Assembly (NCBI GenBank): GCA_025350815.1
Contig: JANXXE010000117.1
Location: 1-42,418 of the forward strand
Length of the DNA: 42,418 nucleotides
Direction of reading: 5' to 3'
From: Myxococcales bacterium
Lineage (GTDB): Bacteria > Myxococcota_A > Polyangia > Fen-1088
Program-made: the position numbers and the translations under genes
The notes under the pieces: model-generated
Told to the model about the DNA's origin: nothing
What the model saw: the letters and a program-made list of their open reading frames with translations, nothing else
The model's database searches: none
Part shown: positions 1 to 42,418 of the stretch, one piece after another
How the letters are laid out: each line of letters begins with the position of its first letter
Position numbering within the stretch: position 1 is the stretch's first letter

Positions 1-2741
1 TTTTCGGCAAGAAGATCGACTGCGCCTACTTCAGACCGGCCCACGGACTGAACCCGGACATCCTGGCCAAGTATGCGCAGAACCGGCTGGTCGCCACCCG
101 GCAAGTCCACTTCGCTCCCGCGGAAGACAAGGACGAGGACAAATCGCTGGATCTGATGTTGTCGCTGAACGGTCTGCCGATCGCGACCGCCGAGCTCAAG
201 AACCCGCTGACCCACCAGACCGTCCATCACGCGATCTCCCAGTACCGCCGGCGCGACGCGCGCCATGCCCTGTTCCAGTTCAAGAAGCGCGCGCTGGTGC
301 ATTTCGCGGTCGATCCCGACCTGGTGTACATGACCACCCGGCTGGCGGGGGAGGGCACGACCTTCCTGCCGTTCAATCGCGGCGCCGCTGATGGCGGTGC
401 TGGCAATCCCGTGCACCCCAGCGGGTACCGGACCGCCTACCTCTGGGAGGAGGTCTGGCAGCGGGATTCCTTCCTCGACATCGTCGGCCGCTTCATCCAC
501 GCGATGAAGGAAGAGAAGTTGCGGGCCGGGAAAAAAGTCGAGGAGGAGAAGATCGTCTTCCCCCGCTACCACCAGCTCGACGCCGTACGGAAACTGGAGG
601 CCGCCGCCCGTGTCGACGGTCCCGGTGCCAGCTACCTCATCCAGCACTCGGCCGGCTCCGGCAAATCGAACAGCATCGCCTGGCTTGCCCATCGCCTGGC
701 CAGCCTGCACGACGCCGGCGATCGGAAGGTCTTCGATTCGGTCGTGGTCATCACCGACCGCCGGATCCTCGACAAGCAGCTTCAGGACAACATCTATCAG
801 TTCGAACATAAGCAGGGCGTCGTCGCGAAGATCGACGAGCACTCGGACCAGCTTGCCCAGGCGCTGACGTCGGCCACGCCGATCGTCATCACCACGCTGC
901 AGAAATTTCCGTTCGTCACCGAGAAGATCGGGCACCTGGCCGGGCAACGGTACGCGGTCATCGTCGACGAGGCCCACAGCTCGCAGACCGGCGAGGCTGC
1001 GCGTCAGATGAAGCAGGTGCTGGCGGCAGGATCTCTAGAGCAGGCCGAAGAGGTGGACAGCCCGGTGGAGGGTGACGACGACGAGGATAGGGTGCTGAAG
1101 GCCGTCATGGCGTCCCGCGGCCGTCAGAAGAACCTTTCGTTCTTCGCGTTCACGGCCACGCCGAAGGCGAAGACGCTGGAAGTGTTCGGTGTGCGCGACG
1201 CCGAGGGAAGGCCGCGCCCGTTCCACCTGTATTCGATGCGCCAGGCCATCGAGGAGGGGTTCATCCTCGACGTTCTCAAGAACTATACGACCTACAAGAG
1301 CTTCTATCGTCTGGTGAAGGCGACCGAGAACGATCCGCGCGTGCCGAAGAGAGAGGCCGTGCGCCAGCTCGCGCGCTTCATGAGTTTCCACCCGCACAAC
1401 ATCGCGCAGAAGACAGAGGTCATGGTCGAGCACTTCCGGACCAAGGTGCGCCACCGGATAGGCGCGCGCGCGAAGGCGATGGTCGTGACCAGCTCACGCC
1501 TGCACGCCGTTCGGTACAAGCAGGCTTTCGAAAGGTACATCAAGGAAAAGGCCTACAACGACGTCGGGGTGCTGGTGGCGTTCTCGGGGACGGTGAAGGA
1601 TCCCGACGCCGATTTCGAATACACAGAGCCGGGGATGAACGTGGGGCGGGACGGCAAGCACATCTCCGAGGCAGGCCTGGCGGCGGCTTTCGACAGCGAC
1701 GCCTACCAGGTGCTGCTGGTGGCCAACAAGTACCAGACCGGTTTTGACCAGCCGCTCCTCCACACGATGTATGTCGACAAGCGCTTGTCCGGTGTTCAGG
1801 CGGTCCAGACGCTGTCGCGCCTCAACCGGACATGCCCTGGCAAGGAGGACACGTTCGTTCTCGACTTCGTGAACGACACGGAAGAGATCCTGCGCAGCTT
1901 CCAGCCCTACTACGAACAGACCACCGTGGCCGAGACGGCCGATCCCCAGCAGCTCTACGATCTGGGGCACAAGCTGGAGGCCGCCCAGGTCTTCTGGAAG
2001 TCCGAGGTGGAATCCTTCTGCAAGGTGTTCTACTCGCCGCGCGAGAAGCAAACGGTTCACGACCACGCCGAGATGAATCGCTACCTGAACCCCGGGATCG
2101 ATCGCTACGTGGCCCTGCCGGAGGATGAGCAGGAGGAATTCAAGAACGCGCTGGGCGCGTTTGTGCGTCTGTACACGTTCCTGTCGCAGATCATGCCCTT
2201 CTCGGATCCGGATCTCGAAAAGCTCTACGCGTTCACCCGCTTCTTCGAGACCAAGCTGCCGCAAGATCCCCGGAAGGCGCCCCTGAAGCTCGATGGCGAT
2301 GTTGCCCTGAAGTACTACCGTTTAGACAAGATCAGCGAGGGGGCGATCGCAATGCGCCTGGGCGAGCCCGGCGTGGTCTACAGCCCCACCGACGTGGGTA
2401 CCCACAAGGCCAAGGACGACGAGGCGCAACTCTCCGAGATCATCGAGGTGCTCAACGAGCGCTTTGGCACCGAGTTCAAGGCCGACGACCAACTTCTGTT
2501 CGACCAGTTCATCGCGGCGGCGAAGCTGGACGACGAGATTGTCCAGCGCGCCAACGCCAATCCCCTCGACAATTTCGCCCTGTCGATGAAGGACAAGGTC
2601 GAGAACCTGATGGTCGACCGCATGGATCAGAACCAGGAGATCGTCACCCGCTACCTGAACGATCCGCAGTTCCAGCAGGTGGCGTTCCGGCTGCTGGTGC
2701 GGCGGATTTACGACGAGATCCGGGCGGGTCGGGAGGCCTGA
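1..2741 (+). CDS. hsdR: Type I restriction enzyme R subunit (HsdR), 5' end cut by window edge
   Basis: Motor and nuclease subunit of a type I restriction-modification complex; it translocates DNA with ATP and cuts unmethylated DNA. The frame is open from base 3 and codes for 913 visible residues, so the start lies outside the window (EcoR124I HsdR is about 1,040 residues). An N-terminal PD-(D/E)XK nuclease is seen as LDLML then the E-L-K triad at 192-200, followed by QTVHHAISQYRR. The SF2 motor follows: Walker A SAGSGKS near 650-668, DEAH at 966-977, FTATPK near 1150, and motif VI TLSRLNRT near 1810-1830. The last 280 residues are the usual helical region that contacts the methylase core. No motif looks broken. 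hsdM and hsdS are not in the window and would be expected upstream. The next gene begins within about 85 to 120 bases on the same strand. Confidence 0.95.
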   Translation, partial: FGKKIDCAYFRPAHGLNPDILAKYAQNRLVATRQVHFAPAEDKDEDKSLDLMLSLNGLPIATAELKNPLTHQTVHHAISQYRRRDARHALFQFKKRALVHFAVDPDLVYMTTRLAGEGTTFLPFNRGAADGGAGNPVHPSGYRTAYLWEEVWQRDSFLDIVGRFIHAMKEEKLRAGKKVEEEKIVFPRYHQLDAVRKLEAAARVDGPGASYLIQHSAGSGKSNSIAWLAHRLASLHDAGDRKVFDSVVVITDRRILDKQLQDNIYQFEHKQGVVAKIDEHSDQLAQALTSATPIVITTLQKFPFVTEKIGHLAGQRYAVIVDEAHSSQTGEAARQMKQVLAAGSLEQAEEVDSPVEGDDDEDRVLKAVMASRGRQKNLSFFAFTATPKAKTLEVFGVRDAEGRPRPFHLYSMRQAIEEGFILDVLKNYTTYKSFYRLVKATENDPRVPKREAVRQLARFMSFHPHNIAQKTEVMVEHFRTKVRHRIGARAKAMVVTSSRLHAVRYKQAFERYIKEKAYNDVGVLVAFSGTVKDPDADFEYTEPGMNVGRDGKHISEAGLAAAFDSDAYQVLLVANKYQTGFDQPLLHTMYVDKRLSGVQAVQTLSRLNRTCPGKEDTFVLDFVNDTEEILRSFQPYYEQTTVAETADPQQLYDLGHKLEAAQVFWKSEVESFCKVFYSPREKQTVHDHAEMNRYLNPGIDRYVALPEDEQEEFKNALGAFVRLYTFLSQIMPFSDPDLEKLYAFTRFFETKLPQDPRKAPLKLDGDVALKYYRLDKISEGAIAMRLGEPGVVYSPTDVGTHKAKDDEAQLSEIIEVLNERFGTEFKADDQLLFDQFIAAAKLDDEIVQRANANPLDNFALSMKDKVENLMVDRMDQNQEIVTRYLNDPQFQQVAFRLLVRRIYDEIRAGREA

Positions 2742-2825
2742 AACGTGGGTATTGAAAGCCGCGTCGCCCATGCGTACGCTGCGACCCATGGCCCCACGGC
2801 GGCGCGGCGCTCAAGAACGTAGCGA

Positions 2826-4364
2826 GTGGGTGGGCGGCTGTCTGAGTCCACCTTTCTTCGTCATGGAGGGCGGGCCCTACCGGCCCCAGTTGATCATCTG
2901 GATGGAACTGCCCGCGGGGATCGTCGTTGGGCATCACCTGGTGAGCCCGACGGAGACTTCACGTATCCATACGAGGCGGCGGATGTCTTCGATGTCGATG
3001 AGCCGCCGCGCGCGCCGCGGATCGCTGAGCCCGAGACACCGCGCAACGCCCCCTGCCCCTGTGGCAGCGGCCGAAAGTACAAGAAGTGCCACCTGGCGAT
3101 CGACGAGGCCAAGCCGGCTGGCGGCAACGATCCAACCTCGGTGCATCAGCTCGACGAGCGCATCGTGCAGGACATGCATCGATTCGCGGAGCGCCGCTTC
3201 GGTGCGGCGCCGGTCCAGGCGGTGGACGTGTTCGAGGACGTGGAGCGGGCCATTCAGCTGGCGTCGCCGTGGTCAGTCTATTGTGCGGCGGTGGAAGGTC
3301 GCCCAATCGTGGACTGGTACCTGGACGAACCCGGGCGACACTTGCCGCCAAACGAGCGCGATTGGCTGGAGGCTCAGCGCCGATCGTGGATGACGATCTG
3401 GGAGGTCACCGATGTGGAGGTGGGCTCGACCGTCACCGTCCGCGATCTCCTCGCGGGTGAAGATCGGCGCGTGACGGAGGTGAAGGGGTCGCGCGTCCTG
3501 GTCAAGCGTGACGCCATCCTGGGGCGGGTCGTGGACCACGCCGGGCTCTCTGTCTTCTGTGGCATCCATCCCAATCCGCTGCCGCCCTTCGAGGCTGCCG
3601 AAGTGTTGCAGCGGATTCGGAGCAAGCTGCGTCGCAAGACGGCCGTGCCAGTCGAACGCCTACGGGACGACTCCGTTGGCCGACACATGATCCGCCAGTG
3701 GGAGGACGCAGTCCGGACCAGGACCCTTGAATCGACGCTGCCGCCGCGATTGGCGAACACGGAGGGAGATGAGCTGCGGTTCACGACCGATGTGTTCACG
3801 TTCGTGGCGGCACGCCGCGCCGAGCTCGAAAGGAAGCTGGGCGCTGTCAAGGGAGTGGAATCGCCCGATGGAGACGACGACACATACACGTTCGTCCGGG
3901 GTGGCGGATCGCTTGGTGGTCGAACCGGGCCGACGGTGATGGGCGCGGCCAGACTGGTCGGGACCGAACTACACCTGGAGACCAATTCGCTGAAACGGGC
4001 CGACGAATTGCGGGCCCGGGTAGAAAAAGCGTGTGCAGAGCTGGTCATCCACCGGCGACGGGAGCACCCCGAGTTCTCGGTGTTGGGCCCGCGCAATCGG
4101 CCACCCGGCGTCAACCTACCCGAGAGCCCGCCCGCCGCGGCCGAGGCGATCCGAGAATTCAAGAGCCGTCACTATCAAGACTGGGTCGATCGACCCCTGC
4201 CGGCTCTACAAGGGAAGACCCCACGCGAGGCGCTGCGGACACCACAGGGGCGCGCCTCTGTGGAAGTGCTCCTCAAGGATCTCGAGAACCACGAGGGCCG
4301 CCAGCCGGCCGAGGCAAGGTTCGACGTCGCGACGCTGCGGGAGACGATGGGGCTACCGGGCTGA
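2826..4364 (+). CDS. SEC-C motif protein, 5' end probably frameshifted or deleted
   Basis: A 512-residue frame beginning at a GTG. The SEC-C zinc motif is clear: C77-P-C79, then GSGRKYKK, C88-H89. In SecA and many unrelated proteins this motif binds one zinc ion. Near the C terminus the segment DWVDRPLPALQGKTPREAL resembles the end domain found in other SEC-C proteins and in MbcA/ParS antitoxins. The central part (residues about 100-400) I cannot assign. The first 45 or so residues are low in plausibility, whereas the +1 reading frame from ATG 2863 gives a convincing start (PYRPQLIIWMELPAGIVVGH) that runs into this frame near 2940-2955. The gene may therefore be a frameshifted or internally deleted copy. 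It follows hsdR closely and may share its transcript. Cellular role is unknown. Confidence 0.7.
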   Translation: MGGRLSESTFLRHGGRALPAPVDHLDGTARGDRRWASPGEPDGDFTYPYEAADVFDVDEPPRAPRIAEPETPRNAPCPCGSGRKYKKCHLAIDEAKPAGGNDPTSVHQLDERIVQDMHRFAERRFGAAPVQAVDVFEDVERAIQLASPWSVYCAAVEGRPIVDWYLDEPGRHLPPNERDWLEAQRRSWMTIWEVTDVEVGSTVTVRDLLAGEDRRVTEVKGSRVLVKRDAILGRVVDHAGLSVFCGIHPNPLPPFEAAEVLQRIRSKLRRKTAVPVERLRDDSVGRHMIRQWEDAVRTRTLESTLPPRLANTEGDELRFTTDVFTFVAARRAELERKLGAVKGVESPDGDDDTYTFVRGGGSLGGRTGPTVMGAARLVGTELHLETNSLKRADELRARVEKACAELVIHRRREHPEFSVLGPRNRPPGVNLPESPPAAAEAIREFKSRHYQDWVDRPLPALQGKTPREALRTPQGRASVEVLLKDLENHEGRQPAEARFDVATLRETMGLPG

Positions 4365-4535
4365 CGCTTTCCGGATACTCGATCAGGCCTCTGGCCTTCG
4401 CGTTCAGGCGGCCCGGTTCCGACAGGTAGCACGGGACTGCGTGGTGCGCGGGGCCCAGTTGGCATTTGCGGCGTTCACGTACGCTGGGCCACTGCGCCTT
4501 TCCCCTGGCGCGGCCTGCCGCGTATTGTTGCCGCC

Positions 4536-5873
4536 ATGAGCGATGCGCCCGCCGGACCCGACACCAGCAGGATGGGACGTTTCATCCAGACCTACTCGAG
4601 CTTTCTGTCGAGTTTCGTCATTGGCGTAGCCGGGCTAATAGCCACGTCTGTCTGGCAATACCACCAGTCGCAGATCACCGCGCGCCAGGCCGAATCCGAC
4701 CAGAAGATTGCCCGCACCAAGGCGGACAACGAATGGCGAATCGCCCGCGCGGAGATCCTGGCCAAGAATCTGAATATCCTCGCGGCGCAGGGACCAGCGG
4801 CGACCGATGCCAAATTCGGCGTGTTGTTGTCGCTGACCCGGGGCAACATCATCGATCCCGAGCTGGCGGTGTCCTACGCGCTGGAGCTGGGCCGCGAGAA
4901 CGCGGCGTACATGCGAACGGTGCTGGCCGGGACGGCGCAAAAGAATTACCTGCAACTGTCGACGGCATTCGCCCTGACCTGCCTGCAGCGCTTCGGCGTC
5001 GAGAAGGCGGCTGAAATCTGCAAGGACGACAAGCTGGCCGAACGTTCGAACGCGATAGCACAGCTGATTGAGGACGAATTGGGTGCGGCGTCGCAGGTCG
5101 CCGCCGATCCGGCCGCGGGCCCGTTGTCGATTCTGCGCGACCAGCGCGACGTCCACGCCAATCCGGGCAAGCTGGCCTGGCTGTTCGAGCCCTATCTGCA
5201 GGACCTGTACGAACGCCGGCAATGGGCCGATATTCAGCGCTTCGAGGACAGTTCGACGGGGGCACGCCTGGTGGCGGCCTTGGTTTTGGCGACCGCGCGC
5301 ACCGGCGAGCTGGTGGGTCCGGGGGAAAGCGCGGCACTCGACAAGTTTCACACCGACCGCCGGCGCTGGCTGACGTCGTATCTGTTCGGGCGCACCTGCG
5401 ACGGCGATTGCCGAAGTCGCCTGCTGGACGTGATGTTGAGCATGTACGGCGAGGCCGAAGGCGACTTCGACGAGGCGCTGAAGAAGATTGTGCTGCTGCC
5501 CCGCAACGAAGGGGGGCAGACCACTGCCAACCTGCACGCGCGCTTGCTGTGGTGCCAGATTGACGGCGACGATCTGGCCTCGTTTCGCGACAGCGTGCTG
5601 GTGCCATCGCTGGCGGCGGTGCTGGCCTCCGGAAAGGCGAAGGATCAACCCGCTATCGTGGAAGATCTTCTGGGGCTGCTGGCCCTGGTCCCCGAACCCA
5701 CCGAGGGGCCCGGTCTTGTCGCGTGGAAGGCCGCTTTTGATGGCCTGGCGAAGGCGCCCGATCGCTTCCTGAGGGTCTTTCAGTCGCGCCGGGCCACGGC
5801 AGCCCGAGAGCGCGCGGCGCCCCCGGCGATGATCAAGAAGGTCAACTTCTGCGCCGCCACCGCACGCCGCTGA
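4536..5873 (+). CDS. Membrane-anchored protein of unknown function
   Basis: I do not recognise a family. The 445-residue product starts at an ATG with no clear Shine-Dalgarno sequence. A short N terminus leads into one hydrophobic span at about residues 24-42 (FVIGVAGLIATSVWQY), followed by a charged, probably coiled-coil stretch rich in Q, R, K and E at about 43-80. The rest (about 90-440) is alanine- and leucine-rich and probably helical, with four scattered cysteines including a C-x3-C pair (RTCDGDCRSR) near residue 290. This suggests a single-pass protein with a large soluble helical domain; topology cannot be fixed from sequence. It lies 171 bases after the SEC-C gene and 58 before the MscS gene on the same strand. 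Confidence 0.75.
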   Translation: MSDAPAGPDTSRMGRFIQTYSSFLSSFVIGVAGLIATSVWQYHQSQITARQAESDQKIARTKADNEWRIARAEILAKNLNILAAQGPAATDAKFGVLLSLTRGNIIDPELAVSYALELGRENAAYMRTVLAGTAQKNYLQLSTAFALTCLQRFGVEKAAEICKDDKLAERSNAIAQLIEDELGAASQVAADPAAGPLSILRDQRDVHANPGKLAWLFEPYLQDLYERRQWADIQRFEDSSTGARLVAALVLATARTGELVGPGESAALDKFHTDRRRWLTSYLFGRTCDGDCRSRLLDVMLSMYGEAEGDFDEALKKIVLLPRNEGGQTTANLHARLLWCQIDGDDLASFRDSVLVPSLAAVLASGKAKDQPAIVEDLLGLLALVPEPTEGPGLVAWKAAFDGLAKAPDRFLRVFQSRRATAARERAAPPAMIKKVNFCAATARR

Positions 5874-5884
5874 GGACGTCGCGC

Positions 5885-5913
5885 TTGTCCGCAGGGGTGT
5901 GGCGGGCTATACG
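5885..5913 (+). promoter_or_regulatory. Candidate sigma-70-type promoter for the MscS gene
   Basis: TTGTCC at 5885-5890 and TATACG at 5908-5913 are separated by 17 bases and end 18 bases before the chosen ATG at 5932. Both hexamers match the consensus at four positions. It lies wholly between the upstream stop codon and the channel gene. Seen by eye; no scoring was done. Confidence 0.4.
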
Positions 5914-5931
5914 ATGCCGGGAGCCCCGACC

Positions 5932-6753
5932 ATGAATACAGACCAGATGCAGAAGTACATGGATCTCGCCGTCGACGTTGGCATGCGATTTGGCACGCGC
6001 CTGATCGGCGCGCTTGCCCTGTGGATTGTGGGACGCCTGGTGGCGCGCGCGGTGGTCTCGCTGGTGGAAAAGGCCTGCGAGAAGCGCCGGGTGGATCCGA
6101 CGCTGATCCTGTATCTGACGCGCGCGCTGGCCGTCACGCTGAACATCGTCATCGGCATCGCCATCCTGGGCGTGTTCGGGGTCGAGACCACATCCTTTGC
6201 CGGAATTCTGGCCGCCATGGGTGTCGCCATCGGCCTCGCATGGTCCGGGTTGCTTTCCAACCTTGCTGCGGGAATTTTCATGATCGTGCTGCGTCCTTTC
6301 AAGGTCGGTGATTTCGTTTGCGCAGCCGGCGTGACGGGCACGGTGCGCGCGATCGGCCTGTTCGCGACCGAGATCGACGCGCCCGACAACGTCCTGACCA
6401 CCGTCGGAAATGCCAAAGTATTCGGCGACACCATCCAGAATTTTTCGGCCAACCCCTATCGCCGCGTGGACCTGACGGCACAGTTGTCGGGCGCCGCCGA
6501 CCACCAGGCCGCGATCGCGCGTTTGCGCGCCGGACTGGCCCAGATCGAACACGTGATGAAGGATCCGGCCCCGGTCGTCGAGATCGTGGATGCCAACCTG
6601 GCCGGCCCGGTGCTGGCGGTGCGTCCGTTCACGCACAACAGCCACTACTGGTCGGTCTATTTCGCGACCACGAAGCTGATGCGCGAAGCCTTGTCGGTTT
6701 TCCCGGCGCCCGTGAACGCGGTGCAGGTAATCGAGAAGAAAACCGCATCCTGA
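5932..6753 (+). CDS. MscS-family small-conductance mechanosensitive channel
   Basis: Inner-membrane channel that releases small solutes when membrane tension rises during osmotic downshock. The 273-residue product is close to the length of E. coli MscS (286). Three hydrophobic segments are visible: about residues 20-40 (LIGALALWIVGRLVAR), 65-85 (LAVTLNIVIGIAILGVFG), and the glycine/alanine-rich pore helix 92-125 (AAMGVAIGLAWSGLLSNLAAG). This is followed by the beta-domain segment LRPFKVGDFV and a C-terminal alpha/beta cytoplasmic region. In the beta domain, the usual IPNGK loop reads TVGNAKVFGD. The start at 5932 is preferred because GGGAG lies 7 bases upstream; in-frame GTG 5899 and ATG 5914 are possible alternatives. 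The gene appears to be transcribed alone. Confidence 0.92.
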   Translation: MNTDQMQKYMDLAVDVGMRFGTRLIGALALWIVGRLVARAVVSLVEKACEKRRVDPTLILYLTRALAVTLNIVIGIAILGVFGVETTSFAGILAAMGVAIGLAWSGLLSNLAAGIFMIVLRPFKVGDFVCAAGVTGTVRAIGLFATEIDAPDNVLTTVGNAKVFGDTIQNFSANPYRRVDLTAQLSGAADHQAAIARLRAGLAQIEHVMKDPAPVVEIVDANLAGPVLAVRPFTHNSHYWSVYFATTKLMREALSVFPAPVNAVQVIEKKTAS

Positions 6754-6766
6754 ATCGGGCAGGGGG

Positions 6767-6967
6767 TTACACGCCGCGCGCGATGTCCGCCATCAAGCGG
6801 CGCAGCCAGACGTGGGGCGGCGAGGTGTCGGTGCGTTCGTGCCAGGCCTGTTCGACACTTCCGCGCGGCAGGGCCAGGGGCGGCGGCAGCACGCGCAGGG
6901 GCTGCCCCTGAAACTTGGCGCGCCATTTCGAGGCGCTTGCGAAAAACCACGGCCTGCCGGTGCGGAT
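6767..6967 (-). pseudogene. LysR-type regulator C-terminal remnant
   Basis: Reading the minus strand from 6967 to the TAA at 6767-6769 gives 66 residues with no start codon. The last 45 match the end of the LysR substrate-binding domain: GQPLRVLPPPLALPRG, then EQAWHERTDTSPPHVWLRRL, then MADIARGV and stop. In this family the pattern is L-P-x-P-x-x-L-P then W-H-x-R then D-P-x-x-x-W-L-R. The helix-turn-helix and most of the effector domain are missing. The remnant lies directly behind, and in the same frame as, the stop codon of the response regulator. It is best explained as a decayed gene whose 5' part was lost by deletion. It could instead be read through rarely with the regulator, but nothing supports that. 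Confidence 0.7.
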
Positions 6968-7600
6968 CTATTCCAGCCGTATCAGGCCGCGACGGATCGC
7001 GATGGTCACGGCCTGCGTGCGATCGTCGGCGCCCAGTTTGCCGAGGATGTTGATGACGTGGGTCTTCACAGTTCCTTCGGTGACTGACAACGCGTCGCCG
7101 ATTCTCTTGTTGCTCAGGCCCTTGGCGATCAGATTCAGGACCTCGATTTCGCGGGCGCTGATCTGCGAGCGCTGTAGGCGTTCGGCCAGGCGAACGGCGA
7201 TTGCCGGTGGGATGTGGTGGCCGCCGCCGTGGACGGTGCGCACGGCCGTGACCAGATCCTGGCCCAGCATGTTTTTCAACAGGTACGCGCGGGCGCCGGC
7301 CTCCAGGGCGCGAAAGATTTCCTCGTCGCCGTCGTAGGTGGTCAGCACGATGACCCGCGCCGCCGGATCTTCGGCGAGGATGGCACGCGTGGCCTCGACG
7401 CCGCCCATCACCGGCATGCGCAGATCCATCAACGTGACGTCTGGTCGCAACTTGCGGAACTGTTCCAGCGCCGCGTGCCCGTCGTCGGCCTCGCCCACGC
7501 ACTGAAGATCAGCCTCGCTGTGCAACAGACCCACCAGGCCCATGCGCACGACCGCATGATCGTCGACGACCAGCGCGCGGATTTTCTTCGCGGGCGCCAT
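6968..7600 (-). CDS. NarL/FixJ-family response regulator
   Basis: Two-component output regulator of 210 residues, the normal length for the family. The receiver domain spans about residues 5-125, with acidic pocket D13-D14, phosphoacceptor D59 (TLMDLRMP), T86/T87 and conserved K109. A LuxR/GerE helix-turn-helix follows at about 145-205, with SAREIEVLNLIAKGLSNKRI and TEGTVKTHVINILGKLGADDR. The ATG overlaps the stop codon of the histidine kinase by one base (TGATG), so the pair is translationally coupled and almost certainly cognate. NarL-type regulators bind inverted repeats; a perfect 9-2-9 inverted repeat lies in the promoter region upstream of the kinase (10582-10601) and is the natural candidate target. 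Confidence 0.94.
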   Translation of the reverse strand: MAPAKKIRALVVDDHAVVRMGLVGLLHSEADLQCVGEADDGHAALEQFRKLRPDVTLMDLRMPVMGGVEATRAILAEDPAARVIVLTTYDGDEEIFRALEAGARAYLLKNMLGQDLVTAVRTVHGGGHHIPPAIAVRLAERLQRSQISAREIEVLNLIAKGLSNKRIGDALSVTEGTVKTHVINILGKLGADDRTQAVTIAIRRGLIRLE

Positions 7601-10542
7601 CAGATTTTCACCTGCACGTCGATCTGTGTGCCCTGGCCGGGCGCAGAACGCAACGTCAGATGTCCGCCCAGCTGCTTGGCTCGCTCGCGCATTCCCACCA
7701 GGCCGAAATGGCCGTCTTGTTCCGCCGGGGCGTGGTCCATGTCGAAACCGCGGCCGTCGTCCTTGATGGTCAGGCGCACGAGATCAGCCTCGAAGGCCAG
7801 CTCGATATCGATGCGCGTGGCGTGGCCATGGCGAAGGGCGTTCGCCAGCGCCTCCTGGCTGATGCGCAGTAGATCGTTCTCGACGACGCCGGTCAGCGCC
7901 CGGGTCTGCCCGCCGACGCGCAGCTCGACTTTCACCGGCAAGCCGTCGGTCAACGTCGCCACCGCCGCGGTCAGCGCCGCGACCAGATTCCCGCCTTCAA
8001 GGGCCTGCGAGCGCAGATCCGCTATCGATCGACGCGCCTCGGTCTGGCTGTGGACCAGCAGATCGCGGGCCAGGGCAATCGGCCGGTGGGCCGTGGCGTC
8101 CGCGGGCAGGGTCTTGTCCGCGACGTCCAGTTGCAGCGCCACCGCGGTGAAGGCCTGGTCCAGCGTGTCGTGCAGCTCGCGCGCCATGCGGTTGCGTTCG
8201 GCCAGCACGGCCGAAAATCGCGTCTTCACCTGCATCAGCCGCAGCCGATACAGGCCCGACCCCAGCACCAGCAAGGCCAGCGCCAGGGCGGGATAAAAGC
8301 CCCGGGTCTCGTGCCAGTGCGCCGCGAAGGTCACGTCCACGAACGCGCCGGCCTCATTCCACACGCCGTTGTCGTTGCAGGCCTTCACGCGAAAATGATA
8401 GGGGCCAGGCGGCAGGTTTGTGTACGTGGCGCTGCGGCGCTTGCCGGCGTCGATCCAATCCTTGTCGAAGCCGTCCAGGCGATACTTGAACTGAACCTTC
8501 TGCGGCTCGCGAAAGCACAGCGCCGTGTAGACGATTTCCAGGTTGCGCGGGCCCGGCGGCACCGTCGCGGGGGATGATCCTTCGTGCATGCGCCCGTTGA
8601 TCGTGACGCTTTCGACGAAGACCGGCGGTGGTGTGCGGTTGACGGGCAGATGCCGCGTATCGACGACCATCAGCCCCGAGGGACCGGTCAGCCACAGGCG
8701 ACCGTCCTGGGTCAGGCAGCGGCCCGGCTGGTCGACCGAGCATTCTTGCGATCGCAACCCGTCGCCCTTGCCGTAGAAGGTCGACAAAACGCCCGCCTGT
8801 TTGCCGTCCATCACGTCCTGCAATGCTCGCTTGTCGACGTGAAAGACCGCCTTCGGACCGGCCAGCCACACGCGCCCCTGGCCGTCTTCAATGACCTGGG
8901 AGATGTCATCGTCGAACAGACCGTGCCGCGTGGTCACGGTCGACCAGTGGCCATCGCGGAAACGAGACAGCCCGTCGGTGGTGCCGAACCACAGAGTGCC
9001 GTCCGCGTCCTCGGCAATGGCCTTGACCGCGTCGCTGCCCAAACCGTCGGCGACGGTGTAATGCGTGCTGGAATTCCCGTCCAGACAGGTCAGCCCGCGC
9101 CCCGCGACGCCGAACCACACGCGGCCCTGCCTGTCCTCGTGCACGGGGCGCGCGTACGTCAGTTCAGAAATCGTCGAGCGAATGGTCAACCCGGCCGCTG
9201 TCCAGCGGGCCAGACCGCCCTGCGCGCCAATCCAGAAGCCACCAGCGCGCGCGGGGACGATGGTGACGACGTCATTGCTGGGCAGGCCGTCCTTCTTGGT
9301 GAAGGTGGTGAATTGCCCGTCGCGCAGGCGGCTTAGTCCCTGGTTGGTGCCCGCCCAGACAGCGCCGTCCGGATCCTCGAAAATGGTGCGGACGTAATCG
9401 CTGGGCAGACCGTCGCTGCGCGAATATTTTCGAAAGCGACCGTCCTTGAACTTGAGAAATCCCCCGCCGCGGGTCGCCACCCACAGACTGTGATCGCGTG
9501 ATTCAGCGACGGACGTCGTCCAGTCGTGCGACAGGCCCTCGCGCTTCGTATAGGTCGTGAACACGCCGTCGCGGAAGCATTCGAGGCCGTTCATGGTGCC
9601 GACCCAAAGATTCCTTTCCGCGTCTTCCAGCAACGCGGTGACGCGGTTGTCGGCAAGACCGTTCGTGCTGTCGAAGGTCTCGACTGCACCGTCGCGGACG
9701 CGCGCGATGCCGTCCATGGTCGCGACCCATACGCCCGCGTCGCTGTCGGCCCGAAGATCCCGAACCGAATTGTCGGGTTGTTCCGTGCGCGGCGCAGATG
9801 TCGTCAGCCTGCCGTCCTGCAAGCGTGACAGCGCCGCGCGCCGGGTGCCGATCCACAGCACGCCGTGGGCGTCCTCGGCCAGGGCGGTGATGCGGTTGTC
9901 GTGAAGGCCTTCGGCCGTGGTGTAGCGCGTCCGACTGTCGCCTTGCCGCCGCACAAGGCCGTTGTCGGTGCCCAGCCACATGATCCCGTTCTTGCCGGCC
10001 AGCAAACAGCGAATGCTGTCCGCTTCGGATTCGCGGCGAAACTGCCCTGCCGCCCAGGTGGCCAGTCCGTTTCCGGTGGCAATCCACAATAGGCCGTCCG
10101 CGTCCTCTTCCAGCGCGACCACCGCGGCGCCGGGCAAGCCGTCTTTTTCAGAATAGGCGGTGAAGGCCCCGTCGCGGTGGCGCAACAGACCCTGCGAGGT
10201 GCCGATCCAGACGCTGCCGTCACGGGTCGCCCGAAGCGCCAGAATGCGATCACTGACCATCGCCGGCGTGTTGCGGCGGTCGAAGGTGCGAAACGCGACA
10301 CCGTCGAAGCGGGCCAGTCCCCCCGGTGTCCCCACCCACAGGTAGCCATCGCGATCCTGCGCCAGGGAATGCACGGCCTCGCGCGGGAGGCCCTCCTCGA
10401 CCCGCCACAGTCGGTGGCTGTACTGGCCAATCCCCCGGCTGGGGTCCAGCGCCCAGGCGCCCGCGGGCCAGGACAGCGCCGCGATGGTGATGCACGCGCC
10501 GAAAACGCGGGTCCTTCGCCACGGTGGGTCACGGGGCCGCAT
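7600..10542 (-). CDS. Propeller-type sensor histidine kinase (Reg_prop, Y_Y_Y, HisKA_3, HATPase)
   Basis: Membrane sensor kinase of 980 residues. A signal peptide (ITIAALSWPAGAWA) is followed by about 14 repeats of the Reg_prop type, for example DRDGYLWVGTPGGLARFDG, enough for two seven-bladed propellers in the periplasm. Next come a Y_Y_Y domain (YRLDGFDKDW, about residues 660-730), a transmembrane helix (ALALALLVLGSGLYRL), and a HisKA_3 domain with phosphoacceptor H791 (ARELHDTLDQ). The ATPase domain has an N box at N901 (ISQEALANALRH), a G1 box DDGRGFD at about 928 and a G2 box GLVGMRERAKQLGG. The same arrangement without the fused regulator is known from polysaccharide-sensing hybrid systems of Bacteroidetes, so a carbohydrate ligand is a fair guess, not a demonstrated one. 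Coupled to the regulator downstream. A -10-like TAAGAT close to the ATG suggests a leaderless message. Confidence 0.94.
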   Translation of the reverse strand: MRPRDPPWRRTRVFGACITIAALSWPAGAWALDPSRGIGQYSHRLWRVEEGLPREAVHSLAQDRDGYLWVGTPGGLARFDGVAFRTFDRRNTPAMVSDRILALRATRDGSVWIGTSQGLLRHRDGAFTAYSEKDGLPGAAVVALEEDADGLLWIATGNGLATWAAGQFRRESEADSIRCLLAGKNGIMWLGTDNGLVRRQGDSRTRYTTAEGLHDNRITALAEDAHGVLWIGTRRAALSRLQDGRLTTSAPRTEQPDNSVRDLRADSDAGVWVATMDGIARVRDGAVETFDSTNGLADNRVTALLEDAERNLWVGTMNGLECFRDGVFTTYTKREGLSHDWTTSVAESRDHSLWVATRGGGFLKFKDGRFRKYSRSDGLPSDYVRTIFEDPDGAVWAGTNQGLSRLRDGQFTTFTKKDGLPSNDVVTIVPARAGGFWIGAQGGLARWTAAGLTIRSTISELTYARPVHEDRQGRVWFGVAGRGLTCLDGNSSTHYTVADGLGSDAVKAIAEDADGTLWFGTTDGLSRFRDGHWSTVTTRHGLFDDDISQVIEDGQGRVWLAGPKAVFHVDKRALQDVMDGKQAGVLSTFYGKGDGLRSQECSVDQPGRCLTQDGRLWLTGPSGLMVVDTRHLPVNRTPPPVFVESVTINGRMHEGSSPATVPPGPRNLEIVYTALCFREPQKVQFKYRLDGFDKDWIDAGKRRSATYTNLPPGPYHFRVKACNDNGVWNEAGAFVDVTFAAHWHETRGFYPALALALLVLGSGLYRLRLMQVKTRFSAVLAERNRMARELHDTLDQAFTAVALQLDVADKTLPADATAHRPIALARDLLVHSQTEARRSIADLRSQALEGGNLVAALTAAVATLTDGLPVKVELRVGGQTRALTGVVENDLLRISQEALANALRHGHATRIDIELAFEADLVRLTIKDDGRGFDMDHAPAEQDGHFGLVGMRERAKQLGGHLTLRSAPGQGTQIDVQVKI

Positions 10543-10548
10543 CAGGCA

Positions 10549-10554
10549 ATCTTA
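10549..10554 (-). promoter_or_regulatory. Candidate -10 element of the kinase operon, possibly leaderless
   Basis: TAAGAT on the minus strand ends 6 bases before the kinase ATG, so transcription would begin at or next to the A of the start codon. There is no good -35 hexamer at the expected distance, which would fit a promoter that needs an activator bound at the nearby inverted repeat. Inferred by eye. Confidence 0.35.
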
Positions 10555-10581
10555 GGCCACGGATTCGCCAACGTGGAATTC

Positions 10582-10601
10582 GCTCTATCTAAAGATAGAG
10601 C
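10582..10601. promoter_or_regulatory. Perfect 9-2-9 inverted repeat in divergent promoter region
   Basis: GCTCTATCT-AA-AGATAGAGC, a perfect palindrome of 20 bases between the kinase/regulator operon and the DUF1549 gene. Its centre is about 50 bases upstream of the kinase ATG and 71 upstream of the DUF1549 ATG. It is AT-rich in a GC-rich setting. Arms separated by two bases are the geometry of NarL-type sites (7-2-7), so the adjacent regulator is the obvious candidate protein; the base sequence is not that of NarL sites from E. coli. Confidence 0.6.
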
Positions 10602-10662
10602 CGCGCCCGGGCTGATTGACGGACATACAAGCGCCACAGGCGGGGTCAGGATATGTCTTGCC

Positions 10663-13167
10663 ATGAAGGCCATCGTCATCCCCGCCACGGCGGCAGTGGT
10701 TATCGCGCAACTGGCGCTGTCGTCCGCCGCCCGCGCTGCCGTCGATTTCAACCGCGACATTCGTCCCATCCTGTCGGACAACTGCGTCCGCTGTCACGGA
10801 CCCGATGCGCCCGCGCGAAAGGCCGGCCTGCGCCTCGACACGCGCGAGGGCCTGCTGCTGCCCCGGCCCGACAGTGATCGCGTCGTCGTCGCGGGCAAAA
10901 GCGCGGAAAGCCCCCTTTATCAGCGGCTGGTCACCACCGACGACGATGACCGGATGCCGCCGGTCAAAAGCGGCAAGACACTTTCCGTCGCGCAAATAGC
11001 CGCCGTTCGCGAATGGATCGATTCGGGCGCCGCCTGGCAGCAGCATTGGGCCTTCGTCCCGCCCGTCCGGTCCCCGATCCCCGTTGTCAGCGATCGGCGC
11101 TGGGTCCGCAATCCCATCGACAACTTCGTGCGTGCCCGGCTGGACAAGGATGGCCTGGCCGCGTCGCCCGAGGCCAGTCGGCAGGCGCTGCTGCGGCGGG
11201 TGACGCTGGATCTGACGGGCCTTCCGCCCACCCTTCACGAACTTGATAAGTTCGTGAAGGATCGTTCGCCCAGGGCCTACGAAAAGGTGGTCGACCGCCT
11301 GCTGGCGTCCCCGCGCTACGGCGAGCGCATGGTGCTGGAATGGCTGCAGGCCGCGCGCTACGCCGACACGAATGGTTTTCAAAGTGACGGCGAGCGTGCG
11401 ATGTGGCCGTGGCGCGACTGGGCCGTGCGCGCCTTCAACAGCAACATGCCCTTCGATCGCTTCACGGTCGAACAGCTGGCCGGCGATCTTTTGCCGCATC
11501 CGACGATCGACCAGAAGATAGCCACCGGCTTCAACCGCAACCATTCCCTCAACGGCGAAGGCGGCGCCATCGCGGAAGAATCGCGCGTCGCCTACGTCAT
11601 GGACCGCGCGGAGACCACGGCGACGGTGTGGCTGGGCCTGACGGCGGGCTGCGCGCGCTGCCACGACCACAAATACGATCCGCTGAAGCAGGCCGAGTAC
11701 TACCGGCTTTACGGTTTCTTCAACCAGGTCGCCGAGACGGGCAACGTCGATCAGCGCGACCACACCGCGGCGCCGGTTTACGAATTCGCCGACACCCGGA
11801 CCCTGGGCGCGCGCGACGCGCAGAACGCGACGCTGCAGAAACTGAAGAAAGAGCAAGAGGGCTACGACACCGAGGTCCGCAAGGGACAGGACGCGTGGGA
11901 GAAGGCGGCCGATCCGTCGACCCTGTCAAAGGAGGTCGCCGCCGCCCTGGCGCGTCCGGCAGCGAACCGGTCAGTCGACGAGCGCAAGCGACTGACCGAG
12001 CAGTTCTTGGCCCAATTTCCCGAGCACAAAGCCAGGCAAAAGGCCGTCGACGAGGCGCGCCAGCAACTGGACGCGATGAACGCGAAGATCAGAATCACCA
12101 TGGTCATGGCGGATGCGGCGACGCCGCGCGAGACCTTTGTGCTGAGCCGGGGCGAGTACGACAAGCCGCGCGAAAAGGTGACGGCCGACGTGCCGTCGTG
12201 GCTGCCCCCGCTGCCGCCGCAGGCGACGCACAACCGCCTGGCCCTCGCCCGCTGGCTGGTGGATCCACAGAACCCGCTGCCGGCACGCGTGGCCGTGAAC
12301 CGCGCCTGGCAGATGTTCTTCGGCACCGGAATCGTCAAGACGTCGGAGGATTTCGGCACGCAGGGCGATCCGCCGAGCCACCCTGAATTGCTGGACTGGC
12401 TGGCCACCGAATTCGTTGGCAGCGGATGGAACGTCAAGGCCCTGCACCGGCGCATCCTGACCAGCGCGACCTACCGGCAGGCCTCGCGCACGACGCCCGA
12501 AACGCTGGAAAATGACCCCGAAAATCGTCTGCTGGCGCGCGGACCGCGCTTTCGGCTCAGCGCCTACGCGATTCGTGACCAGGCGCTGGCGTTGTCCGGC
12601 TTGCTGGTCGACAAGCTGGGCGGACCGCCGGTGCGGCCTTACCAGCCCGACAATGTGTGGGAGGATTTCAGTTACGGCCAAATCCGCTACCGCCGCGACA
12701 CCGGATCGGCGCTGTATCGCCGCAGCCTGTACGTCTTCTGGCGCCGGTCGGTGGGGCCGACGACCCTGTTCGACACGCCCGCCCGCCAGGTCTGCACCGT
12801 GCGGCAGTTCCGCACCAATTCGCCGCTGCACGCGCTGACCACCATGAACGATCCAACCTTTGTCGAGGCCGCGCGCGTATGGGCCGAACGCTTGCTGCGC
12901 GACGGACAGCTGACGCAGGACGAACGACTGGCCCTGGCCTTCCGAATGGCGACGGCGCGCAACCCGACACCCGAGGAAGGTGCGGTGCTGACCCACGCCC
13001 TGGAAGGATTTCTTCAGCGCTTTCGGCGCGATCCCGCCGCCGCCGAACAGTTGCTGGCCGTCGGTGACTTCCGGTCCAACAGCGCAATCGACGCCCCCAG
13101 TCACGCCGCCTACACGGCCGTCGCCAGTCTGATCTTGAATCTGGACGAGACGCTCACCAAGGAATGA
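10663..13167 (+). CDS. Secreted cytochrome-c-like DUF1549/DUF1553 protein
   Basis: Product of 834 residues exported by a Sec signal peptide (about residues 1-26, ending SSAARA). Three planctomycete-type domains follow in the usual order: a PSCyt1 cytochrome-c-like domain with haem motif C41-V-R-C44-H45, DUF1549 (about 135-340, with LRRVTLDLTGLPPT and a second CxxCH in CARCHDHKYDPL), and DUF1553 (about 530-790, with NRLALARWLVDPQNPLPARV and RRSLYVFWRR). The family is secreted, almost always sits beside DUF1501, and is suspected to act in polysaccharide or small-molecule oxidation, but no reaction is established. The ATG at 10663 is chosen because the signal peptide starts there; the frame is open far upstream. 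It overlaps the DUF1501 gene by four bases (ATGA). A 13-base-arm inverted repeat lies inside it at 11232-11260. Confidence 0.93.
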   Translation: MKAIVIPATAAVVIAQLALSSAARAAVDFNRDIRPILSDNCVRCHGPDAPARKAGLRLDTREGLLLPRPDSDRVVVAGKSAESPLYQRLVTTDDDDRMPPVKSGKTLSVAQIAAVREWIDSGAAWQQHWAFVPPVRSPIPVVSDRRWVRNPIDNFVRARLDKDGLAASPEASRQALLRRVTLDLTGLPPTLHELDKFVKDRSPRAYEKVVDRLLASPRYGERMVLEWLQAARYADTNGFQSDGERAMWPWRDWAVRAFNSNMPFDRFTVEQLAGDLLPHPTIDQKIATGFNRNHSLNGEGGAIAEESRVAYVMDRAETTATVWLGLTAGCARCHDHKYDPLKQAEYYRLYGFFNQVAETGNVDQRDHTAAPVYEFADTRTLGARDAQNATLQKLKKEQEGYDTEVRKGQDAWEKAADPSTLSKEVAAALARPAANRSVDERKRLTEQFLAQFPEHKARQKAVDEARQQLDAMNAKIRITMVMADAATPRETFVLSRGEYDKPREKVTADVPSWLPPLPPQATHNRLALARWLVDPQNPLPARVAVNRAWQMFFGTGIVKTSEDFGTQGDPPSHPELLDWLATEFVGSGWNVKALHRRILTSATYRQASRTTPETLENDPENRLLARGPRFRLSAYAIRDQALALSGLLVDKLGGPPVRPYQPDNVWEDFSYGQIRYRRDTGSALYRRSLYVFWRRSVGPTTLFDTPARQVCTVRQFRTNSPLHALTTMNDPTFVEAARVWAERLLRDGQLTQDERLALAFRMATARNPTPEEGAVLTHALEGFLQRFRRDPAAAEQLLAVGDFRSNSAIDAPSHAAYTAVASLILNLDETLTKE
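11232..11260. repeat. Perfect inverted repeat with 13-base arms inside the DUF1549 coding region
   Basis: The arm CCTTCACGAACTT is followed by GAT and then its exact reverse complement, giving a 29-base hairpin in DNA or mRNA. It codes for the residues around LHELDKFVKD. There is no T run after it, so it is not an ordinary terminator. Whether it has a function is unknown. Confidence 0.75.
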
Positions 13168-14618
13168 ATGCCATGACCACTGCTGCCGACCAACGCCATT
13201 TCCTTTCCCGCCGCGAACTTCTCGGGCGCACCGCCGCGGGGCTGGGCACGGCCGCGGTCGGCTCGTTGCTGCCGGGCCGCGCGCACGCGCTGGTGGAAGG
13301 TCAGGGCCTGCCCGGCCTGCCGCACTTCGCGCCGCGGGCCAAGCGGGTCATCTTCCTGACCCAGTCGGGCGGGCCGTCGCAGATTGATATGTTCGACCAC
13401 AAGCCGACGCTGGCCAAACTGCGTGGCACGGATCTGCCACCGTCGGTGCACCAGGGCCAACGCCTGACCACGATGACGGCCGGGCAGGGCATGAAGATCC
13501 AGCCCAGCGCCTTTCGTTTTGCGCAGCACGGACAGTCCGGCGCGTGGGTCAGCGAGCTTTTGCCCCACACGGCCGCCGTGTCGGATGACCTTTGCTACAT
13601 CAAGACCATGAACACTGAGGCCATCAACCACGCCCCGGGCATGACGACGCTGCTGACGGGTGGCCCGCAGCCGGGACGTCCCAGTGCAGGCGCGTGGGTA
13701 CAATATGGCCTCGGCAGTCTGAACCGCGATCTGCCCGGGTACGTGGTCATGCTGTCGCGCGATCAGCACGGCACCTGCGGCCAGTTGTTGTTCGATTATT
13801 ACTGGGGCAGCGGCTTTCTGCCGTCGAAATATCAAGGCGTGAAGTTCCGCGGCAGCGGTGATCCCGTTCTGTACCAGTCGGATCCGCCCGGCATCAGCCG
13901 GGAGGCGCGCCAGGATTTTCTGACCGACCTGACGGCGCTGGACCAGATCAAGTACCGCGAAATGGGCGATCCCGAGACCCTGACCCGCATCGCGCAGTAC
14001 GAGATGGCGTATCGGATGCAGGCGTCCGTGCCGGGGCTGACCGATCTGTCCGACGAGCCCGCATCGGTTCTGGAGATGTACGGCCCCGAGGTGCACAAGC
14101 CCGGCAGTTTTGCCGCCAACTGCTTGCTGGCGCGGCGCCTGGCCGAACGCGACGTGCGTTTCGTCCAGCTTTTCCACGTCGGCTGGGACACCCACAGGAA
14201 CATCGAAAGCGAGCTGCGCATGCAGTGCGAGGACACTGATCGCCCGTCGGCCGCGCTGGTCAAGGATCTCAAGCAGCGCGGCTTGCTGGACGACACGCTG
14301 GTGGTCTGGGGCGGCGAATTCGGGCGCACGGTGTTCAGCCAGGGCGATCTGAACGCCGTCGGCTACGGCCGCGACCATCATCCGCGCTGCTTCACGATGT
14401 GGCTGGCCGGCGGCGGCGTGAAGGCGGGAATGTCCTACGGCGAGACCGACGAGTTCAGCTACAACGTTGCCCGGGATCCCGTGCACGTGCACGACTTGCA
14501 GGCGACCATCCTGCACCTGTTGGGCGTCGACCATGAACGCCTGACCTTCAAATTCCAGGGCCGCAACTTCCGGCTGACCGACGTCGGCGGCAAGGTGGTG
14601 AAGGGGATCTTGCGCTAG
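13164..14618 (+). CDS. Tat-exported DUF1501 protein
   Basis: The 484-residue product belongs to DUF1501, a family related in fold to sulfatases and alkaline phosphatases whose substrate is not known. A twin-arginine signal is visible at about residues 14-42 (SRRELLGRTAAGLG ... PGRAHA), so it is exported folded. Family landmarks are FLTQSGGPSQIDMFDHKP, INHAPGMTTLLTGG, VQLFHVGWDTHRN, VWGGEFGRT, RDHHPRCFTMWLAGGG and a C-terminal LLGVDHERLTFKFQGR. The start codon overlaps the DUF1549 stop (ATGA), so the two are translationally coupled and probably act together outside the cytoplasm. It ends four bases before the convergent M1 peptidase gene. Confidence 0.94.
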   Translation: MNAMTTAADQRHFLSRRELLGRTAAGLGTAAVGSLLPGRAHALVEGQGLPGLPHFAPRAKRVIFLTQSGGPSQIDMFDHKPTLAKLRGTDLPPSVHQGQRLTTMTAGQGMKIQPSAFRFAQHGQSGAWVSELLPHTAAVSDDLCYIKTMNTEAINHAPGMTTLLTGGPQPGRPSAGAWVQYGLGSLNRDLPGYVVMLSRDQHGTCGQLLFDYYWGSGFLPSKYQGVKFRGSGDPVLYQSDPPGISREARQDFLTDLTALDQIKYREMGDPETLTRIAQYEMAYRMQASVPGLTDLSDEPASVLEMYGPEVHKPGSFAANCLLARRLAERDVRFVQLFHVGWDTHRNIESELRMQCEDTDRPSAALVKDLKQRGLLDDTLVVWGGEFGRTVFSQGDLNAVGYGRDHHPRCFTMWLAGGGVKAGMSYGETDEFSYNVARDPVHVHDLQATILHLLGVDHERLTFKFQGRNFRLTDVGGKVVKGILR

Positions 14619-14622
14619 CCCG

Positions 14623-17331
14623 TCAGCGGTGGCGCTGGAAGAATTCGATCACGCTGGGCGTCTGGGCTTGGCGGTTGGCGGCGCACACGCCCATCTGTTC
14701 CATCGTCTGGGCCATCACGCGGGTTCCCCCTGCCAGGGCCGCAGCCCGGGCGGCGAACGTGTGTTCGATCTCGGCGCGTCGGCCGTCGTCGCACAGGGAT
14801 GCCAGCACGGTGACGCTGCGGCCACGAAGTTCGGCCGGCAGGCGCGCGGTGATTTCGTCGAAATGCTGCTTGAAAAAAGCGTAGGCGGCCGCGCGCGTTT
14901 GCACCCGCTGGAAGGGCGCCGAAATCAACGTCGCGGCATCGCGCATCTCGAATTCGTCGGTCAGGCTCAGCTGCATGGACATCTGCAAGATCGACGCTTC
15001 CGCGAACTGCGCCATCGCCGCCAGCAGGCGCGTGCGCCGCGTCCGATCCACGGCCTTGCGTGCTTCCGCGTGCAACCGTTCATACAGCTTGCCATCTCCA
15101 CGACGCGCGGCCACCGACAGCACCGCATCCACCATCTCGGGCTCAACAGTCTTCGGGTCGTCCAGCCAGCGTCCGGCCAGCGCGGTCGCCTCCTGCTGCA
15201 TCGTCGCGTCTTCTCCCTCGCCCCCCACCAGCGCCACCAAGGCGGCCCGCAGCTCTTTGGTGTCGTCGTCTTCGCCGCTGCGGCTGCGCCAGCCGAGGGC
15301 GCGCGCGCGTTCGCCGTATGCCACGCGCAAGAACTTCCGATGTGTCTCCTGCAGCGACTCGGGCAGCATTTCCCCCACGCCCTGAAGAATTCCCATCGAC
15401 GCCTTGACCAGATGCTGGTTCGCGCTGCGGGCCAGGGTCTCGGCCAGTCCCAGGGCCACCGCCTTGCCCAGGGCGCCCGTCTGCACCTGCGCCTCGACGT
15501 CACCGACCAGGGTTAGCCGTTCGGGCACCGACATGACCTTGTCCGCATGGCCCAGTAGCCTGCCCAGCAAGTCGTCGTCGAGGCGGCTGCGGTAATAGCC
15601 CACGCCTTCGTGATTGGGTTTCACCCAGGCCGGGCACCCCTTGGCCTGGTCCAGCGTCATCGCGGCGCTGCGTTCCGTCAGCAGCGTGCACGCGGTATCC
15701 GCGCCCGCACCGACGGCATATCGAATGCACACGGGCACATGCCACGTGCGCGCTGTATCGATGCGTGAGCCGAGCGGTGCGTACCGCTGCTGGGTCAACG
15801 TCACGCGCGGCGCCGCGGCCTTGGTGCAGGTCAACGCCATGCTGACTTGCGGAACGCCGCTTTGCCGCACGAAGGAATCAAAGACGCCGTGAACATCACG
15901 CCCGGCGGCCGCACCGATGGCGCTGACGAAATCGTCGTAGGTCGCGTTGGCCCAGGCGTGCTTCGCCAGGTACGTGCGCACGCCCTTGCTGAACGCACCC
16001 TCGCCGACCCAACGCTCGATCATCGCCAGTACGGCGGCACCCTTCTGGTAGGTGATGCCGTCGAAGGCGTTCTTGATGTCGTCCTTGCTGTCGATGGGCT
16101 GGCGAATCATGCGGGCGGTATCCAGGCTGTCCTGCCCCATCACGGCGGATCGGCTGTTCGCGCCCAGGATGGGCCAGTCCCATTCGGGCTTCCAGCGCGC
16201 GATGACCTTGTCTTCCATCCACGTCGCAAATGATTCGTTCAACCAGATGTCGTCCCACCACGCGTGCGTCACCAGATCCCCGAACCACATATGCGCCAGC
16301 TCATGCGCCGCCACCAGCGCGTACCGTTGCTGTTTGGCGCGCGTCAGGTCATCGGGTTTCGACAGGATGATGCTGTGTCGGAAGGTGATCAGCCCCGGAT
16401 TTTCCATGGCCCCCGCGTTGAAGACCGGCACCGCCACGAGATCCAGTTTCGCAAACGGGTATGCGGTGCCCAGTTCGTCCTCCAGGCGCGCCAGGATGGG
16501 CCGCGTGACCTCGACGGGATATTGCGCATCCGCGGCGCGGCCGCGCGGCACGACGATGCGGATGGGAACGCCCTGCCGCGACTTGCCCGCGTCAGCAAAA
16601 TCGAAGGGGCCGACCGCGAAGGCGATCAAATAACTGGGCAGCGGCCTGGTCTCGGCGAAGCGGGTGATCTTGCCCGCCGGGCCCTCGGGCGTCTCGGATT
16701 CGATGGGCGTGTTGGACAGCGCGGCCAGCGCCTGCTTGGTGTGCAGGGTCAGGCGCCACGGCACCTTGTAGCCAGGCTCGTCGAAACACGGGAAAGCCCG
16801 GCGCGCGGACGTCGCCTCGAACTGTGTGAACAGATACCAGTCGTCGCCTTCTTTGACCGGGTAGATTCCGTCACCGTCGTTCCGGTGCATCTTGCCCCGG
16901 TATTTCAGGACCACGCGGGCCGGCCCTGGCGCCACCACACGGGGGAAGATCAGCGCCAGGAAGTCGCGTTTCGCCGGACGCGCCTGGGCTGACAGACGTT
17001 CGCCACCGACAATCAATTCCGCCGCGTCGACGGTCAATTCGTCGGCGTTCAGCCACAGCGTGTCGCTGCCCCGCAAGAAGGTCAGGTCGATGCTGATCGT
17101 GCCGAAGAAGTCCTCGCGCGCCGGATCAAGGTTCAGCTCGGCCTCGTAATGGGTGGGCCTCGCAATCGGCGGCAAGCGCAGGGCGGGGCTTGTCAGTGGC
17201 GCAGGGGCGCGCGCGCCGGCCGCCGGTGGCGCAGCCGCGCCCGGTGTGCCCAGGCGTGGTGCACAGGATGCGGCCACAAGAATCGCGGGCCCCAACCAGC
17301 ACAGCGATGACTTGATCATGGCGCGCACCAT
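14623..17331 (-). CDS. M1-family zinc aminopeptidase, lipoprotein
   Basis: Metallopeptidase that removes N-terminal residues from peptides; 902 residues, the usual size for an aminopeptidase N-like enzyme with the C-terminal ERAP1-like helical domain. The substrate-binding GAMEN motif is at residues 307-311. The zinc site is complete: H343-E344-L-A-H347 with third ligand E366 (LNESFATW), spaced by 18 residues as in the family. A lipobox (LVAAS-C23) ends a short signal peptide, and proline/alanine-rich linker residues 25-50 follow, so it is probably tethered in the periplasm or at the surface. ATG 17331 is preferred because AGAGG lies 6 bases upstream; ATG 17319 would keep the same lipobox. 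It lies 32 bases after the hydrolase gene on the same strand and is probably co-transcribed. Confidence 0.93.
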   Translation of the reverse strand: MVRAMIKSSLCWLGPAILVAASCAPRLGTPGAAAPPAAGARAPAPLTSPALRLPPIARPTHYEAELNLDPAREDFFGTISIDLTFLRGSDTLWLNADELTVDAAELIVGGERLSAQARPAKRDFLALIFPRVVAPGPARVVLKYRGKMHRNDGDGIYPVKEGDDWYLFTQFEATSARRAFPCFDEPGYKVPWRLTLHTKQALAALSNTPIESETPEGPAGKITRFAETRPLPSYLIAFAVGPFDFADAGKSRQGVPIRIVVPRGRAADAQYPVEVTRPILARLEDELGTAYPFAKLDLVAVPVFNAGAMENPGLITFRHSIILSKPDDLTRAKQQRYALVAAHELAHMWFGDLVTHAWWDDIWLNESFATWMEDKVIARWKPEWDWPILGANSRSAVMGQDSLDTARMIRQPIDSKDDIKNAFDGITYQKGAAVLAMIERWVGEGAFSKGVRTYLAKHAWANATYDDFVSAIGAAAGRDVHGVFDSFVRQSGVPQVSMALTCTKAAAPRVTLTQQRYAPLGSRIDTARTWHVPVCIRYAVGAGADTACTLLTERSAAMTLDQAKGCPAWVKPNHEGVGYYRSRLDDDLLGRLLGHADKVMSVPERLTLVGDVEAQVQTGALGKAVALGLAETLARSANQHLVKASMGILQGVGEMLPESLQETHRKFLRVAYGERARALGWRSRSGEDDDTKELRAALVALVGGEGEDATMQQEATALAGRWLDDPKTVEPEMVDAVLSVAARRGDGKLYERLHAEARKAVDRTRRTRLLAAMAQFAEASILQMSMQLSLTDEFEMRDAATLISAPFQRVQTRAAAYAFFKQHFDEITARLPAELRGRSVTVLASLCDDGRRAEIEHTFAARAAALAGGTRVMAQTMEQMGVCAANRQAQTPSVIEFFQRHR

Positions 17332-17363
17332 AACGCGCCTCTGTCTTGCCGAGAAAGCCGCCC

Positions 17364-19379
17364 TCAGGGTTGCGGAAGCTGCCAGTCCTCGCCGAAAAAT
17401 CCAGCCTCGGTGATGCGACCTGGACCGTGCGCGTCTGCCGGCTGGCTGGTGTCGATGACCGCCCAATCCGGCAGCTTGGGCGTCTGCCGGGCGTTGGTCA
17501 GATAGTCGTATTCACGGAAGGAAAAACCGCTGTTGAGCACGACGTAGCGCTCGGGGTTCAGCGGATTGGGAAAGATGGCGACGAGGGCGTATTGCTCGCC
17601 CCGGTAGCGACGCTGGCCGATAGCGATGCCGTCGTTAGTCCAGTGTATGGGCATCCGATCCGCGATGCGGCCAAGCAACCGGTTGCTGCCGGGATCTCCC
17701 CACAGCACCAGGTTGTAGGCCGCGATGTCGTCGGCACCGACCTCGGCGTCTCGCTTGACGCGCGGCTCGCCGCGGAAGAAACGCCGCCACTGCGTGATGG
17801 CCCGTTTCTGTTCGGCGACCACCCAGCGCCCCGCCGCCGGGTAGTCCGCGCGGCCCGTGGGCGTCACCATCAAGAAGGGCTGGGTGAAGGCGTCATCGAC
17901 GGGCCCTTGCAAATCGTGTTTCTTGCGCGACCCCAGCGCGGCCGGAATCGGTCCCGTCTCCCAGCGCGCGCCGTTCTTGTGAAAGCTGACCGCCCACGGA
18001 AGGTGGCCGCGCGGCGCGCTGACAGACAGCCGCTGCCCGTCTATGGACACGAGCGGCACTCGATCGGGGGACAGTGGACTGCGATCCGCCGGTGTCGCCA
18101 GGCTGAGCGCCGTGACGTTGCGGGTGGTTATGCGCACCTCGCGCCCAGCGATGATCTCGGCCTGAACAGTGGCTTTTTCCCAGTGGCGCCCCAATCCATC
18201 GACCGTGACCCACGCCTGTCGGTTGTATTTTAGCGTCGGCGTCGTCAGCGACACCCGGCGTGGGATGCGCTCGCGCCCGCGCGCTGCCAGCGCATCGACC
18301 TGCCGCGCGACCTCGACCTTGGCGGCCGGCTGGTACGCATGGGCCGTTCCCGGACCGATGATGTGCGTGATCTTGGCGCCCACGGGTCCCAGGACCTGGA
18401 CCATGGTGTCGCCCGCCAGGCGCTGGGTATCGAGGGCCCCGCTGTAAGCGACGACGGTCGTGTTTCGAAAATTTTCCGCGTAAGGCGGGGCATCGTAAAG
18501 CTGCCGCAGCTTGCGTTCCCACCAGCTGGGGTCGACCTTGTCGCCGTATTCCTTCTCAAGATAACGGCCCGCTTCGACGAATCCGGCCCCCGGCGCGACG
18601 GCCGCCCAGTCTGAAGCGAAATGGGCACCCAGATGCCACGCGGTCGCCCCACCCATCGAGAAGCCGCGAATGACAATCCGGTCGTCGTCGATCCGGTAGC
18701 GCCGTTTGACGTCGGCCAGCGCTTCGAAGAAGTCCACCTCGCCGGCAAATTTGCTGGCGTTGCAGTAGCGGCCATAGGGCTGAAGCACGAAGGTGTCCGG
18801 GCGGACGAAGGGACCGCCGCTGCCGATCGCCTCGGAAAGAAATCGCACCTCTGTCAGGTCTTCTGCGCGGCCGTGAAACCAGATGTCCAATCGCCACGGC
18901 CGGGCCAGCGAGTAACCGGGCGGCACGTACAAACCGTAAGGCTGCACCGATCCGTCGATGGCGGACACGTAGCCGAGGACCGTCGGGCCCGATATCTGGG
19001 TGTGGGCCTCGTGCTGCAAGAAGGACTGCGCCCGCGCCTGACCCTTGGCTAAAAGCTTGCGCGCCCTGTCCACATCGGCAGGACCGAAAAGCTCGTCGTC
19101 GCGCAGGGCGACCTCGACCGAGCGACGAAAGATTTCCACGTCCGGCATAGCGTCGCCCCCGCCCGGACTTGCCCGAAGCTGGCCGACATCGTGGCCGAGC
19201 GACGCCAATCCGCGCACCAGCCCATCGAGGTCCGCCGCGCTGAGGGGCGATCCCTTGGGCGGCACTGGGTGCAGAACGAACACCTCTTGCTTGCGGACAG
19301 CCTGTCCGCGAACGATGCCCGCCGTGACGGCCAGCAGGGCGCAGGTGAGGGTGAGCCGCAAGGCCCAAAGAGATCGCAT
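17364..19379 (-). CDS. Secreted alpha/beta hydrolase of the prolyl-oligopeptidase type
   Basis: Serine hydrolase of 671 residues with a Sec signal peptide ([21 protein letters not shown]). The catalytic domain is at about residues 145-370: an oxyanion-region segment ([11 protein letters not shown]), the nucleophile elbow G-F-S241-M-G-G ([20 protein letters not shown]), and a likely catalytic histidine in [11 protein letters not shown] near 347. The C-terminal 280 residues are beta-rich with no recognised motif. Similar proteins in Planctomycetes and Myxococcota are annotated as prolyl oligopeptidase family; the true substrate could be a peptide or an ester. It is followed by the M1 aminopeptidase after 32 bases, which favours a joint role in extracytoplasmic peptide breakdown. 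A -10-like TAGGAT sits just ahead of its ATG on the minus strand. Confidence 0.88.
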
Positions 19380-19591
19380 TTGCGGCGCATCCTACGCCGT
19401 TGTCGACGGAATGGGCGGGTTTCCCGTCCGGTCCTTCGGCACCCCGGACGCGCGTTCGGTCACGTCGTCCGGCAGCCGGCAGCCGAGTTCCTTGGCAGCC
19501 CTGCGGGCGCGGCACAAAGGCCCTGGCACGGCCTTCGCTGTGGCTGTCGACGTCAACGGGATCGATCTTCAACCATCAACAGGAGACCAAC

Positions 19592-20668
19592 ATGTCCACG
19601 CTAAAAGAGAAGCTGAAGCTGGTGACCGCGGCCGTGGCCGCCATCGAGAAGCAGTTCGGAAAGGGTTCCATCATGTCGCTCGGGGGCGGCGACGTCCCCG
19701 AGATCTCGGTCATCCCGACCGGGTCGATCGGTCTCGACGTCGCGCTGGGCGTCGGCGGCCTGCCGCGTGGTCGCGTGGTCGAGATCTACGGACCCGAATC
19801 GTCGGGCAAGACCACGTTGATGTTGCACGTCATCGCGCAGGCCCAGAAGGCGGGCGGCGTGTGCGCCTTCATCGACGCCGAACACGCCCTGGATGTGCAG
19901 TACGCGCGAAAGCTGGGTGTGCGCATCGAGGACCTGCTTGTGTCCCAGCCCGACTGCGGCGAGCAGGCGCTGGAAATCGTCGACCGCCTGGTAGGCACGG
20001 GTGCGGTCGATCTGATCGTTGTGGATTCCGTCGCCGCGCTGGTCCCGCGGGCCGAGATCGAAGGCGAGATGGGGGACGCGCACATGGGCTTGCAGGCGCG
20101 TTTGATGAGTCAGGCCCTGCGCAAACTGACGGCGGCCACCGCGCGCAACAACACGGCGGTCGCCTTTATCAACCAACTGCGCATGAAGATCGGCGTGATG
20201 TACGGGAATCCCGAAACCACCACCGGGGGCAACGCGCTGAAGTTCTACGCCAGCGTGCGTCTCGACATTCGCAAAACAGGCTTGGTCAAGGACGGCGAGC
20301 AAGCGGTGGGCAGCAAGACGCGCGTCAAGGTAGTAAAAAACAAGGTGGCGCCGCCCTTCCGCGAGGCGGAATTCGAGATCATCTACGGCACCGGCATCAA
20401 CTGGGCCGGCGAAATCGTCGATCTGGCCTCGGACGCCGGCCTGCTGGAAAAATCGGGCGCGTACTACTCGCTCAAAGGCGAGCGGATCGCACAGGGCCGC
20501 GACAAGGCCTGCGCCTTCATGATCGAGCACCCGGCCGTCGCCGAGGACCTGCGCCTGGGTCTGGTCGCCGCGCGCAAGGCCGAGAACGCCCGCATCGGTG
20601 CCAGCAGCGTCGTGCCCGAGCCCGAGCCCGGGCTGGAGTCGGAGGCGGCGGCAGCGGCAGCGGCCTAG
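19592..20668 (+). CDS. recA: Recombinase A
   Basis: Central protein of homologous recombination and the SOS response; it forms filaments on single-stranded DNA. The 358 residues match the usual length. Walker A is GPESSGKT at residues 67-74, Walker B is the [10 protein letters not shown] segment, loop L1 reads [20 protein letters not shown], and loop L2 lies in [20 protein letters not shown]. The [12 protein letters not shown] strand and the C-terminal domain are intact; the tail ends in a short acidic stretch and seven alanines. The ATG at 19592 has a strong AGGAG 6 bases upstream; the frame extends upstream but that part is not protein-like. No recX follows, and I find no CTGT-N8-ACAG LexA box in the 212-base upstream gap, so SOS control is not evident here. 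Confidence 0.98.
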
Positions 20669-20687
20669 GCAGTCAACGGCTCAGGTG

Positions 20688-20713
20688 CCCTGGGGGGGCG
20701 AATCCCCCCGGGG
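20688..20713 (+). terminator. GC-rich hairpin after recA
   Basis: CCC-T-GGGGGG pairs with CCCCCC-G-GGG across a 7-base loop, a ten-pair stem including one T/G wobble. It starts 20 bases after the recA stop codon. There is no T run directly behind the stem, although TTTTGTT follows about 15 bases later, so it may be a weak or Rho-assisted terminator. Confidence 0.45.
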
Positions 20714-20733
20714 GTGCATGGGCCACTGTTTTG

Positions 20734-20763
20734 TTGACACCACGCTTTAGTTGCCGATACGCT
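20734..20763 (+). promoter_or_regulatory. Candidate promoter for the DUF1592/DUF1552 operon
   Basis: A perfect -35 TTGACA at 20734-20739 and TACGCT at 20758-20763 are separated by 18 bases. The -10 keeps the three most important bases (T, A and final T). It lies between the recA hairpin and the GTG at 20782, giving a leader of only about 12 bases, which still holds the GAAGGG ribosome-binding sequence. Confidence 0.45.
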
Positions 20764-20781
20764 ATCGAAGGGCGGCGTGTA

Positions 20782-22566
20782 GTGAATAGTCGGTCTGATA
20801 GAAGGTCTGCTCATGGTGGCCTGTCCGCCGCGATGACGGCAGGGATCCTGCTCGCCACGCTGGCGTCGGCGTGTGTGGGGTCGATCGACGGCCGTAATGT
20901 GTCTGTGAGCGGCCCCGCTTCGGGTGCCGCGGGATCCCCGGAGACCACCACGCAGGGTTCCGCCGGCGCTGGGGGCACCGTTGCGATGGGCGCCACGGTT
21001 GCGATGGCCGCCAAGGAAGAAAGCGCGGGACCGTGGCAGCTTCGGCGGCTGACGACGCGCGAGTACGACAACACCGTCGCCGACCTGCTTGGCGTGACGG
21101 GCTACGGGGGAATTCCCCTGCCCAATGATGCCCCCGGGGAAACGGGCTTTACCTTCCCTGCGGACGCCACAGAACAGCACGCGCGCCTGTTTCGAGAGGC
21201 GGCTCAGACGCTGGCCGACGCGGCGTTGAAGGGTTCGTGGACCCGCTTGGTACCCTGCGCGCCGACGTCAGGATCCACCGCCCCGGCAGAGGACGCATGC
21301 GCCCTGCAGTTCATCCGGAACTTCGGCAAAAGTGCGTTCAGGAGGCCGCTCGGCGAGGACGAGGTCGACGAGCTTGTGGCGTTGTACCGCCAGATTCGGA
21401 CGGACGTCGGCTATGACTTCAAGAGCACCATAAGTCTGCTGGTGCAGGCGTTCCTGCAATCACCCAGGTTTCTCTATCACCAGGAGCGGGGCCTGGACGC
21501 CCCGATTCGACAAGGGGATCTTATTCGCCTCGCGCCCTATGAGGTGGCCTCGCGCCTTTCGTATCTTCTTTGGGAAACGATGCCCGACGCGACGCTGTTC
21601 GCCGCGGCGGATGCGGGGGCATTGGCCGCCGAAAAGGACGTCGTGGCGCAGGCCGAACGCTTGCTTAGCGATCCGCGTGCGGCGCGCAGTCTGGGCAGCT
21701 TTCATCAACAGTGGCTGCAGATGGGGACGCTTGGCCGCATTGAAAAGGACGCCGGCGTGTTTCCGTCCTTCGCCACAGCCATCCGACCATCCCTCGAGGC
21801 CGAGTTCGACGCTTTCGTCCAAAATGTCTACAACGGCGACGCCCGGCTGGAGAGCTTGCTGACGTCTCCCGTTGCCTTCGCAACGGCACAGACAGCGGCG
21901 CTTTACGGTTTACCGCCGGTGGTCGTGGCGGCCCTGCAGCCCGGCGTGATCGCGAAGGTCGATCTTGATCCCACGCAGCGCGCCGGCCTGCTGACCCAGT
22001 TGGCATTCCTGTCCGCCAAGGCCTCGTTGGTGAGGCGCGGTGTGGCCGTCTACAAGTTTCTGCTCTGCGGTCAGGTTGCGCCGCCGCCGAAGAGCGTCGA
22101 AAATGAGGTCAACGCGCAGACAGCCAGCGCTGCGACCGAGCAAGAAAAGGCCGCCGCACGCAAAGCGCAGGCGTCCTGCGCGGCTTGCCACCAGTATATG
22201 GATCCCGCCGGGTTCGCGTTCGAGAACTACGACGCCGTTGGCCAGTACCGGAAGGTCGCTGCCGACGGCTCCGCGATAGACTCATCGGGCCTGCTGCCGT
22301 TGCCCAGCGGGCAAACGACGTTTGCGGACGCCGTCGGCTTGCTGAAAAGCCTGGCAAAGACGGAGGAAGCTCGTCGGTGCGTGACGCGACAGTGGTTCAG
22401 GTACGCGCTTGGTCGCGTCGAAACGGCTGACGAGCAGCCAACGCTCGACCGGGTCTATGATCAATTGGCGGCCGAGGGGTCATTCGACCTCAGGAAGCTT
22501 GTTCTTGCGGTGACTCAGTCCCGATCGTTCTTGTTCAGGTCGCCGAGTCCAGGGGAGGCACCATGA
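20782..22566 (+). CDS. DUF1592-family lipoprotein with haem c-type motif (first copy)
   Basis: Secreted multi-domain protein of 594 residues. The planctomycete-type domains come in the usual order: DUF1587 (RRLTTREYDNTVADLLG), DUF1595 (FGKSAFRRPLGEDEVDELV), DUF1592 (LAPYEVASRLSYLLWETMP), DUF1588 (RAGLLTQLAFLSAKASLVRR) with C466-A-A-C469-H470 (then QYMDPAGFAFENYD), and DUF1585 (TRQWFRYALGR). CxxCH would bind haem c. A lipobox is visible (LATLASA-C). GTG 20782 is chosen because GAAGGG lies upstream and a promoter ends just before it; ATG 20833 is an alternative that still gives a signal peptide. The gene overlaps the DUF1552 gene by four bases (ATGA). The biochemical role of the family is unknown; oxidation of an extracytoplasmic substrate is inferred from the haem motif. 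Confidence 0.9.
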   Translation: MNSRSDRRSAHGGLSAAMTAGILLATLASACVGSIDGRNVSVSGPASGAAGSPETTTQGSAGAGGTVAMGATVAMAAKEESAGPWQLRRLTTREYDNTVADLLGVTGYGGIPLPNDAPGETGFTFPADATEQHARLFREAAQTLADAALKGSWTRLVPCAPTSGSTAPAEDACALQFIRNFGKSAFRRPLGEDEVDELVALYRQIRTDVGYDFKSTISLLVQAFLQSPRFLYHQERGLDAPIRQGDLIRLAPYEVASRLSYLLWETMPDATLFAAADAGALAAEKDVVAQAERLLSDPRAARSLGSFHQQWLQMGTLGRIEKDAGVFPSFATAIRPSLEAEFDAFVQNVYNGDARLESLLTSPVAFATAQTAALYGLPPVVVAALQPGVIAKVDLDPTQRAGLLTQLAFLSAKASLVRRGVAVYKFLLCGQVAPPPKSVENEVNAQTASAATEQEKAAARKAQASCAACHQYMDPAGFAFENYDAVGQYRKVAADGSAIDSSGLLPLPSGQTTFADAVGLLKSLAKTEEARRCVTRQWFRYALGRVETADEQPTLDRVYDQLAAEGSFDLRKLVLAVTQSRSFLFRSPSPGEAP

Positions 22567-23930
22567 AGTCACGCGAAAAGTTCTCGCGACGCGCCTTTCT
22601 CAAGGCGACTGGAATCAGCCCCCTTTTGTTGCCGCTCGTTGAGCCTCAGTTGGCCCGTGCCGGTTGCCTGCCCAACGGACCCAAGCGCGCCGTGTTTGTC
22701 GTATGGCCTAATGGCATCTTGCCGGAGAACAAGCCGGAGAACTGGCCCTCTGCCCGAAGCGGCCCAACAGACTTCTCACTGTCCCGAGCCATGCAGAGCC
22801 TTGAGCCGTATCGGAAGGATCTGCTGTTCCTCGACAAGCTGAACTACCGGTTTCTCGACGACACGCCTATTGGCAAATACCCCGCCGGCGTAAATGGGCA
22901 CCTCACTCACCAGGGGCTGTTGACCGGGCGGAGAATGCTCGAGTTCAGGCCCAATGGGGACAACGTGGCCGCGGGTCCATCGATCGATCGTTATCTGGGC
23001 AGCGAGCTAAAGAAGCTCTACCCGCACCTGTTACCCAGTAGCCTCTATCTCGGCGTCTTCCTCACGTACCCCGCATACGCGGTCCACGACGGACCCAACA
23101 AACCCGTCGCGCCATTCGAAGATCCCCTGGCTGCGTTCAGCGCCGTGTTTTCCGGCCGCACCAGCGGGGTTCCCGATCCCGAGATAGAACGAGCGCGTCA
23201 GGGTCAGAAAAGTGTCCTCGACTTCGTCGCCAAGGATCTGGTTCGATTCGGCCAGAGGCTGGGCACCGAGGACGGATACAGGATCCAGCGGCACCTGGAT
23301 TCGATCCGGACAATCGAAAACGAGATCCTCGCGGTGCGCCCGGTCCTCGTTGACACCTGCGTGCCGAAATCGGCACCGGCTGCGATCGACAAACTATTGC
23401 CCGAGAACCTGCCGAAGTTAATGCAATTGCAAATGGATATTCTGGTGGCGGCCATGGCAGCCGATGTGACCAGGGTTGCCGTTCTGCAGTTTGCCGACGG
23501 ACAAGGTTCCAATCTCTATTTTCCCTGGTTGAACCTGGCGACTGGTACCCGCGCGAGCACTTTTCACGAGGTCAAACACGAGACCGTGCCGGGGTCGTTC
23601 GAGGTCGATTCATGGATTTACCAGCAGTGGGCCTACCTGATCGGTAGGCTGAACGACGAAAAGGAGGGCGACAAACGGATGCTGGACACCTCCGTGGTCA
23701 CTTTCATGAACAACATGACGCTGGGGCTTCACACTTGGAACGACGTGCCCGCCTTTCTGGCCGGCAGTTGTGGCGGGTACTTCAAGACGGGACGTTGCGT
23801 GAAGAACACAGCCCCCAGTGCCTTTCACCCCCCGCTGCTGGTGTCGATTGCGAACGCGATGGGCTTCGACCAGCTCCAATCATGGGGCGATCCCGAGTAC
23901 AACAGCGGTCCGATGCCTGGCCTGACCTGA
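22563..23930 (+). CDS. Tat-exported DUF1552 protein (first copy)
   Basis: Product of 455 residues in DUF1552 (PF07586). The twin-arginine signal is strong: FSRRAFLKATG at residues 7-17 followed by a hydrophobic stretch ending PQLARA. Family landmarks are PKRAVFVVWPNGILPENK, LNYRFLDDT, NGHLTHQGLLTGRRM (histidine-rich motif), SVLDFVAKDL, LQLQMDILVAAMAADVTRVA and TFMNNMTLGLHTWND. DUF1552 is distantly like DUF1501 and sulfatase-type folds; its substrate is unknown. Its start overlaps the DUF1592 stop codon, so the two products are made together and presumably act as a pair outside the cytoplasm, with the haem-type partner as a possible electron acceptor (inference). Confidence 0.92.
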   Translation: MKSREKFSRRAFLKATGISPLLLPLVEPQLARAGCLPNGPKRAVFVVWPNGILPENKPENWPSARSGPTDFSLSRAMQSLEPYRKDLLFLDKLNYRFLDDTPIGKYPAGVNGHLTHQGLLTGRRMLEFRPNGDNVAAGPSIDRYLGSELKKLYPHLLPSSLYLGVFLTYPAYAVHDGPNKPVAPFEDPLAAFSAVFSGRTSGVPDPEIERARQGQKSVLDFVAKDLVRFGQRLGTEDGYRIQRHLDSIRTIENEILAVRPVLVDTCVPKSAPAAIDKLLPENLPKLMQLQMDILVAAMAADVTRVAVLQFADGQGSNLYFPWLNLATGTRASTFHEVKHETVPGSFEVDSWIYQQWAYLIGRLNDEKEGDKRMLDTSVVTFMNNMTLGLHTWNDVPAFLAGSCGGYFKTGRCVKNTAPSAFHPPLLVSIANAMGFDQLQSWGDPEYNSGPMPGLT

Positions 23931-23992
23931 GCCACGACGTCGACAGTCACTACCCCATAGACATTTTTCTGGCTGGGTCTAGCGTGCCGGGG

Positions 23993-24622
23993 ATGATTCC
24001 CCTGATTCTCGCCGCCCTCGTCGCACAGGTCTCCGCCACCCCGGCACCCAAGGCCAAATTGCCCGGCGAGGACTGGCTTGTCCTGTTCAACGGGAAGGAC
24101 CTCGCCGGCTGGGTGAATGTCGGCGGCGAAAAATGGGAAATCGAGAACAGCACGCTGCACGGGCGGGCGGTGACCCGCGGCTACGGGTATCTGCAGACGA
24201 ACAACAGCTACAAGGATTTCGAGCTTGCCCTGCGCTTCAAGTGCGAGGGTGACGGCAACAGCGGCATCTTCTTCCACGTGTGGTTCAAGCCGGGCACGGC
24301 CAGCGTCACGAAAGGGCCGCAGGCCGAGATCGACTGCACCCTGGGCCAGCACACCGGCGGCATTTACGATCAGTCGCGCAAGTGGCTGGTGTGGCCAGCG
24401 CCCGAAAATGAAAGCGTCGTTCGTCGCGACGAATGGAACGAATACCTGGTCAAGGTGGTCGGCAATCGCTACCTAACCAGACTGAACGGCGTCGTGATGG
24501 TGGACTACACGGATCCGAAACCGGAAAGCGACGATGGCCCCATCGGCCTGCAACTGCATTCCGGCGGGCAGGGCAACATGCGCTTCAAGGACATTATCAT
24601 CCGCGACCTGTCGCGACGCTGA
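23993..24622 (+). CDS. Secreted DUF1080 (3-keto-disaccharide hydrolase family) protein
   Basis: The 209-residue product matches DUF1080 (PF06439), a concanavalin-like beta-sandwich family whose characterised members cleave 3-keto glycosides. Landmarks are WLVLFNGKDLAGW, a conserved WEIENSTLHG, the NSGIFFHVWF strand, QAEIDC, the DEWNEYLVKVVGN strand and the closing GPIGLQLHSGGQGNMRFKDI. A short signal peptide (MIPLILAALVAQVSA) places it outside the cytoplasm. ATG 23993 is used; GTG 23984 is possible. It lies 62 bases after the DUF1552 gene on the same strand and could share its transcript. Sitting beside a haem-motif DUF1592 module fits the idea that a sugar ring is first oxidised at C3 and then cleaved, but no dehydrogenase for that step is seen. 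Confidence 0.88.
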   Translation: MIPLILAALVAQVSATPAPKAKLPGEDWLVLFNGKDLAGWVNVGGEKWEIENSTLHGRAVTRGYGYLQTNNSYKDFELALRFKCEGDGNSGIFFHVWFKPGTASVTKGPQAEIDCTLGQHTGGIYDQSRKWLVWPAPENESVVRRDEWNEYLVKVVGNRYLTRLNGVVMVDYTDPKPESDDGPIGLQLHSGGQGNMRFKDIIIRDLSRR

Positions 24623-24699
24623 AGCGGCGCCGTCCCGGTGCTGGCCGCGACATTCTTGCCCAGCTTACGTCGCCCACGCTGGGTTAAGCTCTGTCGTTC

Positions 24700-25653
24700 A
24701 TGCGCAACGCTGTTGCACCCCGCATCCTCGGATGCCTCCTGGCGGTGTTCTGCGCCGGGACCGGTTGCGCGCACCGTCCCTGGGATCGTCCGGACGCCGC
24801 CTGGACGCGCTTCTCGGCGCCACACTTCGTGGTGCATTCGGACGCTGAGATGGCGCAGGTCCAACCCCTGGTCGAACGACTGGAACGCGTGCACGCGGCG
24901 CTCGGGCGCCGATATTTCATGGGGGCCAGCACACCCGTGGTCGAAGTCCTGGCCTTCCGCCGGCCCAGCGACTACAAGGGCGTGGCCCCCGATGACGTGG
25001 CGGGGTTCTTTGTCGATCGGATGGGACCTCTCGGTCAGGGTCTGATGGTCTTCCCGATGGACAGCGACTTCGACCTGGTGGCGTCGATTGCCGCCCACGA
25101 GCTGGCCCATAGGTTCCTCAGCGGCATCGGCCCGCACGTGCCGCCGTGGCTGCACGAGGGGTTCGCCAATTACGTTGGCGCGCTTCAGATCGAGGGCGAT
25201 CTGGTCATCTTCGATGCCGAAGAGATCCACGGCGGCTACGTGTATTTCGCCGATCCTGTCCCGATGAACGATCTTCTGACGGCCAAATTTTCAGGCTTTC
25301 ACAGCGCGGACGGCATGGCCCACTACATGACTTCGTGGATCCTCATGCGGCGCCTTCTCAGCGAGTCGGGCAACGGTCGACAGCAGCACTTCGAGCAGTT
25401 CGTCAGGCGCATCGAGGCCACCCAGGACGTCAACCAGCACAAGCAGATCGTGGCTGAGGTCTTCGGCCTGAAGCTGCCTGAACTGGACCGCGACATCAAG
25501 GCGTTTCACAGCAGCGTGTTTCACGGCATCGGCAAGGTCCGATCGCGAAAGACCGGCGCAGTGGTGTTGCCCGACCTCGGCCCGCTGAACCTGCAGGTCG
25601 CCCCCGACGATCCCGGCGACGTGAAGGCCATGTGCCTGGCACTGCGGAAATAG
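24700..25653 (+). CDS. Zinc-metallopeptidase-like lipoprotein (peptidase MA-like)
   Basis: The 317-residue protein has a lipoprotein signal (CLLAVFCAGTG-C23) and a gluzincin-type zinc motif: H133-E134-L-A-H137 followed by W-L-H-E153-G-F-A-N-Y, the pattern of the DUF1570/peptidase MA-like group. The preceding segment HFVVHSDAEMAQVQPLVERL is the typical start of that domain. Residues after about 270 are without a recognised motif. It is probably anchored in a membrane facing the periplasm; a substrate cannot be named. The radical SAM gene starts 11 bases after its stop codon, so it heads a three-gene operon. A -10-like TAAGCT ends 9 bases before the ATG, with no clear ribosome-binding site, which may mean a near-leaderless message. 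Confidence 0.85.
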   Translation: MRNAVAPRILGCLLAVFCAGTGCAHRPWDRPDAAWTRFSAPHFVVHSDAEMAQVQPLVERLERVHAALGRRYFMGASTPVVEVLAFRRPSDYKGVAPDDVAGFFVDRMGPLGQGLMVFPMDSDFDLVASIAAHELAHRFLSGIGPHVPPWLHEGFANYVGALQIEGDLVIFDAEEIHGGYVYFADPVPMNDLLTAKFSGFHSADGMAHYMTSWILMRRLLSESGNGRQQHFEQFVRRIEATQDVNQHKQIVAEVFGLKLPELDRDIKAFHSSVFHGIGKVRSRKTGAVVLPDLGPLNLQVAPDDPGDVKAMCLALRK

Positions 25654-25664
25654 GCCCAGTTGCC

Positions 25665-27596
25665 ATGCGCCTGTTGCTTGTCACGCCGCCGATGACCCAG
25701 CTCAATACGCCGTACCCGGCGACGGCGTATCTGACCGGCTTCCTGCGGCTGCACGCCGAGCGTCTGGGCTTGCACGTGATGCAGGCCGACCCCGCGCTTG
25801 AGCTATTTCTGCGTGTCTTCTGCCGTGCGGGATTGACGACCGTCGCGAAGATCTTGAATCAGCGCCTCGCGCGCCTGCGCAAGGGCCGTCGTCGATCCCA
25901 GCCGCCGCCGGGACTGGCGCATTTTGCCGCCAACACTGATCGCTACCTCGACACCATCGATGCGGCCGTTCGCTTCTTGCAAGGCAAGGATCCCAGTCTG
26001 GCTTTGCGCATCGCCGGTCGTGACTTTTTGCCCGAAGGTCCCCGATTTGGTGTGATTGCCGACGCCCTGCCCGACGACACCGAAGACCCCCTGGCCTGGG
26101 CGTTCGGGGCGCTGGGCATTGCGGACCAGGCCAAGTACCTGGCCAGCCTGTATGTCGACGACGTCGCCGATGTCGTGCGCGAAGGCATTGATCCGCGCTT
26201 CGAGCTGTCTCGTTACGGCGAGAAGCTGGCGGCCAGCGCCCCGACTTTTGATCCGCTGCAGCAGGCGCTTGATGCCGAACCCACCTTCGTCGATGAGACA
26301 CTGGACGACATCGCCGCAGCGCTGGTCGCGCGGCACCGGCCCGATCTGCTGGGCCTGACGGCGCCCTTCCCCGGCAATGTCTATGGCGCGTTTCGGATCG
26401 CACGCGCCGTGAAGGCCGTGTCCCCGACGACGCGCATCGCGCTGGGCGGTGGATTCGTCAACACCGAACTGCGCCAGCTGCAAGACCCGCGCGTTTTCGA
26501 CTACGTCGACTTCATCACGCTCGACGACGGCGAGCGCCCCCTGCTGTCGCTGATCGAACACCTGCGATCCGGGGGCAGTCCGCGGGCGCCGCTTTTCCGG
26601 ACACTCGTTCGGCAACACGGACGCGTGATCTTGCAGACGGATCCGCGGCAGCACGACATCCCCCTGCGCGACAGTGGCACACCGACCTACGACGGTCTGC
26701 CGCTTGGCGACTATCTATCGATTTTCGAGATGCTGAATCCCATGCACCGTCTGTGGTCCGACGGCCGCTGGAACAAGCTGACCGTTGCGCACGGCTGCTA
26801 CTGGAAGAAGTGCACCTTTTGTGACGTGTCGCTGGACTACATCAGTCGCTACGATCCGGCATCGGCCGACGCGCTGGTCGACCGCATCGAGGCGCTGGTG
26901 CGCGAGACCGGGCAGACGGGATTTCATTTTGTCGACGAGGCGGCGCCGCCGGCGGTGCTGCGAGCCCTGTCCCAGCGCCTGCTGGATCGGGGCGTGGTGA
27001 TCACCTGGTGGGGCAATATCCGTTTCGAAAAAACCTTCACGCCTGAACTGACAAAACTCATGGCGCGGTCAGGTTGCGTGGCGGTCAGTGGCGGACTAGA
27101 GGTCGCCTCCGATCGCTTGTTGGCGCTGATGAAGAAGGGCGTCACCGTCGCACAGGTGGCCCGGGTGACGCGCGCTTTCGCGGACGCCGGCATCATGGTT
27201 CACGCCTATCTGATGTACGGATTTCCCACCGAGACGGAACAGGAGACCGTCGATTCTCTGGAACGCGTGCGGCAGCTATTTGAAGAAGGCTGCATCCAGT
27301 CGGCGTTCTGGCACCGCTTTGCCGCCACCGCCCACAGTCCCATTGGCCTGACGCCCAAGACCTTCGGCATTCGCCTGGCGCCCGAGCCCGTCGTGACGTT
27401 TGCGCGCAACGATCTGGTCTACGACGATCCCGTGGGCTGCGACCACGAATTCCTTGGCCACGGGCTGCGCAAGGCCTTGCACAATTACATGCACGGTGTG
27501 GGCCTGGACCTCGACGTGCGGAATTGGTTTGCAGGCGGCGACCGCCCCGTGCCCGCGGCCCGCGTGCGCAAGAATCTCATACGTAGCGCTTTGTGA
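25665..27596 (+). CDS. B12-binding-type radical SAM protein with CX4CX2C cluster motif
   Basis: Radical S-adenosylmethionine enzyme of 643 residues. The N-terminal part (RLLLVTPPMTQLNTPYPATAYL) and a Rossmann-like segment (DLLGLTAPFPGNVYGAFRIA, then RIALGGGFVN) resemble the cobalamin-binding group, but the DxHxxG cobalamin motif is not visible. The iron-sulfur site is C378-YWKK-C383-TF-C386, with four residues rather than three between the first two cysteines; CYW-type CX4CX2C variants exist in this group. Later landmarks are GFHFVDEAAPP, VITWWGNIRFEK, and MVHAYLMYGFPTETEQE. The first 230 residues hold an insertion of unknown role. ATG 25665 starts at the first conserved strand. The stop codon overlaps the MFS gene start, so modification of a small molecule or peptide followed by export is a fair inference. 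Confidence 0.88.
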   Translation: MRLLLVTPPMTQLNTPYPATAYLTGFLRLHAERLGLHVMQADPALELFLRVFCRAGLTTVAKILNQRLARLRKGRRRSQPPPGLAHFAANTDRYLDTIDAAVRFLQGKDPSLALRIAGRDFLPEGPRFGVIADALPDDTEDPLAWAFGALGIADQAKYLASLYVDDVADVVREGIDPRFELSRYGEKLAASAPTFDPLQQALDAEPTFVDETLDDIAAALVARHRPDLLGLTAPFPGNVYGAFRIARAVKAVSPTTRIALGGGFVNTELRQLQDPRVFDYVDFITLDDGERPLLSLIEHLRSGGSPRAPLFRTLVRQHGRVILQTDPRQHDIPLRDSGTPTYDGLPLGDYLSIFEMLNPMHRLWSDGRWNKLTVAHGCYWKKCTFCDVSLDYISRYDPASADALVDRIEALVRETGQTGFHFVDEAAPPAVLRALSQRLLDRGVVITWWGNIRFEKTFTPELTKLMARSGCVAVSGGLEVASDRLLALMKKGVTVAQVARVTRAFADAGIMVHAYLMYGFPTETEQETVDSLERVRQLFEEGCIQSAFWHRFAATAHSPIGLTPKTFGIRLAPEPVVTFARNDLVYDDPVGCDHEFLGHGLRKALHNYMHGVGLDLDVRNWFAGGDRPVPAARVRKNLIRSAL

Positions 27597-28855
27597 TGTC
27601 CACTGGCGCTACGCCCCTGTCGAAGGCGCAACTTCGCTCGGGCCTCGCCGCCTGGCTGGGCTGGTTCTTCGACGGCCTCGACATGCACCTTTACACCCTG
27701 GTCGCGACGCCCTTCGTGGCGTCCTTGCTGGCGACCGACGTTCGCGATCCGGCAGTGGGGCGCAAGGGCTCGATCATTCAGGCGGCGTTCCTGGTCGGCT
27801 GGGCGCTTGGCGGCGCGTTCTTCGGGCGTCTCGGCGATCTTCTTGGTCGCCGAAAGGCCCTGGTCCTCACGATCCTGACCTATGCCTGTTTCACCGGCCT
27901 GTCGTCGCTGGCGCAAACGTGGTGGCAGCTGATGCTGTTTCGTTTCCTGGGGGCGCTGGGCATCGGTGGCGAATGGGCGGTCGGTGCGGCGTTGCTGGTC
28001 GAAACCTGGCCGCGGGCCTGGCGCCCGTGGATCGCCGCCGTGCTGCAAAGCGCGGTCAACATCGGGATCATGTTCGCGTGCCTGGCGGGATTCGTCTTCA
28101 AGCACGACCAGTCGAACCGGCTGATCTTTCTGGTCGGCATCGTGCCCGCGCTGGTCACGCTGTGGATTCGCAAGGCGGTGCCCGAGACCGATGCGTGGAG
28201 CCATGCGCGTGCCGGTGCGCAGCCGGCAGGCATCGGTGACCTGTTCACGCCCGCCGCCCGTGGCGTGACCTTTCGGGTCCTCGGTATCTGCGCCGTGTCG
28301 CTGACCGCGCACTGGGCATTCATGTTCTGGCAACAGGCGCATGTGCGCGCGCTGCCCGAGATTGCCGGGCTCGAAGCCGACGCGCGTAACACCGCGGCGC
28401 TCGTCGCCCTGCTGGTCATCATGGTGGGCTCGATGGCCGGAAACTTCATCGCCGGCGCGCTGGCCCGCCGCCTGGGATACCGCAAGACGATTTCAGGGAT
28501 GCTGGCCGCGTATTTCCTGGTGATGCTGCTGTGCTTTCACCGCAGCTGGACCTACCAGACGACGTTGCTGTGGTTTGTCGCAATTGGGGTCTGTCAGGGC
28601 GCGTTCGCCCTGTTCACGATGTGCCTGCCGCCGCTGTTCCCCACCTTGCTGCGTACGACCGGGGCCGGGTTTTGCTACAATTTCGGCCGCATCGTCGCCG
28701 CAGCAGGCACCGTGCTATTCGGGCTCTTCAGCCGCGTAGGGGATTTTCGCGAAGCCCTTCTTTATGCGGGATTTCTTTTCGCGCCCGCCGCCGCGCTGGC
28801 ACTGCTTCTTCCCCAGGAACCGGTTCAATCCGCCGGCCGATCCAGCACCCGGTAG
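27596..28855 (+). CDS. MFS transporter
   Basis: Twelve-helix major facilitator of 419 residues in the inner membrane. The opening SGLAAWLGWFFDGLDMHLYT, the loop 2-3 signature GRLGDLLGRRKAL and the RFLGALGIGGEWAVG segment in helix 4 place it near the sugar-phosphate / aromatic-acid (AAHS) and metabolite:proton symporter branch; the substrate cannot be told. The second half holds GNFIAGALARRLGYRK and the terminal helices up to LALLLPQEP. ATG 27596 overlaps the radical SAM stop by one base (TGATG); GTG 27593 is possible. It is the last gene of the operon starting at 24700. Its final 31 bases overlap the end of the convergent comM/yifB gene. Confidence 0.92.
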   Translation: MSTGATPLSKAQLRSGLAAWLGWFFDGLDMHLYTLVATPFVASLLATDVRDPAVGRKGSIIQAAFLVGWALGGAFFGRLGDLLGRRKALVLTILTYACFTGLSSLAQTWWQLMLFRFLGALGIGGEWAVGAALLVETWPRAWRPWIAAVLQSAVNIGIMFACLAGFVFKHDQSNRLIFLVGIVPALVTLWIRKAVPETDAWSHARAGAQPAGIGDLFTPAARGVTFRVLGICAVSLTAHWAFMFWQQAHVRALPEIAGLEADARNTAALVALLVIMVGSMAGNFIAGALARRLGYRKTISGMLAAYFLVMLLCFHRSWTYQTTLLWFVAIGVCQGAFALFTMCLPPLFPTLLRTTGAGFCYNFGRIVAAAGTVLFGLFSRVGDFREALLYAGFLFAPAAALALLLPQEPVQSAGRSSTR

Positions 28856-30339
28856 TGCAGCGCCTCGGCCAGATGGGGCGCGCGGACGGCCACGCTGTCA
28901 TCCAGGTCGGCGATGGTGCGCGCCAGTCGACGGACGCGTTCGATGGCCCGCGCCGACAGCGCCAGCCGTTCGACCGCCCGTTCGAGAATGCGGTGGCCAT
29001 CGGCGTCCACCGCGACAGCGGCGTTCAGCTCGCGTCCGTCGAGACGGGCATTGGCGCGTGGACCCCGGGCTCGTTGCAGGGCCCGCGCTTGCTCGACCCG
29101 TGCCCGCACGGGGGCGCTCGCCTCGCCGGGTTCGGCCAACGCCAGCTCGCGGTACGACACAGCCGGAACGTCGACGTGCATATCGATGCGGTCCAGCAGC
29201 GGACCTGACAGCTTGCTGCGATAGCCGTTGATCGCACCTTGCGAGCAGATACAAGTTCGCAGGGGGTTGTCGAGATGGCCGCAGGGACATGGGTTGGTCG
29301 CCGCCACCAGCATGAAGTCCGCCGGAAAGGTCACCGTGCGTCGGGCCCGCACCAGCGCCACCGAACGCTCTTCGAGTGGCTGCCTAAGCGCCTCCAGAAC
29401 AGGTCGGCCAAATTCAAGCAGTTCGTCCAGGAACAGGACGCCGTTGTGGGCCAGGGAAATCTCGCCCGGCCGCACAGTGGGCCCGCCGCCCACCAATCCC
29501 GCAACCGTGACGGTGTGGTGGGGCGCTCGAAAAGGTCGCCCTGCGACCACCGAACGCCCGCCGAGTACGCCGGCGACGGAATAGATCATCGTGGTCTCCA
29601 GCGCTTCGTCGAAGGACAGCGTCGGCAAGATTCCGGCCAGTCGCCGCGCCAGCATCGTCTTTCCGGAACCCGGCGGGCCCACGAACAGCAGGTTGTGCCC
29701 ACCGGCCGCCGCGATCTCCAACGCCCGCCGCGCGATCGGCTGGCCACGAATATCGGCCAGATCCGCCAGTCCGCGCGGGGGCAGGGCGGGTGGGCCCTCG
29801 ACCGGGCTTGCACCGACAGGGGCCGCCTGACCCTGCAACGACGCTAGCAGTTCGTGCAGGCTGCTCACCGGAACGACGTCCAGCGCCCCGCCGACCATGG
29901 CCGCCTCGGCGGCATTCCCGCGCGGAACGAACAGGCGGGAGACACCTTTGCTGCGCGCCCACGCCGCCATCGGCAGGACGCCCTTGACGGGCCGCACGCC
30001 GCCGTCGAGGGCCAGCTCGCCGACCAGCACAGCCCCCGCCGCACAGTCGGCCGGCAGCAATCCGGCGGCCAGCAGGATCCCGATGGCGATGGGCACGTCG
30101 AACGCCGCGCCGTCCTTGCGCAGATCGGCGGGCGCCAGATTGACCGTGATCCGACGCGGCGGAAGCTTGAAGCCGGTGTTCTCGAGGGCGCCCCGAATGC
30201 GCACCCGTCCCTCCTTCACCCCCGCGTCGGGCAGGCCGACGATGTGGCAGCCGGGCAGCCCCGCGGCCACGTCCACCTCGACGTCGATGGGGGCCGCTTC
30301 AATGCCGACGACGGTGGCCGACGAAATTCGTGCGAGCAT
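28825..30339 (-). CDS. comM: YifB/ComM-family Mg-chelatase-like AAA ATPase
   Basis: Hexameric AAA+ helicase of 504 residues; E. coli and Vibrio ComM promote branch migration when incoming DNA recombines during natural transformation. The N-terminal domain (about residues 1-170) carries GLPGCHIVGLPDAGVKE, ITVNLAPADLRKDG and GELALDGGVRPVKGVLP. Walker A is GPPGSGKT at 221-228, Walker B and the FRAPHHTVTVAGLVGGG region follow, and the zinc-like loop NPCPCGHLDNPLRTCIC comes before RIDMHVDVP. The C-terminal Mg_chelatase_C region ends AEALHYRVLDRPAD. ATG 30339 gives the usual family start (MLARISSATVVGIEA). Its 3' end overlaps the MFS gene on the other strand by 31 bases. recA lies 8 kb away, but no competence genes are seen. 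Confidence 0.95.
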   Translation of the reverse strand: MLARISSATVVGIEAAPIDVEVDVAAGLPGCHIVGLPDAGVKEGRVRIRGALENTGFKLPPRRITVNLAPADLRKDGAAFDVPIAIGILLAAGLLPADCAAGAVLVGELALDGGVRPVKGVLPMAAWARSKGVSRLFVPRGNAAEAAMVGGALDVVPVSSLHELLASLQGQAAPVGASPVEGPPALPPRGLADLADIRGQPIARRALEIAAAGGHNLLFVGPPGSGKTMLARRLAGILPTLSFDEALETTMIYSVAGVLGGRSVVAGRPFRAPHHTVTVAGLVGGGPTVRPGEISLAHNGVLFLDELLEFGRPVLEALRQPLEERSVALVRARRTVTFPADFMLVAATNPCPCGHLDNPLRTCICSQGAINGYRSKLSGPLLDRIDMHVDVPAVSYRELALAEPGEASAPVRARVEQARALQRARGPRANARLDGRELNAAVAVDADGHRILERAVERLALSARAIERVRRLARTIADLDDSVAVRAPHLAEALHYRVLDRPAD

Positions 30340-30532
30340 GTCAGGACCAACAGCGAGATCCGTGCCAGTCCTCAACGTCGAAGGTGCGCGGATTTTTGTG
30401 CGTCACGCGCAGTTTCGTGGTCCACGGATCGGCCTGGCGTCCGATTTTCGGGCCCGCGTGCGACCGGGAACTTGCTGGCATGGTGGCGCAATGAACCAAG
30501 GCCGAACCCGATCCCGCATGTGCCGGCCCGGT

Positions 30533-31894
30533 CTAGACCTCCAGGCCGCGCACCGGGCCGCAGTCTGACACCTCACCGAACCCCTCTGCGGGAACGCCCA
30601 TCATGTTCAGCACCGAAGTGCCCAGGCGGTGATAGTCCTGCGCGCCCCCGTCCACCATATAGCCCGTGCGTTTCAGTCGCCCCGCCGCCTTGCCCAACAT
30701 CACGATCGGAATGTCCTGCATGGCGTGGTTCCCCGTCGCAATCTCGTTGCCCCAGACGATCAGTGTGTTGTCGAGGGCCGTTCCGTCGCCTTCCGGAATG
30801 CGGTCGAGCGCGCGGGCCAGGTACGCCACCTGTTCGGCGTGCCAGACATTGATCTTCAGGATCTTGGCCGTGATCGTCGGATCCATGCCGGTGTCTCTGT
30901 GGGCGATGTCGTCGTGGCTGTTCTCGTTGATGCCGAGCCACCGGTAAAACCATTTCTCACCGCCGTTGCCAAACTGAAAAGTGACGATGCGGGTCAGTTG
31001 GCAGGTCAACGTCAATGCCACGAAGTCCAGCATCAGCCGAACCAACTGGGGCACGTTGTCTTCGGCACCAGGGTCCAGCCCCACAGGCGGCGCGGTGACT
31101 GACACGCAACGGCCAGGCCGCCGAGCGGCGGGATTCAACGTGCTGCCCAGTTGCTGTTCCAGTTGCCGCAGGGCCGCTTCGTGTGCGTCCAGGCGCTCGC
31201 GATCCCGTTTGCCGACAGTCGTACGCAGGTTGCGCAGATCGCCGGTGACAAAATCCAGTACCGACTTCTTCTGTTGCAGGCGTCTGCGTACAACCGCCGC
31301 CGCATCTGCGTCGTTGCCGGCCGTCTGTCCCGCCACGGCACCCGCGGGGAAAAATCGCGCGTAGAGTTTGGTCACATCCACCTCGGTCGGAATCTGGCGA
31401 CGGGGTCCCGAGTAGCTGAAGCTGCGTCGGTGCGTCTTGAACGCCGGAATGTCCGTCGCCAGTACCCCGCAATGCAGCGACGGGAACGGCTCGCCGAATG
31501 TCAGAGATTTGCGCAATAGCTGATCGATTGAAATGCCGCCGCCCCAGGGATCGTTGAACGTACCGACGGACTGGTACCCGGACCACAGGCCGGAAAATCC
31601 GAAGTCGTGGCCATTTCCAATGCCGCCCACGGTATTGGTGATCCCCTTGATGATCGTGGTCTTGGCCCGCAAGACGGGATCATCCGTGATGGGCGCCAAG
31701 ATGGGCGATTCCAGCTTGTCCGGTGTGCGTGGCCAGAAATTCGACTGGCCGGTGCCGTTCGATTGCATCAGCAGCACCAGCCTGGGCGCCGCCGTGGCCG
31801 CGTGAACCGGCCGTGGGCGCAGCCACGGCAACATCACGCCGCACGCCCCCAGGGCGCGCAAGCAGTTGCGTCGTGTCGTGCGAGCGGCGCTCAC
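30533..31894 (-). CDS. DUF1552 protein (second copy)
   Basis: Product of 453 residues, the same family as the protein at 22563-23930 but clearly diverged from it. The signal is Tat-like (TTRRNCLRALGACGVMLPWL, ending RPVHAA), though the position after the arginines is not the classical F-L-K. Landmarks are RLVLLMQSNGTGQSNFWP, GNGHDFGFSGLWSG (histidine-containing motif), SVLDFVTGDLRNLR, ALTLTCQLTRIVTFQFGNG and TLIVWGNEIATGNHAMQ. The start is a GTG that overlaps the stop of the DUF1592 gene (GTGA), the same coupling as in the first copy. The role of the family is unknown. Confidence 0.92.
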   Translation of the reverse strand: MSAARTTRRNCLRALGACGVMLPWLRPRPVHAATAAPRLVLLMQSNGTGQSNFWPRTPDKLESPILAPITDDPVLRAKTTIIKGITNTVGGIGNGHDFGFSGLWSGYQSVGTFNDPWGGGISIDQLLRKSLTFGEPFPSLHCGVLATDIPAFKTHRRSFSYSGPRRQIPTEVDVTKLYARFFPAGAVAGQTAGNDADAAAVVRRRLQQKKSVLDFVTGDLRNLRTTVGKRDRERLDAHEAALRQLEQQLGSTLNPAARRPGRCVSVTAPPVGLDPGAEDNVPQLVRLMLDFVALTLTCQLTRIVTFQFGNGGEKWFYRWLGINENSHDDIAHRDTGMDPTITAKILKINVWHAEQVAYLARALDRIPEGDGTALDNTLIVWGNEIATGNHAMQDIPIVMLGKAAGRLKRTGYMVDGGAQDYHRLGTSVLNMMGVPAEGFGEVSDCGPVRGLEV

Positions 31895-33600
31895 GGCTCT
31901 GACTCCACCCGGCGGACGATGAACGCCGGGCTGCCGACCACGCCCAGCAGCGCCGCACCGATGCGGCCCTGACCGCTTTCGAAAACGCGGGCGAGGTGTG
32001 CCAGCAGCGGCGCATCGCCGGCCTCGGCGGCCCGTCCTTCACCAAATCGCCATAGCTGTTTGACGAAGCAGCGACGGAATAGGGTGCTGCCCACCAGACG
32101 CAGGGACAACTCAGCGGGTCCGGTGAAGACACCGTCGATGTCGCTGCCGGCGATTTCACCCCGGCCGTCGATTGGCAGTTGCGCCGGCCCCTCGACCGAC
32201 TGAAATCGTCCCAGCGTGTCGAAATTCTCGAAGCCAAAGCCCAGCGGGTCCATCAGCCTGTGGCAAGAGCGGCAAAACGGATCCTGGGCGTGGGCTTCGT
32301 ACTTGCCGCGCGTGGTCTGCGTCGTCGACGCCGCGGGTGCCTGCGCCATCACATTGGCCGGTGGCGGTGGAACGTCCTGGCACAGCAGGCGTCCGCGGAT
32401 GACCAGGCCACGCTGCACGGGGTTGGTCTGCGCGATCCCGGCATGTGTGGCCAGGAACGCGGGCGAGGACAGGAGGCCGCGGCGGTGTCGGGTATCGAGC
32501 CCCACCCGCTGAAAGTCACCGGGTGGCCCCTTGAGGTCATCCTGGTAGATAGGAACAAGGGCGGGGCCAGGAAAGGTGTAATCGGCGACGAAGAATTCGT
32601 CGAGGCGCCCGTCGGATCGCACAAGGACATCGTCGAGAAAGGTCTCAAGCTCCCGTTCCAGGGCAAAGCGCACCTGCGGCGTGAACACTGGCAGCACGCC
32701 AAGATCCTTGTTGATGACGGCCACGTCCTTGAGTCCCAGCCACGCGCGCAGAAATCCGCGCAGATGGGCCCGGGCTGCGGGGCCTGCCAGCAACCGACGC
32801 GATTGCTGTTCGCGGATCGATGCGTTCACCAGGCCTCCGCTTGCGGCTGCCGCCTGCAACTCGGCATCGGGACGCCTGCCCTGCAGAAGGAAGGACAGCT
32901 GCGAGGCGATTTCGTAGCCGTCCAGTTGAACCTCCTGCGCATCCTTGGGGGGCATCCCCGCACCCAGTTCAAGGCGGTAGACAAAATAGGGTGATTGCAG
33001 CATCGCGGACACCAGCAGGCGCACGCCCGACGCATAGTCACCATCGGTGAACCCGACGCTGAACACGTCGTCCAGACGCTGCCGTTCGTCATCTGTGAGG
33101 GGGCGGCCGTAAGCCCGCAGGGCCAGCCAGGACGCGAATCGCCTGGCGCAGTCGCCCGGTTGCTCATCGGTCGTACAGGGTGCAAACGCGGACAGACGGG
33201 TGGGCGCCGTGATGAAATCGGCGACGCGCTCGGCGGCGGTGGCGATCTCGTCCACCTTGCTCTCGGAGGTGTCGAGTGTCGCGACGTCGTTGTCATAACC
33301 TTCGACGCGGGGATCGGGAAGAAAGCCCTTCGTGACAAACAACGGCGCACCCAACAAGTCGCCCAGGACATTGTCGAGTTCGGCATTGCTAAGCCGGCGC
33401 AACCGACGTGGCGTCTGGCCGCGACTTTCGCCCGTCGCGTCAGACGAAGCTGTGCCTGTGGGTGACAGGGGCGTCCCGAGCGAGGCCGCGGGATCGTGGC
33501 TGCAAGCACCTGCCAGCAACAGCAGGGCGCCCAGCCGCCACCCCTGACGTCGCCCGATTCGGCTTGCCGACCAACACGGAGCCATCGCGTTCACTGACAT
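31891..33600 (-). CDS. DUF1592-family lipoprotein with haem c-type motif (second copy)
   Basis: Product of 569 residues with the planctomycete-type domain order: DUF1587 (RRLSNAELDNVLGDLLG), DUF1595 (RAYGRPLTDDERQRL), DUF1592 (DGYEIASQLSFLLQGRRPDA), DUF1588 (HRRGLLSSPAFLATHAG) with C443-R-S-C446-H447 (then RLMDPLGFGFENFD), and DUF1585 (FVKQLWRFGEGR). The signal peptide ends in a lipobox (LLLLAGA-C). ATG 33600 has GGGG 8 bases upstream; ATG 33585 is an alternative and would leave the nearby direct repeat outside the gene. It is coupled to the DUF1552 gene by a four-base overlap, and is divergent from the DUF4215 lipoprotein gene across only about 50 bases. It shares order and coupling with the copy at 20782 but not close sequence, so it is not a recent duplicate. 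Confidence 0.9.
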   Translation of the reverse strand: MSVNAMAPCWSASRIGRRQGWRLGALLLLAGACSHDPAASLGTPLSPTGTASSDATGESRGQTPRRLRRLSNAELDNVLGDLLGAPLFVTKGFLPDPRVEGYDNDVATLDTSESKVDEIATAAERVADFITAPTRLSAFAPCTTDEQPGDCARRFASWLALRAYGRPLTDDERQRLDDVFSVGFTDGDYASGVRLLVSAMLQSPYFVYRLELGAGMPPKDAQEVQLDGYEIASQLSFLLQGRRPDAELQAAAASGGLVNASIREQQSRRLLAGPAARAHLRGFLRAWLGLKDVAVINKDLGVLPVFTPQVRFALERELETFLDDVLVRSDGRLDEFFVADYTFPGPALVPIYQDDLKGPPGDFQRVGLDTRHRRGLLSSPAFLATHAGIAQTNPVQRGLVIRGRLLCQDVPPPPANVMAQAPAASTTQTTRGKYEAHAQDPFCRSCHRLMDPLGFGFENFDTLGRFQSVEGPAQLPIDGRGEIAGSDIDGVFTGPAELSLRLVGSTLFRRCFVKQLWRFGEGRAAEAGDAPLLAHLARVFESGQGRIGAALLGVVGSPAFIVRRVESEP

Positions 33601-33625
33601 CTGGACGACCCCATCTGGACGCCCC
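33598..33625. promoter_or_regulatory. Tandem 14-base direct repeat in divergent promoter
   Basis: CATCTGGACGACCC is followed at once by CATCTGGACGCCCC, identical at 13 of 14 positions. It lies between the second DUF1592 gene and the DUF4215 lipoprotein gene. Two head-to-tail copies in a shared promoter look like an operator. The first copy overlaps the ATG chosen for the DUF1592 gene. A -10-like TAAGCT at 33631-33636 lies directly beside it. Confidence 0.45.
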
Positions 33626-33652
33626 AATGATAAGCTATTCACAAGGATATTC

Positions 33653-36600
33653 ATGACGCACAAACATATTTCACTAAGTCACGCCTTGATCGTCGCTTCG
33701 TCTCTCGCGTTCGCTGCCTGTTCGCAACGCGTGTTTCAGGTTGTCGCGGCGGACGGCGCTGTTGAGGACGACGATGGTGGACTGGTGGATGCGGCTGACG
33801 CCTTTGTGTTGCAGCTGCCCGATGCGCCTGTCGCCACGGACGCGCCCGCCAACCCCGGCGGCTGCAACGGAGGTGGCTGCGACGCGGGTGACGCGGGCCC
33901 CCAGGCCGTCTGTGGCAACGGCAAGCTCGAAGATGGTGAAAGCTGCGATGACGGCAACGCCCGGCCGGGCGATGGCTGCTCGGGTCTTTGTAGGGTTGAA
34001 CCGAACTTCACCTGTCCCACGGTCGGATCGCCGTGTCGGTCGACCATCGTGTGCGGCGACGGCAACGTGCAGGGTGGCGAAGCTTGTGACGACATGAACG
34101 CCGCGTCCGGCGACGGTTGTTCCGACACCTGTCAGGTCGAGGCCGGCTACGCCTGCGCAATGCCCGGCAAACCCTGCACACGGGTGCCGACCGCCCGATG
34201 TGGCGACGGCGTCGTGAACCAGGGCGAGACCTGCGACGACGGCAACGCCACGCCCGGCGACGGCTGTTCCGCCGTCTGCCGCCTGGAACCCGCCTACACC
34301 TGCCCGGTTCCCAACCAGAAATGCATCAAGGACGAATATTGCGGTGACGGGTTGCTCAACGGCATCGAGCAATGCGACGACGGCAACGCCGCCCCGGGCG
34401 ACGGTTGCACGGGCGCGTGTCGTATCGAACAGTACTTCGAGTGCAAGGTTCCCGGTCAGGCCTGCACCACCACCATCGTTTGCGGCGACGGCAAGGTCAT
34501 CGGCGATGAGGCCTGCGACGACAACAACAAGATGGGCGGTGACGGTTGCTCCGCGAACTGCAAGCAGATCGAACCCGGTTATTCGTGTCCCACGACCGCG
34601 GGCGTGGGCGGCGCTTGCATTTTGGTACCCAAGGACATCTGCGGCGACGGCCGCCTCAGTTACGGTGAATATTGCGACGACGGAAATATGGTGGCGGGCG
34701 ACGGTTGCACGGCGGATTGCCACGTCGAATCCGGCTACGCCTGTCCCAAGGCCGGCCAAAGGTGTGCCCTGGTGGAATGGTGCGGCGACGGACAGTTGAG
34801 CGTCGCCAACGGCGAGCAGTGCGACGACCACAACACCGTGGGGGGCGACGGCTGCAGCGGCCAGTGCGTGATCGAGGCGAACTTTGCCTGTCCGCAGCCC
34901 GGCCAACCCTGCCAGTCGACCGTGATCTGTAGCGATCGGCGCGTCTCGGGCGGCGAGACCTGCGACGACGGCAACCTCGTCAGCGGTGATGGATGTTCCG
35001 GCCTGTGTGCTGTCGAGGCGGGCTGGACCTGTCAGCTGGGTAACGCGTGCCGCCCGGCCCAATGTGGCGACGGTATCAAGGTTGGCTCCGAGCAGTGCGA
35101 TGATCACAACGCGAACCCGGGCGACGGTTGCAGTGCCACCTGCACGCTCGAAGTTCCCGGTCCCGCGGAAGAAAATGGTTGGGTTTGCCCGACGCCAGGC
35201 CAGCCCTGCGTGCGCACCGTCTGCGGCAATGGCGTAGCGGAAGGTTCCGAACAGTGCGACGACGGAAACAACAACATGGGTGACGGCTGTACGCCCTTTT
35301 GTCGCAAGGAACCCGTTTGTCCCGCGGCGGGCGGCTCGTGCAGCACCAGTTGCGGCGATGGCTTGCTGTTGCCTGTGGACATCAGCGCCGGGCAGGAATG
35401 CGACGACGGCAACACGTTGTCGGGCGATGGCTGTTCCAGTACTTGCAAGATCGAACCTGGGTATCGGTGCACGTCGACGGCCACGACACAGGATCCGTTG
35501 CTGCTTCCCATCATCTTGAGGGATTTCAAGGCAGCGGGCGACCCCAATGGCCATCCGGATTTCGAACAGTACGTCGGCAGCGTTACCGGGATCGTCGAGA
35601 CTATGCTCGGCACGAATGGAAAACCCATCCACGTGGCCGCTGACACCTCTGTCACGACGAACAACAACCCCGGCGTCAGCACGGACTACTTTTCGTACTG
35701 GTATGCCGACAACGCTCAGTACAACAAGACCATCCACGATGTTCTTTCCTTCACGCGGCTCGGCAGCGGCGTCTATCAGTACAGCAACTCCGACTTCTTC
35801 CCGCTGGACGGAAAAGGCTGGGGAAACTACCAGCCGTACATGAACGGCCTGCACAACTTCCATTTCACGTCGGAGGTTCGTTACTGGTTCGAGTATGGCG
35901 GCAGCGAGCAATTGGATTTCACCGGTGATGACGACGTCTGGGTCTTCATCAACAAGAAGTTGGCGGTCGATCTGGGTGGTGTCCACGGCGCCGAGGACGC
36001 CAGCGTGATCCTGGATGCCACGAACGGCACCGGCCAGGTATGCGATCTGCTGAACAACTGCGGCGCGCGGCGAACGGTCGACTTCGGCCTGCAAAAGGGC
36101 AAGGTCTACGAGATCGTGGTCTTTCAGGCCGAACGGCACATCACCCAGTCGAATTATCGCCTGACGCTGTCGAACTTCGCTGGAACCCACAGCCAGTGTG
36201 CCACCGTCTGCGGTGACGGAATCGTGACCTCGAACGAGGCCTGCGATCTGGGGACGGCCCAGAACACCGGCGCCTACGGCACCTGTCATGCGGACTGCAC
36301 GTTGCCCCCCCGCTGCGGTGACGCCGTCGTTCAGCCCAACGAGCAGTGCGACAACGGCCTGAACGTGTCCACCTACGGCGGGACGGCGAAGCTGTGCGCG
36401 CCCGGATGCGTGTTTGCCGCTTACTGCGGCGACGGCAAGGTCGACAGCGCCAACGGGGAAGCCTGCGATCAGGGCGCGGACAACGGCAAGGGCTACGGCT
36501 TCTGCACCGCCACTTGCCAACTGGGGCCGCGTTGCGGGGACGGCATTGTCACCGACGCCGAGGAGTGCGACGACGCCGCCAACAACGGAACGTCCGGCAG

Positions 36601-37462
36601 CGCCTGTATGGCAACCTGCAAGAAAAAGTGCGGCAACGGCATGCCCGACGCGCGTGAGCAATGCGATGACGGCAAGGCCGCGAACATCGGCGGCTACGGC
36701 AAGTGCAACATGGACTGCACCCTTGGGCCTCGCTGTGGCGACGGGGTCAAGAATGCTTCGGAGACTTGCGACGACGGCAAGAACGACGGCAGCTACGGTG
36801 CCTGCGCGCCCATGTGCGTGCTGGGTCCACGCTGCGGCGACAGCGTGGTGCAAAGCACCGCGGGTGAGATCTGCGATCTTGGTACCGCGAATCAGGCCAG
36901 TGCCTATGGTAAGTCCAAGTGCACCAACCGTTGCCGTATCGCGCCCTACTGCGGCGACAAGACCGTCGACGTGATGTTTGGCGAAAAGTGCGACGATGGC
37001 GTCAACAGCGGACAGCCCGGTTCATGCACGGCCGACTGCAGCGCCGCGGTGCCACTGCCCTCGTGCGGCGACGGAACGGTGCAGGCGCCCGAGCAGTGCG
37101 ACGACGGCGCGGCCAATGGTACGCAGGGCAGCGCCTGCGACGGAACCTGCCACCGCAAATGCGGAAACGGATTCAAGGACGCGGGTGAGCAATGCGATGA
37201 CGGCAAGAATGATGGCACCTATGGCACGTGTCAGGCCAACTGCACCCTGGCCGCGTACTGCGGCGACGGAATCAAGAACGGAAGCGAGCCGTGCGATCTT
37301 GGCCAGGCCAACGAGGCCAACCCCTACGGCAAGGATAAGTGTTCGATGTCCTGTCTGAACGCACCGTACTGCGGCGATGGTCGAATCCAGTCGACCTTCG
37401 GCGAGGTGTGCGACAGCAGCCCGGGGTGCAGCAACATGTGCAGGGCGACCATCATCCCGTAG
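33653..37462 (+). CDS. Large surface lipoprotein: 23 DUF4215 Cys-rich repeats around a fibro-slime domain
   Basis: Lipoprotein of 1,269 residues. The signal ends SSLAFAA-C23 and AAGGA lies about 5 bases upstream of the ATG. I count 11 repeats of the DUF4215 / Myxo_disulf_rpt type (CGDG...E-x-CDDGN...GDGC...C) at 33908-35460. A fibro-slime domain follows at about 35495-36185 (FSYWYADNAQYN, VRYWFEYGGSEQLDFTGDDD, WVFINKKLAVDLGGVHG, SNYRLTLSNF), and then 12 more repeats to the end. The first block uses CDDGN...GDGCS spacing, the second mostly the shorter CDDGKNDGSYGxC type. Repeat 8 is degenerate (CSDR for CGDG). The domain is related to calcium-dependent PA14-like adhesins, so a role in attachment or in the extracellular matrix is likely. 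There is no MYXO-CTERM tail, in keeping with lipid anchoring. Confidence 0.93.
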   Translation: MTHKHISLSHALIVASSLAFAACSQRVFQVVAADGAVEDDDGGLVDAADAFVLQLPDAPVATDAPANPGGCNGGGCDAGDAGPQAVCGNGKLEDGESCDDGNARPGDGCSGLCRVEPNFTCPTVGSPCRSTIVCGDGNVQGGEACDDMNAASGDGCSDTCQVEAGYACAMPGKPCTRVPTARCGDGVVNQGETCDDGNATPGDGCSAVCRLEPAYTCPVPNQKCIKDEYCGDGLLNGIEQCDDGNAAPGDGCTGACRIEQYFECKVPGQACTTTIVCGDGKVIGDEACDDNNKMGGDGCSANCKQIEPGYSCPTTAGVGGACILVPKDICGDGRLSYGEYCDDGNMVAGDGCTADCHVESGYACPKAGQRCALVEWCGDGQLSVANGEQCDDHNTVGGDGCSGQCVIEANFACPQPGQPCQSTVICSDRRVSGGETCDDGNLVSGDGCSGLCAVEAGWTCQLGNACRPAQCGDGIKVGSEQCDDHNANPGDGCSATCTLEVPGPAEENGWVCPTPGQPCVRTVCGNGVAEGSEQCDDGNNNMGDGCTPFCRKEPVCPAAGGSCSTSCGDGLLLPVDISAGQECDDGNTLSGDGCSSTCKIEPGYRCTSTATTQDPLLLPIILRDFKAAGDPNGHPDFEQYVGSVTGIVETMLGTNGKPIHVAADTSVTTNNNPGVSTDYFSYWYADNAQYNKTIHDVLSFTRLGSGVYQYSNSDFFPLDGKGWGNYQPYMNGLHNFHFTSEVRYWFEYGGSEQLDFTGDDDVWVFINKKLAVDLGGVHGAEDASVILDATNGTGQVCDLLNNCGARRTVDFGLQKGKVYEIVVFQAERHITQSNYRLTLSNFAGTHSQCATVCGDGIVTSNEACDLGTAQNTGAYGTCHADCTLPPRCGDAVVQPNEQCDNGLNVSTYGGTAKLCAPGCVFAAYCGDGKVDSANGEACDQGADNGKGYGFCTATCQLGPRCGDGIVTDAEECDDAANNGTSGSACMATCKKKCGNGMPDAREQCDDGKAANIGGYGKCNMDCTLGPRCGDGVKNASETCDDGKNDGSYGACAPMCVLGPRCGDSVVQSTAGEICDLGTANQASAYGKSKCTNRCRIAPYCGDKTVDVMFGEKCDDGVNSGQPGSCTADCSAAVPLPSCGDGTVQAPEQCDDGAANGTQGSACDGTCHRKCGNGFKDAGEQCDDGKNDGTYGTCQANCTLAAYCGDGIKNGSEPCDLGQANEANPYGKDKCSMSCLNAPYCGDGRIQSTFGEVCDSSPGCSNMCRATIIP

Positions 37463-37489
37463 CGGTCCACGCGCTGGCTGGGGTCGCAT

Positions 37490-37529
37490 AAAAAAAAGCC
37501 GCCGGACCCGAGGGCCCGGCGGCTTTTTT
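37490..37529. terminator. Bidirectional intrinsic terminator
   Basis: An A run (37490-37497), the arm GCCGCCGG (37498-37505), a short loop that can pair further, the arm CCGGCGGC (37516-37523) and a T run (37524-37529). The symmetry lets it stop transcription from both sides, and it sits exactly between the two convergent lipoprotein genes, 27 bases after the plus-strand stop codon. Confidence 0.93.
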
Positions 37530-37541
37530 GGCGGCGGCGAA

Positions 37542-38726
37542 TTAGCCCCGGCGGCGGCGGCGAATCAGCACGGCGCCCAACAGCAGGGGCAGCAGCAGGC
37601 CTGCGCGGCCGGAGCCCGAACCACTGCCCGCGATCTCACAGCCACCCGAAGACTTGCGGGGCTTGACCGGCGTGACAGTGTCGTCCACGGGGGGATCTTC
37701 CGTCGCCGCCGCGTCCTTCTTCACGGTCGAGGGCGGTACGGTCGAGGGCGGTGGCGTCGTCGTGGTAGAGCCGCTGTCTGGCGTCGGGGTCGTCGTTACA
37801 GCAGAATCCTGCTTGGCGGCAGCAGCGCCGTCCTTCGCGGACGCATCGCCCGTGGCCGCGGCCGTGTCGGTCGGGATGGCCACCGCGACGTCCTCGGGGG
37901 CGGCGGTGTCGCGTGCAACGATGGGACCCGCATCCGGCAGAGGCATCGTGGAAATCTCGATGAAGTTGATCTTGTTGTTCATGGCGTCCGTGGCGCTGCT
38001 AACCGTGAGCCGGCCATCCTTGACCTGCACCCGGATGGTTCCCTCAAGCCAATGGTCGGTATCGGTGGGGCTGCCGTCGATGATGGTGGCACCCTCCACG
38101 AAGGTGCGGAACACGCCGTCGGAGAAGTTCGGGTCGCCCGAGACGATGTGCACGTAATACATGCCGTTCGGCACCGCGATCTCCCAGAAGGCCGTCGGGT
38201 CGACGTCCTTCTGCAGCTGCGCCAGCGTGTCGTAGCGGTTGTCGGGGGAAATGGGGTTCATGCGTTCGCGGCTGACGGACGAGATGTCTTGATCCCAGCC
38301 GTATGCGTACCCGTTGCCCCGATCAAAGAACATGAGGCCCGTATCGGCCAGATAACCTGCGGGCGTCGTCACCGTGTCGGTGCGCTGGAAATTGATCTTC
38401 ACCGGCAAAGGACCATAGGGGACATCGCCCAGGTACGCGTCCTTCGAGAGATCCGTGGACGCGCCGTCGGTGGCGTCAGTCAGCGAGGCGTCATCGGTGG
38501 CGTCGGTCAGCGACGTGTCATCGGTGGCGTCAGGAGTCAGCGGCGCGACGTCGAGGTAGGCGGCGTCGGTAACGGGTGCGTCCGTACCTCCGTCATCGGC
38601 GCCCAGTCGACTGCTGTGGCTGCTGAGACCCGACCGGTCGCTGCTGCTGCAGCCCGGACCTGACAGCAGCGCCATGGCCGCACCAACGAGAATGGAAGCA
38701 GAAGAAAAGTAACGATGCTGAATCAT
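37542..38726 (-). CDS. Malectin-like lipoprotein with MYXO-CTERM-like tail
   Basis: Surface protein of 394 residues. A lipobox ends the signal peptide (AMALLSGPG-C). A low-complexity Asp/Thr/Ala stretch with a 9-residue repeat comes next. Then a malectin-like, putatively carbohydrate-binding beta-sandwich spans about residues 105-255 (VKINFQRTDTVTTPAGYLAD, GNGYAYGWDQD, WEIAVPNGMYYVHIVSGDP, NKINFIEI). A Pro/Thr/Ala-rich linker follows. The C terminus is MYXO-CTERM-like: GGCEIAGSGSG, a hydrophobic helix (GLLLPLLLGAVLI) and five arginines. Having both an N-terminal lipid anchor and a C-terminal sorting signal is unusual. ATG 38726 has GAGGG upstream; the frame opens further at a TTG (38771) that makes no signal peptide. 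It faces the DUF4215 gene across a shared terminator and is divergent from pqqA. Confidence 0.88.
   Translation of the reverse strand: MIQHRYFSSASILVGAAMALLSGPGCSSSDRSGLSSHSSRLGADDGGTDAPVTDAAYLDVAPLTPDATDDTSLTDATDDASLTDATDGASTDLSKDAYLGDVPYGPLPVKINFQRTDTVTTPAGYLADTGLMFFDRGNGYAYGWDQDISSVSRERMNPISPDNRYDTLAQLQKDVDPTAFWEIAVPNGMYYVHIVSGDPNFSDGVFRTFVEGATIIDGSPTDTDHWLEGTIRVQVKDGRLTVSSATDAMNNKINFIEISTMPLPDAGPIVARDTAAPEDVAVAIPTDTAAATGDASAKDGAAAAKQDSAVTTTPTPDSGSTTTTPPPSTVPPSTVKKDAAATEDPPVDDTVTPVKPRKSSGGCEIAGSGSGSGRAGLLLPLLLGAVLIRRRRRG
38467..38533. repeat. 27-base tandem repeat in the malectin-like gene
   Basis: Two full copies and about half of a third of a 27-base unit beginning TCGGTGGCGTC, at 38467, 38494 and 38521. 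It codes for repeats of the type DATDDTSLT in the linker after the lipid anchor. Such units vary in number by slippage, so length may differ between strains. Confidence 0.7.
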
Positions 38727-38911
38727 GGAAGTGCCCTCGCCCTGTTTCGATAGAGATGTAGTGGTTGTCAATCAGTGCGACCCATATCACCTTTCGGTCG
38801 ATTGGCACAAGCGGCGAGGCTCACTCGTCTGACGCGACGTGGCGACCAGATCTCTGGCCGCGATGGCCTCCTTGACATTTTCAGCCGTCCGTCCGACAAA
38901 CAGGGTTCCCG

Positions 38912-38940
38912 TTGACCAAGTGGTGGGCGGGGGTTGTATC
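38912..38940 (+). promoter_or_regulatory. Weak candidate promoter for the pqq operon
   Basis: TTGACC at 38912-38917 and TGTATC at 38935-38940 are 17 bases apart, with pqqA starting 24 bases further on. The -10 is poor (three of six). A perfect TTGACA at 38872-38877 lacks a good partner. The divergent 238-base gap must hold promoters for both pqqA and the malectin-like gene, but I cannot place them firmly. Confidence 0.3.
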
Positions 38941-38964
38941 AACCTGATAGCTGAGGTGAATGCC

Positions 38965-39129
38965 ATGAAGAAGTGGGAAACGCCGTCATTCGTGGAAATC
39001 AACATGAGCGCCGAAATCGGTGGCTATCAGAGTGACTCGGACGGTCGAGACCCCGTTGGGCCGGCCGCGCCGCGGGCTGAATACGCCCTGCGCGCCAGCC
39101 ACGACGGCTCGGACGCGACACACAGCTAG
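38965..39129 (+). CDS. pqqA: PQQ precursor peptide PqqA, with long C-terminal extension
   Basis: Ribosomal peptide from which pyrroloquinoline quinone is made: PqqE joins the conserved Glu and Tyr side chains, and the pair is later cut out. The start MKKWETPSFVEINMSAEIGG carries the family's K-W-x-x-P-x-F leader, and the core is E17-x3-Y21. GAGGTGA lies about 6 bases upstream of the ATG. The peptide is 54 residues, while typical PqqA is about 22-40; the extra 33 residues after Tyr21 (SDSDGRDPVGPAAPRAEYA and on) are acidic at first and then mixed. pqqB starts 9 bases downstream. The extension must be removed by proteases; no pqqF or pqqG is in the window. Confidence 0.9.
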   Translation: MKKWETPSFVEINMSAEIGGYQSDSDGRDPVGPAAPRAEYALRASHDGSDATHS

Positions 39130-39138
39130 TTCTGTCCC

Positions 39139-40050
39139 GTGATTGTCCGCGTCCTCGGATCCGCGGCGGGCGGTGGTTTCCCGCAGTGGAACTGTGGGTG
39201 CCCCAATTGTCGGGGCGTTCGGACCGGCACGATCAAGGCGAAGCCACGCACACAGGAATCTGTGGCAATCAGCGCCGACGGCGCGTCCTGGATTCTCATA
39301 AACGCCTCGCCCGAGATTCGGCAGCAGCTGGAAAGTTTCGATCCTCTGTGGCCGCGGGAGCCCCGGCACTGGCCCGTCGCTGGCATCGTGCTGACCAACG
39401 GCGATCTCGACCACTGTCTGGGTTTGCTGTCCTTGCGCGAATCTCACCCCATCGTGGTCTACGCCACGCAGGCCACGCGCGATGGATTCACCGAGGGCAA
39501 CGCGCTTTATCGCACCCTCGAACGCTTTCCAGGTCAGGTGACCTGGCGAGCGCTGGGCCTCGGAGAAGAGACGTCACTTGGCAATGACGGCGCGGGTCTG
39601 GGCATCACGGCGTGGCCGGCGCCCGGCAAGTTGCCATTGCACCTTGAACGGCATCGCGAGCCGTCGAGCGGCGACAGCGTGGGCCTGGTCATTCGCGATC
39701 GCCGAACGGGGGGACGCTTGGCGTATTTTTCCGGCGTTGCCGGACCGTCGCCTCAACTGGACGCCGCCCTCGCCGACGCCGATGTCGTATTCTTCGACGG
39801 CACCTTCTGGTCCAGCGACGAGCTCATCGCGGCGGGTCTCGGTACCCGCCGCGCGGAAGACATGGCCCACTGGCCACTTGGGGGCACGCAAGGCAGCCTG
39901 CCGTATCTCGCGGGCTTGAAGGCGCGACGGCGGGTGCTCATTCACGTCAACAATACGAATCCCATCCTGCGCGACGACAGCGATGAAAGGCAGTCGGTGG
40001 CCAACGCAGGCGCCGAGGTCGCCGAGGACGGAATGGAGATTGCGCTGTGA
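39139..40050 (+). CDS. pqqB: PQQ biosynthesis protein PqqB
   Basis: Metallo-beta-lactamase-fold iron oxygenase that hydroxylates the Glu-Tyr intermediate in PQQ formation; cytoplasmic. The 303-residue length is normal. Family marks are RVLGSAAGGGFPQWNCGCPNC at the N terminus (metal-site cysteines), SVAISADGASWILINASPEI, LTNGDLDHCLGLLSLRE (the modified metal-binding loop), VFFDGTFWSSDELI and HVNNTNPIL. It starts with GTG and its stop overlaps the pqqC start (GTGA). Confidence 0.97.
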   Translation: MIVRVLGSAAGGGFPQWNCGCPNCRGVRTGTIKAKPRTQESVAISADGASWILINASPEIRQQLESFDPLWPREPRHWPVAGIVLTNGDLDHCLGLLSLRESHPIVVYATQATRDGFTEGNALYRTLERFPGQVTWRALGLGEETSLGNDGAGLGITAWPAPGKLPLHLERHREPSSGDSVGLVIRDRRTGGRLAYFSGVAGPSPQLDAALADADVVFFDGTFWSSDELIAAGLGTRRAEDMAHWPLGGTQGSLPYLAGLKARRRVLIHVNNTNPILRDDSDERQSVANAGAEVAEDGMEIAL

Positions 40051-40769
40051 AGGGACCCACCAGCGAGCCGCTGCTGACGCCCGATGAATTCATGGCCCGG
40101 CTGCGCGCTGAAGGCGTCAGCCGCTACCACGATCAGCACGCCTTTCACGATCTGATGCACGCGGGAGAACTGACCCGCGCGCAGCTTCAGGCATGGGTGC
40201 TCAACCGCTACTACTACCAGACGCGGATCCCCATCAAGGACGCGTTGATTGTGTCGAAGTCCGAGGATCCGGCCTTCCGGCGCGCCTGGATCCGCCGCAT
40301 ACACGATCACGACGGCGACGAGACGGCCGGGGACGGCCTGGCGCTGTGGCTGGGCCTGGCCGAGGGCGTCGGCCTCGACCGCGAAATGGTCGCCAGCTGC
40401 CGGCAGGTGCTGCCGGGCGTGCGCTTTGCCTGTGATGCGTATGTGTCGCTGGTCCGCGAAAGTCCCCTTGTCGTGGCCGTGGCCTCATCGCTGACGGAGA
40501 TGTTCGCGCCGGATCTCATGTCGAAGCGCATCGCCGCGTGGGAGCAGCACTACCCCTGGGTGGGGGCCGCGGCGCTGGCGTATTTCCGCAGCCGCGTTAC
40601 GCGCGCCCGTCGAGACGGCCAGGAGGGTCTCACCTTTGTCGTCGAGAACGCCTCCTCGCGTGCGCTTCAAGATGCGTGCGTCGCGGCGCTGGTGCGGAAG
40701 ACCGAAATCCTGTGGCACCTCCTCGACTGCGTGCATGCCTCAAGTGTGCTGCAAGCGAGCCGCGTGTGA
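40047..40769 (+). CDS. pqqC: Pyrroloquinoline-quinone synthase PqqC
   Basis: Cofactor-free oxidase that carries out the last ring closure and eight-electron oxidation to PQQ. It has the all-helical haem-oxygenase-like fold and the normal length, 240 residues. Landmarks are YHDQHAFHDLMHAGELTR, QAWVLNRYYYQTRIPIKDA, RRIHDHDGDE (active-site His/Asp loop), VASSLTEMFAPDLMSKRI and the closing KTEILWHLLDCV. It starts with GTG in a four-base overlap with pqqB and ends in an overlap with pqqD. Confidence 0.97.
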   Translation: MKGPTSEPLLTPDEFMARLRAEGVSRYHDQHAFHDLMHAGELTRAQLQAWVLNRYYYQTRIPIKDALIVSKSEDPAFRRAWIRRIHDHDGDETAGDGLALWLGLAEGVGLDREMVASCRQVLPGVRFACDAYVSLVRESPLVVAVASSLTEMFAPDLMSKRIAAWEQHYPWVGAAALAYFRSRVTRARRDGQEGLTFVVENASSRALQDACVAALVRKTEILWHLLDCVHASSVLQASRV

Positions 40770-41050
40770 TTGGCCCGGCGAGCCGGCCCCGGCTGGCGCC
40801 CAAGGTTCGGTTTCGATTCGACAAGCGCTCGGGCAAGCACATGCTGCTTTACCCTGAGCGAGGTCTTGAACTGACGGCCCAGGCTGCGCGCATCGCCGAG
40901 CTGTGCGCGGAACAACTGACGGTCGCGGCGATGGTCGAACGGCTGGTGTCAGAGCACCCGGGCGTGCCCCACGCGCGCATCGAGGCGGATGTTCTGACCT
41001 TCCTGCGGCAGCTTGATGATCGGGGCTTGCTGGCGGAGACCGGGACGTGA
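40766..41050 (+). CDS. pqqD: PQQ peptide chaperone PqqD
   Basis: Small carrier that binds PqqA and hands it to PqqE (the RiPP recognition element); 94 residues, as usual. Landmarks are the opening RPRLAPKVRFRFDKRSGK, then LLYPERGLELTAQAARIAEL and the closing helix ADVLTFLRQLDDRGLL. GTG 40766 overlaps the pqqC stop (GTGA); the frame is open further upstream inside pqqC but that part is not PqqD-like. It is separate from pqqE, which starts in a four-base overlap with its stop. Confidence 0.95.
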   Translation: MIGPASRPRLAPKVRFRFDKRSGKHMLLYPERGLELTAQAARIAELCAEQLTVAAMVERLVSEHPGVPHARIEADVLTFLRQLDDRGLLAETGT

Positions 41051-42156
41051 CGGCCGCTTCGACCATCGGGGCGCCCAGGCCCTACACGCTGGTGGCCGAG
41101 CTGACCTACCGCTGTCCGTTATCGTGCGCCTACTGTTCGAACCCGCTGGAACTCGCGCGCCACGCGTCGGAACTGGACACGGCCACCTGGCAGCGCGTTC
41201 TGGGCGAAGCCGAATCGCTTGGAATCCTGCAAGTCAACCTCACCGGCGGTGAGCCGCTGGTCCGCGATGATCTGGAGGCGCTGGTGGTGACGGCGCGTGC
41301 GCACGATCTGTATACGAATCTCATCACCAGTGGGATCCCGTTCGACCGGGCGCGGCTTGGCCGCTTGCGCGCAGCCGGCCTCGATAGCTTGCAGCTGTCG
41401 GTCCAGGACACGGACGCGCAAGGCAGCGCGTGGATCTCGGGCCGCGACTGCCTGGACGCAAAGCTGGAAGTCGCCGCGGCCGCGCGTGCGGTCGGTCTGC
41501 CGCTGACCCTGAATGTCGTTCTTCACCGTGGAAACATCGCGCGCGTCCCGGCGTTCATTGCGCTGGCCGAACGGCTGGGCGCGGAACGTCTTGAACTGGC
41601 GAATACCCAATATCTGGGCTGGGCGTTGGTGAATCGGGATGCCTTGCTGCCCACGCAGGCGGCCCTGTCGGAGGCACGCACGGTCGCCGATGCCGCGCGC
41701 GAGCGCCTGCGCGGCAAGATCGAGATCCTGTTCGTGCGCCCGGACTACTATGCGGATCGTCCGCGCGCCTGCATGGAAGGCTGGGCCCGGCGCTACGTCG
41801 TGGTGACCCCCGATGGACAGGCGCTGCCCTGCCACCAGGCGACCAGTATCAACGGACTGCGTTTCGAGAACGTCAAGGACCGGTCGCTGGCGGAAATCTG
41901 GAACGCGTCCGAGGCGTTCACGGCGTTTCGTGGGGATGATTGGATGCCCGCGCCGTGTCGGACCTGCGACGAGCGCGAGATCGATTTCGGCGGGTGCCGC
42001 TGTCAGGCCTTCGCGCTGCTGGGCGACGCCGCAGCCACCGATCCGGCGTGCAGTCTGTCCCCGCGGCACGACGTGATCGAAGCGGCGCGCTTGCGCGCGA
42101 CGGACGTCCGGGCGGAGCGCCCGCTTCAGTTGCGGCGGTTTCGCCTGGAATCATGA
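41047..42156 (+). CDS. pqqE: PqqA peptide cyclase PqqE (radical SAM, SPASM)
   Basis: Radical SAM enzyme that forms the carbon-carbon bond between Glu and Tyr of PqqA, the first step of PQQ synthesis. The cluster motif is C23-PLS-C27-AY-C30 (ELTYRCPLSCAYCSNPLEL). NLTGGEPLVRDDL is the GGE motif. The SPASM region near the C terminus has its cysteines in CMEGW, LPCHQA, PAPCRTCDEREIDFGGCRC and DPACSLSP. The 369-residue length is normal. GTG 41047 overlaps pqqD; the stop overlaps the start of a permease gene, which therefore belongs to the same transcript. Confidence 0.97.
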   Translation: MTAASTIGAPRPYTLVAELTYRCPLSCAYCSNPLELARHASELDTATWQRVLGEAESLGILQVNLTGGEPLVRDDLEALVVTARAHDLYTNLITSGIPFDRARLGRLRAAGLDSLQLSVQDTDAQGSAWISGRDCLDAKLEVAAAARAVGLPLTLNVVLHRGNIARVPAFIALAERLGAERLELANTQYLGWALVNRDALLPTQAALSEARTVADAARERLRGKIEILFVRPDYYADRPRACMEGWARRYVVVTPDGQALPCHQATSINGLRFENVKDRSLAEIWNASEAFTAFRGDDWMPAPCRTCDEREIDFGGCRCQAFALLGDAAATDPACSLSPRHDVIEAARLRATDVRAERPLQLRRFRLES

Positions 42157-42418
42157 GGCGCAAACGCGTGGACGCGAGTCTGTGGATCTTGCTGGGTCTG
42201 ACGGTGGTGCTGGCGGCCGTCGCCTTCTGGACCGATCGCCAACTGCCGCTGCGGGGCCTGGGCGCCAGTGCACGTTTGTTTCGTTCCGTGTGGATCGAGC
42301 TGCTGCTCGGCTTTGTCGTCGCCGGCCTGGTGGACGTGCTTGTGCCTTCGCAGGTCTTGGTTCGGTGGTTGGGGGGCGAGGCGCCCACGCGCGGGATCCT
42401 GGTCGGCTGGGTGGTCGG
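42153..42418 (+). CDS. Permease, probably DUF318/ArsP-like, 3' end cut by window edge
   Basis: Only the first 88 residues are inside the window. They start at an ATG overlapping the pqqE stop (ATGA): a basic start (MRRKRVDASLW), one hydrophobic helix (WILLGLTVVLAAVAFWTD), and a second (IELLLGFVVAGLVDVLVPS) followed by VLVRWLGGEAPTRGILVGW. The pattern GFVVAGLVDVLVP then WLG resembles the opening of the PF03773 permease family (YraQ/ArsP type). Coupling to pqqE raises the possibility of a link to PQQ export, but this is only inference, since characterised family members export organoarsenicals or are uncharacterised. Confidence 0.65.
   Translation, partial: MRRKRVDASLWILLGLTVVLAAVAFWTDRQLPLRGLGASARLFRSVWIELLLGFVVAGLVDVLVPSQVLVRWLGGEAPTRGILVGWVV

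Follow-up and report, generated by a model that had tools for sequence, protein, structure and literature searches.

The 42,418-nt window considered here, the whole stretch of DNA that was analysed, contains a minus-strand operon for a propeller histidine kinase and a NarL-type response regulator, a plus-strand PSCyt1-PSCyt2(DUF1549)-PSD1/DUF1501 operon, and, flanked by the two, a short divergent gap that holds a perfect inverted repeat. The locus raises the question whether this palindrome is an operator bound by the regulator encoded next to it, as a first-pass annotation had proposed, or an inverted repeat that arose by chance. Neither a function nor a mode of regulation is known for PSCyt/PSD/DUF1501 pairs, which several phyla carry in large numbers (PMC5615132). 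If a regulator site were proven, it would give a first hint of what such pairs respond to.

A perfect palindrome between two divergent operons

The palindrome, checked in the sequence at positions 10582-10601, is GCTCTATCTAAAGATAGAGC, a 9-2-9 inverted repeat with arms GCTCTATCT-AA-AGATAGAGC. The gap is bounded by the kinase ATG at 10542 (minus strand) and by the signal-peptide start ATG of P0003 at 10663 (plus strand). Repeat, position and gap limits thus agree with the first-pass annotation, and its gene names (kinase, DUF1549, DUF1501) agree with the Pfam domains (Table 1). Within the 300-bp stretch around the gap, the repeat is the sole perfect palindrome with arms of at least 7 bp and a spacer of at most 8 bp. 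The arms have a higher AT content than the 66% GC genome around them. From the centre of the repeat it is 49.5 bp to the start codon of the kinase and 71.5 bp to the start codon of P0003.

Table 1. Features of the divergent locus (positions in the window)
Feature	Position	Strand	Basis
NarL-type response regulator P0002, 210 aa: Response_reg + GerE	6968..7600	minus	PF00072, PF00196 above cut-off
Histidine kinase P0001, 980 aa: Reg_prop repeats, Y_Y_Y, HisKA_3, HATPase_c	7600..10542	minus	Pfam, all above cut-off
120-bp divergent intergenic gap	10543..10662		without sigma-70-type promoter or terminator by consensus scan
Possible -10 TAAGAT for leaderless kinase transcript	10550..10555	minus	by eye; missed by consensus scan
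Perfect 9-2-9 palindrome GCTCTATCTAAAGATAGAGC	10582..10601		sequence; no other genome site within 2 mismatches of 16 fixed bases
P0003: PSCyt1 + PSCyt2 (DUF1549) + PSD1 (DUF1553)	10663..13167	plus	Pfam
P0004: DUF1501 protein, Tat-like SRRELL motif	13164..14618	plus	Pfam; overlaps P0003 stop

The P0002 gene overlaps the kinase stop by one base, and the solved structures nearest to P0002 are VraR, ChrA, DevR and NarL. The genome encodes only two strong GerE-domain proteins, of which P0002 is the strongest, and among the window proteins scanned no other obvious DNA-binding transcription regulator was seen. The regulator of the adjacent operon, proposed earlier as the cognate one, is a genuine NarL-type protein and a candidate for that role.

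P0003 begins with a signal-like sequence and contains two CXXCH motifs (the translation used here starts 3 codons ahead of the ATG). Its PSCyt2/PSD1 coding sequence contains, at 11232-11260, a longer perfect palindrome of 13-3-13 form (CCTTCACGAACTTGATAAGTTCGTGAAGG), which is statistically stronger than the 9-2-9 repeat, with ~0.01 expected by composition in the whole window (arithmetic). Two more planctomycete-type clusters lie on opposite strands at 19592-23930 and 30533-33663, each with the order PSD3-PSD5-PSD4-PSCyt3-PSD2 (DUF1587/1595/1592/1588/1585) and a DUF1552 (HXXSHH) partner, giving three planctomycete-type systems within 24 kb of the window. Farther along, at 39139-42156, genes for metallo-beta-lactamase-fold, TENA/PqqC-family and radical SAM/SPASM proteins form a row suggestive of pyrroloquinoline quinone (PQQ) biosynthesis (pqqB, pqqC, pqqE).

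Chance expectation

For a 120-bp gap of the same composition, the chance of a perfect palindrome with arms of at least 9 bp is ~0.0004 with a spacer of 2 bp and ~0.002 with a spacer of 0-4 bp; these single-gap values are the most favourable figures, because the whole window had been scanned by the earlier reader. Across the intergenic DNA of the window, roughly 2.6 kb, ~0.1 such palindromes are expected (an estimate from match probabilities). As a background, 501 kb of stretches from the same genome, divided into coding and intergenic DNA by a purpose-made rough gene caller, yielded 10 perfect palindromes with arms of at least 9 bp and spacers of 0-4 bp. Three of the 10 fall in the 45.8 kb roughly called intergenic, where chance gives ~1-2 (arithmetic), so that palindromes of this kind are not enriched between genes in this genome. 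We conclude that the palindrome is locally notable and genome-wide unexceptional, and that such palindromes are no commoner than chance predicts.

The same genome contains, on stretch L140, a perfect 13-4-13 palindrome at 18240 (AAACGGCGTCGAAGAAATTCGACGCCGTTT), terminator-like in look, and an 11-4-11 palindrome at 957; according to the rough gene calls, both lie within genes.

Recurrence of the site

A single copy of the palindrome core, TATCTNNAGATA, is present in the genome of 4.5 Mb. In the window there is no other site within 3 mismatches (0 in 100 shuffles), including no related site at the two DUF1592/DUF1552 operons, and, scored on its 16 fixed bases, the site has no second copy in the genome at 2 mismatches or fewer. 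When up to 3 mismatches are allowed, 7 places in the genome match, including the site itself, vs. 10 for a reversed control. A regulon in the window or the genome is therefore rejected: the site is single and near-matches fall below the control. The suggestion that the palindrome be sought near DUF1549, DUF1592 and DUF1552 genes of the genome and its relatives led to no further site at the two DUF1592/DUF1552 operons or in the readable promoters of DUF1549 homologues.

Among 290 class genomes, and among 250 from the class to which the acidobacterial relative described below belongs, the only exact copy is the window's own. Sites with at most one mismatch occur in 9 of the 290 class genomes (8 besides the own genome) vs. 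15 control matches, which gives no sign of a conserved operator within the class. In the 250 genomes of the acidobacterial class, near-matches are slightly above control (11 vs. 5). Neither the kinase nor P0003 nor P0004 has a homologue in the flanks fetched for the near-matches of both classes; one flank carries a 29% identical regulator.

Relatives of the two operons

At the thresholds used, no kinase ortholog is found in the 18 family genomes (also the full set available for the order) or in the 290 class genomes, and no P0003 ortholog is found in the same 18. The closest kinases found, with 36-42% identity, come from the class to which an acidobacterial MAG belongs; plasmid relatives reach ~30% identity only. 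Nearly all acidobacterial kinase relatives have a NarL-type regulator directly downstream, and these regulators are 46-59% identical to P0002, more than the 41-49% of the best regulators in a sample of the own phylum. The kinase-regulator pair, being closer to acidobacterial pairs than to those sampled from its own class and phylum, may therefore have been acquired horizontally. The palindrome is absent from the readable promoters of the acidobacterial kinase relatives. The recognition helices of the regulators of these relatives are only 44-67% identical to that of P0002, so their operator is expected to differ and the absence counts as a weak negative.

Homologues of P0003 with 35-60% identity occur in Planctomycetota, Verrucomicrobiota, Acidobacteriota and others, and most of the homologous loci retain the DUF1501 partner. 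Fetched flanks of up to 6 kb at the 80 nearest PSD1/DUF1549 loci contain no propeller kinase (0/80). A conserved kinase-PSCyt neighbourhood is thus rejected, and sensor and 'output' do not form a conserved module. The palindrome is likewise absent from the readable promoters of PSD1/DUF1549 homologues. The expectation that orthologous promoters would keep the palindrome is not borne out on the kinase or the DUF1549 side, an outcome that the first-pass annotation had named as refuting, although the relatives on both sides are distant ones.

Our literature search found nothing on the regulation of DUF1501/DUF1549. PSCyt2-PSD1/DUF1501 genes are described as conserved pairs of unknown function in Verrucomicrobia MAGs, and their link to carbohydrates is circumstantial (PMC5615132). 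The idea that the DUF1549/DUF1501 pair is the output of a carbohydrate-type sensor is not supported: the pairing is seen only here, and the label 'carbohydrate-type' draws on an analogy with Bacteroides hybrid systems, a type to which this sensor does not belong.

Fit to NarL-type sites and to promoters

NarL-type sites have a 7-2-7 form with a 2-bp spacer (PMC7419079), and TCTATCT-AA-AGATAGA, within the palindrome, has both the 7-bp inverted elements and the 2-bp spacing. Against the E. coli NarL consensus, TACYYMT-N2-AKRRGTA, the palindrome matches at 8/14 positions, a score reached at ~3.5% of window positions. The assignment to the NarL family made in the first-pass annotation is therefore right as to spacing but not as to consensus, so that the label is carried by the spacing alone.

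A consensus scan detects no sigma-70-type promoter on either strand of the gap, and the distances of 49.5 and 71.5 bp are for that reason not assignable to an activator or a repressor position. The centre of the palindrome had been placed about 50 bases from the likely start of the kinase transcript; the distance holds for the start codon, and would apply to the start of transcription only in the case of a leaderless transcript. For such a transcript the hexamer TAAGAT, at -12 to -7, would be a weak -10 element, with 4/6 matches to TATAAT and no clear -35 element.

Discussion

The results identify a real sequence feature that is ordinary in kind, with a putative operator function. The reading that we favour, and hold tentatively at less than even confidence, is that the palindrome is a candidate operator, single-copy and lineage-specific, to which a homodimeric DNA-binding protein would bind. 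The foremost candidate for that protein is P0002, because it is encoded in the adjacent operon, because the 2-bp spacer has the geometry of NarL-type sites and because it is one of only two strong GerE proteins of the genome. According to this hypothesis, the propeller kinase would phosphorylate P0002, phosphorylated P0002 would bind the palindrome as a dimer, with one CTCTATCT arm per half, and bound P0002 would control, in one direction or the other, the operon that encodes it and perhaps also the PSCyt/DUF1501 operon across the gap. The case for a candidate operator is made by the probability of ~0.002 for the gap and by the AT-richness of the arms; the case against it is made by a single, unconserved site in 4.5 Mb, near-matches in the class that do not exceed the reversed control, the 8/14 fit to the NarL consensus, the chance density of such palindromes and the lack of a detected promoter. 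The hypothesis that P0002 is the regulator stays alive because one of just two strong GerE proteins is encoded here and because the recognition helices of its relatives differ.

Between a local operator and chance the balance is roughly even. That the palindrome is a chance inverted repeat without function is a substantial possibility, somewhat short of even: the 10 palindromes in 501 kb, 3 of them intergenic, are about what chance predicts, ~0.1 are expected in the intergenic DNA of the window by estimate, and both the uniqueness of the site and its non-conservation fit. Set against chance are the low probability for this particular gap and the location of the repeat, within a short divergent promoter beside a transcription regulator. 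Symmetric sites of 20 bp also suit TetR-, GntR-, PadR- or LuxR-type dimers. This latitude, together with the poor match to the NarL consensus, would allow the palindrome to be a candidate operator for some other dimeric regulator, whose gene would lie elsewhere in the genome. Such a protein would have to act in trans, since the window proteins scanned include no other obvious transcription regulator, and a trans-acting regulator usually has more than one site, whereas no other lies within 2 mismatches; we consider this explanation unlikely. It is very unlikely that the palindrome acts as an RNA hairpin, whether in the PSCyt operon's 5' leader or in that of a kinase transcript read in the opposite direction. 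At the palindrome, plus-strand RNA can fold into a stem of 8 bp capped by a loop of 4 bases, but the folding stability of the whole stretch is no better than that of shuffles (z -1.18), the gap has no terminator-like T run, and no transcription start upstream of the palindrome is predicted. A terminator or a strong leader structure is accordingly rejected or weak.

A broader version of the operator hypothesis, that a propeller kinase/NarL-type pair related to acidobacterial pairs was placed beside the PSCyt/DUF1501 operon and took control of it through one palindromic operator, appears rather improbable. If it were true, kinase control of the PSCyt/DUF1501 operon would be the first known sensor input for this family of unknown function. 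As matters are, the practical gain is small, because the pairing of sensor with output is peculiar to this genome and the palindrome is a single-copy candidate.

Comparison with known systems

The periplasmic Reg_prop/Y_Y_Y sensor resembles that of Bacteroides hybrid two-component systems (HTCS). An HTCS, however, is one polypeptide with an AraC-type output, whereas here a HisKA_3 kinase is accompanied by a separate NarL-type regulator, and a carbohydrate ligand cannot be inferred from the shared sensor domains. The 'planctomycete-specific' PSCyt2-PSD1/DUF1501 cytochrome clusters have the same two-gene order at nearly all homologous loci; the operon here differs in being divergent from a two-component system, an arrangement seen at none of the 80 nearest loci. 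The promoters of the Reg_prop/Y_Y_Y HisKA_3 kinase and NarL-type regulator pairs of Acidobacteriota are without the palindrome, and the short flanks examined have no PSCyt/DUF1501 gene, but these pairs share with P0001 and P0002 both the domain order and the placement of the regulator gene after the kinase gene. In relation to the E. coli NarL 7-2-7 operator (TACYYMT-N2-AKRRGTA), the palindrome differs in its partial consensus match (8/14), in arms that reach 9 bp and in being a single site predicted from sequence, and it is alike in having two inverted arms, a 2-bp spacer and a NarL-type regulator gene nearby.
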